Part shown: positions 1 through 64,000 of the stretch, in pieces
Position numbering within the stretch: position 1 is the first letter of the stretch
How the letters are laid out: each line of letters begins with the position of its first letter
Source: Chloroflexota bacterium
GTDB taxonomy: Bacteria; Chloroflexota; Anaerolineae; CG2-30-64-16
Assembly: GCA_016876015.1 (NCBI GenBank)
Contig: VGOD01000003.1
Span: 1 to 64,000 of the forward strand
Length of the DNA stretch: 64,000 nucleotides
Direction of reading: 5' to 3'
Notes under the pieces: generated by a model
The model's input: the letters and a program-made list of their open reading frames with translations, nothing else
What the model was told of the DNA's origin: nothing
Database searches by the model: none
Program-made: the position numbers and the translations under genes

Positions 1-90
1 GCGGTGATCCGACCCAGGCACAGCATAACCCCGAGACCGCTGGAACGCAAGAACGCTCAGGCCACCGGACAGTTATTTAATTCTCGTTCC

Positions 91-182
91 TAAGTGGGGG
101 CCGACGGGGGTCGCAGACCCCCTGAAAGCAGGCTCGTAGGCGGTCTGTGACCGCCGTTTCCCCGGATTATTGAGAGGATACG
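91..182 (+). repeat. ~90 bp direct repeat, copy 1 (two small hairpins GGGGTCGCAGACCCC and GGCGGTCTGTGACCGCC)
   Basis: Near-identical to 632-721; both end in CCCCGGATTATTGAGAGGATAC and each precedes one of two paralogous small genes. Confidence 0.85.
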
Positions 183-305
183 TGGGTGAGTGAGAGTGTG
201 GATCACGAACGCGCAAAGGATCGCGAAGGTCGCGAAGCACGAAGAACGCGAAGTATGGACCGCACAGCTTCGCGGCCTTCGCGCTTCGTATCTTCGCGTC
301 GCTTC

Positions 306-578
306 GTGATTTCGTGCTCCAAAGCCCTCCGTGCGCTACGTGACATCCTCTACGGCGCAACCATCTACGAAATGGTGCGCGATCTGCGCAAGGAGCGCGG
401 CCAACTCGAGCACTTATTCATCCTGGTCGTCTTCGGCGATATGCTGGGCGTGCCGGTGCTGCCGCCCTACTACACGCTCCGGCTGCTTCCTTACGTCGTG
501 CCGCACATGGCCGGCTGGCGGCGCAGCATGTCGCGCGAACGCGACCTGACCGACCTGTGCGATCAGGAGATTGCGTAG
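306..578 (+). CDS. small membrane-associated protein, paralog 1 next to ArsA-like ATPases
   Basis: C-terminal LEHLFILVVFGDMLGVPVLPPYYTLRLLPYVVPHMAGWRR matches the protein at 745-1020; start (GTG 306 or ATG 372) is uncertain. Confidence 0.7.
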   Translation: MISCSKALRALRDILYGATIYEMVRDLRKERGQLEHLFILVVFGDMLGVPVLPPYYTLRLLPYVVPHMAGWRRSMSRERDLTDLCDQEIA

Positions 579-631
579 GGCGGAGTGCGTATTGTATACT
601 CCGTATTTCGTATTCCGTATGTATCTTCTCA

Positions 632-721
632 ATAAGTGGAGGCGACGGGGGTCACAGACCCCCTGAGAGCAGGCTCATAGGCGGTCTGCGACCGCCGTTC
701 CCCGGATTATTGAGAGGATAC
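632..721 (+). repeat. ~90 bp direct repeat, copy 2
   Basis: Near-identical to 91-182. Confidence 0.85.
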
Positions 722-744
722 TTCCGTATTTCGTAGGAAAGGAT

Positions 745-1020
745 TTGTCGATGCCCGAAGAAGAGAAGAAACGCAGTTGGTTTGACGGTCTGAAGAGCGT
801 CCTGTATGGCATGGCCGGCCACGACATGGCCCGCTATGCCCTGAAGACGCGCGGCAGCATGGAGCACCTGTTCATCCTCATCACGATGGGTGATCTGCTG
901 GGCATTCCCATCCTGCCGCCCTACTACAGCCTGCGGTTGTTGCCCTACGTCGTGCCGCAGATCTCCACCTGGAAGCGCCGCATGTTGCGCGAGAAGGATT
1001 TGACGGATGCGTTGGCGTGA
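745..1020 (+). CDS. small membrane-associated protein, paralog 2 (start probably ATG 751)
   Basis: MEHLFILITMGDLLGIPILPPYYSLRLLPYVVPQISTWKRR; paralog of 306-578. Confidence 0.8.
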   Translation: MSMPEEEKKRSWFDGLKSVLYGMAGHDMARYALKTRGSMEHLFILITMGDLLGIPILPPYYSLRLLPYVVPQISTWKRRMLREKDLTDALA

Positions 1021-1125
1021 AACGTGAAACGCCAAACGCGAAACGTGAAACGCCAAACGTGAAACGTCAAGCGTCAGACGTCAAGTGTGGAGCATGAAGC
1101 CCAAATCCAAAATCCAAAATCCGTC
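1021..1125 (+). repeat. heptameric tandem repeats (CGTGAAA/CGCCAAA series, then AATCCAA series)
   Basis: cgtgaaa-cgccaaa-cgcgaaa-cgtgaaa-cgccaaa-cgtgaaa-cgtcaag..., then ccaaatccaaaatccaaaatcc. Confidence 0.85.
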
Positions 1126-1137
1126 ACGGAGCAAATC

Positions 1138-2121
1138 ATGTCCTTACGAGAAGTTTTCGAGAAGAACCCCGATCGGCGCTACATCATGTTTGGAGGTAAA
1201 GGAGGGCTGGGCAAGACCACCTTCTCGGCCGCCACGGCCTACTGGCTGGCGAAGCAGGGCCACAAGGTGCTGGTCTTCTCGGTTGATCCCCAGGCCAGCC
1301 TGTCGGACATCTTCAAGCGCAACATCTTCGGCAAGGGACCGGTCGAGATCATGCCGAAGCTGTACGCGCAGGAGATTGACGCCGACCGCCGCATCAAGGA
1401 GTACCAGGACGAAATTCGCAAGAAGATCCTGGATATGTATGGGATGGACAAGGTCCCCGAAGAGATCGAAAACTACATCCAGGCGGCCGCGGCTGAGCCC
1501 GCCATGGAAGAGAGCGCCATCTTCGACGAAGTCGTGGACATCGTCGTCAGCGGCAAGTATGACTACTACATCTATGATCTCGTGCCGCTGGGCCACGCGC
1601 TCTACTACCTGAGTATGGCCTCGGTCTACGACCAATGGATTGACAAGATCACCGCGTTGCGCGCCGAGATGGAGGAGTACTCTCAGGTCGCCGCGGTCAT
1701 GCAGCGCCACAAAGAGAGCGAAGAAGACGCGATCCTCAAGGAGCTTCAGTACATCAAATACCGTATCAACACTTCATCGGGCATCCTGACCGACAAGCAG
1801 AAGACAGCGTTTTTCTTTGTCGTGATCCCCGAAGAGATGATCATCCTGGACACGCAGAAGGCGGCCGGCCTGTTCGCCAAGTTCGACGTGCCGCTTTCGG
1901 GCTACATCGTCAACCGCGTGATCCCGCCGGAACTGGCGGGCCAGGACATTCCCGATTACCTGCGCAACCGTCTGGAGATGCAGCGCGGCTATCTGAAGAG
2001 GATTGACGAGGTGTTCGGCAAAGAGGTGTTGACGCACGTCCCCGAGTTCGAGCGCGACATCACCGGCCTGCCGATGATCGAGCGCATGGCCGCCGTGCTG
2101 TTCGGCGACGCGGCGCGCTGA
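1138..2121 (+). CDS. ArsA/GET3-like ATPase, copy 1
   Basis: Deviant Walker A GGKGGLGKTTFSAATAYWLAKQGHKVLVFSVDPQASLSDIF; DLVPLGHALYYL in place of DTAPTGHTLRLL. Confidence 0.88.
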   Translation: MSLREVFEKNPDRRYIMFGGKGGLGKTTFSAATAYWLAKQGHKVLVFSVDPQASLSDIFKRNIFGKGPVEIMPKLYAQEIDADRRIKEYQDEIRKKILDMYGMDKVPEEIENYIQAAAAEPAMEESAIFDEVVDIVVSGKYDYYIYDLVPLGHALYYLSMASVYDQWIDKITALRAEMEEYSQVAAVMQRHKESEEDAILKELQYIKYRINTSSGILTDKQKTAFFFVVIPEEMIILDTQKAAGLFAKFDVPLSGYIVNRVIPPELAGQDIPDYLRNRLEMQRGYLKRIDEVFGKEVLTHVPEFERDITGLPMIERMAAVLFGDAAR

Positions 2122-2132
2122 GGAGGTGAGCC

Positions 2133-3110
2133 ATGATCGAAAAAACGATGCGCCAATTCCTGGCAGAGAATCCTCGCCTCAAGTATCTCTTCTTCGGCGG
2201 CAAGGGCGGCGTGGGCAAGACGGTGTTGGCCGGCACGGCCGCACTGTGGCTGGCGAATCAGGGCAAAAGGACCCTGCTAGCTTCGACCAACCCGGTGCAC
2301 TCCCTCTCCAGCATGTTGGATCAGAACGTCTTCGGCAAACCGACGGCTGTGACAGGCGCGCCGAACCTGTGGGCCCACGAGATTGACACCAAAGAGACCA
2401 TCGAAAAGTCCAAGAAGGAAATCCGCGAGAAGATCGAGTGGTTCCTGCGCTTCGCGGAGGTCAAGACCAAGGCCGACGAATTCGTGGAATCGGCCACCAT
2501 GAACCCCGCCTTCGAAGAGTCGGCCATGTTCGAGAACATGATTGACCTGATGTTCGAGGACAAGTACGAGGCGTATATCTTCGATACCGCGCCCACGGCC
2601 AATGCACGCCGATTGCTCGGCATGTCCAGCGTCTACTCGATGTGGGTCAACAAGATGGTGCAGAGTCGCCAGGAAGCCATGTCGCTGCGCGAGCTGCTCT
2701 CCTACAGCAAACGCAAGCAGCAGAAAGACCCGCTCATGGAATACCTGCTCAACCTGCGCACGCGCATGGGCCGGGCCAAGACGCTGCTGACCGACGCCAA
2801 CCTGACCTCGTTCTTCTTCGTGGCGCTGCCCGAGGCGCTGCCGATCGCTGTCATCACCCGCTTCATCAACTGGTTCCATGAGTTCGGCATCCCTGTGGGC
2901 GGCGTGATCGTCAATATGCTGATTGACAAGGCCAGCGTGGGACCAGACGCGCCGGACTTCGTGAAGAATCGCGTGGCGATGCAGGCCGAGCATATGGAAA
3001 CGATCTGGAAGGAGTTCGACGGCCAGGTACGCGCGCTTCTGCCGCTTTACGAGACCGAAGTGCGCGGCGTCGCCATGCTCAAGCGCATGGCAGATCACCT
3101 CTTTTCGTGA
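2133..3110 (+). CDS. ArsA/GET3-like ATPase, copy 2
   Basis: GGKGGVGKTVLAGTAALWLANQGKRTLLASTNPVHSLSS; FDTAPTANARRLLGM switch II region. Confidence 0.88.
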   Translation: MIEKTMRQFLAENPRLKYLFFGGKGGVGKTVLAGTAALWLANQGKRTLLASTNPVHSLSSMLDQNVFGKPTAVTGAPNLWAHEIDTKETIEKSKKEIREKIEWFLRFAEVKTKADEFVESATMNPAFEESAMFENMIDLMFEDKYEAYIFDTAPTANARRLLGMSSVYSMWVNKMVQSRQEAMSLRELLSYSKRKQQKDPLMEYLLNLRTRMGRAKTLLTDANLTSFFFVALPEALPIAVITRFINWFHEFGIPVGGVIVNMLIDKASVGPDAPDFVKNRVAMQAEHMETIWKEFDGQVRALLPLYETEVRGVAMLKRMADHLFS

Positions 3111-3114
3111 CGGC

Positions 3115-3286
3115 GGTCCTGAAAACAGCCGCCCGCCGCTCCGGTCTCGAGGCTGTGCGCAGCCTCCTTTAGGATCAGCCGGTTTCTGCCGCCGACCACC
3201 AAACCGGCTGAAGCCTCGAATCCAGTCCACCTGTTTTTCATGCGCCGTGGCGCCGGCCGCGGCATGGGTGACTGTCCTTAAAATCG
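3115..3286 (-). repeat. dispersed intergenic element A, copy 1
   Basis: Shares the GTCTCGAGGCTGTGC, AGCCGGTTTCTGCCGCCGACCACCAAACCGGCT and CCACCTGTTTTTCATGCGCCGT blocks with other copies; bounded by TCCTGAAAA and CTGTCCTTAAAATC. Confidence 0.85.
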
Positions 3287-3316
3287 CTCCCTACGCGTGT
3301 TCTATGAGGTGCAGCT

Positions 3317-4480
3317 ATGACTGCCATGACTCACGTGCGCTATCTGGCCGAAACCATCGGCCCGCGCGGCTCGACCACGCCCCAGGAGGCCGCGGCCGCC
3401 GTCTACGCAGCTCAAACCCTCCGCGAGGCCGGGCTGACGCCTACGGTTGAGACCTTCGTCAGCGCCCGCTCGGCCTGGTATCCTTTCGCGCTCTTCTCGA
3501 CGTTGATCCTGATCGCGGAGACCCTCTTCTGGGCGGCCGGCGGCTGGGGTGCATGGGCGGCCCTGCTACTGGCCGGGTTGGCGTTCGCGTCGGTGCTGCT
3601 GGAGCTGGCCTTTCGACCTAACCTGTTGCGCTGGTTGCTGCCCAAAGGCCAGAGCCAGAACGTCTGGGCGCGGATCGCGCCGGTCGGCGAGGCGCGCCAA
3701 CATGTCGTTCTCATGGGCCATCTCGACAGCCATCGCACGCCGTTGGTCTTCTCCTCCGACCGGTGGGTCAGGTTGTTCAACACGCTCGTGCCGCTGGGTC
3801 TGGCCTCGACGGTGCTCTTGATCGTCTTGTTCCTGTTGGGCGCCGCGGTCGGTGGGATGGTGTGGCGCTATCTATCGCTGCCGTCTGGGCTGATCACGTT
3901 GGGGTTGTTCTTGCTCACGTTTCAGGCGGACTTCACACCGTACACGGCCGGCGCCAACGATAACGCCACGGGCGCGGGGATCGTGCTGAGCCTGGCCGAG
4001 CGGTTGGCGCGGGCGCCGCTGAAGCATACGGTCGTGTGGGCTGTGCTGAGCGGCTGCGAGGAGGTCGGTTGCTACGGCGCAGAGGCGTTCGCGGTTAGCC
4101 ACCGCAAGGAATTGGGCCATGCCGTGTGGATCACCCTGGACAGCGTGGGCGGCATCGGCGCGGGGCCGGCTTATCTGACCCAAGAGACATTCCTGTTGAC
4201 CGCGGCCAGCGATCGCAAGCTGCTGGCACTGGCTGAAAAAGCGGCGGAGGAACGTCCGGAGTTGGCCGCGTATTCACACGCTTTCCGGGGCGCGTACACC
4301 GAAGGGGCCATCGCGGCCAGGCATGGCTTTCGCGTGTTAACGTTGGTGAGTCACCGTCGCGATGGGGTATTGCCGGAATGGCACCGACCGACCGATGTGG
4401 TCGCCAACGTAGAGGCCGGCGTCGTGAAACGCACCGAGGCGTTTGTCGAAGAGTTGTTGCGGAGAATTGACCTCAAGTGA
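3317..4480 (+). CDS. M28-family metallopeptidase with transmembrane segments
   Basis: HVVLMGHLDSH, GANDNATGAG, SGCEEVGCYGAEAF motifs plus hydrophobic stretches. Confidence 0.8.
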   Translation: MTAMTHVRYLAETIGPRGSTTPQEAAAAVYAAQTLREAGLTPTVETFVSARSAWYPFALFSTLILIAETLFWAAGGWGAWAALLLAGLAFASVLLELAFRPNLLRWLLPKGQSQNVWARIAPVGEARQHVVLMGHLDSHRTPLVFSSDRWVRLFNTLVPLGLASTVLLIVLFLLGAAVGGMVWRYLSLPSGLITLGLFLLTFQADFTPYTAGANDNATGAGIVLSLAERLARAPLKHTVVWAVLSGCEEVGCYGAEAFAVSHRKELGHAVWITLDSVGGIGAGPAYLTQETFLLTAASDRKLLALAEKAAEERPELAAYSHAFRGAYTEGAIAARHGFRVLTLVSHRRDGVLPEWHRPTDVVANVEAGVVKRTEAFVEELLRRIDLK

Positions 4481-6551
4481 GACGGCGGATCACCCGCGCG
4501 TCCCCTACCAGTACGCCATCTGGCGAAACGAAGACCGGGTTCAGATCTACCTCTGCGATCTCTGGATAGAGGAAGGGCAGTTCAGATACGCGAGCGATGA
4601 GCGCGGCCAGCGCGTCGAGATCGGCCGGCCGCTGGCCGCGCGCGCCTATCAGCAACCCCGCGGCCCTGGTCTCGCAGATCATTTCCCGCGCGCGGTCGCG
4701 ATCCACCGGCGCGACGCGCAACGCCACATCTTTCAGCAGTTCTGTGTAGATGCCTCCCAACCCGAAGGCCACCACTGGCCCGAACTGCGGATCATACGAC
4801 AAACCCACCAGCGCCTCGTGCGCGCCGCGGATCAGCGGGTAGATGATCGCGCCGTGGAACTCCTTGCCCGCGGCGCTGGCCGCGAGCGCGGCAAACGCGG
4901 CCAACACGCCAGCATCGTCGCGAATGTCCAGCTTCACGCCCCCGACCTCGGTCTTGTGCAGGATCTCCGGCGAAACCACCTTCAGCACCACGGGATAACC
5001 GATGGCGCGCGCCGCGCGCACGGCAGCCTCGCTCGTCTCGGCCACCTGAAATGGCGGCGTTGGAATGCCGTTTTCCCTCAGCCAGGCCATGATCGCGGGC
5101 TCGGTTTCCGATGTAAGATTTCTGATTTTGGATTTTGGATTTTGGATTTGCAACTTGCAACTTGCAATCTGCAATTTGCAATCTGCAATTTGCACACGGC
5201 TCGCCTCGTGATACTCCGCCATTCTGACTAACACCGCTACTGCGCGTTCGGCCGTGGGGTAGTTGGAGATGCCGCGGCCGCGCAGGTGCTCCACCCCTGC
5301 GGCCACAGCCCGGCCGGCCATGAAGTTGACCACCACCGGTTTGTCGCTCTGCACGATCGCATCCGCCACCCCGCGTGCAAGCGGCAAAGAGTCGAGGTAC
5401 GCGGGGTTCACGTCCAGCGCCAAAGCGCCATCGTACTCCCCCAGCACAGCCGTCAGGGTGCGCCGATAGCTCTCTTCGTCGCCCTCCACCGTCAGGTCGA
5501 ACGGGTTGCGGATGGCGCAGTGCGCCGGCAAGAAGCTGGCCAGCTCGGCCCGCAAGGCTGGACCTGGCTCCGCCACGTCCAGGCCCACCTCCTCCGCGCG
5601 ATCGGCGGCCAGGACGCCTGGCCCGCCGGAGTTGGTGACGATTGCGATGCGCCGGCCGGACATCGGCGGCAGCGCAGAGAAGCCCTTGCACAGGTCGAAG
5701 AGCTCTTCCACGTTCCTGACCCGCAGCGCGCCGCACTCGCGCAGCGCCGCGTCGTAGACGGCATCCGAGCCGGCCAGCGACCCGGTGTGCGAGAGGGTTG
5801 CGCGACGCCCGGCGCTGCTGCGGCCTGCTTTGATGACCACGACCGGCTTGCGCCGCGTGCAGGCCGCCAGCGCGGCCATGAACTCCCGGCCGTCGCCGAC
5901 GCTCTCGATGTACATGGCGACGACCTTCGTCTCAGGATCGTCGGCCAGATAGCGCAGCAGGTCCGCCTCGTCGAGGTCGGCGCGGTTGCCGTAGCTGACG
6001 AACTTGGAGAAGCCCAGTCCTTGCTCTTCAGCCCACGCCAGGACCGCGCCGCCCAGCGCGCCGCTTTGGGAGATCAACGCGGTCGCGCCGTCCGGCGGGA
6101 TGACCTCGAGCATGGGCGCCAGGCGATGGCGCGTGTTGAGGATGCCAGCGCAGTTCGGCCCCACGAAGCGGATGTCGTGCCGCCGCGCGATGCGCACCAG
6201 CTCTTCCTCGGCCGCGCTATTGCCGACCTCGGCGAAGCCTGCGGTGATGATCACGGCCGCGCTCACGCCGGCCCGACCGCAATCGTGGAGCACTTCGGGC
6301 ACGGTCGCCGCGGGCGACGCGATCACCGCCAGGTCAACCGGTTGGCCGATCGCCGACACGCTGGTGAATCCCGGAACCGACAGCAGTCCCTGGCCCTTGG
6401 GGTTAACCGCCCAGGTGAAGGCAAACCCGCCGGACAGCATCTGGCGAATGATCTCGTGGCCCAACTTGCCTGCGGAGACCGAACCGATCACCGCGACCCC
6501 GCGCGGATAGAAGAGACTGCGAAAGACGTCAGGCCTAACGCTGCTATACAT
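4473..6551 (-). CDS. acetate-CoA ligase (ADP-forming) / acyl-CoA synthetase, fused alpha-beta
   Basis: FYPRGVAVIGSVSAGKLGHEI, GPNCAGILN, SQSGALGGAVLAWA, SHTGSLAGSDAVYDAAL; ATP-grasp half GYPVVLKVVSPEILHKTEVGGVKL. Confidence 0.93.
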   Translation of the reverse strand: MYSSVRPDVFRSLFYPRGVAVIGSVSAGKLGHEIIRQMLSGGFAFTWAVNPKGQGLLSVPGFTSVSAIGQPVDLAVIASPAATVPEVLHDCGRAGVSAAVIITAGFAEVGNSAAEEELVRIARRHDIRFVGPNCAGILNTRHRLAPMLEVIPPDGATALISQSGALGGAVLAWAEEQGLGFSKFVSYGNRADLDEADLLRYLADDPETKVVAMYIESVGDGREFMAALAACTRRKPVVVIKAGRSSAGRRATLSHTGSLAGSDAVYDAALRECGALRVRNVEELFDLCKGFSALPPMSGRRIAIVTNSGGPGVLAADRAEEVGLDVAEPGPALRAELASFLPAHCAIRNPFDLTVEGDEESYRRTLTAVLGEYDGALALDVNPAYLDSLPLARGVADAIVQSDKPVVVNFMAGRAVAAGVEHLRGRGISNYPTAERAVAVLVRMAEYHEASRVQIADCKLQIASCKLQIQNPKSKIRNLTSETEPAIMAWLRENGIPTPPFQVAETSEAAVRAARAIGYPVVLKVVSPEILHKTEVGGVKLDIRDDAGVLAAFAALAASAAGKEFHGAIIYPLIRGAHEALVGLSYDPQFGPVVAFGLGGIYTELLKDVALRVAPVDRDRAREMICETRAAGLLIGARGQRPADLDALAALIARVSELPFLYPEIAEVDLNPVFVSPDGVLVGDARVIRRLT
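5120..5195 (-). repeat. heptameric tandem repeat inside the acyl-CoA synthetase CDS (encodes QIADCKLQIASCKLQIQNPKSKIRN)
   Basis: attttgg x3 then gcaactt/gcaatct/gcaattt series, 7-nt period. Confidence 0.95.
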
Positions 6552-6620
6552 GTGGAAAAACCGGTCAGAACAAGAGGCTCAACCTTCACCTCAGCCTCAA
6601 ACTCAAACTCAAACTCGTCC

Positions 6621-8435
6621 TCACCCTCCCGCCAACCCTTCCGCCTCGGCCACCAGATCGGCAAGGATGCCTAGCCCTTCATTCCAGAAGGCCGGATCGG
6701 TCAGATCAACGCCGAGCGGCTTGACGATGACATGCGGCCAATTGGAACCGCCCGCGGTCAACATGGCGATGTAGTCATCGGCGAAGCCGGCGCCATTGCG
6801 GCGATAGCGGGCATAGAGGGCGAGCACCAGCAGCTCTCCGAACGCGTAGGCGTAGACGTAGCCCGGCGTGCGGATGAAGTGAGGCACGTAGCTCCACCAG
6901 ATGCTGTAGTTGTCGGTCAGGGTCACGCTGTCGCCGAACATGGCGCGCTGCGTGCGCATCCACAACTCGGAGAAGCGATCGGTGGTCAGCTCCCCCTCAT
7001 CGCGCCGCGCGGTGTGGATGGCGTGCTCAAAGCGGTTCATCGTGACCTGGCGGAAGCAGGTGGCGAACGAGTCCTCTAGCTTGGTGGTGAGCATCGCCAG
7101 GCGCACCTGTGGATCGGTCTCGAGGGCCGTGAGGTCCTGGAACACCAGCATCTCGCCGAAGACCGAGGCCGTCTCGGCCGTGGTCAGCGGCGTGCCGGCC
7201 TGCAGCAGGCCTTGCACCCCGGCGAGCTTCTGGTGCACGCCGTGGCCCAACTCATGGGCCAGGGTCATGACGTCGCGCACCTTCGCTTCGTAGTTCATCA
7301 GCACATAGGGATGCACCGATGGCACGGTGGACGCGCTGAACGCGCCGCCCATTTTGCCCGGTCGCGATGGCGCGTCGATCCAGCGCCGCTCGAAGAAGAG
7401 GCTGGCGATCTCGGCCAGGTGGGGGTGGAACTTCTCGTAGGCATGGAGCACCAGGCGACGCGCGGCGTCCCATGTGTAGTGGTGATCGGCGGCCGGCAAG
7501 GGCGCGTAGCGATCGTAGTCATAGAGCGCATCCAGCCCCAGCAGACGGCGCTTGAGACGATAATAGCGCGCCACGATGTCATAGCGCGCGGTGACGGCCT
7601 CGACCAACGCATCCACCGTGCGATCGTCCACTTCGTTCGCCATGTTGCGCGCCGAAATCCAGCCGGGGTAGCGCCGCAGGGTATCGTCCGAGGCTTTGTC
7701 GGCCAGGATCGTGTTGAAGACGAAAGTCGTGGTGCGTCGAAGCTCGCTCAGGCCCGCGGTGACTGCCTCGGCCGCGCGCTGGCGCGTGCCGCGATCCGGC
7801 GAATAGAGCCTGTGCAGCGCCTGGTCGCGCGTCAACTCCTGGCCGTCGAGCCGATATCGGCTTGCGCCGTGTATCTCATCGAAGAAGCGGCCCCACGCAT
7901 TGCGGCCCGTGACGGACTTCTCGGAGAAGATCTTCTCCTCCGGCTCGGTCAGCATGTGCGCACGGAAGCGGCGGACCAGCTCCAGCCAGTGACGATAGCA
8001 GCTCAAAGCTGGATCGGCCAGCCAGACAGCGGCGATCTCGTCGGCTGTGGCCGCCAATTCTAATTCCAGGAAGACCAGCTTCTGCTCCAGTCGCGCGCCG
8101 CGCTCGGTGGCTTTTTGGAGCAACGCGCCATGCGCGGGCGCGCTCGTGTCCGCCGCCCAGACCAGGTAGGCGTAGTTGCCGACCTTCTCGGCGCGCTCAC
8201 GCAGCGTCTCGTAGGCGACGAGCATCTCGCGCAGCCCCGCGGCGTCCAGTCCGGCGACGCGTCCCCGGTATTTTTCGGCCAAGGCATCGGCCGCGCGGTC
8301 CGCGGCATCGAGATCGCGGTCAAGCGCAGGATCGTTGGGGGCCGCGTAGAGGTCGGCCAGGTTCCAGGTAACGTCTTCTGCGCCGCTGAGCGCAGTCTTG
8401 GCCGCGGCGTCGGCCAGTTCAGAGTGATCGGTCAT
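6621..8435 (-). CDS. pepF: oligoendopeptidase F, M3 family
   Basis: HELGHGVHQKLAG zinc motif; full-length M3B-like protein. Confidence 0.93.
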   Translation of the reverse strand: MTDHSELADAAAKTALSGAEDVTWNLADLYAAPNDPALDRDLDAADRAADALAEKYRGRVAGLDAAGLREMLVAYETLRERAEKVGNYAYLVWAADTSAPAHGALLQKATERGARLEQKLVFLELELAATADEIAAVWLADPALSCYRHWLELVRRFRAHMLTEPEEKIFSEKSVTGRNAWGRFFDEIHGASRYRLDGQELTRDQALHRLYSPDRGTRQRAAEAVTAGLSELRRTTTFVFNTILADKASDDTLRRYPGWISARNMANEVDDRTVDALVEAVTARYDIVARYYRLKRRLLGLDALYDYDRYAPLPAADHHYTWDAARRLVLHAYEKFHPHLAEIASLFFERRWIDAPSRPGKMGGAFSASTVPSVHPYVLMNYEAKVRDVMTLAHELGHGVHQKLAGVQGLLQAGTPLTTAETASVFGEMLVFQDLTALETDPQVRLAMLTTKLEDSFATCFRQVTMNRFEHAIHTARRDEGELTTDRFSELWMRTQRAMFGDSVTLTDNYSIWWSYVPHFIRTPGYVYAYAFGELLVLALYARYRRNGAGFADDYIAMLTAGGSNWPHVIVKPLGVDLTDPAFWNEGLGILADLVAEAEGLAGG

Positions 8436-8503
8436 CGTGAAAAGTCTCCTGCGTGGTGATCGTGTTGTGTATTCCCCTCATCCCCAACTATCCTGCCCCC
8501 ACG

Positions 8504-11443
<2,940 letters not shown>

Positions 11444-11523
11444 AGTCAGTCTCGTAGCTGCTCCCTCCCGCTCTGGCCGGTCTCCGACCGAGCCAGTTCG
11501 GCAACTTGTTTCTTGACGCATCC

Positions 11524-13560
<2,037 letters not shown>

Positions 13561-13665
13561 AGCGCCTCCTCACGCGCATTATACGCCAGCCCAACTGATG
13601 TTGCAAGACACGCGACGTGTTGACTGAGCGACCATTTCTGGGTACAATAGCCACACTGGATAGAC

Positions 13666-16600
13666 ATGATGAGACGCGCACTCCGCCTTTTGTTCCTGTT
13701 GACCTGGCTGACGGCGGCTGGCCTGCCGGCGGCCCCGTCGCTCGCCGCGGGGCCGGCGTTCCAGGGCCAGCTCACGCCGACCCCGACGCCCCTGGCCAGG
13801 ACGACGCCCAGGCCCATAGACGTGAAGCCGATCATGGATCGGATGTCCGTGGCCGACAAGGTCGGGCAGTTGTTCCTGGTCACGTTCCAGGGCCGGGATG
13901 TCTCGGCCAACTCCGACATCGCGGTGTTGGTGCGCGACTACCGCGTGGGCGGCGTGCTGCTATTGCCCACCAACGATAACTTCCGCAATACGCCCATCCT
14001 GGCAGTCCCCGTCACGGCCACCCAAACGATCACCCAGGCGACGCCGACTCGACCGGCGCCCCCCGCCCTCACAGCGGCGCCGCCCACAGCCAGCGCGACG
14101 GGTCAGCCCACGTCGCCGGCGCAGACCACGACGCCGACCCAGACGCTCTTTCTCGACACGCCTCAGCAGATCGCCGCCCTGGCCAATTCGCTCCAGACGT
14201 TGGCCGGCAGCCAGCCGCGACCTATCTCGTCAGGCGCGGCCATCACGCGCGCCATACAGCCCACTGTCACCGCGCCCGGTTTGCGCATTCCACTCCTGAT
14301 CGGCCTGGATTGGATCGGCGACGATAGCTCCTTCTTTGCCGGCGGGGGCGGCTTCACCCCGTTGCCGAGCGAGATGGCGCTCGGCGCGACCTGGTCGCCG
14401 GCCCTGGCGGACAAGGTCGGGCAGGTGGTGGGCCAGGAATTGCAGGCGAGTGGAGTGAACCTGCTGTTGGGTCCCACGCTGGACGTGCTCGATGTGCCGC
14501 GACCGGGCAGCAAGGGGGACCTGGACACCCGCAGCTTTGGCGGCGACCCGTTTTGGGTTGGCCAGATGGGACAGGCGTTCATCCGTGGGGTGCAGACCGG
14601 CAGCAAAGCCGCGGTCGTGACCGCAGCCAAGCACTTCCCTGGTCAGGGCGGCAGCGACCGCCGGCCCGAAGATGAAGTCGCCACCATCCAGAAATCGCTC
14701 CAGCAGTTGCGCCAGATCGAGCTCGCACCGTTTGCGTCGGTCACGGCCGGCGGCGATCTCGCCGCGCCCGGCGTCACAGGGGCGCTGATGACCTCGCATA
14801 TCCGCTATCGCGGCTTCCAGGGCAACATCCGGCAGCTTACCCCGCCGATCAGCCTGGCGCCCCAGTTGCAGGACCTGATGGCGCTCAAGGAATTCGCCGA
14901 CTGGCGCGCGTTGGGCGGCGTGCTGATCAGCGATGCACTAGGCGTGCCAGCCCTGCGGCGCTACTATGATCCGCAGCTCCAGAAGTTTCCCCATCGCCAG
15001 GTGGCCCAAGATGCTTTTCTGGCAGGCAACGATCTGCTGTATCTCTCCCGTTTTGCGCTGACTGATAACTGGAGCGAGCAATTCGCAGCCATCAAAGAGA
15101 CCGTTCTGTATTTTCAGAGCAAGTATCAGACAGACAATCAGTTTCGCAGCCAGGTGGACGCCTCGGTGGAGCGCATCCTGAAACTCAAGCTGCGCATCTA
15201 CGGCGGCATCTGGCTGGAAGCGGACTTCCAGCGTGATCTGAGCCGACTCCACGAGACCGTCGGCCAGAACAGCCCGGTGACGCAGGCGGTCGCGCGCGCC
15301 GCGCTGACGCTGATCTATCCCGGTCGCGAGGAGCTGGCGGATCGGATGCCGGCGGCTCCTTTGACAGATGAGAACATCCTGATCTTCACTGAGGCGCGCG
15401 CGGTCCGGGAATGCGCCGCGTGCGCGGCCACCCCGGTGATCTCACCGACCGCCGTCCAGGAGATCATGTTGCGGCTCTACGGGCCGAGCGCCACTGGCGT
15501 CATCACGCCGGGACGCATTCGCAGTTTCACCCATAGCGATCTCAACCGCGTGTTGGCCGCGCCGCCGGATCAGGGCGGAGAGGTGGAACGGGCGATCGCC
15601 AATGCCAGGTGGATCGTTTTCATCCAGCTCGACTATAGTCCCGACGAGTACCCGGAATCGGCCGCGCTGCGCGCCTTTCTGGCCAAACGCTCCGACAGCC
15701 TGCGCGACAAGCGGCTGGTGGTGATGGCGCTCAACGCGCCGTACTACCTGGACACCACCGAGATCAGCAAGCTCACGGCCTACTTCGGCGTGTATGGCCG
15801 CACCGGGCCGTTTCTGGAGACGGCCGTGCGGGTGCTGTTCCGCGAATTCAGCCCGGTCGGCGCGCCGCCCGTCACCGTGACCGGCATCAACTACGAGCTG
15901 ATCAAGATCCTGGAGCCGGCCGCCGGCCAGATCATCGCCCTCGGTCCAGGCGGTTCCGGTCCCGATCTGGCGACGCTCAAGGCCAGCATCCTGGTCGGCA
16001 GCCGCATCCCACTGGAGACGGGCGTGATCCTCGATCGCAAGGGCCACCCCGTGCCCGATGGCACGGTCGTGGAGTTCCATCTGCGCTATCCCGGCGAGGC
16101 GCTGGAGTTGGCGCCCAGAATCGAGACCACATCGGCCGGTCGCGCACGCACGAGCGTTCTTCTGGATCGGCCAGGCGAGCTGTGGATCACCGCGCAGAGC
16201 GGCGAGGCGAAGGATTCGGCGCGCATCGTGCTGAAGGTGGGGGGTGATGCGCCGGGCAGCATCGCGACCGTCTTGCCGTCGCCCACCCCATCGCCGACTA
16301 TCACACCCTCGCCGGCGCCGACGATGACGCCCAGTCCAGAGCCGAGCCCCACGCCTACTCGTGCGCCGACGCCGACGCCGACGCCCGCGCCGCCCAAGTC
16401 GCGCGTGGCCCTGCCATCCTTCTTCTACGGACTGCTTGGGGTCGTCATGGCCAGCAGCGCGGCGTTCACTGTGCGCAGGCGCAACAGACCGCCGGACCTG
16501 GCGCGCTCACCGGGAGCCGGTCCGAGCCACAAGTCGTCGCTCCATCAGGATGTGGAAGCGGCGCTGTGGTCCGTCGTCATCGCATGGGGCGCGTATCTCC

Positions 16601-16752
16601 TCTACTCGGTGGGTTGGCTGCCAGGCTCGACCGAGCTCCAGGCCGGCGGCCAGACCTGGGCGGCTGGCGCGGTGACGCTGATCGGCGGCTTGACGACGCT
16701 GATCTGGACGCGACCGCGCGAAGGACAGCAGGACACGGGGCAGAAAGGATGA
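13666..16752 (+). CDS. glycoside hydrolase family 3-type protein (beta-N-acetylhexosaminidase-like) with Pro/Thr linker and C-terminal TM segments
   Basis: KHFPGQGG motif, LIGLDWIGDDSSF, N-terminal signal sequence, PSPTPSPTITPSPAPT linker. Confidence 0.85.
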   Translation: MMRRALRLLFLLTWLTAAGLPAAPSLAAGPAFQGQLTPTPTPLARTTPRPIDVKPIMDRMSVADKVGQLFLVTFQGRDVSANSDIAVLVRDYRVGGVLLLPTNDNFRNTPILAVPVTATQTITQATPTRPAPPALTAAPPTASATGQPTSPAQTTTPTQTLFLDTPQQIAALANSLQTLAGSQPRPISSGAAITRAIQPTVTAPGLRIPLLIGLDWIGDDSSFFAGGGGFTPLPSEMALGATWSPALADKVGQVVGQELQASGVNLLLGPTLDVLDVPRPGSKGDLDTRSFGGDPFWVGQMGQAFIRGVQTGSKAAVVTAAKHFPGQGGSDRRPEDEVATIQKSLQQLRQIELAPFASVTAGGDLAAPGVTGALMTSHIRYRGFQGNIRQLTPPISLAPQLQDLMALKEFADWRALGGVLISDALGVPALRRYYDPQLQKFPHRQVAQDAFLAGNDLLYLSRFALTDNWSEQFAAIKETVLYFQSKYQTDNQFRSQVDASVERILKLKLRIYGGIWLEADFQRDLSRLHETVGQNSPVTQAVARAALTLIYPGREELADRMPAAPLTDENILIFTEARAVRECAACAATPVISPTAVQEIMLRLYGPSATGVITPGRIRSFTHSDLNRVLAAPPDQGGEVERAIANARWIVFIQLDYSPDEYPESAALRAFLAKRSDSLRDKRLVVMALNAPYYLDTTEISKLTAYFGVYGRTGPFLETAVRVLFREFSPVGAPPVTVTGINYELIKILEPAAGQIIALGPGGSGPDLATLKASILVGSRIPLETGVILDRKGHPVPDGTVVEFHLRYPGEALELAPRIETTSAGRARTSVLLDRPGELWITAQSGEAKDSARIVLKVGGDAPGSIATVLPSPTPSPTITPSPAPTMTPSPEPSPTPTRAPTPTPTPAPPKSRVALPSFFYGLLGVVMASSAAFTVRRRNRPPDLARSPGAGPSHKSSLHQDVEAALWSVVIAWGAYLLYSVGWLPGSTELQAGGQTWAAGAVTLIGGLTTLIWTRPREGQQDTGQKG

Positions 16753-16774
16753 GTTATTCTACCATTGCTTGCGC

Positions 16775-16808
16775 CGGTTCCGTGAACCGGCGGCGGGTCA
16801 CGGAACCG
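16775..16808. terminator. hairpin between convergent genes (CGGTTCCGTGA ... TCACGGAACCG)
   Basis: Perfect 11 bp inverted repeat between the stops at 16752 (+) and 16833 (-). Confidence 0.55.
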
Positions 16809-16832
16809 CCCAGAGCCAGGAGTGGGCGATTT

Positions 16833-17891
16833 TCAGGGCAACCCAGATAGGGCCGTCGGCGTAGCGATGAGATTCGCCTCTGGCGGCAGCAGGGGCGGCC
16901 AGAGGCTCACCAACAGCGCCAACACCGTGGCGATCAGCGCGGCGGTGGCCAGCCAGCGGTGAGCCCGCCACAGGTCCACCCAGGTCGTGCGACTGGCGAC
17001 CTCCAGGAACGGCGGACTTGCAGACAGCGGCGAGAGGGGCGGCGAGAAGAGGAGATCGCGGAAGGCTTCTGCCGAAGGCGGCCGATCGTCCGGATGCTGA
17101 GCCATTGCCGTCAGAATGGCCCGTTCCACCGGCTGGGAGATGCGCGGATTGATGTCACGCGGGGGCACGAGGCTTCCCGGCTTGAGAAAACGTTGCTTGG
17201 CGTCGGCAGGCGACTCGCCGGTCAGCAGATGATAGAGCGTGGCCCCCAGCGAATAGAGATCGGTGCGCACATCGGTGTGACCGGTGTCGCTGCCGTATTG
17301 CTCCAGGGGCGTGTATGCCACTGTGCCGCGGCCCTGCACCACCGTCACCGTGCGGCTCTCATCGGGCTGCAACAACTTGACCAGGCCAAAGTCCACCAGC
17401 TTCAGGACCCCGCGCGGCGTCTGCTTGATATTGGATGGCTTGATATCGCGATGGAGAACCGGCGGCTCTTGCGTGTGCAGATAGGTTAGAGCATCGCACA
17501 ATTGCGCCGCCCAGCCCAGCACCGTTGCTTCCTCCAGGAAGTCGCCCCGCCGGCGGGCAGCCTCGAGGAGCTGCCGCAGGTCATAGCCCGGCACGAAGTC
17601 CATCACCAGATATTCGCGGCCGGATTCTGCAAAGAAGTCGGAAACCTTGGGCAGGTTGGGATGATCGAGGCGAGCCAGCGTGCTGGCTTCGCGGTAGAAC
17701 TGGTCGTGAGCTTGCGTCTCCATCCCCGGCTCGCTGATCAGTTCCGGCAGCACCTCTTTGAGCGCGCAGATGCGACCGCGCAGACGCAGGTCCTCGGCCT
17801 TGTACACTGCGCCCATGCCGCCTTGGCCGATCAGATCAATGATTTCGTATCGGTCGCGCAAGACAGCGCCGACCGGCAGGATGGAAGACAT
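16833..17891 (-). CDS. Hanks-type serine/threonine protein kinase
   Basis: [52 protein letters not shown]; start at MSSILPVGA. Confidence 0.93.
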
Positions 17892-17992
17892 GTTGGTTGT
17901 GAGTGTTGCGTATTGCGTATTCCGTGAGATGGAGCCGACGAGACCGCTGACACCGATTATGACGCAACTCAGGAACGCTGTCAAAGAACCAC

Positions 17993-18040
17993 CTGACGTT
18001 TGACGCTTGACGTTTCACGCTCGATGCTTCACACCCGGAG
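17993..18040. repeat. heptameric tandem repeat (GACGTTT/GACGCTT series)
   Basis: gacgttt-gacgctt-gacgttt-cacgctc-gatgctt; complement-like to the repeat at 1021-1085. Confidence 0.75.
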
Positions 18041-18051
18041 CACACCAACTC

Positions 18052-18708
18052 ATGGCCCACACATCCAACGTGCGAGAATCGGCTATGCTCGTCTTGCATC
18101 GCGGCGCGGAGCCCAGCCAGACGCTAACGCTGGAACGGCAGACAGTCATCATCGGCCGCAGCTCCAATTGCGATATCGTGCTCGACGATCGCCAGGTTTC
18201 GCGCATGCACGCGCGCATCGCCTGGCGCGGGGATCATTATGAGATCGAGGATCTGGCCAGCAAGAATGGCACCCACCTCAACGGTCGCGAGGTGATTGGA
18301 CCGCAGCCGCTGCGCGACGGCGACGAAATCCAGATCGCCTTGCGCTATAAGCTCGCGTTCGTGGATGCGGGCGCCACCGCGCCGCTGATGTTCGAGAGCG
18401 TCTCCGAGAGAGGCTTGCGGATGGACACGGCCGGACACCAGGTTTGGGTCAGCGGCCGGCTGCTGGAGCCACCGCTCTCGGCCCAGCAGTATCGGCTGCT
18501 GGAGCTGGTCTTCGCCGCGACGGGGGTCGTCGGCCGCGATGAGCTGGTGCGCGCAGTCTGGCCGGAAGCGGCCGAAGGAAGCGTCTCCGAGCAGTCCATT
18601 GATGCGCTGGTCCGCCGGCTGCGCGAACGCCTGGCCGAGCTCGATCCTGAGCACCAGTATCTGGTCACGATGCGCGGGCACGGATTCCGGTTCGAGAACC
18701 GGCCGTGA
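18052..18708 (+). CDS. FHA domain plus OmpR-type winged-helix DNA-binding domain protein
   Basis: [26 protein letters not shown]...[15 protein letters not shown]-terminal [24 protein letters not shown]...[11 protein letters not shown]. Confidence 0.88.
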
Positions 18709-18727
18709 TAAGGCTGAGGCTGTACCC

Positions 18728-19954
18728 TTGCGTTTTCCCATCGCCCTCTATCTCCACGTTCCCTTCTGCGCGACGCGTTGTCACTATTGCGATTTCAACA
18801 CCTACGCGGGGCTAGAGACGCTCTTCGAGCCATATGTGACCGCCCTCTGCCAGGAGATTCGGTCCGCTGGCGCGGCGCGCGGCCGGCCTGCTGCGTCCAC
18901 CATCTTCATTGGCGGGGGCACGCCCACGGTGCTGCCAGCCGATCTGCTGGTCCAGGCGCTCGCGGCCTGTCGAGAGGCGTTCGACGTCGCGGCCGACGCC
19001 GAGATCACATGCGAAGCCAATCCCGGCCCGCCGGCGGCGTCCAAGACCGGCGCGGTGGATCAGCCGCGCTTCGCCCTGCTGCGCCGGATGGGAGTCAACC
19101 GGCTGAGCCTGGGCGTGCAGAGCTTCGATGACGACGAGCTGCGCTGGCTGGGCCGCATCCATACCTCGTCCGAAGCCACAAGAGCGTTCACAGCGGCGCG
19201 CGCAGCCGGCTTCGCCAACCTGAACCTCGACTTGATCTTCGGCCTGCCTGGCCAGCCGCCGGCGACGTGGCGTCGCACGCTGGCTCACGCGGTCAGTCTG
19301 CAGGGCGAGCACCTGTCGTTGTACGGCCTCACACTCGAAGAGGGCGCTCCCCTGACAGACCGCGTGCGCCGCGGCCTGACACCCGCTCCGGATGACGATC
19401 TGGCGGCCGATCTCTACCTGTTCGCGGCCGACTTCCTGGCGACTCATGGTTATGTCCAGTATGAGATATCCAACTGGGCGCGGCCCGTGCAGACCACCTC
19501 TGCCACACCCAACTCCCCCGCCAGCGATCGTCGTTGCCGGCACAATCTCACCTATTGGCGCCGCGAGCCATACCTGGGTTTCGGCGCGGGCGCGCACAGC
19601 TTCGAGACCGCACCTGAGGCGGCCGGGGCCGATCGGCGGTGGTGGAATGTGCGCGCAGTGCCAGATTACATCCAGCGCATGAACACAACCGGATCGGCTG
19701 AAGCGGGCCAGGAGACGATCGGGGGGCGGCTGGCGATGGGCGAGTTGATGATGCTGGGCCTGCGCTTGACCATGGAAGGCGTGTCAGACGCCCGGTTCCG
19801 TGAACAGTGCGGCGCGGAGGTGGCCGAGGTGTTCGAGCGAGAAATTCGCCGCCTCGCCGGCCGGGGGCTGCTGGAACGCCTGCCAGATCGCGTGCGCCTG
19901 ACGCCAAACGGTCGGCTGCTGGGGAATCGCGTGTTCGCTCAGTTCTTGCCGTGA
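18728..19954 (+). CDS. hemW: radical SAM coproporphyrinogen III oxidase-like / HemW
   Basis: ALYLHVPFCATRCHYCDFNTYAG (CxxxCxxC), FIGGGTPTVL, SLGVQSFDDDELRWLGR. Confidence 0.9.
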   Translation: MRFPIALYLHVPFCATRCHYCDFNTYAGLETLFEPYVTALCQEIRSAGAARGRPAASTIFIGGGTPTVLPADLLVQALAACREAFDVAADAEITCEANPGPPAASKTGAVDQPRFALLRRMGVNRLSLGVQSFDDDELRWLGRIHTSSEATRAFTAARAAGFANLNLDLIFGLPGQPPATWRRTLAHAVSLQGEHLSLYGLTLEEGAPLTDRVRRGLTPAPDDDLAADLYLFAADFLATHGYVQYEISNWARPVQTTSATPNSPASDRRCRHNLTYWRREPYLGFGAGAHSFETAPEAAGADRRWWNVRAVPDYIQRMNTTGSAEAGQETIGGRLAMGELMMLGLRLTMEGVSDARFREQCGAEVAEVFEREIRRLAGRGLLERLPDRVRLTPNGRLLGNRVFAQFLP

Positions 19955-19959
19955 AGACC

Positions 19960-21342
19960 ATGGATACTACCCACTTCCACTTCGCAGGTCAGCTCACCGC
20001 GCGCGACTGCAAACGGCATATCCCACATGCGTTTGTCGCGCCGGCCGACAGCCGCGAGCTGCAAATCCATTTCCGCTTCACGCCGGCCCGCGGGCACGGC
20101 GTGGCCAATCTGCTGACCCTGACCCTTTTCGACCCGCACGGATTCCGGGGCGCTGGACATCGCGGCGGCGCCTGCCACCAGGTGCGGCTCACGGCAGAGG
20201 AAGCGACGCCCGGTTATCTGCGGGGTCAGTTGCCAGCCGGCGCATGGAACGTCCAGATTGACACGCACATGATCATGCCAGCCGAAGCGGTTTGCTATTG
20301 GCTGGACGTCTCCATCGTGCGCGGCGGCGTCTCGTCCAGCGAGACGCCGATCGTGTTCGAGCCGCCGGCGCACAAGACGCCGCGTCGCGGCCCCGGTTGG
20401 TATCGGGGCGACCTGCACACGCACACGAACCACTCTGATGGCGGCAAACGCACTGTCGCCGAACTGATCCAAAGCGCGCGTCAGGCCGGGTTGGACTTCG
20501 TCTTCCTCACCGATCACAACACCAACGCGGGCCAGGTCGAAATGCCGGCAGGCAGCCTGCGGCCAGATGACCTGTCCTCCAATGATCTGCTGATGGCCAG
20601 CGGCATCGAGCTGACCACCTTCTGGGGCCATGCGCTCTGTCTGGGCGCGCGGGAGTGGATTGACTGGCGGGTGCGACCTGGCACGGGCGACATCGCAGCC
20701 ATCGCTGCCGCGGCCCGCGGCCGCGACCAGGTCTTCATCATCGCCCATCCCCAGTCAAAAGGCGATCCTGGCTGCACGGGCTGCGCATGGCGCTTCGGCG
20801 AGATGATGCCTGGCGACGCCCGGTTGGTGGAGATTTGGAATGGGCCGTGGGCGGGCAATTCTAACAACGAGGGCTCGCTGGCGCTCTGGTACGATTGGCT
20901 CAACCAGGGGCTGCGGCTAGTCGCGACGGCCGGGAGCGACACGCATGGCAGCCGAGACTACGGCCGCTGGCCGGGATTCAGCGTGATCTACGCCGAGGAG
21001 CTCTCAGAAGCGGCGCTGCTCAAGGCGCTCGCTGCGGGACGGCTCTACCTCAGCGCGGGGCCGCAGCTCGCCTTCCAGGGGCAGATGGCCGATGGCGCGT
21101 GCGCCATCAGCGGCGACACGGTCTCGACGCCTGCCGATTTCACCGTGACCTGGGCCAACTGCCCGGAAGACGCGCAGCTCCGCCTGATCGCCAATGGCAG
21201 ACTGCTGCGAGTTTCGCCTACCGGCGACCAGGGCGTCTATGCGTGGCGCATGACGCCAGCCGATGCCGACTGGGTGTTGGCGGAGGTGCGCAACCGCGAC
21301 GGCGAGATGCTCGCCATCACGAATCCGATCTTCCTGTCGTGA
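19960..21342 (+). CDS. PHP-domain phosphoesterase-like protein
   Basis: YRGDLHTHTNHSDGGKRTVAELI, FVFLTDHNT, TAGSDTHGS. Confidence 0.85.
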   Translation: MDTTHFHFAGQLTARDCKRHIPHAFVAPADSRELQIHFRFTPARGHGVANLLTLTLFDPHGFRGAGHRGGACHQVRLTAEEATPGYLRGQLPAGAWNVQIDTHMIMPAEAVCYWLDVSIVRGGVSSSETPIVFEPPAHKTPRRGPGWYRGDLHTHTNHSDGGKRTVAELIQSARQAGLDFVFLTDHNTNAGQVEMPAGSLRPDDLSSNDLLMASGIELTTFWGHALCLGAREWIDWRVRPGTGDIAAIAAAARGRDQVFIIAHPQSKGDPGCTGCAWRFGEMMPGDARLVEIWNGPWAGNSNNEGSLALWYDWLNQGLRLVATAGSDTHGSRDYGRWPGFSVIYAEELSEAALLKALAAGRLYLSAGPQLAFQGQMADGACAISGDTVSTPADFTVTWANCPEDAQLRLIANGRLLRVSPTGDQGVYAWRMTPADADWVLAEVRNRDGEMLAITNPIFLS

Positions 21343-21502
21343 AAATCAGCCACCGCTCTGGATTCGAGGCTGTGCACAGCCTCGAATCCAGCCCACCTGT
21401 TTTTTATGCGCCGTCCCACAGGGAGGCTTCGCACCCTGGCCTGCGTGGCGCAGCCAGGGCAGGCTGGCGCCGGCCGCGGCATGAGCAACTATCATGAGAA
21501 CT
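21341..21502 (-). repeat. dispersed intergenic element A, copy 2
   Basis: CCGCTCTGGATTCGAGGCTGTGCACAGCCTCGAATCCAGCCCACCTGTTTTTTATGCGCCGTCCCACAGGGAGGC block shared with other copies. Confidence 0.85.
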
Positions 21503-21511
21503 GCGCGCAGC

Positions 21512-22825
21512 CTATCCCCGCCCGATGAGGTCTAGGGTCGTGTCAACCAGCAGTTGGCCGGCTTCCGGCGCAAAGATGGCGTTCGATGCCTCGTAGCCGC
21601 CCGCGGCCGCGGCCGCTTCGGTGGTGATGTACCCTTGCAGCTCGCCGTTCGCCAGCGAAATGACATAGGCATCTCGCGCCCGCGCCTTCACGGCCAGCGC
21701 GTGCTCCACGAACACTTCGCCTGGCCAGCCGACGAGCGCCCAAGGGCCGATCTGCAACATCTGAACCTCGGCCGGAAGACAGGAGCGATAGACGGCCTCC
21801 AGTCTCCCCGCGACGGCCAGCCGGGCCAGCCGCACCGTCTCCTCCGCGCCGAACCAATCCACCTCTGCCAGCCGCACCTCCTGGCGGGGCGCGCCGCTGG
21901 CGCGCAATTGCGCCAGCTTCTGCGCCGCGCATTCCAGCCTGTGTTCGGCCTCCTCGACCGCTGCCAAGGTCCGTCGGGGCAGATCGAGGAAGGCACGTCG
22001 TGTGCCCATCTCCAATGAGGCGACGAAGCGGATCTGCTCTGCAGCGGCGGCCACCGCACGGCCAAGCGCCTCGCCCAGCCGCCGGGCCTCGGCCAGCGTG
22101 TTTCCGCGGATGACGTGCCGCGGGCTCTGGTTGCCGGCCGGGCCGGTGTGATGCAGGACCGGGCAGCCGTCGCCCAGGAAGTTCTCTTGCAGATAGCGCC
22201 GCGTCATGCCCGGAAAGTCGGCGCTCACTACCATAGAGTCTTCCCGCAGCACTGTCGGGTGCATCGAGCAGACGACCATGCAGGCGATGGGTTCTCGGTT
22301 GGCGGCCGACCTGACCATCAACACCGGCGTCTGCGGATCGGCCGGGCCGGCCGGGTCGCGCCGATTCGTGCCTACGGCCGAGCCGTCGGCCGCCGCCAGG
22401 CCGGCCTCGGCAGGCTCCGCCCGGCGGACCGCCTTGACCCCGGCAGCCACGATGCCATCCTCGAAGCGCTGCAGATAGGCGGCATCCACCTGCGGAACGG
22501 TCGGGTCCCCCGCCAGACTGATGGCATCCACCGTGGAGGGCCCTGAGTGGGTGTGGGTAGCCGAGACCAGAATGTTGGCCGCCGAAACCCCACTCGCCCG
22601 TTCGATCCGCCCACGCACGCGTTCTGCCGTCGCCTTGCCGACGAAGATGATGTCGTTGGCGATGAACAGGACAGGCGTCCGCCCATCGGAAAGATAGAGC
22701 GCCGAACTCAGCAGCCGATCGTGGACGGCCGTGCTGTAGCGATCTACATGCGGATAGCCGAACAGGTATTGAGGGTCATGGGGCGTGATGTCCTCGACAG
22801 CCGCCCCTGCAACCAAAGCTTTCAC
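21512..22825 (-). CDS. neutral/alkaline ceramidase-like hydrolase family protein
   Basis: N-terminal AGAAVEDITPHDPQYLFGY...LFIANDIIFVG...ILVSATHTHSGP pattern. Confidence 0.7.
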   Translation of the reverse strand: MKALVAGAAVEDITPHDPQYLFGYPHVDRYSTAVHDRLLSSALYLSDGRTPVLFIANDIIFVGKATAERVRGRIERASGVSAANILVSATHTHSGPSTVDAISLAGDPTVPQVDAAYLQRFEDGIVAAGVKAVRRAEPAEAGLAAADGSAVGTNRRDPAGPADPQTPVLMVRSAANREPIACMVVCSMHPTVLREDSMVVSADFPGMTRRYLQENFLGDGCPVLHHTGPAGNQSPRHVIRGNTLAEARRLGEALGRAVAAAAEQIRFVASLEMGTRRAFLDLPRRTLAAVEEAEHRLECAAQKLAQLRASGAPRQEVRLAEVDWFGAEETVRLARLAVAGRLEAVYRSCLPAEVQMLQIGPWALVGWPGEVFVEHALAVKARARDAYVISLANGELQGYITTEAAAAAGGYEASNAIFAPEAGQLLVDTTLDLIGRG

Positions 22826-22877
22826 GCCATTCCCGTCCTGACGAGACAGAGACCAATCTACCAGCTACCAACCATCC

Positions 22878-23813
22878 CTAATACCCCTTGTCCCAGTCTA
22901 TCTCGATATCCCGCGCGGCCGACTCGGAGATGTAGCAGTCGGTCGCGAGCAACTGATGGATGGAAGTGGGCAGCAGCGGCGTGACCGGGCCGTGCACCAC
23001 CAGCCGGGTCATCAGCCGCTGCCAGCTCGTCTGCGTGCCGTGCACGGTAATGCTGTGGATGTCCATGCGGTATCTCGCCGCGATTACCTCGGCCGGGCCG
23101 ATGGTGAACGCCTTCGGCGGTACCAGTGCGATGTCGCCGCTCATGCCGAAGCTGCCGTGAAGCGCGTTCTGGGCCAGGGTGAAAGGGCTCAGGGTCACGA
23201 TGCGCGGCCCCATCTGCATCCACTCCTTCAAGCTGGCGGCCTGAAACTCCGGCGCATCCGGCTCGATGAACGCCAGATGCCCAGTCCACCCCGGGCCGGT
23301 GTAGCATGCATCTGCCCCGCCCACGCCGGCGATCAGCTTGTCGTAGTCTCGCACGTTGGCGTTGGTCGGCCCGACGAACTGCGCTTCCGGCGGCCGCAAG
23401 TCCGGGTCTATTTGCGCATAGAAGTAGTGCTTCATGGCGTGGACGAAGCCCTGGGGCCACGTTTCGGGCGCGACCACGCCGTCCTCGTTGGCGTACTCAT
23501 CCATGGCAAACGCATACAGATGGCAACAGTTCACCCGGAACCGATTGATCAGCCGCGCGATGTGGCGATACACCGGACACGGGTTCGGCAGGATCAGGAC
23601 CACCTTCCGCCCTTCATCGGCTGCGGCCTTGATCCGATAGAACATATCTGTGACCCAGATGAACTCGATGTCGTCGTCCTTGACCACCCGGATCTTGAGA
23701 TCGGGATTCGGGTGCTTCTCGATCTGCTCCCGCCTGATCTTGCGACAGCGCTCCAGAGCCGCCATATCACGGAAGGGCACGTGATGGGACGGACTGTAGG
23801 TGAAGAGAGACAT
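22878..23813 (-). CDS. glucosamine-6-phosphate deaminase/isomerase-like protein
   Basis: CCHLYAFAMDEYANEDG, PGWTGHLAFIEPD, NALHGSFGMSGDIALVPPKAFTIG. Confidence 0.75.
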   Translation of the reverse strand: MSLFTYSPSHHVPFRDMAALERCRKIRREQIEKHPNPDLKIRVVKDDDIEFIWVTDMFYRIKAAADEGRKVVLILPNPCPVYRHIARLINRFRVNCCHLYAFAMDEYANEDGVVAPETWPQGFVHAMKHYFYAQIDPDLRPPEAQFVGPTNANVRDYDKLIAGVGGADACYTGPGWTGHLAFIEPDAPEFQAASLKEWMQMGPRIVTLSPFTLAQNALHGSFGMSGDIALVPPKAFTIGPAEVIAARYRMDIHSITVHGTQTSWQRLMTRLVVHGPVTPLLPTSIHQLLATDCYISESAARDIEIDWDKGY

Positions 23814-23987
23814 TGCTTGCTCCTGGTGGGCTATGATTCGGGGTCGTGATTCACCAGTTGACCGCCGTAGATTGCTGCGTATTCGCTCGGAATCGTTGCC
23901 AGAAGCGTGGCATGCAACCGACGGAACGCCTCCGCTTCTTGCCGCATTGCGCGCTGGGCTTCAGAAAGGAGGGCCTTCATGCTGACG

Positions 23988-25142
23988 CTATGCCTGGTAG
24001 AGCACCTGGCCGGCAGCGATCGTGGTCGTCACGGCCAGATCACGAGTCACAACGATAACGTCGGCGTCCATGCCGGCCGCCAGGTAGCCCTTGCGGGGCA
24101 GCCCCAACACGCGCGCCGGCGTGCGCGAACAGAGGATGGAAGCCTCGACCAGCAACCGGCCGAAGCGCTGCACCGCGTTGTGCAGACACCGGATGGGCGT
24201 CAGCGCGCTGCCCGAGAGCGCGTCATCGGGCTTGCGCCGCACGCCGCGGTCGGCGGTCACCTCGACCTGGACGCCGGGATAGAGGCCATCGTAGACGCCA
24301 GGCGGGGCGCCGGCGCCCCTCACCCCATCGGTGACGAAGGCGATACGCTCGAGGCCCTTGCAGCGCAGGGTCTTCTCCACCAGCAGTGGATGAACGTGCA
24401 CGCCGTCCGGGATGATCTCGACCGTCAGCCGATCCTCCACCTGGATGTAATCGGTCAGTCCGGCCGGATAGACGCCTGGATCGGTCTGGGGCGGCGGGTC
24501 GAAGGTGTCGTAGAAATGCGTGACGAGCGAGAGACCGGCGTCCACAGCCTGCCGGGCTTGCGCGATGGTCGCCGCGCTGTGGGCCAGGCTGGTCACGATG
24601 CCGCGCTCCTGGCACCAGCGGATGAACGGCAGCACGCCGTCCAGCTCGGGCGACACGTCCCAAATGGGGATCATCCCCTCGGCGGCCCGGTAGAGCGCCG
24701 CGGTCGCTTCGGCGGTGATCTTCGTCAACGCGTTGGCCGCGCCCGCGCCGGTCTTGGCCAGATAGGTGATCTCGGGCCGGAAGCCGATCACGTTGGGGGC
24801 GAGCCGCAGACGATCGGTCTCCCGCAGGCCCCGCCGCATCGCCTCGACATTCTCTTCCCGCGCGCCGAGCAGCGTGGGCACGCAGCAGGTCGCGCCTGCG
24901 GCCGCCATCAGCCGGCTGTACTCGATCAGGCTGTCGTATTGCGCCATGACATGACGGAGGCCGTGGTTGTGGAGATCAATCAGACCCGGCAGGATGTAAC
25001 AGCCATCGGCCTCGATGACCCGCTCCCCCGGTTCCGGCGCCAGAGCCGGCGCGATGGCCGCGATCCGCCCGCCGACGATGCGCACGTCGCGGCCCTCTTC
25101 GAGGCGGTCGTCGTGCAGGACGATGCCGTTCCTAGTCAGCAC
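23988..25142 (-). CDS. nagA: N-acetylglucosamine-6-phosphate deacetylase-like amidohydrolase
   Basis: ILPGLIDLHNHG, LAHSAAT, IPDGVHVHPLL, FVTDGVRGAG. Confidence 0.75.
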   Translation of the reverse strand: MLTRNGIVLHDDRLEEGRDVRIVGGRIAAIAPALAPEPGERVIEADGCYILPGLIDLHNHGLRHVMAQYDSLIEYSRLMAAAGATCCVPTLLGAREENVEAMRRGLRETDRLRLAPNVIGFRPEITYLAKTGAGAANALTKITAEATAALYRAAEGMIPIWDVSPELDGVLPFIRWCQERGIVTSLAHSAATIAQARQAVDAGLSLVTHFYDTFDPPPQTDPGVYPAGLTDYIQVEDRLTVEIIPDGVHVHPLLVEKTLRCKGLERIAFVTDGVRGAGAPPGVYDGLYPGVQVEVTADRGVRRKPDDALSGSALTPIRCLHNAVQRFGRLLVEASILCSRTPARVLGLPRKGYLAAGMDADVIVVTRDLAVTTTIAAGQVLYQA

Positions 25143-25193
25143 CTTATCGTTCTCTCCCGATCCATTCTGGCCTGCGCTGCGCCAGCCGCGCCT

Positions 25194-25742
25194 TCAATCC
25201 GCATCCGGCTCCGGCGTCGTGCTCTCGCTATGCACATAGCGATGATGCTCCGCCTGCCGCCAGTGGGGCAGGTTGCGCACGTCGTGCGGGCCGCGGTCGG
25301 CCGGCGGACCCGGCAAGCGGCTGGCCGGCCGGCGCATCTCCCAATAGCACTGCCCGGCGTGGTTGTGCTCGTGATCAATCACGAAGCCGGCGTCGTCCAT
25401 CATCGGCTTGACCCAGCCCATGCAATGCTCGCAGTAGTCGTGATAGGCGGCCAGACCGCGCTGGATCAAATCACCTTTGGAGGGACAGACGAACATATCA
25501 ATGCGGAAGTAGTCTTCCCCGCGGTCCAAGGTGTAGCCGGCCTCCTCCATCGCCAGCGTATGGCCCCAGTACTCCTCCATGCCGTCGAAGCCTTTGGCCT
25601 CGATGAGGCCGCGAGCATGGCGTTGCGAGTCACGCGAGATGGCGCGCAACCAGTAATCCTGCACGGCCGCCTCGCCGTGGTTGCGCCGCAGATACTCGAA
25701 GGTCCAATCGTAGTAGCCGATGAAATCCTGCACGCCGATCAT
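25194..25742 (-). CDS. CEHC-motif protein, possibly L-2-amino-thiazoline-4-carboxylate hydrolase-like (paralog a)
   Basis: YHDYCEHCMGWVKPMMDDAGF; motif shared with the adjacent gene. Confidence 0.6.
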   Translation of the reverse strand: MIGVQDFIGYYDWTFEYLRRNHGEAAVQDYWLRAISRDSQRHARGLIEAKGFDGMEEYWGHTLAMEEAGYTLDRGEDYFRIDMFVCPSKGDLIQRGLAAYHDYCEHCMGWVKPMMDDAGFVIDHEHNHAGQCYWEMRRPASRLPGPPADRGPHDVRNLPHWRQAEHHRYVHSESTTPEPDAD

Positions 25743-26164
25743 GCGTCGCCTCCATCTATGCTGAAGACCTGGCGACAGGCGCCGCCTCCGCCCACCAGCT
25801 CGAAGCGCATGCCCGCCTGGCGCGCGATGGCCGTGGAGATGTAGTGACAATGCTCGCAGTAATAGGGCGCGATCTCCCGTCCGCCATCTCGCAGCCAGCG
25901 GATGGCCGGGCAATCGCGCACATCAACCTCCACGCCTTGCTCCGTCAGGCGAACGCTCACGTCACCGGATGGCTCGTGGGCAAAGTAGTCGGCCCAATAG
26001 CGGCGCACCTCCGCCAGCCCTCCACTGCGGAAGCGCGCTGCGACATCGGCGTGGTATTCACGAGCCATCGCAGTCCAATAGTCAATCAGCGCCTCTTTGC
26101 CATAGGCATCGTGGATGAAGCGAAAGGTAGCGTTGATCGCAAAGTAGAAATCGCCTGCGGACAT
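25739..26164 (-). CDS. CEHC-motif protein (paralog b)
   Basis: IAPYYCEHCHYISTAIARQAGMRFELVGGGGACRQVF; overlaps the downstream gene by 4 nt. Confidence 0.6.
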   Translation of the reverse strand: MSAGDFYFAINATFRFIHDAYGKEALIDYWTAMAREYHADVAARFRSGGLAEVRRYWADYFAHEPSGDVSVRLTEQGVEVDVRDCPAIRWLRDGGREIAPYYCEHCHYISTAIARQAGMRFELVGGGGACRQVFSIDGGDA

Positions 26165-26261
26165 GAAGACCCCCGCGAATACTTCGGAGTATGAGTTGAT
26201 GGCAAGAGGATAGCACAAATGCAGAAGTGCGTCAATAGACGAGTAGGTGATGACTACCCAT

Positions 26262-26378
26262 AGGTCCGGCTGGTCACTGCGAGGAGCGTCTTTTGCGAGT
26301 GCGAAGCCTCCCTTTGGGACGAAGCAGTCTCCTTCGAGGGCGAGATTGCTTCGCACAAGACGCTCGCAATGACGCCCC
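26262..26378. repeat. REP/MITE-like palindromic repeat of the common bacterial CATTGCGAGCG...GCGAAGCAATC type
   Basis: tcactgcgaggagcgtctt...gagattgcttcgcacaagacgctcgcaatgacg; translates as VIASVLCEAIS. Confidence 0.8.
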
Positions 26379-26488
26379 GGAAGGTGTGGGTAATCACCAG
26401 ACGAATAGGGTTTGACACGGCGGCAGAACGCAGTATACTCACTCCGACGCAGCCGTTCGCATCTCTGGATGATCGCTCTGGCCTAGAG

Positions 26489-26577
26489 CCTATCCGAATT
26501 GCTGCTGAGGCCGGTCTCCGACTGAGCCGGGCACGGTCAGAGACCGGCCCGAGCGGGGTTATCCGGATAGGTTCATA
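26489..26577. repeat. large imperfect inverted repeat upstream of the FGGY kinase
   Basis: Outer arms GAGCCTATCCGAAT / TTATCCGGATAGGTTC; inner arms GGCCGGTCTCCGACTGAGCC / GGCACGGTCAGAGACCGGCC. Confidence 0.75.
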
Positions 26578-26596
26578 ATTGTGATCTGTTGATACC

Positions 26597-28123
26597 GTGA
26601 ACTACCAGACTATCACTCCCAACAGACAGCCCCTGGCGGCAGGGCGACCGGTCACAGATCGGCCGCTGCTCATCGGCGTTGACCTGGGCACGACCGGTTG
26701 CAGGGCCGCTGTCTATACCGACGATGGGACCGCGCTCGGCGAGAGTTACCTGGAATACGGCCTGATCACCCTGTCAGACGTGATGGTCGAGCAGGATCCC
26801 CTGGCCTGGTGGCAGTTGACGAAGCGCGCCATCGGCCTGGCGCTCGATGCCGCGGCCGCACGCCGAGAGATGGTGCGCGGGATCGCGGTGAGCTCCCAGG
26901 GCATCTCGTTCGTGCTGCTCGACGCCCAGGGGCGTCCCCTGGGCAACGCCATCAACTGGCTGGATGGCCGCGCGGTGGAAGAATGCCGGGAAATCCTCAA
27001 CCGCTTCCCGGCCGACGACCTGTTCCGAGCCGTCGGCAAACGGGCCGCGCCGTTCTACGTGCTCCCCAAGCTGCTCTGGCTCCGCAGACACCAGCCCGAG
27101 GTTTGGCGCCAGGCGCGCATGATGTTGATGGGCCACGATTACCTGGTCTACCAGCTCTGCGGCGAGTCCGTCACCGATCATTCGATGGCCGGAGGTACTC
27201 TGCTCTATGATCTGCAAAGGCTGGACTGGAGCCAGGAATTGCTCGCTGCGTTCGCCATCCCACGCAGCCTGCTGCCGACCGTGCACTGGTCCGGCGCGGC
27301 GGTCGGCGCGCTGCGACGAGCCGTCGCCGATGAGTTGGGACTGCCCGCCGATGTCGTGGTGGCGGTCGGCGGGCAGGACCAGAAGTGCGCGGCGCTCGGC
27401 GCGGGGCTCTCGGACCGCACAGCCACGGTTTCGCTGGGCACCGCGTCTGCCATCGTCCAGGTGATGGACCGGCCAGCCACGGACCCGGCCATGCGCATCC
27501 CCACCTTCACCTTCGTCCGGCCGGCGCGCTGGGTGTTAGAAGGCGTGGTCGCTACTGCGGCTGGCAGCCTGCGCTGGTATCGCGACACGCTGGCGGCCGG
27601 CGTCTCCTACAGCGCCCTGGACGAGGAAGCCGCGGCGATTCCACCTGGCAGCGACGGCGTGCTCTTCTGTCCGCACCTGGCCGGCGCGGGCAGCCCACAT
27701 TGGCTCAGCAGCGCGCACGGGGCGTTTCGCGGGCTGAGCCTGGCCACAACCCGTGGCCACCTGACGCGAGCGATCCTGGAAGGGGTCGCCTACCAAATCC
27801 GCGAGAACCTGGAGATCACCGAGGAGATCGGGGGACCGGTGGAGCAGGTGATCCTCTTCGGCGGCGGCGCGAAGAGCGCGCTGTGGCGGCAGATCATCGG
27901 CGACGTGTTGGGTCGGCCCGTGGCCTGGACCGCGACAGCCGAGACCGCCGCCCTGGCCGCGGCCATGCTGGCAGGGGTGGGCAGCGGCGTCTTTGCGTCG
28001 CTCGATGAGGCGTGCGGCCGGATGAGGCCGGCGATCCACCGGCAACCACCCACCATTCAGGCGGCCGCCTACGCCGCAACGTTCGCAACCTATTGTCAGA
28101 TCGAATCACAGATGCTGTCATGA
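26597..28123 (+). CDS. FGGY-family carbohydrate kinase (xylulokinase-like)
   Basis: LIGVDLGTTGCRAAVYTDDG, AVGGQDQKCAALGAG, ILFGGGAKSALWRQIIGDVLG. Confidence 0.92.
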   Translation: MNYQTITPNRQPLAAGRPVTDRPLLIGVDLGTTGCRAAVYTDDGTALGESYLEYGLITLSDVMVEQDPLAWWQLTKRAIGLALDAAAARREMVRGIAVSSQGISFVLLDAQGRPLGNAINWLDGRAVEECREILNRFPADDLFRAVGKRAAPFYVLPKLLWLRRHQPEVWRQARMMLMGHDYLVYQLCGESVTDHSMAGGTLLYDLQRLDWSQELLAAFAIPRSLLPTVHWSGAAVGALRRAVADELGLPADVVVAVGGQDQKCAALGAGLSDRTATVSLGTASAIVQVMDRPATDPAMRIPTFTFVRPARWVLEGVVATAAGSLRWYRDTLAAGVSYSALDEEAAAIPPGSDGVLFCPHLAGAGSPHWLSSAHGAFRGLSLATTRGHLTRAILEGVAYQIRENLEITEEIGGPVEQVILFGGGAKSALWRQIIGDVLGRPVAWTATAETAALAAAMLAGVGSGVFASLDEACGRMRPAIHRQPPTIQAAAYAATFATYCQIESQMLS

Positions 28124-28130
28124 ACAACCG

Positions 28131-29471
28131 TCATGAAACCGGCCGGACGAAGGAGGGCTGTTTCGGAAAGAGCGCGTTGAGCAGCCCTGTGGCCTCGTCG
28201 CCGTCCACCCAACAATCGGCGAACGCGTACCGGAGCTCGTCCAGAGTCCGGTAGCCGAAGAGCAACTGCAGGAATGTCAGGCCGGGGAAGCCGGCGACGC
28301 CAGGCTCTTCGTGACTGGGCCGCCACGGCTCGACGGCCGCCAGCCGGCCGGCTTCGAATTGCAGCCGCACGCCGCTCCGGTAGAAGCTCAGCTTGAGCTC
28401 ACCCGCGTGGCCCGCCGCGGCCGAGCGCGCCAGCCGCTCGTCCAGAACCGCCGCGATGTGGCGCAGAAAGTCGGGCAGGTTCGGCACGCGCAGGTACCAG
28501 GCGTAGGACCGCCTGACCTGGGGCAGTTGGTTCTGCACTGCCTCGTACATGGAATGGACCGGGCCGAATGCGGCGCAGATCGCGTCGAACGCCGCGGCAT
28601 TGTGTTGCGCATAGCTCTCGCCCGCGGATTTCAGATAGCGCAGGATGCCCGGCGCCGCGGCCAGCCACGAGACGCCCGCTTGAAGCTCGCAGACGCGCAG
28701 CAGCAGACGCTTCCTCTGCAGCCTGGCTTCGTGGCCCAGATAGCCCACCGGCTCGCCGCTGGCCATCTGCACGATGCGCCATTCCAGCCGGGTGAGGTTC
28801 CGCTCGCTCTTGCCGAAGATCTCGTAGCGCCAGAGCGCCTCATCGCGCACGCACGCCACCAACAGCCGCCGGCTGGCCTCTTGCTCGGTCCGCATGATGA
28901 AGGGCAGATCAGCCTCATCCACTGGCCGGCAGGTGAACGCTTCCTGCACGCCCGCCTTGAGCGGCGTCACGTTCTGGACCGGGCCCTGCCGTCCCCCGTC
29001 CAGATCCATCGCCATCTCGTAGCCGAACTGGCGGTAGAAGAACGGGATGCCGGTGATGGCTTGCAGCTTGTGGCCGGCCGCCGCGCTCCACGCGTGCAGC
29101 ACCTCGAACTGGGCGCGCACCAGCCCCCGATGACGATACTCTGGCAGCGTCCCCACCAACTCGGGCCGGCCGACGCCGAACGGGATGCCGCCATAGGTCC
29201 AGGTTTGGGGAATCAGGTTTGAGACCGAGACGATCTGGCCCGCGGCCGTGTCTTCCACGATGGTGAAATCCTCCAACCGAAAGGTCGGATGGTTCTCTCG
29301 AAACAGATCGTAAGCCCAGGCGGCCTCGGTCTCTTCTGGCTCAGGCGAATCGGGATCGCGTTGGACGATCGCATTGAAGTGGGCCACGGCATCGGCGTCG
29401 GCCCGCGTCGCGCGACGCAGGATCAGCCCGCCGCCGAGGTCGCGGGGCGTGGAGGTTGAGGTTGAAGGCAT
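28131..29471 (-). CDS. GNAT-family acetyltransferase (Eis-like, large form)
   Basis: LRRATRADADAVAHFN, ELVGTLPEYRHRGLVRAQFEVLHAWS. Confidence 0.75.
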   Translation of the reverse strand: MPSTSTSTPRDLGGGLILRRATRADADAVAHFNAIVQRDPDSPEPEETEAAWAYDLFRENHPTFRLEDFTIVEDTAAGQIVSVSNLIPQTWTYGGIPFGVGRPELVGTLPEYRHRGLVRAQFEVLHAWSAAAGHKLQAITGIPFFYRQFGYEMAMDLDGGRQGPVQNVTPLKAGVQEAFTCRPVDEADLPFIMRTEQEASRRLLVACVRDEALWRYEIFGKSERNLTRLEWRIVQMASGEPVGYLGHEARLQRKRLLLRVCELQAGVSWLAAAPGILRYLKSAGESYAQHNAAAFDAICAAFGPVHSMYEAVQNQLPQVRRSYAWYLRVPNLPDFLRHIAAVLDERLARSAAAGHAGELKLSFYRSGVRLQFEAGRLAAVEPWRPSHEEPGVAGFPGLTFLQLLFGYRTLDELRYAFADCWVDGDEATGLLNALFPKQPSFVRPVS

Positions 29472-29518
29472 GTCTCTCGCTCGCGATGGGTATGACGGAT
29501 TTCTATGCACTGCCCTAC

Positions 29519-30895
29519 TCACGCGGGCAGCTTCTTCCCGGGGTTCATGATGCCGTGCGGGTCGAACAGCGCCTTGACGCCGGCCATCCACGCCAGCGCG
29601 TTCGGGTCGAGCGCATCAGCCACATGGTCGAGCTTGAAGATGCCGATGCCGTGCTCGCCGGTGAGGGTGCCGCCCAGCTCCACCGCGGCCATCAGCAGTT
29701 CGCCCGCGGCCTTTTCCACCCGCTGCATCACTTCGGGATCGCGGCGGTCGCAGAGCAGCGTGGGATGCAGATTCCCGTCGCCGATGTGCCCGTAGACCAC
29801 CACGCGCAGGTCGTTGGCGCGGCCGATCTCGTGCAGGCGGGCCACCATCTCGGCCACCTTGCTGCGCGGCACGGTGACATCCTCCCCCAGCTTGTTGCGC
29901 GCCAGGCGTGCGATCGCGGGGCTGACGCTGCGCCGCGCCTCCCAGAGCGCTTCCGACTCCGCAACCGAGCTCGCCTGGCGCACCTCAGCCGCGCCGGACC
30001 GCCACAGAACCTCGCCGACGATCGCGATCTCACGCTTGACCAGCTCGGCGTCGCCATCCACAGCCACCAACAGCAGCGCCTCCATTTCGGTCGGCAGGCC
30101 CAGCCGCTTGAACTCCTCAACAGCCCGCATGGTGCCCTGGTCCATCAGCTCGGTAACGAGAGGGATCACGTCGGCCTGGAGGATGGCGCCGACCGCCTGG
30201 CACGCATCCGCCAGCCGCGGAAAGGCAGCCAGGGCCGTGAGTTGGGCCGCGGGCTTCGGGATCAGCCGGACGATGATCTGGCTGACCACGCCCAACGTTC
30301 CCTCGGAGCCGATGAAGAGCCGCTTGAGGTCGTAGCCGGCCACGTCCTTGATCGTGCGGCCGCCCAGCCGCAAGACGTGGCCGCCAGCCAGCACAACCTC
30401 GAGCCCCAGCACATAGTCGCCGGTGACGCCGTACTTCAGACAGCGAGGACCGCCGGCATTGGTCGCCACATTGCCGCCCATCGTGGACTGATAGACGCTT
30501 GCCGGGTCGGGCGGATAGAAAAGGCCGATCCGTTCCACGGCTCGCTGCAGGTCATTGGTCACGACGCCAGGCTGGACGACCGCCAGGGTATCCGCGGCCG
30601 AGATCTCCAGGATGCGGTTCATACGCGCCAGGTTCAGGCAGATCGAGCCGGCCGCGGGCAGCGAGCCGCCGGCCAATCCTGTGCCCGCGCCGCGCGGCAC
30701 GATTGGGATGCGCCGCGCCTCGGCAATGCGCAAGACCGCCGCGATCTGTTCGGTGGTCTGGGGATGGACGACCAGGTCCGGCCGGCTATCCATCCACGAG
30801 CCATCGTAGGCATAGGCGGCCAGATCCTCGGCCGCGATGCTTACCCGGTCCGCGCCCAGGGCCGCGGTCAGCTCGGCGATTGCGGCAGCATCCAT
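29519..30895 (-). CDS. glcD: FAD-linked oxidase, glycolate oxidase subunit GlcD-like
   Basis: IPIVPRGAGTGLAGGSLP, GGNVATNAGGPRCLKYGVTGDYVLGLEVVLAGG, GEHGIGIFK. Confidence 0.92.
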   Translation of the reverse strand: MDAAAIAELTAALGADRVSIAAEDLAAYAYDGSWMDSRPDLVVHPQTTEQIAAVLRIAEARRIPIVPRGAGTGLAGGSLPAAGSICLNLARMNRILEISAADTLAVVQPGVVTNDLQRAVERIGLFYPPDPASVYQSTMGGNVATNAGGPRCLKYGVTGDYVLGLEVVLAGGHVLRLGGRTIKDVAGYDLKRLFIGSEGTLGVVSQIIVRLIPKPAAQLTALAAFPRLADACQAVGAILQADVIPLVTELMDQGTMRAVEEFKRLGLPTEMEALLLVAVDGDAELVKREIAIVGEVLWRSGAAEVRQASSVAESEALWEARRSVSPAIARLARNKLGEDVTVPRSKVAEMVARLHEIGRANDLRVVVYGHIGDGNLHPTLLCDRRDPEVMQRVEKAAGELLMAAVELGGTLTGEHGIGIFKLDHVADALDPNALAWMAGVKALFDPHGIMNPGKKLPA

Positions 30896-30914
30896 GCGTG
30901 CTCTCCTCTGCGCT

Positions 30915-32246
30915 CTACAGGCTTTCGTCCAGGACCTGGACGACGTGCTTGACCGCGACCTGCTGGCCCTGGCGACGGCCCCAGGGCTGGCCGCTGCGCC
31001 GGCAACCCCATTCCAGTTGCAGCAAGCAGCCGGGATTGGCGCTGACCAGCAGCGTCGCGCCCGTGGCAGCCACATCATCCATCTTGCGGTCGAGCAAGGT
31101 CAGTGCCATCGGTGTGTGGGTCAGGTTGTAGATGCCGGCGCTGCCGCAACAGCGGACAGGATGGCTATCGGGCAGGGGGCGCAGCTCGAGGCCCGCGATG
31201 CGACTGAGCAGGCGGCGCGGCTGGCTGCGGACGTTCTGGAGGTTCGCCAGGTGACAGGGATCGTGATAAGTCGCGACGACTGCCCCATGGCGAAGCGGCA
31301 AATCGTCCGGCCAGATCGCATCCAGCCATGCGGTCACATCGCACACCTTTGCGCTGAACCGCCTGGCCCGCTCGGCCCAGGCGAGGTCATCGTGCAGCCA
31401 CTCGGCGTATTCAGCCAGCGCCGCGCTGCACCCCGCGCAATCGCTGACGATCGCCTCGACCTGGTCGAGGAGCGGCTCGAAAACGGCGATGTTGCGCCGC
31501 GCCATCTCGCGCGACAGGGTCAGCATGGCCTGGTCGTCCTGGGGCGCGGCGCAGCAGGCCTGGCCCGCCGGGGTGATGACCTGGCAGCCGGCGGCCGCCA
31601 GCACGCGCACGGTTGCGCGGCTTACGTCGGGCAGCGCGACATTCATCATGCAGCCCAGGAAGAACGCGACACGATGGCGCTGTTCGCGCGCCGCGGGCGT
31701 GACCAGCGGCAGCTCAGGCCGGAGCGGCCGGCCGATCCGCGGCGCGAACTCGACCAGTTGGCGCAGCCGCGGCCCGACGCCGGGCAGCCGCCCCAAGAGC
31801 GCAGCCCCAAGCCGATCGAGCCTGAGCGCCTGGAGGATGCGCAGCGGTCGCGAGAGGATCTCCGCCCGCGCCGCGCCGGTCAGCATGTGGCGCAGCAGGA
31901 ATCGGATCAGGAACGGACGCGGCCGCTTCTCCTCGACGGCCACGCGGCCCCGCACGATCAGCTCGCCGATGCGCACCCCTGGCGGGCAGACGGTGTTGCA
32001 CGCGCGGCAGTCCAGGCAGTGATAGAGATGATCTTCGAGGCCGGCCGTGATCGCCAATCGGCCGTCCTCGACCGCGCGCAGCAGGTTGAGCCGGCCGCGC
32101 GGGGAGAAGGTCTCGAGTTGTGTCTCTTGATAGGTGGGGCAGACCGGCAGACAGCGACCGCAGCGGATGCAGCCCATCAGCTCGTCGTAGCTGGGCAAGG
32201 TCGGGCCGATGACGCGTGGCCCCGGCGCGGGATCATAGATGGTCAT
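30915..32246 (-). CDS. glcF: (Fe-S) oxidoreductase, glycolate oxidase subunit GlcF-like
   Basis: CIRCGRCLPVCPTY and CLDCRACNTVCPPGV 4Fe-4S motifs; C-terminal CCG motifs. Confidence 0.92.
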   Translation of the reverse strand: MTIYDPAPGPRVIGPTLPSYDELMGCIRCGRCLPVCPTYQETQLETFSPRGRLNLLRAVEDGRLAITAGLEDHLYHCLDCRACNTVCPPGVRIGELIVRGRVAVEEKRPRPFLIRFLLRHMLTGAARAEILSRPLRILQALRLDRLGAALLGRLPGVGPRLRQLVEFAPRIGRPLRPELPLVTPAAREQRHRVAFFLGCMMNVALPDVSRATVRVLAAAGCQVITPAGQACCAAPQDDQAMLTLSREMARRNIAVFEPLLDQVEAIVSDCAGCSAALAEYAEWLHDDLAWAERARRFSAKVCDVTAWLDAIWPDDLPLRHGAVVATYHDPCHLANLQNVRSQPRRLLSRIAGLELRPLPDSHPVRCCGSAGIYNLTHTPMALTLLDRKMDDVAATGATLLVSANPGCLLQLEWGCRRSGQPWGRRQGQQVAVKHVVQVLDESL

Positions 32247-32302
32247 GGCGCGGCATTATCTTCGACTGCGGGGTTTGTGTCAACTTGGGGGAGACTGGGA
32301 GA

Positions 32303-32338
32303 CAGACCCTAAGGGTTTTTAGAAACCCTTAGGGTCTG
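32303..32338. terminator. perfect 16-bp stem/4-nt loop palindrome between divergent genes
   Basis: CAGACCCTAAGGGTTT-TTAG-AAACCCTTAGGGTCTG; could be terminator or operator (genes are divergent). Confidence 0.5.
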
Positions 32339-32495
32339 CGAACACTTGACAGGAAGACGAAGCGGCGATACTATCGCCACGTAACCATATCTTTACAGGT
32401 GGGTAAACGCCATGACCGTCAATTTCGTGCAGGCTGATCACAGGGAGACCGCAGCGATCGCCCATACCACAACCGAACTCCGAGAGAGCAGTAAC

Positions 32496-32912
32496 ATGAT
32501 CATCACCCGCGAACTTCAATTGCGCACCCAGGGTCACACCACCATCGAAGACATCACCGATCGCGTCCAGGCAGTCGTCGCGGAATCGGGCCTGGCTGCG
32601 GGCATCGTGACCATCTTCTGTCCCGGCTCCACGGCCGGGCTGACCACGCTGGAGTACGAGGACGGCGTCGTGGCTGACCTCCGGCGGGTCTTCGATGAGA
32701 TCACGCCGCCCGAGCGCGCCTACCAGCACCATCTGCGTTGGGGCGACGACAACGGCAGCGCGCACGTCCGCGCGGCGCTCATCGGCCCTTCGCTGGTCGT
32801 GCCCTTCGCAGCCGGCCGGCTGGCGCTGGGTACGTGGCAGCAGATCGTCTTCCTCGACTTCGACACCAGCCCGCGTACGCGGCGGCTGGTGGTGCAGGTG
32901 ATGGGCGAATAG
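32496..32912 (+). CDS. YjbQ / UPF0047 family protein
   Basis: IVTIFCPGSTAGLTTLEYEDG, HLRWGDDNGSAHVRAALIGPSLVVPFAAGRLALGTWQQIVFLDFD. Confidence 0.9.
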   Translation: MIITRELQLRTQGHTTIEDITDRVQAVVAESGLAAGIVTIFCPGSTAGLTTLEYEDGVVADLRRVFDEITPPERAYQHHLRWGDDNGSAHVRAALIGPSLVVPFAAGRLALGTWQQIVFLDFDTSPRTRRLVVQVMGE

Positions 32913-32924
32913 GGAAACGTTCTG

Positions 32925-35120
32925 ATGGATCGGCCCAGGCATGTCGGTGTATTGCTGACCGGCCTCTTGCTCCTGACCATTGGATGCAGCGCGCCTCTCG
33001 GCAGACCTGCGGACGATGCGCCGGCCGCCGGCTTCGTCGTGGGCGACTACGCGTTCGTACCGCGCGACCAGCAGGCGCTGGTGATGGATGTGCGCGATCC
33101 CCACTGGCCGCAGGTCGTGGCCGCCTGGGACGCGCCAGGTCGGGTAACTCGCATCGTCATCGCCGGCTCGATCGCCTATGTCGTGCATCGGCCCTCGGCC
33201 GATTCCTGGCACACGGCCAGCGGCCCGCCAGATGGCGGGTTGCAGATCGTGGAGGTCAGCGACCCGCGGCGGCCGCGGCGGCTGGGCAGCTACCGCTCGG
33301 CTGACGTGGCCGAGGATGTCGCGATCGGGGGCGACGTGGCTTATGTGGCGGACTGGGCCGGCGTCAGCGCGGTGGACGTGCGCCGGCCGGCCGCAGCCCA
33401 CGAGATCGCCCGATTGCCCGCGGGGATGGGCGGCTTGCAGATCGGGGCCGGCCGGCTGGTCGGGGTTTGGGGGGGCTGCTCGGTGCGGGGGCCGTGCAGC
33501 GGCGGCTTCTGGCTGGCGGATGTATCGGACCCCCGGAAGCCGGTCGAGCAGGGGCGGACCAAGAGCGAGGGCCTGCCCGGCTACGACGTGACGGTGGTGG
33601 GGCGTCATGCCTATGTCGCAGGCTTTGGCGTCTGGGTCGTTGATTTGGCAGACCCGGCGCGTCCTGCCGTGGTCTCCGCGCTCCGGCTGAACGGCGGGGT
33701 CTACCATGCGGAAGTCGAGGCGACCGCTTCCCATCTGTTCGTCGCCGCGGATGGGCTGCACGTGTTCGACCTGGCGCGCGCGCCCGAGCTCGTGGAGGTA
33801 GCACACCTGCCGATCGAGAACGTGTCGCCTATCCAGATGGCCTTGCGAGGCGGCTACCTCTACCTGGCCGCGAACGGGGGCCTGTACGTCGTGGATGTGC
33901 GTGACCCTCAGCACCCCGCCCTGGTCGGGTCGGCGGCCGCCACGCCGATCGCGCCGCCCATGCCCTCGCCGGCGCCTGCCGGCCCTGAGCCCAGCCCCAT
34001 GCCGCGGCCCACCGATACGCCCTCGCGGACCGCGTGCGACCGCTTCCGAGATCCTCCCTCGCGACTGGCGGCCGCGATCCACCAGCCCCCGTCCCCCGAT
34101 CCACCGCTGACCGCCGCGGCGGGACCACGGCCGCTGAGCTACGCCGCGCACACCCTGTACGTGGATGCGACCGTGGCGCGGCTGGCCGCGAATGCCGGTT
34201 TCGACACGGTTGTCCAGGTCTTTCCCTGGCGCGATCTCAACCCTGAGCCGGGCCGCTACACCTGGGCCGCGGCCGATGACATGGCGCGCAATGCAGCCGG
34301 AGCGGGACTCAATCTGGTCGTGCGGCTCGACATGCCGCCCGATTGGGCGCGCACAGCGACCAGCGCGGCCCTCCCCTTCGACCTGGCTGCGTACGCGGAT
34401 TTCGTCTCCGCGGTCGCCGAACGCTATCGCGGCCGCATCCCTGCATATATCATCTGGAATGAGCCGAACCTGGCCGCGGAGTGGCGTCGCTCCGGCGAAA
34501 GCTCGGCCTCTCACTGGTACTCAGCCGAAGGGGGCGTCGCCGATCCGGCCGACTACGTGGGCGTGCTGGGGGTTGCGTTCCGTCGCATCCGCGCGGCCGA
34601 CCCTGCGGCGCGCGTCGTGAGCGCCGGGCTGGCGCCCACAGGCGAGCAATCGCCCCGAGCCCAGGACGATCTGATCTTCCTGCAGGGGATGTTGGCCGCG
34701 AGCGTGGACCCCTGCGCGGACGTAATCGGACAGCACGCCTATGGTTACGGGCAAAACCCTGCAGCCGAGCAGCCGTCGGCCGGACAGCCGGGGCTGGATC
34801 GCGTGAGGGCGTGGCAAGACCTTCTCCGCGTGCACGGGGTGGACAAACCGGTCTGGATCACCGAGCTGGGCTACACCGTCGGGCCGGGGTTGCAGCCAGG
34901 GGTGACGCTAAACCAACAGGCGGTCTACCTGGCTGGAGCGATCACACGAGCGCAAGCCGAGTGGCCCTGGGTGGAGATGCTGACGGTGTGGAACCTGGCG
35001 TATGGCCGCGCCCCCGGCGATGAGGCGGCGGGCTTCAGCCTGGTCGAGGCGGACGCTGGCCCCAGGCCGGCCTATTGGCGCGTGCAGCAGATACTGGCGC
35101 GAAACAGCCTGGCCTATTGA
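32925..35120 (+). CDS. lipoprotein: LVIVD-type beta-propeller repeats fused to a glycosidase-like (beta/alpha)8 domain
   Basis: LLTIGCSAP lipobox; LQIVEVSDPRRPRRLGSY and LYVVDVRDPQHPALVGS repeats; YIIWNEPNLAAEW and VWITELGYT catalytic-type motifs. Confidence 0.8.
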   Translation: MDRPRHVGVLLTGLLLLTIGCSAPLGRPADDAPAAGFVVGDYAFVPRDQQALVMDVRDPHWPQVVAAWDAPGRVTRIVIAGSIAYVVHRPSADSWHTASGPPDGGLQIVEVSDPRRPRRLGSYRSADVAEDVAIGGDVAYVADWAGVSAVDVRRPAAAHEIARLPAGMGGLQIGAGRLVGVWGGCSVRGPCSGGFWLADVSDPRKPVEQGRTKSEGLPGYDVTVVGRHAYVAGFGVWVVDLADPARPAVVSALRLNGGVYHAEVEATASHLFVAADGLHVFDLARAPELVEVAHLPIENVSPIQMALRGGYLYLAANGGLYVVDVRDPQHPALVGSAAATPIAPPMPSPAPAGPEPSPMPRPTDTPSRTACDRFRDPPSRLAAAIHQPPSPDPPLTAAAGPRPLSYAAHTLYVDATVARLAANAGFDTVVQVFPWRDLNPEPGRYTWAAADDMARNAAGAGLNLVVRLDMPPDWARTATSAALPFDLAAYADFVSAVAERYRGRIPAYIIWNEPNLAAEWRRSGESSASHWYSAEGGVADPADYVGVLGVAFRRIRAADPAARVVSAGLAPTGEQSPRAQDDLIFLQGMLAASVDPCADVIGQHAYGYGQNPAAEQPSAGQPGLDRVRAWQDLLRVHGVDKPVWITELGYTVGPGLQPGVTLNQQAVYLAGAITRAQAEWPWVEMLTVWNLAYGRAPGDEAAGFSLVEADAGPRPAYWRVQQILARNSLAY

Positions 35121-35218
35121 CGCCAGCGACCGTCGGCGACAGCAAGGGATTGCCCTTGTCCAGCTCATCGCGCGAATCCACCGGCTTTGTGGTAGAATAA
35201 AGCAGTGGGAGGTGGGGC

Positions 35219-35662
35219 ATGAGGAACGTGGCGTTGTCTGCTCTGCTCATCAGCCTGATCGCTGTCGGTCGCGCGGCCGCGATCCTGGCGCACGCCCCGT
35301 CCAGTCTCAGCCGGCCTCAACAGGCAGAATCGTGCCAGGCTGTCTGGATGTCGGGCAATGATGCGACCATTCTCGGCCAGAGCACTGACGCGGTCGCTGG
35401 CCGGGTGAGCGACGCCGACGGCAGCCCCATCCCCAGCATCTTCGTCACCGCCAGCGCCTACGCTACGGCCACCCAGTGCCAGCCCAGCAGCGGCGCGGCG
35501 ACCGAAACTGATGGCCAGGGCCGCTACCGGATCGACTTGCCCCCCGGCGCCTATCTGGTCTACGTCAACAGCCACGGCTACACCCCGCTGTCTACCTGCC
35601 CGAAGCCTATCCCGACGTCAACAGTTGGTCGCGCATCACCGAAGAAAAAGGAGTCCCCTTGA
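35219..35662 (+). pseudogene. carboxypeptidase-regulatory-like-domain protein, apparently frameshifted and truncated
   Basis: AVAGRVSDADGSPIPSIFVTASAY...GRYRIDLPPGAYLVYV; a family-like continuation AVYLPEAYPDVNSWSRIT is in another frame from 35587. Confidence 0.5.
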
Positions 35663-36549
35663 CCCAGACAACGATGCGTGGTGTGTACCCGATCCTGGTC
35701 ACACCCTACGATGAATCCTTCCAGGTGGATGACGACAGCTTGCAGAACCTGGTCGAGTTCAACTTGAAAGCCGGTGTGCATGGCCTGGGGGTGGCCCTGG
35801 GCAGCGAGATCATCGCGCTCTCCGAAGCGGAGCGCGGCCATGTGACGCGACTGGTCGTCCAGCAGGTTCGGGGGCGAGTACCGGTGGTCATCAACACCGG
35901 CGGCCCGGCGGCCGAGCTGGCCGTGCTGTACAGCCGCATCGCGGAGGCCAACGGCGCGGATGCGCTGATGATCAGGCCCCCCACGTTCCTGCCGGCCGGG
36001 CCGGACCAGATCATCGCCTACTACCGGGCAGTTTCGGAGGCGGTGCATCTGCCGATCTTCATTCAGGACACCCCCGAGACGCCGGTCTCCGGCAGCTTCG
36101 CCCGGAAGATCGTCGAGAGATGCGAGCAGGTGCGCTACATCAAGGTCGAGAGCCTGCCGCCGGCCTACCAGGTAGGCCGCGCGGTGGCCGACTGCGGGGA
36201 TCTGCTCGCGGTCTTTGGCGGCGCAGGCGGCAGCTACTTCATCGAGGAGCTGCGCCGCGGCGCGGTCGGCACGATGCCGGGCTGCAGCCAGCCGGAGGCG
36301 TTCGTGGCGGTGTGGGATGCTTATCAGCGCGGGGATGATAAGATCGCGCGCGAAGCGATGACCCGTTGGGTGGCGCCCGTCAATCGGCTGGCCAGCCAGG
36401 CGCCGGGCGCTTTCTACCATGTGCACAAGGAGATCCTGCGCCAGCGCGGCATCATCCGCACGTCCAACGTGCGCGGCCCCGTGACGCCGCTCGATGAGAT
36501 GACCCGGCGAGAGCTTCAGCAGGTCATTGACGAACTGTACGGTTCGTAG
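35659..36549 (+). CDS. dihydrodipicolinate synthase/N-acetylneuraminate lyase family protein
   Basis: GVYPILVTPYDESFQVD, YIKVES lysine region; TTG start after AAGGAG. Confidence 0.88.
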   Translation: MTQTTMRGVYPILVTPYDESFQVDDDSLQNLVEFNLKAGVHGLGVALGSEIIALSEAERGHVTRLVVQQVRGRVPVVINTGGPAAELAVLYSRIAEANGADALMIRPPTFLPAGPDQIIAYYRAVSEAVHLPIFIQDTPETPVSGSFARKIVERCEQVRYIKVESLPPAYQVGRAVADCGDLLAVFGGAGGSYFIEELRRGAVGTMPGCSQPEAFVAVWDAYQRGDDKIAREAMTRWVAPVNRLASQAPGAFYHVHKEILRQRGIIRTSNVRGPVTPLDEMTRRELQQVIDELYGS

Positions 36550-36562
36550 ACAGGAGCGCGCT

Positions 36563-37720
36563 GTGAAGATCGTTGATCTGCAGGTTGTGCCGTTCCGAGC
36601 GCCGAGAAGGCCCTTCAGAAACGGCAAGTTGCTTCCGGAAACCACTGCGGTTCAGACCCTCACCGTGATCGTCACTGACGAAGGCGCCAAAGGCTACTAC
36701 TTCGGCGGGCATGGACATGGAGATCAGGAGGGCCTTTGGCCGGATGAGATCGCGGCGTTGCGCGGCCGCCTCAAAGGAATGCTCATCGGCCAGGATCCGT
36801 TCGACCGCGAGCAGTTCTGGCGCTGGATGTGGGTCGCCAACCTGCCCGAAAACCTCCTCAGCGTGGCCGACATGGCGCTGTGGGATTTGCAGGCGCGGCT
36901 GTTCGGCGTGCCCGTGCACAAACTGCTCGGCGGCTGCCGGAGCAAGGTCAAGGCCTATGCCAGCACCTACCCGAACATGGGCGCGCCGGAGGAATACGCT
37001 GCACACGCGCTGGCGTGCAAGCGGCAAGGCTACAAGCACTACAAGATCCATCCCTACTACTTCTGGGACCCTGTCGCGCAGAAGCCAGATCCGGGGCGGC
37101 CGTCGCACATCGAGCAAGACCTCGAGGTGTGCCGGGCCGTGCGCGCCGCGGTGGGCGATGACATGGCGCTTTCGTTCGACCCGTGGGGGACCTATCGAAG
37201 TTACGAGGAGGCGCTGCGCGTCGGCCGGGAGCTGGAGAAGCTCAACTTCTACTGGTACGAGCACCCGATGCACGAGTACCTGGTGGCCGCCTACGAAAAG
37301 CTCTCCCGCGAGCTGGCTATCCCGATCCTCGCCCCCGAGATCGCGGCCGGCAGCCTGTACACCCGCGCCGATTGGATCCGCCGTGGCGCCTCTGACATGA
37401 GTCGCATTGACGTTCTGCGCGGGGGCATCACCGGCGTGAAGAAGATGGTCTCCGTGTGCGAGGCTTACGGGGTCCGCTGCGAAATCCACATGAGCGGCTT
37501 CGGCAACCTGCAAATCCTGGGGGCGACCAGCGAGGACACCTGCGAGTACTATGAGCGCGGTCTGCTGGCGCCTGGCGTGGACTACGAGACGCCGCCGCCC
37601 TACCTGGGGGCGATCTGCGACCCGCTCGATGAGGATGGCTACGTGAGCGTCCCTCAAGCGCCCGGCATGGGCTACCAGATTCGGTGGGATTACATTGAGG
37701 CAAATCGGATCGACGCATAG
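36563..37720 (+). CDS. mandelate racemase/enolase superfamily protein
   Basis: MALWDLQARLFGVPVHKLLGG, HYKIHPYYFWDP, LSFDPWGTY, EHPMHEY; GTG start. Confidence 0.88.
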   Translation: MKIVDLQVVPFRAPRRPFRNGKLLPETTAVQTLTVIVTDEGAKGYYFGGHGHGDQEGLWPDEIAALRGRLKGMLIGQDPFDREQFWRWMWVANLPENLLSVADMALWDLQARLFGVPVHKLLGGCRSKVKAYASTYPNMGAPEEYAAHALACKRQGYKHYKIHPYYFWDPVAQKPDPGRPSHIEQDLEVCRAVRAAVGDDMALSFDPWGTYRSYEEALRVGRELEKLNFYWYEHPMHEYLVAAYEKLSRELAIPILAPEIAAGSLYTRADWIRRGASDMSRIDVLRGGITGVKKMVSVCEAYGVRCEIHMSGFGNLQILGATSEDTCEYYERGLLAPGVDYETPPPYLGAICDPLDEDGYVSVPQAPGMGYQIRWDYIEANRIDA

Positions 37721-37927
37721 GCGAACAGCGGATGAACCTGCCACCTGAAGCTTGGAAACCGGTCCTTCGACAGGCTCCCTGCAAAGGACGCGAGACTTCG
37801 CAGAGCCTGCCCTGAACACGGTGAAGGGGTGGGCTCTGGACGCGGCACATCGGAAGGCACCGCCGGTGGAGAACTGGTGGCTGTAAGATCTGAACAGCTA
37901 TCGAGCATGCCCTCGGTTATGGAGTAC

Positions 37928-38854
37928 TCACCACCGGACGGCCAATCCGCTCTCCCAACCCAGGAGTTCGAGGATCGTCGCGCCGACCAGACCATCGAAC
38001 GACTCTTTGACGCCCATTCCCTGCTTTCTGGCGATGGTCTCCATGGCTTGACGGGCGCGTGCGTCACCGGCGCGGGCCATAGCGAATGTCGGCAGGAAGA
38101 CGGCAGACGTATCGCTGATCTTCTTGCCATGTATTAGCGCTGCCACCTCGCCCGATGATCGGCTGTCCAGTGTCTCACCGGTTGCGACCAGCAGTGCTGC
38201 AAGCTTCTGAATGGCGAGGCTGCGATCGCTCAGCAAGCCGATCAGCCTTTGAGTGGCTGCCCCGCCGATACTCCCGATGACTTCGAGCGCTGGCACTACG
38301 ATGCCCCGGTACACTATTGCATCCCAAATGTCCCTGATATGCGACTGCGCAGGCTCACCCTTGTTCTGTTGCCCGAAGGTGATAAGCCGAGAAAGAAGCA
38401 TACGAACCAGGGGTTCCACCGCGGCCGGCCCATGGCATGCTAACTCCGCCCCCAGCTCCGACGAGGGGACGGAGAGATACTCCAGAGCCACATCTTCGAG
38501 GGTACGCCGCTCGGGCGGCGGGTTCAGGCACAACAGAAGCAGGGCTGCCGCACCACGCCACTGCATATCCGGTGGCGGTTCAGGCGCGCCGGCAATCTCG
38601 ACGCTGCCGATTACGTCCCCCCGTGCATCCTTCACCCGACCGCCGAAGAAGGCTACCTGGCACAGATACCGACCCGAAGCGTCGTGAACGTTGCCGTGCC
38701 AATCGGCAGTTCCGACGCAGCGCCCCGACGCGTCGTAGACGCGGTCGCTGTAGATGTCCACAGAGCCGACCTTGCGGCCCGACGCATCGTACACGCCGCT
38801 CCAGGCATTCACTGAACCGACTTTGCGGCCATTGCAGTTGTAGACATTACCCAC
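37928..38854 (-). CDS. orphan protein: five ~17-aa YDASGRKVGSV-type repeats plus alpha-helical (HEAT-like) domain
   Basis: VYDASGRKVGSVDIYSDRVYDASGRCVGTADWHGNVHDASGRYL; GTG start after AAGGAG is more likely than ATG at 38890. Confidence 0.7.
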   Translation of the reverse strand: MGNVYNCNGRKVGSVNAWSGVYDASGRKVGSVDIYSDRVYDASGRCVGTADWHGNVHDASGRYLCQVAFFGGRVKDARGDVIGSVEIAGAPEPPPDMQWRGAAALLLLCLNPPPERRTLEDVALEYLSVPSSELGAELACHGPAAVEPLVRMLLSRLITFGQQNKGEPAQSHIRDIWDAIVYRGIVVPALEVIGSIGGAATQRLIGLLSDRSLAIQKLAALLVATGETLDSRSSGEVAALIHGKKISDTSAVFLPTFAMARAGDARARQAMETIARKQGMGVKESFDGLVGATILELLGWESGLAVRW

Positions 38855-38925
38855 CAGAGATCTCCTTGAGGTGGGCCCCCCAACCCTCATTCTATTCTCA
38901 AGTTACATCGGACGTAACACCGCGA

Positions 38926-39633
38926 TCAGATGATCTTCTTCGGCGCCGGCGTGGCATACAGGCCGATCTTCGAGTGCCGGACCCCGGCCTCGGTCAGCGC
39001 CTCGGCCACTTTGTAGGTCACGACGATCGGATCGAGGATGGCCGCGCCCAGGTCGCGCTCCAGTTCGTCGGCGTAGCCGGTCATAGATGCGCAGCCCAGG
39101 ATGATCACCTCTGCGCCATCCTCCTGAATCATCCGGCGCATCACCTCTCGCCCCACCTGTTTGACGCGCTCGGGATCGGCGGTGATCTCGGCCACGCTCA
39201 TGTTGAGCGCCCGCACCGACGCGAAGCGGCTCTCCAGCCCATACTTGCGCACATGCTGGCGCTTGACCGACTCCTTGTGCTTCTTCTCGGTCAAGATGCT
39301 GAACTTGTTCCCCAACAGCAGCGCCACCGAGAACGCCGTCTCCTCCAGCGTGTAGACGGGGATCGTGCTGATCTCCTTGACGGCCTCGATGGCCGGATCG
39401 CAGAAGGCCGCCAGCACGATGGCGTCGTAACCGTCTTCGTGCGCCTGCCGGACGGCCGCCAGGATGTGGGGCGCGGCCAGCGACTCGTCGTAATAGGATT
39501 CCAGCGTCTCCGGGCCGTGCGCGATTTGCGTGATCGTGACCTGCGTCTCGGGCCGGGCGATGCGCCGCACTGAATCCGCCACCTTTTCGGTAACGGCTGC
39601 GGAAGTGTTGGGGTTGAGGACCAGGATCTTCAT
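38926..39633 (-). CDS. Asp/Glu/hydantoin racemase family protein
   Basis: MKILVLNPNTSAAVTEKV, AIVLAAFCDPAIEAVKE, AEVIILGCASMTGYADEL. Confidence 0.88.
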   Translation of the reverse strand: MKILVLNPNTSAAVTEKVADSVRRIARPETQVTITQIAHGPETLESYYDESLAAPHILAAVRQAHEDGYDAIVLAAFCDPAIEAVKEISTIPVYTLEETAFSVALLLGNKFSILTEKKHKESVKRQHVRKYGLESRFASVRALNMSVAEITADPERVKQVGREVMRRMIQEDGAEVIILGCASMTGYADELERDLGAAILDPIVVTYKVAEALTEAGVRHSKIGLYATPAPKKII

Positions 39634-39691
39634 GGAGGTGCTACTCCTTCAGGGTTGCCTGCGCGCTGGCTGAACGCGGCTGCCGATGGAC

Positions 39692-40954
39692 TCACAGCTC
39701 CAGCCAGCACCACTCACGCGTGAGCGGCGTCTCGTTCAGCACGATGCCGCGCTCCTTGCCTACCAAGATCGTGTTGGAATGGTTGTAGCCCCAGCCGGCC
39801 GCAGGGTTGTACAATCCCGGCTCGTTGCTGAGCAGCATACCCTCTTCCAGCACCGTCTCATCGCCCAGGCTGATGTACGGCGGCTGATGCCCTTCCATGC
39901 CGATGCCGTGCGCCGGCCGATGGTAGATATACTCGCTCAGGCCGGCATCGCGCGCAAGCCTCAGCACTGCTCCGGCGATCGCGTTGCACCTGGCGCCGAC
40001 GCGGCACAGTTCGGCCTGGAGCTCGGTCATAGCAGTGTGCACGTCCCACACCCGTCTCTGCAGGTCGCTTGCGGGCATGGTCTGAAGCGCACGATAGCAC
40101 TCGCCAACGTAGCCGCCTATGTGCACAAACCCGGCCAACTGGATCGCATCCCCGCGCTGCAACCTGTGATAGAAAAACTGATTCGGGTGGGGGTAGCCGG
40201 TGGCGGGCCCGGCCCGACAGGTGAACCAGAGGTTGACGCCGACCGCGCTGTGCGGCCTGCCATCGGGGGTCATCGCCTCCATGAGCAGCCGGGCGCCATA
40301 GCGCTCGACAGCGTGACGGATCTCAAAATCGGTGGTCCGGATGCCATGTCGCAAGATGTAGCCGCGCGCGTAGCTCAACAGATGATCCTGAAATGCCAAT
40401 ACCTTGCGAATCAGAGCCAGTTCCTCCGTCGTCTTGATCTGCCGGAGCTTGAGGCAGAGGTCGCCGCTGGGTTTCAGCGCAGCCTGGGGCGCGACTTCTC
40501 GCAGCCGCTCGGCCAGATCGGCTGGCACAGGACCGTCGAAGCCGAGAGTGGCGCGGTCATAGCCGCGCGCAGCCAGGCCCCGCAGCAGCCAGGCGTGGAT
40601 GTCTTCCGCGGGTCCCGGCTCGAACACGAGCCGGTTGAACGGACCATGGTGGGGATAGTCGAAGTACCATTCCAAATCCGTGATCCACCAACTGCCTACC
40701 AGCTCGCGGTCGAGGCCGGGGCAGAAGAACGTGGGTTCACCCTGGGCCGGGATGAAGAGCCAGAAGGGACGCTCGGTGGCGGTATGAAACAGGCCAGAGA
40801 AGTAGATGATGTTCCAGATGTTGGAGAGCAATATGCCATCGAGTCCATTCTCCTCCAGCCGGGCTTGCAGTCGGGCGATCGCGCCCCGGTACCATGTCTC
40901 TGGCAGCCGAAACGGCGGCTGCAAGTACCACGGATGTGTTAGCGGCATCTTCAC
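39692..40954 (-). CDS. M24-fold protein (creatinase/aminopeptidase P-like), metal ligands degraded
   Basis: HRPAHGIGMEGHQPP, LEEGMLLSNEPGLY; canonical Asp ligands not seen. Confidence 0.85.
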   Translation of the reverse strand: MKMPLTHPWYLQPPFRLPETWYRGAIARLQARLEENGLDGILLSNIWNIIYFSGLFHTATERPFWLFIPAQGEPTFFCPGLDRELVGSWWITDLEWYFDYPHHGPFNRLVFEPGPAEDIHAWLLRGLAARGYDRATLGFDGPVPADLAERLREVAPQAALKPSGDLCLKLRQIKTTEELALIRKVLAFQDHLLSYARGYILRHGIRTTDFEIRHAVERYGARLLMEAMTPDGRPHSAVGVNLWFTCRAGPATGYPHPNQFFYHRLQRGDAIQLAGFVHIGGYVGECYRALQTMPASDLQRRVWDVHTAMTELQAELCRVGARCNAIAGAVLRLARDAGLSEYIYHRPAHGIGMEGHQPPYISLGDETVLEEGMLLSNEPGLYNPAAGWGYNHSNTILVGKERGIVLNETPLTREWCWLEL

Positions 40955-40983
40955 CCCCTGTGACGACTTGACACAGACTGTCG

Positions 40984-40995
40984 ATTGTAGACAAT
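40984..40995. promoter_or_regulatory. candidate GntR/FCD operator (ATTGTAGACAAT)
   Basis: Palindromic ATTGT-AG-ACAAT in the divergent M24/AKR intergenic region; same motif upstream of the GntR gene. Confidence 0.5.
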
Positions 40996-41092
40996 ATGAT
41001 ACTGAACTTAAGGCGTCCTGTCAAAGCACATTCGACTGTCCACCATCTGGCAGGATCGCGCCATCATCCAAGATCAGGAAAGGAGTTTCTCA

Positions 41093-42028
41093 ATGGAATA
41101 CCGTCAACTCGGTTTCTCTGGCGTCCGGGTCTCGGTCATCGGCCTGGGCACCAACCGATTCGGTTCGGCGGCGCTGCCGCAGGAAGAAGTCAATGCGATC
41201 ATTGATTTCGCCGCCGAGGTGGGCATCAACTACGTTGACACCGCTAATGCGTATACCAAGGGCCAGTCCGAGATCACCATCGGCAACGCGTTGAAGGGCC
41301 GCTGGGACAGGTTCGTGGTGGCATCCAAGTTCTGGTTCCCCACCGGCGAGGGCACAAACGATCGCGGGGCCTCGCGTTACCACATGCAGAACGCGCTGGA
41401 GAACAGCCTGCGGCGTCTGCAATCGGATCACATTGACCTCTACTACCTGCACCGTTGGGATGTCCACACGCCTATCGAAGAGACGCTGCGCGCGCTGGAC
41501 GATGCGGTGCGTGTGGGCAAAGTGCGCTACGTGGCCTGCTCCGATCTCACGGCATGGCAGCTTGCGCACTCGAATCAGTTGGCCGAGCTCAGGGGCTGGT
41601 CGCAGTTCGTGGCGATCCAGTCGGAGTATAACATGCTGGAACGCGGGGTCGAACGAGAAGTGCTGCCCTATTGCCAGGCATTCAACATCGGCTTCGTCCC
41701 CTACTTTCCGCTGGCCGGCGGCTTCCTGACCGGGAAGTACAAGCGCGGCCAGCCTGCGCCGTCTGGATCACGCGGGGAGACGGCGGCCAGCGTCCAGCGC
41801 TATATGAACGATGCCCGCTACGATGTGGTCGAGAAGTTGGCAACTTGGTCGGCAGCGCGTGGCCGCGGTCTCAACGAGCTGGCGCAGGCCTGGCTGATGG
41901 CGCAACCACAGGTGTGCTCGGTCATCACCGGCGCCACCAAGGTCAGCCACGTGCGGGACAACGTCAAAGCGGCCGATTGGCGCATGACGCCTGAGGAGAT
42001 CAAAGAGGTCAACGCGATCTTGGGTTAG
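41093..42028 (+). CDS. aldo/keto reductase
   Basis: FSGVRVSVIGLGTNRFG, INYVDTANAYTKGQSE, IDLYYLHRWDVHTPIEETLRALDD. Confidence 0.93.
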   Translation: MEYRQLGFSGVRVSVIGLGTNRFGSAALPQEEVNAIIDFAAEVGINYVDTANAYTKGQSEITIGNALKGRWDRFVVASKFWFPTGEGTNDRGASRYHMQNALENSLRRLQSDHIDLYYLHRWDVHTPIEETLRALDDAVRVGKVRYVACSDLTAWQLAHSNQLAELRGWSQFVAIQSEYNMLERGVEREVLPYCQAFNIGFVPYFPLAGGFLTGKYKRGQPAPSGSRGETAASVQRYMNDARYDVVEKLATWSAARGRGLNELAQAWLMAQPQVCSVITGATKVSHVRDNVKAADWRMTPEEIKEVNAILG

Positions 42029-42033
42029 TGATC

Positions 42034-42193
42034 GCGGCGCCAGTGCGCAGCCTCCCTGTGGGACGGCCCGTGGAAAAATGTCCCGGTTTGGAGGCTTCAG
42101 CCGGTTACGCTGTTGGCGAGAGCGACCGGCTGATCCTAAAGGAGGCTTCGCACAGCCTCGAGACCGGAGCGGCGGGCGATTTGCGGGACAGTC
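42034..42193 (+). repeat. dispersed intergenic element A, copy 3
   Basis: GCGCAGCCTCCCTGTGGGACGGCCCGTGGAAAAATGTCCCGGTTTGGAGGCTTCAGCCGGTTACGCTGTTGGCGAGAG... Confidence 0.9.
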
Positions 42194-42217
42194 GCCGCGA
42201 GCCGCGCGCGGATGAGA

Positions 42218-43723
42218 TCAGCCCGCTGACACCTGCCAGAAGCTCTCATCCAGCGTCAGATAAGGCGCGATGTCGAACCGGCCGAACGCGGCTGCCGCTT
42301 CCTCACGCGCCAGTGCGAGCACCGTGGCCATGTCCACCGTCTTCACCGTCCGGTCTTCCATCAGAATCTTCCCGTTCACCAAGACCGTATCCACGTCGTG
42401 GCCGCTGGTGTAGAAGGCCAGCAGCCTGGGCAACATGGCTTGCGGGGTAAGATGCGGCTGAGCCAGGTTGACCAGGATGATGTCAGCGCGCTTGCCGACC
42501 TCCAGCGAACCGATCTCCTGATCCAGGCCCAGTGCGCGTGCGGCGTCTATGGTGACCATGCGTAGACCCTTCCCTGCGGGCAACACATTGAGGTCATTGA
42601 ACCGGACCCACTGCGCCCAGAGCGCGCGCGAGATCTCTCTGAACAGATCATACGAGGCATAGGGCGCAGTGCCGTCGGTCGAGATCGTCACGTTCGCGCC
42701 GGCGCGCAACAGCTCGACCGCGGGACAAACGCCATACATGATGTTCTCGTGTGTAAACGGCACCACGGCGATGCTCACGGCCGCCTCGCCGAGCACCCTC
42801 ACCTCCTCTTCTGACAGGCCATTGGCGTGCGCAAACACCACATCTGGTCCCAGCAGCCAGCGCAGCCGCTCGGCGCCAAACTTCGCCAGGGCAAAAGACA
42901 CCGAGTCGCGAAAGATGTGCGAATGGATGATCAGTCCATAGCGATCAGCCAGGGCGCGGGTCTCCTCGGCCGCCGCGATCATGGCCGGAACGTGCTCGTC
43001 GTTGTAGGTAAAGAGAAAGCGCGGGTGAGCTGCCAGGCGTCCCAACAGATAAGGGACGTGCAGCGCGATGCGCACCCGGCCTTCGGCCGCGGCGTGCCAC
43101 TTCTCGATCACCGCGACGCAGTTGCGCACTGTATCTTCGTATGTGAACTGCCGCCGTATCGGCTGGTCCGCTTCCCACAGCACGCCGGTCCACGGCGTCG
43201 GCAGATGGCTGACGTGGATGTCTGGCGGCCCAATCCCCACCACGCTGCGGATTCCCACCTCTTCGGCGGCCCTGGCTTGCGCCTCGGCAAAGACAGGGCT
43301 GTCCATGCGAGCCGGCGTAGCGCCGACCACGGTGAAGCCGCAGGTGACGCCGAACCGCAGCCGCTCCAGCGCCGCCAGAAGCCCTTCGGTATACCACCAG
43401 CGTTCGGTAGTGGCATGAAAATAGAGCACGTTGGTGGGCCAGCCGAGGCGCGGATGCAGGATCCCCTTGATCAGCCCGTGCCCGCCATGACCGTAGGTGT
43501 CCACGAGTCCGGGCATGATGGCCTTGTCGTGGGCATCCAACACCCTGGCCGCGGTGTAGTGCTGGCGAATCGTCTCCGCCCGGTCCACGGCCACGATGCG
43601 GCCGTCGCTGACCGCGACCGCGCCCGCGGGGATCAGACGATTCGCCGGATCCATCGTCACGACCGCGCCGCCCTCGATGACTAGATCAACTTGAGTCTGC
43701 CCGATCGCAGGTAGAGCTGCCAT
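42218..43723 (-). CDS. metal-dependent amidohydrolase family protein
   Basis: DKAIMPGLVDTYGHGGHG, ISTDGTAPYASYDLF, SLEVGKRADIILVNL. Confidence 0.88.
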   Translation of the reverse strand: MAALPAIGQTQVDLVIEGGAVVTMDPANRLIPAGAVAVSDGRIVAVDRAETIRQHYTAARVLDAHDKAIMPGLVDTYGHGGHGLIKGILHPRLGWPTNVLYFHATTERWWYTEGLLAALERLRFGVTCGFTVVGATPARMDSPVFAEAQARAAEEVGIRSVVGIGPPDIHVSHLPTPWTGVLWEADQPIRRQFTYEDTVRNCVAVIEKWHAAAEGRVRIALHVPYLLGRLAAHPRFLFTYNDEHVPAMIAAAEETRALADRYGLIIHSHIFRDSVSFALAKFGAERLRWLLGPDVVFAHANGLSEEEVRVLGEAAVSIAVVPFTHENIMYGVCPAVELLRAGANVTISTDGTAPYASYDLFREISRALWAQWVRFNDLNVLPAGKGLRMVTIDAARALGLDQEIGSLEVGKRADIILVNLAQPHLTPQAMLPRLLAFYTSGHDVDTVLVNGKILMEDRTVKTVDMATVLALAREEAAAAFGRFDIAPYLTLDESFWQVSAG

Positions 43724-43739
43724 ATCACATGCCTGCTAT

Positions 43740-43927
43740 CTGTCCTGAAAATCAACACCCGCTCTGGTCTCGGGGCTTCAGCCGGTTTCTGCCGCCGACC
43801 ACCAAACCGGCTAATCCTGAAGGAGGCTTCGCGCAGTCTCGAATCCAGCCCACCTGTATTTCATCCCCCGTCCCACAGGGAGGCTGCGCACTGGCGCCGC
43901 GGCCGGCATGAGCAACTGTCCTGGAAA
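43740..43927 (-). repeat. dispersed intergenic element A, copy 4
   Basis: Bounded by CTGTCCTGAAAATC and CTGTCCTGGAAA; internal AGCCGGTTTCTGCCGCCGACCACCAAACCGGCT hairpin. Confidence 0.9.
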
Positions 43928-43976
43928 CCACCCGTCAAGTGCCAGGCATCCTCTCAGGCGCCGGCACTTGGTGGAT

Positions 43977-44678
43977 CTAGTTCGTGGCTCTTGCCGTGTG
44001 TACTTCGCGCAAGGCCCGATGGGCGCGCGCCTGGGCGTCACCCATGTGAGCAACCAGCGCCGCCTCGGCCGAAGCCAGGTCTTTGGCCCGCAGAGGATCG
44101 AGGATCGCCTGATGGTTGCGTTGCGGCTGGGTGGGATAGTCGTAGGTGGTGCGACTTGTGACGCCGATGAGGAGCTGGGTTTGCCAGCGAATGCTGTTCC
44201 ACCACTGCAACAACCGGCCGTGATCAGCAGCGCGACAGATGCGCTCGTGGATCAGCAAGTCCGCCTCAACCGTCCGGTGCAAATCGCCGCCGCGCGCGGT
44301 CAACTCGCCCAACTGATCCACCAGCGCCTGGATTTCCGCCAGATCCTTCTCGGTGGCGCGCTCGATCGTGCGTTCCAGGGCGCCACGCTCCAGCAACAGC
44401 CGCAGGCTGTAGATCTCCTCGATGTCTTTGTCGGTGAAGTCCACGACGAAATTGCCGTGTCTGGGGATGTTGTTGACCAGACCTTCGCGCTCCAGCGCCA
44501 TGAGCACCTCGCGCACGGGCGCCCGACTCACGCCAAGCTGCTCGGCGATGACGCTTTCCACCAAACGCTCGCCGGGCTTGAAGGTCCCGTCGAGAATGGC
44601 GGCCCGCAGATGATAGTGGATATGGCCGCGTAGATTCTGCACGTTAAGAGGCTGCAGAAGCACTCCATGACTCGCCAT
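43977..44678 (-). CDS. GntR family transcriptional regulator with FCD domain
   Basis: GERLVESVIAEQLGVSRAPVREVLMALEREGLV wHTH; all-helical C-terminal domain. Confidence 0.92.
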   Translation of the reverse strand: MASHGVLLQPLNVQNLRGHIHYHLRAAILDGTFKPGERLVESVIAEQLGVSRAPVREVLMALEREGLVNNIPRHGNFVVDFTDKDIEEIYSLRLLLERGALERTIERATEKDLAEIQALVDQLGELTARGGDLHRTVEADLLIHERICRAADHGRLLQWWNSIRWQTQLLIGVTSRTTYDYPTQPQRNHQAILDPLRAKDLASAEAALVAHMGDAQARAHRALREVHTARATN

Positions 44679-44734
44679 AGCTCGGTCTACTCCTTGACTG
44701 ACGCGTGCCCGGCGCGGAAAGCGGTCACGGGTCG

Positions 44735-44746
44735 ATTGTCGACAGA
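44735..44746. promoter_or_regulatory. candidate GntR/FCD operator (ATTGTCGACAGA)
   Basis: GTCGATTGTCGACAGAT upstream of the GntR start. Confidence 0.5.
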
Positions 44747-44884
44747 TGCGCACCTATCGTATCATTGGGCGGCTTTGCTGTCAAACTCACGCGCCGGCCG
44801 AGAAGACCAAGCAAGTTCATCTGCGCGGCCGCGCGTGCGTGTTGACACTTCGTTTTCTCTGTGCTACACTAGCATTACATTAGG

Positions 44885-44896
44885 ATTGTCGACAGT
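44885..44896. promoter_or_regulatory. candidate GntR/FCD operator (ATTGTCGACAGT)
   Basis: GGATTGTCGACAGTCAAC upstream of SDR; a partial ATTCGACAGAT follows at about 44907. Confidence 0.5.
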
Positions 44897-44984
44897 CAAC
44901 ATCCCCATTCGACAGATGACCGCTGCCCGCCTGTCCACGCGCGGGCGATACAACACATCATGCACCACCCTTTGTGGAGAAAGC

Positions 44985-45761
44985 ATGTTGCTCAAAGACA
45001 AGATCGCTCTTGTGACCGGCGCCGGTCGCGGGTTGGGTCGAGCCATCGCCATCGCCTACGCGCGACAGGGCGCACGGGTAATCGCGGTCTCGCGCACCGA
45101 ATCAGAGCTGGCAGCAACCGCAGCTATGATCCGCGGCGAAGGCGGCCGGGTGGACCTGCTGCCGCTGGACCTGGCGCAAGATGCCGCGGTGCGCCAGATG
45201 GTCGCGCACACGCTCGCCGCCTACGGCCGGGTGGATGTGGCGGTGAACAACGCCGGCCGGTTGCCCCGCCTGACCCTCGAAGAAATGACCATGGAGAACT
45301 TCGACCGCACGATGGCGGTCAATCTGCGCGCGCCAGTGCTGACGTGCAAGCTGCTGTTGCCCGCCATGAAAGCGCAGGGGGGCGGCAGCATCATCAACGT
45401 CTCGTCCGCGGCCGGTGTGAAGGGGTTCTTGCAGGAAACCGACTACTGCGCATCCAAGTTCGGCCTCGAGGGGTTCTCCTGGGCGCTGGCGCTCGAAGTC
45501 CAGCCGTACAACATCGCAGTCAATGTTGTGACCCCTGGCGGCGGCAAGACCCGGGTACCGATCAAGCCGACCTCCATGACGCAGGCGCAGTTCGAGGCGT
45601 TGCCCGAAACCGAAAAAGCCCGTTGGGGTGATCCGATCGTCATGACCGAGTGCTTCGTCTATCTGGCCCGGCAGGATGGCCGCGGCGTGACCGGCCGGCG
45701 ATTCCAGGCCAACGAGCTTTCCGAGCGCATCCGCGAAGAGGGATGGCATCTCACGCCATAG
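44985..45761 (+). CDS. short-chain dehydrogenase/reductase
   Basis: KIALVTGAGRGLGRAIAIAYA, NNAG, YCASKFG. Confidence 0.95.
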   Translation: MLLKDKIALVTGAGRGLGRAIAIAYARQGARVIAVSRTESELAATAAMIRGEGGRVDLLPLDLAQDAAVRQMVAHTLAAYGRVDVAVNNAGRLPRLTLEEMTMENFDRTMAVNLRAPVLTCKLLLPAMKAQGGGSIINVSSAAGVKGFLQETDYCASKFGLEGFSWALALEVQPYNIAVNVVTPGGGKTRVPIKPTSMTQAQFEALPETEKARWGDPIVMTECFVYLARQDGRGVTGRRFQANELSERIREEGWHLTP

Positions 45762-45770
45762 GAGGACTCT

Positions 45771-46646
45771 GTGATTCGAACGAACCGGGACAAACTGGTC
45801 AAGATCGCGGTGGGAGGCGAGGTATCTCCGCCCAAGCTCCATGCGCCGACCCAGGCCGACAGCACGGGCCGGTCATTCATCTCCATCGGCATGGCTGGCA
45901 TCGTGTACAACGCGCAGGTGGGCGATCTGGCCTTCGGTTGGAAGGCCGACCATATCGAGCCGGGAGTCTCCATCCACAACCCCGATGAACACGCCGACTA
46001 TGCCATGCACTACCTCACCTGCGTCGGCAACGACGCGGTGGTATCCTCTGGCGAAGCCGCGGGCGCCAGGGGGCTGGTCAGCGGCGAACATGCGCGCTTG
46101 CTGATAGACTTCGCAGCCGACGACCTCGACAGACTGAACATCGGCGACAAGATCGTGATCCAGGGGTACGGCGTCGGCCTGGAGCTGCTCGACTTCCCGC
46201 AGATCGCCGTACGGAAATGCAGCCCGGCGCTCATCGAGAACATGAGGCTGGAGGTGAACCGCGCAGGCCAACTGGTGGCGCCCGTCACGCACACCTTGAC
46301 GCCCCGCCTCATGGGCTCGGGGCTAGAGCTGATCCCCGAATTCGTGGATCAGGACATGGTGAGCGAAGACCGCGCACTGATCGAGGAATTGGGGCTGCTC
46401 GATCTCCGCCTGGGGGACCTGGTCGCGATCCTTGACCAGGATCACAGCTATGGCCGCGGTCTCCGCCAGGGCGGGGTCGTCATCGGCCTGATCAATCACG
46501 GCGATTCGGCGATGACCGGCCACGGACCGGGCGTCATGACGCTGCTCTCGTGCCCGACCCCCGACATCGTGCCGGTGATTGATGCGAGGGCCAACATCGC
46601 CAACTACCTCCCCTTCCCCTCCCGCATGGGGTCACAGGGCAAGTGA
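45771..46646 (+). CDS. DUF4438-type protein, paralog 1
   Basis: TNRDKLVKIAVGGEV...GIVYNAQVGDLAFGWKADHIEPGVSI; paralog of the next gene. Confidence 0.8.
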   Translation: MIRTNRDKLVKIAVGGEVSPPKLHAPTQADSTGRSFISIGMAGIVYNAQVGDLAFGWKADHIEPGVSIHNPDEHADYAMHYLTCVGNDAVVSSGEAAGARGLVSGEHARLLIDFAADDLDRLNIGDKIVIQGYGVGLELLDFPQIAVRKCSPALIENMRLEVNRAGQLVAPVTHTLTPRLMGSGLELIPEFVDQDMVSEDRALIEELGLLDLRLGDLVAILDQDHSYGRGLRQGGVVIGLINHGDSAMTGHGPGVMTLLSCPTPDIVPVIDARANIANYLPFPSRMGSQGK

Positions 46647-46662
46647 ACAGAGTGAGGGAAAC

Positions 46663-47559
46663 ATGCTGCAAACCAACAAGGACAAGCTCGTCAAGATTTC
46701 GGTCATGGGGCACATAGACTCCCCTGTTTTCCCGCCTGTGCCCTGGACCCCACACTTCATCTCGCGCGACGGCAAGCCATCGCTGCTGCCCTATGTCGGC
46801 GGCATCGTCTACAACGTGCGCGTCGGCGACCCGGCGCTTGGCTGGGCCGGCGAGGTGATCGAGCCGGCCGCGAGCATCCGCAACAAGGATCCCCAGGCGC
46901 ATCGTGCGCTCAAAGTCTTCTCATCCATCGGCAACCAGGCCGTGGTGATGACCGGCCGCGCGAGGGGCGCCAAAGGCACAGTGACCGGCAAGAGCGGGCG
47001 CTTTGCCGACCATGTAATCATTGACTTCCCACCTGAAACCCTCGACAACCTGGGGCTGGGCGACTCTATCCTGGTGCGGGCGTGCGGCCTCGGCCTGGCG
47101 ATAGACGGCTTTCCGGGCCTGCGCGTCAAGAACCTGAGCCCTGAGCTGTTGGAGCAGATGGGCGTCACAGCCCAAAACGGCCGGCTGCAAGTTCCGGTGG
47201 TCGCGACCCTGCCGCCAGAGATGATGGGCGCGGGCGCGGGCCTCGACAGCGACGGCGGCGCATTGCAGATCCAAACCGGCGCGCCAGGCGCGCTGGAGCA
47301 ATACGGCCTGACCGGCCTGCGCCTGGGGGATGTGATCGCCATCCACGACTACGAGGCCTTCCAGGCGCCCGGCTTGATGCGGGGCGCGATGAGCATCGGC
47401 GTGGTCTGCCACTGCGACAGCATGAGGGCCGGCTTCGGTCCAGGCATGACGGTCATCCTGTCCGCCAGACAAGACCGCAGCGCGGCGAACGTCATCGAGC
47501 CGGTGCGCGACCTGAACGCCAATATCGCGCGCATCTTGAAGATCGGCGCGTATCGCTGA
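46663..47559 (+). CDS. DUF4438-type protein, paralog 2
   Basis: TNKDKLVKISVMGHI...GIVYNVRVGDPALGWAGEVIEPAASI. Confidence 0.8.
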   Translation: MLQTNKDKLVKISVMGHIDSPVFPPVPWTPHFISRDGKPSLLPYVGGIVYNVRVGDPALGWAGEVIEPAASIRNKDPQAHRALKVFSSIGNQAVVMTGRARGAKGTVTGKSGRFADHVIIDFPPETLDNLGLGDSILVRACGLGLAIDGFPGLRVKNLSPELLEQMGVTAQNGRLQVPVVATLPPEMMGAGAGLDSDGGALQIQTGAPGALEQYGLTGLRLGDVIAIHDYEAFQAPGLMRGAMSIGVVCHCDSMRAGFGPGMTVILSARQDRSAANVIEPVRDLNANIARILKIGAYR

Positions 47560-47642
47560 GAAGAACGCATCTGGCGATTGGGGATCTGTGACCCCGCCAT
47601 CTACCGGTCAAAGTGGCGGTCGCAAACCGCCTGGGAGCCGAT

Positions 47643-48899
47643 ATGACACTTCGTGCTGCAACCCTGAATAGCCCTACCGCGGCGGCCGTCGCAGAACGGG
47701 CCGCGGCCTGGGGACCGCTGGATGCCGGCTCCGGCTGGCCGCGTTGCATCGCCCACGAGGGCCAGCTCGATCTGAGCGCCGACTATGGCGACACAACCTT
47801 GCCGGAAGCGGTCGTCAAAACCGTCGAGGACTCGCTGCTGCGGGGCGAGACGCACTACACCGATCGCCCGGGCCTGCCAGCCCTGCGCGAAGCAGTGGCG
47901 CGCAAGCTGGCGGCCGATCTGCACATCCACGTGGACTGGCGGAACGAGGTCGTGATCAGTTGCGGCGAGCAAGAAGGAGTGTTCCTGGCCCTGCAGGTGC
48001 TGATCCGGCCTGGCGACGAAGTGCTGGCGCCCGATCCCCGGCCCGAATGGTTGGACGAGTCGGTCCGGCTGGCCCGCGGCGTGCTGACAGCCGCGCCGCT
48101 TCTGCCGAAGGATGGCTTCGAGCTGAAGGCGGAGCAGATCGCGGCCCGCCTGACAGACCGGAGCCGCGTGCTGGTGCTGGTGCAGCCCTCGAACCCAACC
48201 GGCGCGGCGATCTCGGCCGGCGAGCTCGGTCGCATCGCGGCCCTCGCGGCCGACCGCAACCTAACGATCATCGCGGATGAGGCGCTGGACGAATCATTTG
48301 CCGGCCAGGCGCGCCATACCAGCATCGCCTCCTTGCCAGAGGCCGCTGGCCGGACGATCGTCGTCGGCAGTTTCTCGAAGTTCTTCGGTCTGGCGAGTTG
48401 GCGGGTCGGCTACTTCGCCGGCCCAAAGGACGCAGTCACGACCATCCGCGACATGAAGCAGGCCATGACGATCTGCACCAGCGCGATGGCGCAATACGCC
48501 GCGCTGGCCATGCTGACGCAGGTCAACGATTGGCTGACGGCGCGGCGGAACGCCCTGGACCAGGCGCGCGAGATCGTGCTGGCCGCACTGGATGCGTTGG
48601 GGCTGCCGCATCCTGCACGCGGGGGGCTGGCCGACGGCCGGCAGGCATCGCCCTACGTCTTCGCGGACGTCCGGCCTCTAAGAGCCGTCTCGGCCCTCAC
48701 CGGCGGTTCCTCGGTGGCGTTCGCCGACTGGCTGCGCACCGAGGCAGAGGTCACGGTCGCCCCCGGCAGCCGCTTCGGTCTTGGAGGCGAAGGATTCGTT
48801 CGCATCTCCCTCTGGCCGCCGCTGTCGGATCTGGAGCAGGCGATGCGCAGGCTGCGATGGGCAGCAGCACGCGCCCAGGCCATGGGAGGCGTCCGATGA
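47643..48899 (+). CDS. class I/II PLP-dependent aminotransferase, divergent (pair 1, member a)
   Basis: QPSNPTGAAIS, IIADEALDESF, SFSKFFGLASWRVGY. Confidence 0.88.
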   Translation: MTLRAATLNSPTAAAVAERAAAWGPLDAGSGWPRCIAHEGQLDLSADYGDTTLPEAVVKTVEDSLLRGETHYTDRPGLPALREAVARKLAADLHIHVDWRNEVVISCGEQEGVFLALQVLIRPGDEVLAPDPRPEWLDESVRLARGVLTAAPLLPKDGFELKAEQIAARLTDRSRVLVLVQPSNPTGAAISAGELGRIAALAADRNLTIIADEALDESFAGQARHTSIASLPEAAGRTIVVGSFSKFFGLASWRVGYFAGPKDAVTTIRDMKQAMTICTSAMAQYAALAMLTQVNDWLTARRNALDQAREIVLAALDALGLPHPARGGLADGRQASPYVFADVRPLRAVSALTGGSSVAFADWLRTEAEVTVAPGSRFGLGGEGFVRISLWPPLSDLEQAMRRLRWAAARAQAMGGVR

Positions 48900-50080
48900 T
48901 GATGCACACCCGAAGAGTAAGCGAAGACGGAACCGCCTTGCGCTACCGGATGATGGAAATGGCCAAGGGCATAAAGGATCTCATCGCCCTGGGCCGCGGT
49001 GATCCTGACCTCGACACGCCGCCGCACATCGTAGCCGCGGCCATTGACGCCATGCGCCGCGGCGAAGCCCTGCACATGCCGCCGCCAGAGGGCCTCTTCG
49101 AGCTTCGCCACGCCATCGCAGACAAGCTGCGCCGCGAAAACGACCTGCTGGTGGATCCCCATACCGAGGTGCTGGTCACCACCGGCGGCCAGGAGGGGTT
49201 GTTCCTGCTCGTCCAGGCATTGGTCAATCCCGGCGATGAAATCCTGATGCCCGACCCCCGCTACACCTCCTATGATCAGGCGATCAACATGGCCGGCGGG
49301 GTGATGGTCTCGGTGCCGACCTACGAGGAGGATGGCTTCGACCTGCGGCCGGAGGAAGTCGAGCGTCGGATCACCCCCCGGAGCAAGCTGCTGCTGCTCA
49401 TTTCGCCGGGCAACCCCACTTCGGGCGTCATCTCGTCGGCGAACAAGCGGCGTCTGGCGGAGATCGCACAAGAGCGCAACCTGCTGGTGATCTCCGACGA
49501 GATCTATGAACGGTTCATCTATGACGATGCGGAGGCGCTGAGCATGGCCGCGCTGCCCGGCATGAGGGAACGCACGATCACACTCAACGGCGTCTCCAAG
49601 ACCTACGCCATGACAGGCTTTCGGGTGGGCTACCTGGCGGCCCCTGCACCGGTGATCGCCGCCGTGCGCCAGCTCAAGATCACGAACAGCCGGGCCACCT
49701 CGGCCATCTCGCAGTGGGCCGCGCACGCCGCGCTGAGCGGGCCGCAGGAGTGCGTGGAAGAAATGCGCCAGATCTACGATGAGCGCCGCCGCGTGATGAT
49801 GGCCGGGCTGGACGAAATGGGCTTCGTCTACTGCCGGCCGAAGGGCGCGTTCTACTGCTTCCCCAACGCGGCCAGCGTCGGCATCAGCGCGGCCGAGCTG
49901 TGCTACCTGTTCCTTGAAGAGGGGCACGTCTTGATCTTCCCAGGCAACGCCTTCGGCGAAAAGTGGGGCGATCACCTGCGCATCTCGCTGTTGGCGCCGA
50001 AGGAGCGGCTGCGCGAAGCTGTCGAGCGAATGCAGCGCACCATCGCGAAGCACAACCTGGGCCGGCCGCGACCGGCATAG
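48896..50080 (+). CDS. class I/II PLP-dependent aminotransferase (pair 1, member b)
   Basis: SPGNPTSGVISS, VISDEIYERF, NGVSKTYAMTGFRVGYLAAP; ATG overlaps the previous stop. Confidence 0.92.
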   Translation: MMMHTRRVSEDGTALRYRMMEMAKGIKDLIALGRGDPDLDTPPHIVAAAIDAMRRGEALHMPPPEGLFELRHAIADKLRRENDLLVDPHTEVLVTTGGQEGLFLLVQALVNPGDEILMPDPRYTSYDQAINMAGGVMVSVPTYEEDGFDLRPEEVERRITPRSKLLLLISPGNPTSGVISSANKRRLAEIAQERNLLVISDEIYERFIYDDAEALSMAALPGMRERTITLNGVSKTYAMTGFRVGYLAAPAPVIAAVRQLKITNSRATSAISQWAAHAALSGPQECVEEMRQIYDERRRVMMAGLDEMGFVYCRPKGAFYCFPNAASVGISAAELCYLFLEEGHVLIFPGNAFGEKWGDHLRISLLAPKERLREAVERMQRTIAKHNLGRPRPA

Positions 50081-50081
50081 C

Positions 50082-51197
50082 ATGACTTTGGGGGACACCA
50101 TGTCGGCGGCGGAGTATCACACCCACTATACCACCGAGCAAATCCCGTTGGTTAGGGTACCCTATGGGCCGCTGCGCGAGCTGATCCGCCAACTGATGCG
50201 GCGAACGCCCCTGTCGCCAGAGGACGCTGACATCATCGCCGACGCGCTGGTGTTCAGCGAGCTGACCAACCTGCAGGGCCAGGGCCAGGGGAGCCGGCGA
50301 GCGCCGTTCTATGTGCAGCGCGCAGTCCAGGGGCAGCTCAACACGCGGACGCAATTCGAGATCGTCAAGGAATCGCCCGCGCTGGCGCTGGTGGACGCGC
50401 ACAACGGCTCTGGCACCGTCATCGCGGTGCGCGCCATGCACCTGGCAGTGGATAAAGCCAGGCAATGCGGTGTGGGCGCGGTGATGGTGCGTCACAGCAC
50501 GCATTTCGGTTCGGCCAGCATCTCGGCCATGCAGGCTTTGCCGCACGGCTGCATCGGCGTCAGCTTGACCAACGCCGGCCCCGAGATGGCGCCCTGGGGC
50601 GGCATTGACCCGGTGCTCGGAACTAACCCATGGGGGGTCGCGATCCCGACCGGGGACAGCGAAGACGATATGCCGATCATCCTCGACATGGCCATCACCA
50701 TGGCTGGCAAGGGGATGATGCGCTGGCTGCTGCGCGATGGCCGCAAGATGCCGGCCACGTGGGCCATCACCCGCGACGGCCGCGCAACCGACGACCCCGC
50801 CGAGGCGCTGGACGGCACGCTGCTGCCCATCGGCGAGTACAAGGGCTATGGGTTGAGCCTGATCACTGATGTGCTGACGGGCGTGCTGAGCGGCTCTGGA
50901 TACGGGATAGTTCCCTTTCGTGACCAGGCGCGGCAGGACGTTGGACACCAGTTCATCGCCTACGACATCGGCTGGTTCATGGATCGCACCGAGTTCTACC
51001 GGCGCATGGCCGATTTCATCGCCATGGTCAAGGGCAGTCGCGTGCGGCCCGGCTTCGGCGAGATCCTGCTGCCGGGCGAGCTGGAGTGGCGGCGGATGCA
51101 GGAGAAGAAACGCAACGGCGTGCCGCTCGACCCTGACGCCTTCGATGCACTGCGCAAGCTCTCGGCGGAGCTTGGCGTGCCCTGGCCGTTTGCCTGA
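50082..51197 (+). CDS. malate/L-lactate/ureidoglycolate dehydrogenase (Ldh_2) family oxidoreductase (start may be ATG 50100)
   Basis: VRHSTHFGSASISAMQA, LTNAGPEMAPWGGIDPVLGTNPWGVAIP, GEYKGYGLSLITDVL. Confidence 0.92.
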   Translation: MTLGDTMSAAEYHTHYTTEQIPLVRVPYGPLRELIRQLMRRTPLSPEDADIIADALVFSELTNLQGQGQGSRRAPFYVQRAVQGQLNTRTQFEIVKESPALALVDAHNGSGTVIAVRAMHLAVDKARQCGVGAVMVRHSTHFGSASISAMQALPHGCIGVSLTNAGPEMAPWGGIDPVLGTNPWGVAIPTGDSEDDMPIILDMAITMAGKGMMRWLLRDGRKMPATWAITRDGRATDDPAEALDGTLLPIGEYKGYGLSLITDVLTGVLSGSGYGIVPFRDQARQDVGHQFIAYDIGWFMDRTEFYRRMADFIAMVKGSRVRPGFGEILLPGELEWRRMQEKKRNGVPLDPDAFDALRKLSAELGVPWPFA

Positions 51198-51220
51198 TGG
51201 CGCGCCGCGCAAGAATCCAC

Positions 51221-51250
51221 GATTGCCGATTGTCGACCATCGGCAATCGC
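51221..51250. promoter_or_regulatory. hairpin enclosing a candidate GntR operator, upstream of the ABC transporter genes
   Basis: CGATTGCCGA-TTGTCGACCA-TCGGCAATCG: perfect 10-bp arms flanking a GATTGTCGACc core. Confidence 0.5.
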
Positions 51251-51365
51251 GGAGTTGCCCAACCCCATCGGGTATGCTATACTCTGGCTGGTGGTTCCCG
51301 CGTCCGGCGCAGATGGACGACTGCTCTGCGGCCTCTTCACCTGCCAGGGGAGTTCAACCGAAACC

Positions 51366-52286
51366 ATGATCACCTATATCATCCGGCGCATCCTAGTCAG
51401 CATTCCGATCCTGTTCCTGGTGGTGTCGCTGGTTTTCTTCGCCTTTCAGATCATCCCGGGCGACCCGGCGCGCATGTACGCCGGCGAGCAGGCCTCGTTG
51501 GAGATGGTGGAGCAGGCGCGCAAGGATCTGGAGCTCGATCGGCCTATGTGGGAGCAGTACGCCTCCTACCTGGGCCGGCTGAGCCGCGGGGATCTGGGCA
51601 AGAGTTACATCACACGGCGGCCGGTCGCTTTGGAGGTGGGCAACAGGTTCTGGAACACGGTGAAGCTGGCCCTGGCCGCGACCCTTCTCTCTACCTTGCT
51701 CGGGATTTCCATGGGCACGGTGTCGGCGGCCAGGCGCGAGGGACGCTGGGACTACTTGCTGACGGTGCTGACCCTGATGGGGATCTCGATGCCGATCTTC
51801 TGGCTGGCGCTGCTGGCCATGTACTTTTTCAGCGTTCAACTCAAGGTGCTCCCCACGACCGGCAACGATACGTGGCGGCACTACATCATGCCGACGGCGA
51901 CCCTCTCGGTATACTCCACAGCTTTCGTGACACGCATGACACGTTCGACGGTGCTGGAAGCCATGAGCGAGGATCACGTGCGAACCGCGCGCGCGAAAGG
52001 ACTACGCGAGTATATGGTGATGACTCGCCACGTGCTGCGCAACGCCTTGATCCCGATCGTCACTGTCGTGGGTTTGCAGTTCGGCTATATGCTTGGCGGC
52101 GCGGTGGTAACAGAGACGATCTTCGCGTGGCCGGGCATGGGGCGGCTGCTGATCTTCGGCGTCTCCCAGCGCGATATCCCGCTGGTGCAGGGCACGCTGG
52201 TGATCTTCGCGGCTGCGTTCGTATTCGTCAACCTGGCGGTTGATGTGATCTATGCGTTTATTGACCCTCGCATCCGTTATGCGTAG
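51366..52286 (+). CDS. ABC transporter permease, dipeptide/oligopeptide type (DppB-like)
   Basis: YIIRRILVSIPILFLVVSLVFFAFQIIPGDPARMYAG; C-terminal GGAVVTETIFAWPGMGRLL. Confidence 0.94.
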   Translation: MITYIIRRILVSIPILFLVVSLVFFAFQIIPGDPARMYAGEQASLEMVEQARKDLELDRPMWEQYASYLGRLSRGDLGKSYITRRPVALEVGNRFWNTVKLALAATLLSTLLGISMGTVSAARREGRWDYLLTVLTLMGISMPIFWLALLAMYFFSVQLKVLPTTGNDTWRHYIMPTATLSVYSTAFVTRMTRSTVLEAMSEDHVRTARAKGLREYMVMTRHVLRNALIPIVTVVGLQFGYMLGGAVVTETIFAWPGMGRLLIFGVSQRDIPLVQGTLVIFAAAFVFVNLAVDVIYAFIDPRIRYA

Positions 52287-52298
52287 GATAGGCGATCC

Positions 52299-53147
52299 AT
52301 GAGACCGCAAAACGTTTGGAACATCGTCTTCCGTTTTGCGCGGCGCCACCGGCTGGCAGCCGTCGGCGGCGCTATCGCGGTCGTCTTTCTGCTCTTGGCG
52401 CTGCTGGCGCCCTGGCTGGCGCCCCATGATCCGAGCAAGATCGCCATGGGGAACGCGCTGCGGCCGCCGGGCAGCGAGTTCCCATTGGGCACCGATCACC
52501 TCGGTCGCGATCTGCTGAGTCGGATCATCTATGGCGCGCGCATCTCGCTGAGCATCTCCTGCGCTGCCGTGGCCATCAGCATGTCCATCGGCGTCTTCCT
52601 GGGCCTCCTGGCAGGCTGGAGTCGCCGGCTGGATATGCCGATCATGCGCATGATGGATGTCCTGCTCTGCTTCCCCGGCATCATCACCGCGCTGACGATC
52701 ATCGCCGTTCTGGGCATCGGCAGCATCAATATCGTAATCGCCATTGCCATCGCCCAGGTGCCGCAGTTCGCACGGGTGGCGCGCAGCCTGACCCTCTCGG
52801 TCAAGGAGAACGCCTATGTCGAGGCCGCCGTCTCCATCGGCGCCAAAGCCCAGCGGATCTTGGGCCGCCACATCCTGCCCAATATCTTTGCGCCGCTGCT
52901 GGTGCAGTTGACCCTGCTGATCCCGGCGGGCATCATGACGATCGCCTCCCTCAGCTTTCTGGGTCTGGGAGTGAGGCCGCCAACGGCCGAATGGGGTTCG
53001 ATGTTGCAGGGCAGCCTGCAATGGGCGCGCCTGGCGCCGCACGTGATGATCTTCCCGGGCCTGGCGCTGATGCTGGTTGTATTCGCGTTCAACACACTCG
53101 GCGATGGTTTGCGCGCGGCCTTGGATCCACGCCTACGCAGCAAGTGA
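52299..53147 (+). CDS. ABC transporter permease, dipeptide/oligopeptide type (DppC-like)
   Basis: PPGSEFPLGTDHLGRDLLSRIIYGARISLSI; SIGAKAQRILGRHILPNI. Confidence 0.94.
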   Translation: MRPQNVWNIVFRFARRHRLAAVGGAIAVVFLLLALLAPWLAPHDPSKIAMGNALRPPGSEFPLGTDHLGRDLLSRIIYGARISLSISCAAVAISMSIGVFLGLLAGWSRRLDMPIMRMMDVLLCFPGIITALTIIAVLGIGSINIVIAIAIAQVPQFARVARSLTLSVKENAYVEAAVSIGAKAQRILGRHILPNIFAPLLVQLTLLIPAGIMTIASLSFLGLGVRPPTAEWGSMLQGSLQWARLAPHVMIFPGLALMLVVFAFNTLGDGLRAALDPRLRSK

Positions 53148-53256
53148 GGCCACGCGCCAGAAAGGAGGCGGTGAAGGGACAATTGTGGATTCGCACTGCA
53201 TCACAGAGTATGCCAACCAGTCTGAATCAGCAAGAATCAACAAGAAGGAGGAACCC

Positions 53257-54939
53257 ATGAAGACCTACCGCGTCCTGGTAGGAATGCTGCTGGTAGCAAC
53301 GCTGATCCTGTCGGCGTGCGCCCAGCCAACCCCTGCGCCGGCGCCCAAGGCCCCGGCCGCCCCAGCGGCCCCGGCGGCCACCGCTGCACCGGCAGCCACC
53401 ACTGCGCCGGCCGCGCCCAAACCCGCCGAACCCAAGATGGGCGGCAACCTGACGATCGCCATCGCAGGGCTGACCACGCTCGATGTCAAGAGCGTGAACC
53501 AGGGGCTCGTAAACGCCGTGATCCAGAGCGTCTACGAAACCCTGACCGACCGCGGCCCTGACGGCAAGATCATTGATACGCTCATCAAGGAACGGCAGAT
53601 TTCCGCGGACGGCCTGGTGCACACCTGGAAGCTCCGCGAAGGCGTGAAATTCCATGACGGCGCGGATTTCAATGCTGCGGCAGTCAAGTGGAACCTCGAT
53701 CAGAAGTATACCGACAAGTACTACAGCAGCGTCACCAACCAGATCCCACTGGACAAGACCGAAGTAGTTGATCCGATGACCGTCAAGGTCACGCTGAAGG
53801 GTCCCTGTCCGCAGCTCTACTCGGTGCTGGCAGTCAAGTCGTTCGCCATGTACAGCCCCGCCTTCTTCGAGAAGGTGGGCAAGGATGCCATGAAGACCCA
53901 GGCTTCTGGCACGGGCCCCTTCATGGTAGAGTCGTACACGCCGAACGAGTCTCTCAAGCTGAAGAAGAACCCGAACTACTGGCAGAAGGGCAAGCCCTAC
54001 GTTGACACCCTCACCTACAAGATCGTGCCGGACCCCAATGCCCGCGCGACGATGCTGGAGGCGGGCGAGGTGGACATCGCCGATGGCCTGTCGTTCCAGG
54101 ACGCCGAACGGCTGAAGAGCAACGCCAACGTCCAGGTGATCACCCAGCCGCAGTCCCGCCAGTACTACGTCAGCCTGACGGTGACCCACCCGCCGCTGGA
54201 CAACGTCAATGTTCGCAAGGCGATCAACCTGGCAGTTGATCGCGAGGCGATCGTCAAGAACATCTTCCGCGGCTATGCACGCGTCGCGCAGACCTTCCTG
54301 GCCAACGATGCGGTGGAGCCGGTGGTGAACACGGGTCCCTATCCCTACAATCCTGCCCAGGCCAAAGAGCTGCTCGACAAGGAGGGCTGGAAGCCCGGTT
54401 CAGATGGCATCCGCGTGAAGGACGGCAAGAGATTGGTGTTGCAGTTGCGCACCACCAAGACCGATGCGGACCGCTGGGCCATCACCGAGCTGGTGCAGGG
54501 CAGCCTGAAAGAAATCGGCATCGAGGTCAACGTCAACGTTGACGACAACGCCGTCTTCCTGGCGCAGGTGAACAAGCCGATCGCCGAGGCGCCGCCCTAC
54601 GACATGCTGGTCCTCACCTGGGGCACCTTCACCGGCGACGCCGCCTATCCGATCGGTTCCGGCTATAGTTGCAAGGCGTTCCCCCCTGTCGCCTACAATT
54701 ACTCTCACCTGTGCGATAAGGACCTGGAGAAACTGATTGACGATGCTGCCCTGGCTCCCACCATGGAAAAGCGTAACGAAATCTACACCCAGGTGATGAA
54801 GAAGATGTTCGATCTGTATCCGGTTCTGAACCTGGTGAACTCGACCGGCGTGTCGGTCAGCCGCAAATACGTGCGCGGCATCTACATTGACCCCGGGCTT
54901 GGTCAGTGGCCTGCGAAGTGGGTGTGGCTCGATAAGTAG
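53257..54939 (+). CDS. ABC transporter substrate-binding lipoprotein, SBP family 5
   Basis: LILSACAQPTPAP lipobox; WKLREGVKFHDGADFNAAAVKWNLD. Confidence 0.94.
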   Translation: MKTYRVLVGMLLVATLILSACAQPTPAPAPKAPAAPAAPAATAAPAATTAPAAPKPAEPKMGGNLTIAIAGLTTLDVKSVNQGLVNAVIQSVYETLTDRGPDGKIIDTLIKERQISADGLVHTWKLREGVKFHDGADFNAAAVKWNLDQKYTDKYYSSVTNQIPLDKTEVVDPMTVKVTLKGPCPQLYSVLAVKSFAMYSPAFFEKVGKDAMKTQASGTGPFMVESYTPNESLKLKKNPNYWQKGKPYVDTLTYKIVPDPNARATMLEAGEVDIADGLSFQDAERLKSNANVQVITQPQSRQYYVSLTVTHPPLDNVNVRKAINLAVDREAIVKNIFRGYARVAQTFLANDAVEPVVNTGPYPYNPAQAKELLDKEGWKPGSDGIRVKDGKRLVLQLRTTKTDADRWAITELVQGSLKEIGIEVNVNVDDNAVFLAQVNKPIAEAPPYDMLVLTWGTFTGDAAYPIGSGYSCKAFPPVAYNYSHLCDKDLEKLIDDAALAPTMEKRNEIYTQVMKKMFDLYPVLNLVNSTGVSVSRKYVRGIYIDPGLGQWPAKWVWLDK

Positions 54940-54950
54940 GGCAGTTACCC

Positions 54951-55096
54951 ATGCCCGCCGCGGCGCCAGCCTGTCCTGGCCGACAGGCCAGGACAGGCTG
55001 GCTGCACCATACAGGCCAGGGTGCGAAGCCTCCCCGTGGGACGGCCAGTGAAAACATCCTGGTTTGGAGGCTTCAGCCGGTTACATTGTCTGGCGA
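54951..55096 (+). repeat. dispersed intergenic element A, copy 5 (3' truncated)
   Basis: GTGCGAAGCCTCCCCGTGGGACGGCCAGTGAAAACATCCTGGTTTGGAGGCTTCAGCCGGTTAC. Confidence 0.85.
54966..55001. terminator. perfect 16-bp stem hairpin just after the SBP gene
   Basis: CCAGCCTGTCCTGGCC-GACA-GGCCAGGACAGGCTGG. Confidence 0.5.
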
Positions 55097-55182
55097 GAGT
55101 GGCGCAAGATGGCATCTTGCGTTACGTCTTCATCACCCGTCAGGCGCCTGGCGGGCTTCATTCGATCATTCCCGGAGGAATC

Positions 55183-56133
55183 ATGCTCACACCTCACCCT
55201 CGCAAGGCAAACGCCTACACCCAGAACGGGCAACCCGTAGTGGTGAAAGCGCCGCATTTCAACGGCGACTATCTGCCCTTCTCGGTCGCCGAGGCCGTGC
55301 ATTTGCTCGGCGGCCTGGATCGGGTCATCCGGCCAGCCGACCGCGTCCTCATCAAGCCTAATTTCAACTGCTCCTACGCGCTGCCGCTCTCCACCGATCT
55401 CGCCTTTTTGGCCGCAGCGATCGAGCTGCTGCAAGACGCCGGCGCACGGGTCATCGTGGGCGAACTGTCGGGCCGCGCCGATTGGCCGACCGATAAGGTG
55501 GTGCGCAACCTAAACGTCATGCCGGTCCTCCAACGCTACGGCGTGCCTTTCATCAATTTCGAGTATGACCAATGGCTGCCGATGGAGATCCCGGGCCGTT
55601 TCTTCAAGTCCATTCGCGTGCCGCGCACGATCTACGAGGCAGATAAACGCGTCTACCTGGCCAACATGCGCTGCCATTCGGCCGGCCGTTTCTCCGGCGC
55701 GCTCAAGCTGGGCGTCGGTTGGATTGATCTGGAGGACCGCGACTGTCTCCACGCAGACACTGCCACCGTGGAACTCAAAGTCCCCGAGGTTCACCTCGGC
55801 TGGCAGCCCGACCTGGTGCTCATGGACGGCCGGCGCAGCACTGTGGCCTGGCACGGCCGTGGGGATTATGTCTACCCCAACCTCATCATGGCCTCTGGCG
55901 ACATGGCCGCGATTGATGCACAAGCGGTGGAAATCCTGAAGGGTTTTCCGGCCAAGAACCGACTGGACATCCCGACAGCCGAGATGGGCCAGCTCAAGGC
56001 TGCGGTCGAGCTCGGCTTGGGCCAAATCGAGAGCCTGGTGGTGGAAGCCGAGGGACGCCGGGCTACCGAGCAGGAAGGAATGCTGCGCGACCCGGCCCTG
56101 CTGAAACACGCAGCCGAGTTCAAGGCGAGCTAG
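55183..56133 (+). CDS. DUF362-type protein
   Basis: DRVLIKPNFNCSYALPLSTDLAFLAAAIELLQDAGARVIVGELSG; ALKLGVGWI. Confidence 0.75.
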   Translation: MLTPHPRKANAYTQNGQPVVVKAPHFNGDYLPFSVAEAVHLLGGLDRVIRPADRVLIKPNFNCSYALPLSTDLAFLAAAIELLQDAGARVIVGELSGRADWPTDKVVRNLNVMPVLQRYGVPFINFEYDQWLPMEIPGRFFKSIRVPRTIYEADKRVYLANMRCHSAGRFSGALKLGVGWIDLEDRDCLHADTATVELKVPEVHLGWQPDLVLMDGRRSTVAWHGRGDYVYPNLIMASGDMAAIDAQAVEILKGFPAKNRLDIPTAEMGQLKAAVELGLGQIESLVVEAEGRRATEQEGMLRDPALLKHAAEFKAS

Positions 56134-56153
56134 GCTGACCGAAGGCGACTGCG

Positions 56154-57314
56154 GTGTTAGAAGAAGAAATCCGGCGTTTTCTACAAATCGCTCTGGCTCT
56201 CAACGCGTCCGTGGGCCAGCGAACCGGCGTCGAGCCGCTGCTTTCGACCGAAACCTATGACTACGGCTTCCCGGCCCCCGCGTGGGACTGGGAGGAGATC
56301 GGCCGCCAGATCGAGGAGCTCCGACCGGCCATCAGCTCTTTTCCCGCAGCGCGGGCCGGCTTCCTGGCTGACCTGACGACGTCCTTCGAGATGATGGCCC
56401 GCGAAGGGCAGGGCGATCGCGTCCCATATGCCGAACGCGTGGTCGCCTACTTGCAGGTTCCCGGCGAGCGAGTTCCCCAGGCCACGATCGCCGCGCTGGC
56501 CGAGGATCTGCGGGGCCTGCTTGTCGCCGAGGGCTACGCCGACGACCTGGCCATCGCATTGCCGCAGTGGATCGAGCGCCGCAGCATCCGCGGCGAGGCG
56601 CTGCAAACGTTGGCCGAGGAGCTGATGGAGCAGGCGCGCACGACGACGAACGAACGCATCATGCCTCTGCCGGCCGAGCACCGCGTCGAGCTGTCCTTTC
56701 CCAAGAACTTCCCGTTCAACGGCTACAGCGCGTACAAACGAGACTATCGCGGCACGGTCGAGCTGAACGGCGACATCGGCTGGCATATCCCGGCCCTCAA
56801 ACACCTGGTCTGTCACGAGGCGTTCCCGGGCCACCAGACCTTCTCGGCGCTGCGCGAACTGCGCTACCGCCAGGGCCTGATACCTGTCGAGGGCACCCTC
56901 TACTTCTCCAACACCCCCATCACCCCGATCGTCGAGGGCGCGGCCGAGATCGGCCAGGAGCTGTTGGGCATGGTGAAGACGGCCGACGACCGGCTCTTCG
57001 ATGTGTATAACCGCTACCAGTCGGCGTGCGCCACCAACCTGGCGTTCGACTGCAACGCCGACGGCAAGGACCAGGAGACGGCTGTCCGCGAGTACATGGC
57101 GCTGACCCACGTCCCGCGCGGTCAGGCCGAGCGACGCTACCGCTTCTGGAGCCATCCGTTGTGGCAGACCGGCTTCCCGCACTATTGGTACGGCCGGGAG
57201 TTCATGCAGGAGTGCTATCAGCGAATGGCCGCGGATGTACCTCGCTTCGTGGAAATGATCTACACCGAGCCTCACACCGTTCGCACGCTGCGTGAGGCGG
57301 TTCTCACGGCATAG
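56154..57314 (+). CDS. DUF885-like putative metallopeptidase
   Basis: LVCHEAFPGHQTFSALRELRYRQGLIPVEGT (HExxxGH-type motif) and the VEGAAEIGQELLG region. Confidence 0.7.
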   Translation: MLEEEIRRFLQIALALNASVGQRTGVEPLLSTETYDYGFPAPAWDWEEIGRQIEELRPAISSFPAARAGFLADLTTSFEMMAREGQGDRVPYAERVVAYLQVPGERVPQATIAALAEDLRGLLVAEGYADDLAIALPQWIERRSIRGEALQTLAEELMEQARTTTNERIMPLPAEHRVELSFPKNFPFNGYSAYKRDYRGTVELNGDIGWHIPALKHLVCHEAFPGHQTFSALRELRYRQGLIPVEGTLYFSNTPITPIVEGAAEIGQELLGMVKTADDRLFDVYNRYQSACATNLAFDCNADGKDQETAVREYMALTHVPRGQAERRYRFWSHPLWQTGFPHYWYGREFMQECYQRMAADVPRFVEMIYTEPHTVRTLREAVLTA

Positions 57315-57364
57315 TGAAACACCGTCAGGCGACTGACGGATGATGGGACATTATCAAGACGGTT

Positions 57365-57563
57365 GTGTGTGCCGGCCGCGACGCCACTGCGCAGCCTCTC
57401 TGTGGGACGGGGGATGAAAAACAGGTGGGCTGGAGTGGAAAAATGTCCCGGTTTGGAGGCTTCAGCCGGTTACGCTGTTGGCGAGAGTGACCGGCTAATC
57501 CTAAAGGAGGCTTCGCACAGCCTCGAGACCAGAGCGGTGGGCGGTGATTTTTCAGAACAGGAG
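57365..57563 (+). repeat. dispersed intergenic element A, copy 6
   Basis: CTGTGGGACGGGGGATGAAAAACAGGTGGGCTGGAGTGGAAAAATGTCCCGGTTTGGAGGCTTCAGCCGGTTACGCTGTTGGCGAGAGTGACC. Confidence 0.9.
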
Positions 57564-57570
57564 ACCAGTT

Positions 57571-58713
57571 ATGTTAACACGCTTCGCACTCGAACAGGAT
57601 GTCGCCCGGCGGGTCGCCAGACTCCAGGCGCTCATGAAAGAGAAGGGCCTGGGCGCGGTTTTCATCCCGGCGCGCGGCGCGCCCGGTCTCATGGGCGTCG
57701 CCAAGTACTTCACCAATCTCGTGCTATGGGCCGGTCCGGCTTACGTAGTCGTGGGCGCGGAGCATCCCGAGCCGGCCCTGATCCAGTGGTCGGCCTATGG
57801 CGCCCAGTGGAACCGCCAAGAGGCGACCACACCCTGGGTCGAAAACCCGGACCCGGACGCCTTCGGCCGCAGCCTGGAGATCGCCCGGCAACTGGCAGGC
57901 GCCACCAGGCGCATCGGCATCGAACACCTGAAAACCAGTTGGCTGGTCGGCGAGTGGGATCGCTTCCAGGCCGCGATGACCGGCTATGAGACGGTGGACA
58001 TCAGTCGCGACATTGACCAGATGCGCGCGATCAAGTCCGCCTTCGAGATCGAGGAGATCTACAACACCGGGCGCATCTTCACCCAGGCTTTCGAACGTTT
58101 TGCCGAGGTGGCCTGGCCAGGCGTGCGCGCCTGGGACGCAGCCACCGAGGCCGAGGCGATCCTGAAGGCGGCCGGTTGCTTTTGGGGCCGCTCCAAATAC
58201 TCGCTGGACCTGCGGCCATACACGATCCCGACCCCGTTGGACCGCTGCTTCACGGAAGACGACATCATCCTGTTCGAGCTGGTGTACACCGGCCCATTGG
58301 GCTATTGGGACGAGATGACCGCGATCTACAGCTTCAAGGAGCTGCCGGCGAGCATTCGCGCCCAGATCGAGGCGCACGAGCGCGTCATCGAAACCGCCGC
58401 CCAAACCGCGCGGCCAGGCGTTCCCATCGGCAAGATCGCCGAAACCAACCTCCAAACCTGGAAGGACCTGGGCTTTCCGGTGATCGGCCGGCACACGCCC
58501 GATTGCCACAGCATCGGCCTGGACGAGAGCGACGGCCCCTCTTCGTGGTTCACGCCCGATTGGCCGCTGGAGGCCAACATGGTGCTCTCGTTCCATCCCA
58601 GCACACTGCTGGAGGGCACCAAGGCGTTCCTGGTTTCGGACAACTACCTGGTGACGCCGCAGGGCGCGGTGCGTTTGTCGCCCAAGACGTGGACCTATCG
58701 CCGCATCGGCTGA
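57571..58713 (+). CDS. M24-fold protein (creatinase/ectoine-hydrolase-like), metal ligands degraded
   Basis: N-terminal creatinase-like half; MRAIKSAFEIEEIYNTGRI; RHTPDCHSIGLDESDGP; no canonical EP/ED ligands. Confidence 0.82.
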   Translation: MLTRFALEQDVARRVARLQALMKEKGLGAVFIPARGAPGLMGVAKYFTNLVLWAGPAYVVVGAEHPEPALIQWSAYGAQWNRQEATTPWVENPDPDAFGRSLEIARQLAGATRRIGIEHLKTSWLVGEWDRFQAAMTGYETVDISRDIDQMRAIKSAFEIEEIYNTGRIFTQAFERFAEVAWPGVRAWDAATEAEAILKAAGCFWGRSKYSLDLRPYTIPTPLDRCFTEDDIILFELVYTGPLGYWDEMTAIYSFKELPASIRAQIEAHERVIETAAQTARPGVPIGKIAETNLQTWKDLGFPVIGRHTPDCHSIGLDESDGPSSWFTPDWPLEANMVLSFHPSTLLEGTKAFLVSDNYLVTPQGAVRLSPKTWTYRRIG

Positions 58714-58752
58714 ACGCGACATGCCAGTAGTGAGCCACTCCCAGGAGTGCTG

Positions 58753-59814
58753 ATGACGCACACCTCATCTTCGCCAATCGAATCGGCCGCGCGCGCCTAT
58801 GGGTGGAGCCCCATCACGGACTACCCGCCGTTCTACATGCCCGCCGAAATTCGCGAGGGGATGATCCAGGCTCTGGCCCGCGGGGAAACGCACTACGCGC
58901 CCGTGCCAGGGGTGCCGGCTCTGCGAGAGGCCCTGGCGCGGTATCTGGCCACCCTGGGCTGGCGACTCAAGGCGGACGGGAATACGGTCATCACGAACGG
59001 CGAACAGGAAGCGCGCTTTCTGGCGATTCAGGCTCTCTGTCGAGACGGCAAGATCCTGGCTCTGCCGGCGCAGGCGCACCCCGGCGTTGCACAGGCGGCC
59101 GGGGTCGGCCAGGTGCAAACCATCTCGATGCCCGGCAGCCAGGATGGCAGCCCAGAGCCTGACATCGCCGCCATCCTGACCGCGCTCGAGCGGGGCGCGG
59201 ACGTGCTCTATCTCGAAAGCCCCCATCGGCTGACCGGCAAAGCGTTCGAGGCGGATGAGCTGGCCGCCATCGCCGCGGCCATCGAGGCGGCCGACGCACG
59301 AGTGATCTGGGATCAGAGCCTGGCATCGCTGGTGCGGCCGGATAGACGTTACGTCTCTCCCGGCGCCATCGCTGCTTTGGCCGCTCGCTGCCTGGCATTG
59401 GCTGCGCTCTGGCCCACCCTGGGCATGGAAGAGTATCAACTGGGATACATCGCTGGCGACGAGGCGCTCATCCAGCCGATCCAGACACTGCGGCAGATCA
59501 TCGGCATTTGCACGACGACGCCGGCGCAGTGGGCCGCGGTGGCCGGAGCCGAGCACATGGCCAACCTGCTGCAAGAGCGTTTGACCGAGCTGACGTTAAC
59601 TCAAGAACAGGGGCTGGCGTTTCTGCAACAGGCGCGGGTCACACCGCTCGACGGCGATACCGTGGCCTACCTGGCGTTTCGTGCGCCGTGGCCGCGCGGC
59701 GCCTCGTTGCTGGCCGAGCTAACCCAGGTAGGCTTTCTGGTCGCATCGGGCGAACCGTTCGGCGCGCCGGATGTGGTCAGACTGACGACAACCTCGCGGC
59801 TGCTGGCGCTTTGA
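58753..59814 (+). CDS. aminotransferase-fold protein lacking the PLP lysine (pseudo-aminotransferase; pair 2, member a)
   Basis: GETHYAPVPGVPALREALARYL fold signature; ALWPTLGMEEYQLGYIAG replaces SVSKxxxMxGxRxGY. Confidence 0.82.
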   Translation: MTHTSSSPIESAARAYGWSPITDYPPFYMPAEIREGMIQALARGETHYAPVPGVPALREALARYLATLGWRLKADGNTVITNGEQEARFLAIQALCRDGKILALPAQAHPGVAQAAGVGQVQTISMPGSQDGSPEPDIAAILTALERGADVLYLESPHRLTGKAFEADELAAIAAAIEAADARVIWDQSLASLVRPDRRYVSPGAIAALAARCLALAALWPTLGMEEYQLGYIAGDEALIQPIQTLRQIIGICTTTPAQWAAVAGAEHMANLLQERLTELTLTQEQGLAFLQQARVTPLDGDTVAYLAFRAPWPRGASLLAELTQVGFLVASGEPFGAPDVVRLTTTSRLLAL

Positions 59815-59845
59815 GGGCAGAGGTCTTCACGACGAAAGACAGAGA

Positions 59846-61015
59846 ATGACGACAAACCCGGACAGAGCCCAACCGGCCGCGCCGGCCATCAGTACAGCCA
59901 CCCTCTACGGCCTGATGGCTAAGGCAAGGGCCTACGATGATCGGATCGAGTTGGGCCGCGGCGATCCCGACTTTGACACCCCGCCGCACATCGTTGCGGC
60001 GTTCGCCGAGGCGATCAAGCGGGTTTGGAGCGAGCCCAACCCGCCTGAGGGCATCCTGCCGCTGCGCGTGGCAATTGCTGAGCGGCTGCGCCGGGTGAAT
60101 CGCATCGAGGCGGACCCAGAGACCGAGATCGTCGTCACCAACGGCGGGCAGCATGCCCTCTTCGTCATGGTGCAGGCGGCGCTGGCGCCCGGCGATGAGA
60201 TCCTGGTCCCCGATCCCAACTACAACACCTATCGGGACGCCATCGCATTCGCGCACGGGGTGAGGGTCAGCGTGCCGACCCACATCGAAGAGGACTTCCG
60301 GGTGGATCCGGCGCGGGTGGCCGCGGCGATCACCCCGCGCACGCGCGGCCTGCTGATGGTGTCGCCGAACAACCCGGCAGCGTCCGTGATCTCCCGCGGG
60401 GATGTGCAGGAGCTGACGGAGCTCGCGCGGGCGCATCATCTGACCATCCTGGCCGACGACATCTATGATCGGTTCTTGTACGACGGGCTCGAGCACGTCA
60501 GCCCGGCCTCGCTGCCGGGAGTCAAGGACTACACCCTGACCCTGAACGCGGTCTCGAAGCAATACGCCATGTGCGGCTGGCGGCTGGGGTGGATCGCTGG
60601 ACCGGCTCATCTGATGGAGCGTGTCCGGCAGATCAAGGCCAGCATCTCGGGCAGCACCTCGTTGGTTGCGCAGCACGGCGCGTTGGCCGCGCTTAACGGT
60701 CCAGACGATTGCATCGTGGAGATGCAGCAGGCCTACGCCCGGCGCCGCGAGGTGGTCATGCAGGGGCTCGATCGGCTGGGTCTTCGCTATGGCAGGCCGC
60801 AGGGCGGACAGTTCATCTTCGCCGACATCAGCAGCACAGGGATGACATCGCTCGAGTTTGCGGCCTGGGTGCTGGAAGAGGCGCACGTCTTGCTCTATCC
60901 GGGCGGCGCCTTTGGTGCGGCGTTCGACCATTTCATCCGCATCACGTTTCTTCAACCGGAAGAGCGCCTGGCAGAGGCCCTCGAGCGCATCGCCAGGCTC
61001 ATGAACAAGTCCTGA
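59846..61015 (+). CDS. class I/II PLP-dependent aminotransferase (pair 2, member b)
   Basis: ILADDIYDRF, NAVSKQYAMCGWRLGWIAGP. Confidence 0.92.
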   Translation: MTTNPDRAQPAAPAISTATLYGLMAKARAYDDRIELGRGDPDFDTPPHIVAAFAEAIKRVWSEPNPPEGILPLRVAIAERLRRVNRIEADPETEIVVTNGGQHALFVMVQAALAPGDEILVPDPNYNTYRDAIAFAHGVRVSVPTHIEEDFRVDPARVAAAITPRTRGLLMVSPNNPAASVISRGDVQELTELARAHHLTILADDIYDRFLYDGLEHVSPASLPGVKDYTLTLNAVSKQYAMCGWRLGWIAGPAHLMERVRQIKASISGSTSLVAQHGALAALNGPDDCIVEMQQAYARRREVVMQGLDRLGLRYGRPQGGQFIFADISSTGMTSLEFAAWVLEEAHVLLYPGGAFGAAFDHFIRITFLQPEERLAEALERIARLMNKS

Positions 61016-61031
61016 AGGAGAACAGTCAGAG

Positions 61032-62048
61032 ATGGCAGATCAAGCGAAGTGGATCGGGCACAAGGTCGGCACGGCCGACGCCAGGCCCGGCGAGATGGTG
61101 AGAGGCGGCATCCCTATCGTCGCGGACATGTATGGTCGCGAGCGGCTGATGCCAGTGGTGGTGGCGTGCGGAGTGGAGCCAGGGCCGGTGATCTGGCTCA
61201 ACGGCGCGATCCACGGCGACGAACCAGAGGGGCCGTGGTCAATCGCTCTGGTCATGCGGCAGATTGACCCACAGCAGTTAAAAGGCGTGGTGGTCGCGGT
61301 CCCCGCGATGAACGTGGACGCGCTGACCGCCGGGACGCGCGGCGACCCGCTGGACACCTTCACCTACGACATGAACCGGGTCTACCCTGGCAGCGCGACG
61401 GGCCGGGCGACCGAGCGCGTGGCGTATGCGCACTACCAGGCCATGATGGCCTCGGCCGATTACCAAATCGCCATCCACTCCGGCGGCGATCACTCGTACC
61501 TCTCGCAGATGATCTTTGCGCCGGAGATGCCGCAATGCCTGGAGCTCGCCGCGGCGATGGGGCCAGATTTCCCGTTGGTCTTCACCTCGCTGCTCAAAGC
61601 CGGCGATCCGACCTCGGAGCTGGTGAAAAAGGGCGGCGGCGGCATCACGGTCGAGCTCGGCGGGCAATGCCGCACCCTGACCCGCGACTTCGATACCGTG
61701 TGCCAAACGCTGGCGCGCAGCATGTTGAACGTCCTGCGGCACTTCGGCATGATCCCCGGCCAGGCGCACTACTGCCGCTCATGGAAGCGCGGCCATCAGG
61801 TTGCGCTGCTGGCCAACGCCACCGGGCTCTGGATCGGCGATCCGGGGCTAGAGTTCCATCGAGAGATGGCAAAGGGCGCGGCTCTGGGGCAGATCGTCAA
61901 CCTGTACGGCGACGTATCAGAAACGGTCGTGGCCCCGGCAGACGGCCTGGTATTTGGCCTGCGGCATCGGCCGCAGGTGCGCGTGGGCGACTGGATCTGC
62001 TTCTACGGCGTCGTGGACGAGATACGCGACAACCTGCTGCCGCGGTAG
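61032..62048 (+). CDS. succinylglutamate desuccinylase/aspartoacylase (M14-type) family deacylase
   Basis: LNGAIHGDEPEGPWS (HxxE), AVPAMNVDALTAGTR, DMNRVYPG, IAIHSGGD. Confidence 0.9.
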   Translation: MADQAKWIGHKVGTADARPGEMVRGGIPIVADMYGRERLMPVVVACGVEPGPVIWLNGAIHGDEPEGPWSIALVMRQIDPQQLKGVVVAVPAMNVDALTAGTRGDPLDTFTYDMNRVYPGSATGRATERVAYAHYQAMMASADYQIAIHSGGDHSYLSQMIFAPEMPQCLELAAAMGPDFPLVFTSLLKAGDPTSELVKKGGGGITVELGGQCRTLTRDFDTVCQTLARSMLNVLRHFGMIPGQAHYCRSWKRGHQVALLANATGLWIGDPGLEFHREMAKGAALGQIVNLYGDVSETVVAPADGLVFGLRHRPQVRVGDWICFYGVVDEIRDNLLPR

Positions 62049-62065
62049 CCTGGCGACTGCACTTC

Positions 62066-62109
62066 CCCCCCACGCGCCAGCATTACGGAAGCGCCTGGCG
62101 CGTGGGGGG
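62066..62109. terminator. GC-rich perfect 15-bp stem hairpin after the deacylase gene
   Basis: CCCCCCACGCGCCAG ... CTGGCGCGTGGGGGG; no clear U-tract. Confidence 0.5.
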
Positions 62110-62352
62110 CGATTCTCAGGACAGTTGTTCATGCCGGGCGCAGCGCCAGCCCGCCCCCTGGCCCGTCGGCCAGGACAGGCTGGCTGCGCCATGCAGGCCA
62201 GGGTGCGCAGCCTCCCTGTGGGACGGCCCGTGGAAAAATGTCTCGGTTTGGAGGCTTCAGCCGGTTACGCTGTTGGCGAGAGTGACCGGCTAATCCTAAA
62301 GGAGGCTTCGCACAGCCTCGAGACCAGAGCGGGCGGCGATTTTCAGGACAGG
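62108..62352 (+). repeat. dispersed intergenic element A, copy 7 (apparently full length)
   Basis: Bounded by direct repeats GCGATTCTCAGGACAG (left) and GCGATTTTCAGGACAG (right). Confidence 0.92.
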
Positions 62353-62359
62353 CGACGAC

Positions 62360-63529
62360 GTGGCCAACAACAGTGAAGCGCGGCCGAGGTGGCGTGTACC
62401 GCGCACCAACAACCCGAAGGTTCACCGCCGGCTGCAAGAGGCGCTCACAGAGGCGGTCGCAGCCGTGCTCTATGGCGACCCGTGGGAGGCCCAACAACTG
62501 ATCGGCCAGTTCGAGCGCGCTTTCGGCCAGGCGCTGGGTCACCGTCACGTCTCCGCGGTGCAATCCGGCTCGGCGGGGCTGCGCCTGGCGCTGCTGGCCT
62601 GCGGCGTCCGGCCCGGCGATGAGGTGATCACCGTCGCTAACTCGGACATCGCCACGACCGCCGCGATCTCGCACTGCGGCGCGAGCCCGGTGTTGTGCGA
62701 TGTACGGGCCGATGACTACACCATTGACCCCGACCGGGTCGCAGTGTTGATCGGTGAGCGCACGGTTGGGCTGCTGCCGGTTGACCTGCACGGCCATCCG
62801 TCCGATGCGGCGGCTCTGCGAGCGATCGCCGATCGGCATGGTCTCTTCATCGTGCAAGATGCGACCCTGGCGACGGGCGCGCGCGACCGCGGGCAGCGGC
62901 TGGGCGCCTACGCCGATATGATCGTGTTTTCCTGCTCGCCCTTCAAGCCGTTTTCGGGGATCGGTTCTGGCGGCCTGGTCGCGACGGAACAGCCGCCGCT
63001 CTGGGAACGGGTCGAGTTGCTGAAGGGCTATGGCGCCCGCCGCGGGGCGACGCCGCCAGTGACTTACTATCACCTGGTCGAGGGCTACAATCTCTCGATG
63101 TCGCCAATGGAGGCGGCCGTGCTCGCGGTCAAGCTGCCGTATCTGGCGACGTGGAGCGCCAAGCGCCGGCTGATCGGCCAGTGGTATGCAGAGCGACTGG
63201 CTGGCATCCCCGGCGTCGGCCTGCCCCAGCCGCGTCGCGAGGCAGAGGCGATCTATCGCACCTATACGGTGCAGGTTCCGCAACGCGATGAGGTGTACCG
63301 CCGCCTGCACGAACAGGGTATTCATGCCGCGTTACACTACGTACCGCCGGTCCACCAGCAGCCCGTCTATCGGGAGCGGCGCTTGCGCGGAGCCGACTCG
63401 CTGCCGATCACCGAGGCATTAGCAGCCCGCACGCTCAGCCTGCCGGTTGACCCCGAGTTCACGGAGGCCGAGGTGGACCTGGTGTGCGATGTGCTGCGAG
63501 CGACCCTGGCAATGACGCCGCGGCCATGA
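62360..63529 (+). CDS. DegT/DnrJ/EryC1/StrS family aminotransferase
   Basis: HVSAVQSGSAGLRLALLACGVRPGDEVITVANSDIATTAAI, FSCSPFKPFSGIGSGGLV. Confidence 0.9.
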   Translation: MANNSEARPRWRVPRTNNPKVHRRLQEALTEAVAAVLYGDPWEAQQLIGQFERAFGQALGHRHVSAVQSGSAGLRLALLACGVRPGDEVITVANSDIATTAAISHCGASPVLCDVRADDYTIDPDRVAVLIGERTVGLLPVDLHGHPSDAAALRAIADRHGLFIVQDATLATGARDRGQRLGAYADMIVFSCSPFKPFSGIGSGGLVATEQPPLWERVELLKGYGARRGATPPVTYYHLVEGYNLSMSPMEAAVLAVKLPYLATWSAKRRLIGQWYAERLAGIPGVGLPQPRREAEAIYRTYTVQVPQRDEVYRRLHEQGIHAALHYVPPVHQQPVYRERRLRGADSLPITEALAARTLSLPVDPEFTEAEVDLVCDVLRATLAMTPRP

Positions 63530-63572
63530 AGATGAGATCGTGCATGGAAAACAGACTTGGAGGAAAACTCGT

Positions 63573-64000
63573 ATGATCATCCGACTGCAACACGTAGGGC
63601 TTTCGCTGGAGAACCTGCGAGCCTTTGAGGAACGTTTCGAAGCATTGTTCGGCCTGAAGGCGCTCGACCTGCGCAAAGATCAGGGCAGGGGCTTCCAGTT
63701 CGATTCCCGTATCATGTTCCCGAACGAGCTGTGGCTCCACTGCGTCCAAAACTGGAACCCTGAGTCGCGGGTCAACAGGTTTCTGAAGCAGCACGGCGAG
63801 GGGCTCGAGCACATCGCGCTGGAAACGGACGACATCGAGGGTGACGTAGCGCATCTGAGGAAGCTCGGCGTGCCGCTGTATCAGGATAAGATCTTCAACG
63901 CGCCCGACGGATTCGAGGCGTTCGTCTATCCGGCCGATGCGATCGGCTTCACCATCGAATTGATCCAACCCCACGCCACGAGCTGGCGGTTCGATGCAGC
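63573..64000 (+). CDS. VOC (glyoxalase/dioxygenase-fold) family protein, truncated by window end
   Basis: IIRLQHVGLSLENLRAFEERFEALFGL ... EGLEHIALETDDIEGDVAHLRKLGVPLY. Confidence 0.85.
   Translation, partial: MIIRLQHVGLSLENLRAFEERFEALFGLKALDLRKDQGRGFQFDSRIMFPNELWLHCVQNWNPESRVNRFLKQHGEGLEHIALETDDIEGDVAHLRKLGVPLYQDKIFNAPDGFEAFVYPADAIGFTIELIQPHATSWRFDA

Follow-up and report, generated by a model that had tools for sequence, protein, structure and literature searches.

In the textbook picture, a class I aminotransferase is a symmetric homodimer whose two active sites are shared between the subunits. The interface residue Tyr65 of the E. coli enzyme (Tyr64 in Thermus) is in contact with the PLP phosphate in the opposite subunit, and in E. 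coli AAT Arg-254, eight residues beyond the Schiff-base lysine, binds the PLP phosphate and Arg-374 binds the substrate carboxylate (PMC9309667). Paired enzymes with one degenerate subunit have been described in other families. The LCB1 subunit of eukaryotic serine palmitoyltransferase lacks the PLP lysine and other catalytic residues, and one active site per dimer is the working hypothesis (PMC3794620). In trypanosomatid deoxyhypusine synthase and AdoMet decarboxylase, an impaired catalytic subunit needs a dead paralogue, the prozyme (PMC3663545, PMC5201418). The glycine cleavage P-protein GcvPA/GcvPB is a bacterial two-gene PLP fold type I enzyme, one subunit of which has no lysine. No heterodimeric class I aminotransferase, bacterial included, was found in the open-access literature searched, most subscription papers lying outside it.

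The window, meaning the whole stretch of 64,000 nucleotides analysed here, contains two adjacent genes that are proposed to encode such an enzyme; alpha and beta denote the two members of the proposed pair and of its relatives.

58753-59814, + strand: PSE (beta subunit), aminotransferase-fold pseudoenzyme of 353 residues, supported by the open frame, Pfam PF00155, 56 relatives and an AF2 model
59846-61015, + strand: AT3 (alpha subunit), intact aminotransferase with its lysine and with Pro at the lent Tyr64 position

The PSE/AT3 pair resembles the LCB1/LCB2 and prozyme arrangements but belongs to neither family. Like LCB1/LCB2 (SPTLC1/SPTLC2), in which LCB1 retains residues thought to participate, it would be a heterodimer of PLP fold type I. 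Unlike the PSE/AT3 pair, LCB1/LCB2 is a eukaryotic, membrane-bound alpha-oxoamine synthase and not a class I aminotransferase pair, and the PSE family also has a reduced sister of about 240 residues and a lysine-bearing sister. The prozyme systems share the dependence of a catalytic subunit on a dead paralogue but have unrelated folds and are eukaryotic, and GcvPA/GcvPB belongs to a decarboxylase family. Thermus thermophilus AspAT (1bjw) and related class I enzymes share the fold and residue framework of the pair but are homodimers with two active sites encoded by a single gene.

Active-site positions of the lysine-less subunit

PSE matches the Pfam Aminotran_1_2 profile (PF00155) over residues 31-346 with an E value of 9e-22. 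Its AlphaFold (AF2) model, obtained with an alignment of 15 sequences, has a pLDDT of 81.6 and a pTM of 0.84, and its best PDB matches in Foldseek are Thermus AspAT and relatives (TM about 0.78). Since class I aminotransferases give its best matches by both profile and structure, PSE is not a member of the LCB1 family. The Thermus AspAT numbering used here comes from a reference sequence that was entered by hand and agrees with the part of it that was retrieved. The positions concerned are as follows.

58894-58896, + strand: Tyr48 codon, equivalent to the lent Tyr64 of Thermus AspAT (Tyr65 of E. coli AAT), whose role at the partner's PLP phosphate is taken from PMC9309667; Tyr in 73/73 readable beta subunits
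59077-59079, + strand: His109 codon, conserved in the old PLP pocket; His in 53/57
59227-59229, + strand: Arg159 codon, replacing the PLP-ring Asn (N175 in Thermus); Arg in every readable PSE relative
59311-59313, + strand: Asp187 codon, the Asp of DxxY (Asp203 in Thermus); conserved in all readable relatives
59413-59415, + strand: Pro221 codon (CCC) at the Schiff-base lysine position; codon read and relatives' alignment
59437-59439, + strand: Gln229 codon (CAA) at the PLP-phosphate Arg position (R242 in Thermus, R254 in E. coli); codon read, alignment and PMC9309667
59494-59529, + strand: segment Q248-Q259, QIIGICTTTPAQ, inferred to reach the partner's site; its I-C-T core is kept in beta and is G-[GP] in alpha
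59779-59781, + strand: Arg343 codon, the substrate-carboxylate Arg (R361 in Thermus), kept; codon read and alignment

Judged as a catalytic class I aminotransferase, PSE meets the criteria of fold and profile and of the carboxylate Arg, and fails those of the Schiff-base lysine, the PLP-phosphate Arg and the PLP-ring Asn and Tyr, with Leu190 occupying the last position (Tyr206 in Thermus). An initial annotation of this DNA had claimed that the PLP lysine is Pro at 59413-59415 and that the neighbour at 59846-61015 is an intact paralogue. Both claims held, and this neighbour and the gene at 48896-50080 have the lysine. It had also assigned the change to Gln at 59437-59439 to the carboxylate-binding Arg; the substitution held and the label failed, the position being that of the PLP-phosphate Arg, and the carboxylate-binding Arg is retained as Arg343. 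The reported degradation of the NPxG and DxxY motifs (SPHRLTG and IWDQSLASL) held, except that the Asp of DxxY is kept.

His109, Arg159, Asp187 and Arg343 are conserved in the former PLP pocket of the full-length dead subunits and may form a ligand site. As a set, they are absent from the short subunits of about 240 residues described below.

Conservation, pairing and sister pairs

Of 396 genomes searched from the same class, 14 besides that of the window contain clear PSE relatives, with 33-37% identity, and PSE and AT3 occur in an identical set of genomes (15/396). A scan with one genome per species gave 57 loci, 56 of which are true PSE relatives, mostly from Anaerolineae and also from two Trueperaceae, a Spirochaetaceae, two Armatimonadota and Flexilinea flocculi TC1. 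One locus (L068, JAHHHY010000011.1) is recorded as Pleurocapsa minor, a cyanobacterium; it has the Anaerolineae form, and the organism label looks wrong. No clear PSE relative was found in ten genomes searched of the same family as the source, a patchy distribution that may reflect horizontal acquisition of the locus.

None of the 56 readable PSE sequences, window included, has the Schiff-base lysine, the position being Pro in 43, Ser in 7, His in 4 and Ala in 2, with one gap. The phosphate Arg is also absent (0/56), Asn175 of Thermus is Arg in all readable sequences and Tyr206 is lost, while Asp203 is kept in all readable sequences and Arg361 in 51. Nearly all relatives lie directly 5' of an intact AT3-type gene, and AT3 starts no more than 60 bases past the PSE stop in 45 of the 48 loci measured. 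The exceptions are L075, with a spacing of 269 bases, and L102 and L103, in which other genes intervene; the contigs of L058 and L107 end at this point, leaving the pairing unreadable.

PSE evolves faster than AT3, with a mean pairwise identity of 48% versus 68% and a median pairwise dN/dS of 0.31 versus 0.14. PSE is nevertheless under purifying selection and is not decaying. This bears out the initial annotation, which regarded the intact frame as selected rather than decayed and named lysine-bearing orthologues, frameshifts and relaxed selection as the observations that would refute it; each was looked for, and the lysine is absent throughout, the frames are intact and dN/dS argues against decay. 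The pattern is also wider than the single gene to which that annotation referred, extending to a second pair in the window and to pairs with short subunits in other genomes.

47613-48899, + strand: AT1, beta-type subunit of full length with the lysine retained; partner of AT2
48896-50080, + strand: AT2, second alpha-type aminotransferase, with Met at the lent Tyr64 position; 4-base overlap between its ATG and the AT1 stop
L173 804-1502, L164 8531-9268, L165 15733-16443 and L166 6960-7826, also L174-L185: short lysine-less subunits directly upstream of lysine-bearing AT2-type genes

AT1 is the only beta-type subunit found with the lysine, and its own Tyr206 position is Leu. No lysine-bearing AT1 orthologue was found in the 396 genomes of the class, the best matches being generic aminotransferases with 38% identity. 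In the sister beta subunits, which accompany AT2-type genes, the aminotransferase part is only about 240 residues long and lacks both the lysine and the small C-terminal domain, and these subunits keep the (T/D)HYT.RPG and KQ..TICT..(S/G)Q segments.

PSE, the short subunits and AT1 form one clade in the tree (100/99), and AT2 and AT3 form another (99/95). Within the genome, the paralogue closest to PSE is AT1 at 47613-48899, with 33% identity across residues 22-292, instead of the neighbour at 59846 (24%) with which the initial annotation had paired it. The idea that PSE arose as a duplicate of this neighbour is unsupported, as PSE groups with 47613. AT1 branches first among the beta subunits, and the full-length dead subunits and the short ones join each other; long branches meet there, so that one loss of the lysine and two losses are both possible.

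Own-site and lent residues are divided between the two genes

The lent Tyr64 is present in 73/73 beta subunits and in 61/61 unpaired relatives, in 27/55 AT3 sequences and in 0/17 AT2 sequences; for alpha versus unpaired proteins the Fisher p value is 7.5e-17, with relatedness not corrected for. By parsimony, this column has undergone at least 25 changes in the alpha tree, where the median column has 8, placing it within the fastest 4% of columns. In the beta subunits it has undergone at most one change against a median of 19.5, and the lysine and phosphate-Arg columns have undergone 15 and 18, respectively. The second lent segment corresponds to residues 265-267 of Thermus AspAT, which we take to lie at the partner's active site by inference from AspAT structures. 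It is I-C-T in beta, mostly G-[GPA]-x in alpha and mostly I/M-C/S in the unpaired relatives.

The own-site residues are kept in alpha, and the sole exception among AT3 sequences is a row derived from a broken frame. Beta loses the own-site Lys, Asn, Tyr and Arg yet keeps the lent Tyr and the ICT loop; alpha retains its own-site residues, and the lent ones are disappearing from it. Constraint has thus been swapped between the two genes, as would be expected if the alpha site alone works and is completed by beta.

The unpaired controls were sampled from generic aminotransferases of the same class and of a few other genomes and do not represent the whole superfamily. Three of 62 presumed unpaired controls were without the lent Tyr64, and all three had a degenerate beta-type gene directly upstream. 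They were removed from the unpaired set once these genes were found. AT2 orthologues were also identified by profile in 13 more genomes, and 13/13 have a degenerate beta subunit upstream.

The proposed composite active site and its rivals

The loss of the lysine, the gene pairing, the co-occurrence, the purifying selection and the reciprocal way in which own-site and lent residues are split are shown. On this basis it is likely, with a probability of about 0.76, that 58753 (beta) and 59846 (alpha) assemble into a heterodimeric class I aminotransferase in which each dimer has a single working, composite active site, although no complex has been shown and dimerisation is inferred. Alpha would carry PLP on its own lysine, and beta would be unable to hold PLP. 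Across the interface, beta would supply the Tyr that contacts the PLP phosphate of alpha and a loop lining the substrate site of alpha, both roles being inferred from homologues. What can be asked of the sequences, namely that beta be encoded with a catalytic homologue, that the lent residues be kept and that the partner's copies be relaxed, is met; the physical dimer and PLP on only one subunit are inferred. The initial annotation had left open whether PSE is a regulatory or a heterodimeric subunit. The heterodimer with a catalytic partner is better supported, as the two genes divide the trans-acting residues between them, and a regulatory role is not excluded. Against the heterodimer, half of the AT3 sequences keep the lent Tyr64, so homodimers are possible for some, and genes intervene between the pair in L102 and L103. 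Against a pure helper, Arg159 and His109 are newly fixed in the PSE pocket and Arg343 is kept, which may mean ligand binding.

The rival that survives best, though unlikely, is that PSE binds AT3 mainly as an allosteric sensor of an amino acid or other anion in the remodelled pocket formed by Arg159, Asp187, His109 and Arg343. It is favoured by the new fixed residues of the pocket (Arg for Asn in all readable sequences, His in 53/57 and the carboxylate Arg in 51) and by the faster evolution of PSE. However, a sensor alone leaves unexplained both the loss of the lent Tyr64 in alpha and the sisters of 240 residues, which have no small domain and keep the lent segments, and a sensor role can coexist with the heterodimer. 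A second possibility is that PSE is itself an enzyme but one of altered chemistry, which works with PMP or some other cofactor in the absence of a Schiff-base lysine. Some sugar dehydratases work with His in place of Lys, and the fold, Asp187 and Arg343 are retained in PSE; but the lysine position is occupied by Pro, Ser, His or Ala and changes at roughly the rate of an average column, and the phosphate Arg and Tyr206 are lost as well, making this reading very improbable. It is no more credible that PSE only stabilises or folds AT3 without contributing catalytic residues; the pairing and co-occurrence would be accounted for, but the constraint on beta is concentrated on the segments reaching the partner's active site. 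Decay, sequencing error or chance, that is, a pseudogene next to an ordinary aminotransferase, draws on the degraded motifs alone and is all but excluded by the 56 relatives, the conserved pairing, the intact frames and a dN/dS well under 1.

A bolder version of the heterodimer reading, towards which the balance of evidence tips slightly, is that bacteria contain obligate heteromeric aminotransferases whose second subunit has degenerated stepwise, beginning with a lysine-bearing form (AT1) and passing through a full-length dead form (58753) to a remnant of 240 residues without the small domain, with the segments that complete the partner being kept.

Genomic setting and significance

All examined genes from 44967 to 63529 are on the + strand, in the order SDR, two DUF4438, AT1, AT2, Ldh_2, two oligopeptide-type permeases, a binding protein, DUF362, a protein with no family match, M24, PSE, AT3, an AspA/AstE deacylase and DegT.

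51255-54939, + strand: oligopeptide-type ABC permeases and binding protein, between the two pairs
57544-58713, + strand: M24 (creatinase/prolidase-like) gene directly 5' of PSE; M24 also occurs near PSE at other loci
61032-62048, + strand: AstE/AspA-type deacylase gene 3' of AT3; members at 42/57 loci

Related loci additionally hold an S9 peptidase and more AspA/AstE copies, and, as in the window, the short beta/AT2-type pair in L164 and L165 adjoins genes for DUF4438 and Ldh_2. By inference, the neighbouring genes suggest that the cluster imports and degrades some acylated or peptide-like amino compound; the substrate is not identified. In this view, the PSE/AT3 complex would have its role in importing and degrading an amino acid in acylated or peptide-like form.

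Two tandem DUF4438 proteins are encoded at 45771-47559 beside AT1/AT2, and a DUF4438 pair is also found with AT2 in L164 and L165 and with PSE/AT3 in L104. The gene at 56154-57314 encodes a protein of 386 residues with an HExxxGH-like motif (HEAFPGH); it has no match in Pfam or NCBIfam and has a relative in the Flexilinea locus L103.

The division of own and lent residues over two genes, together with a shrinking helper, makes it testable which residues must come across the interface of an aminotransferase. The series also bears on the origin of obligate heteromers and of pseudoenzymes, and genes of this kind, labelled simply as aminotransferases, may fail if expressed alone.
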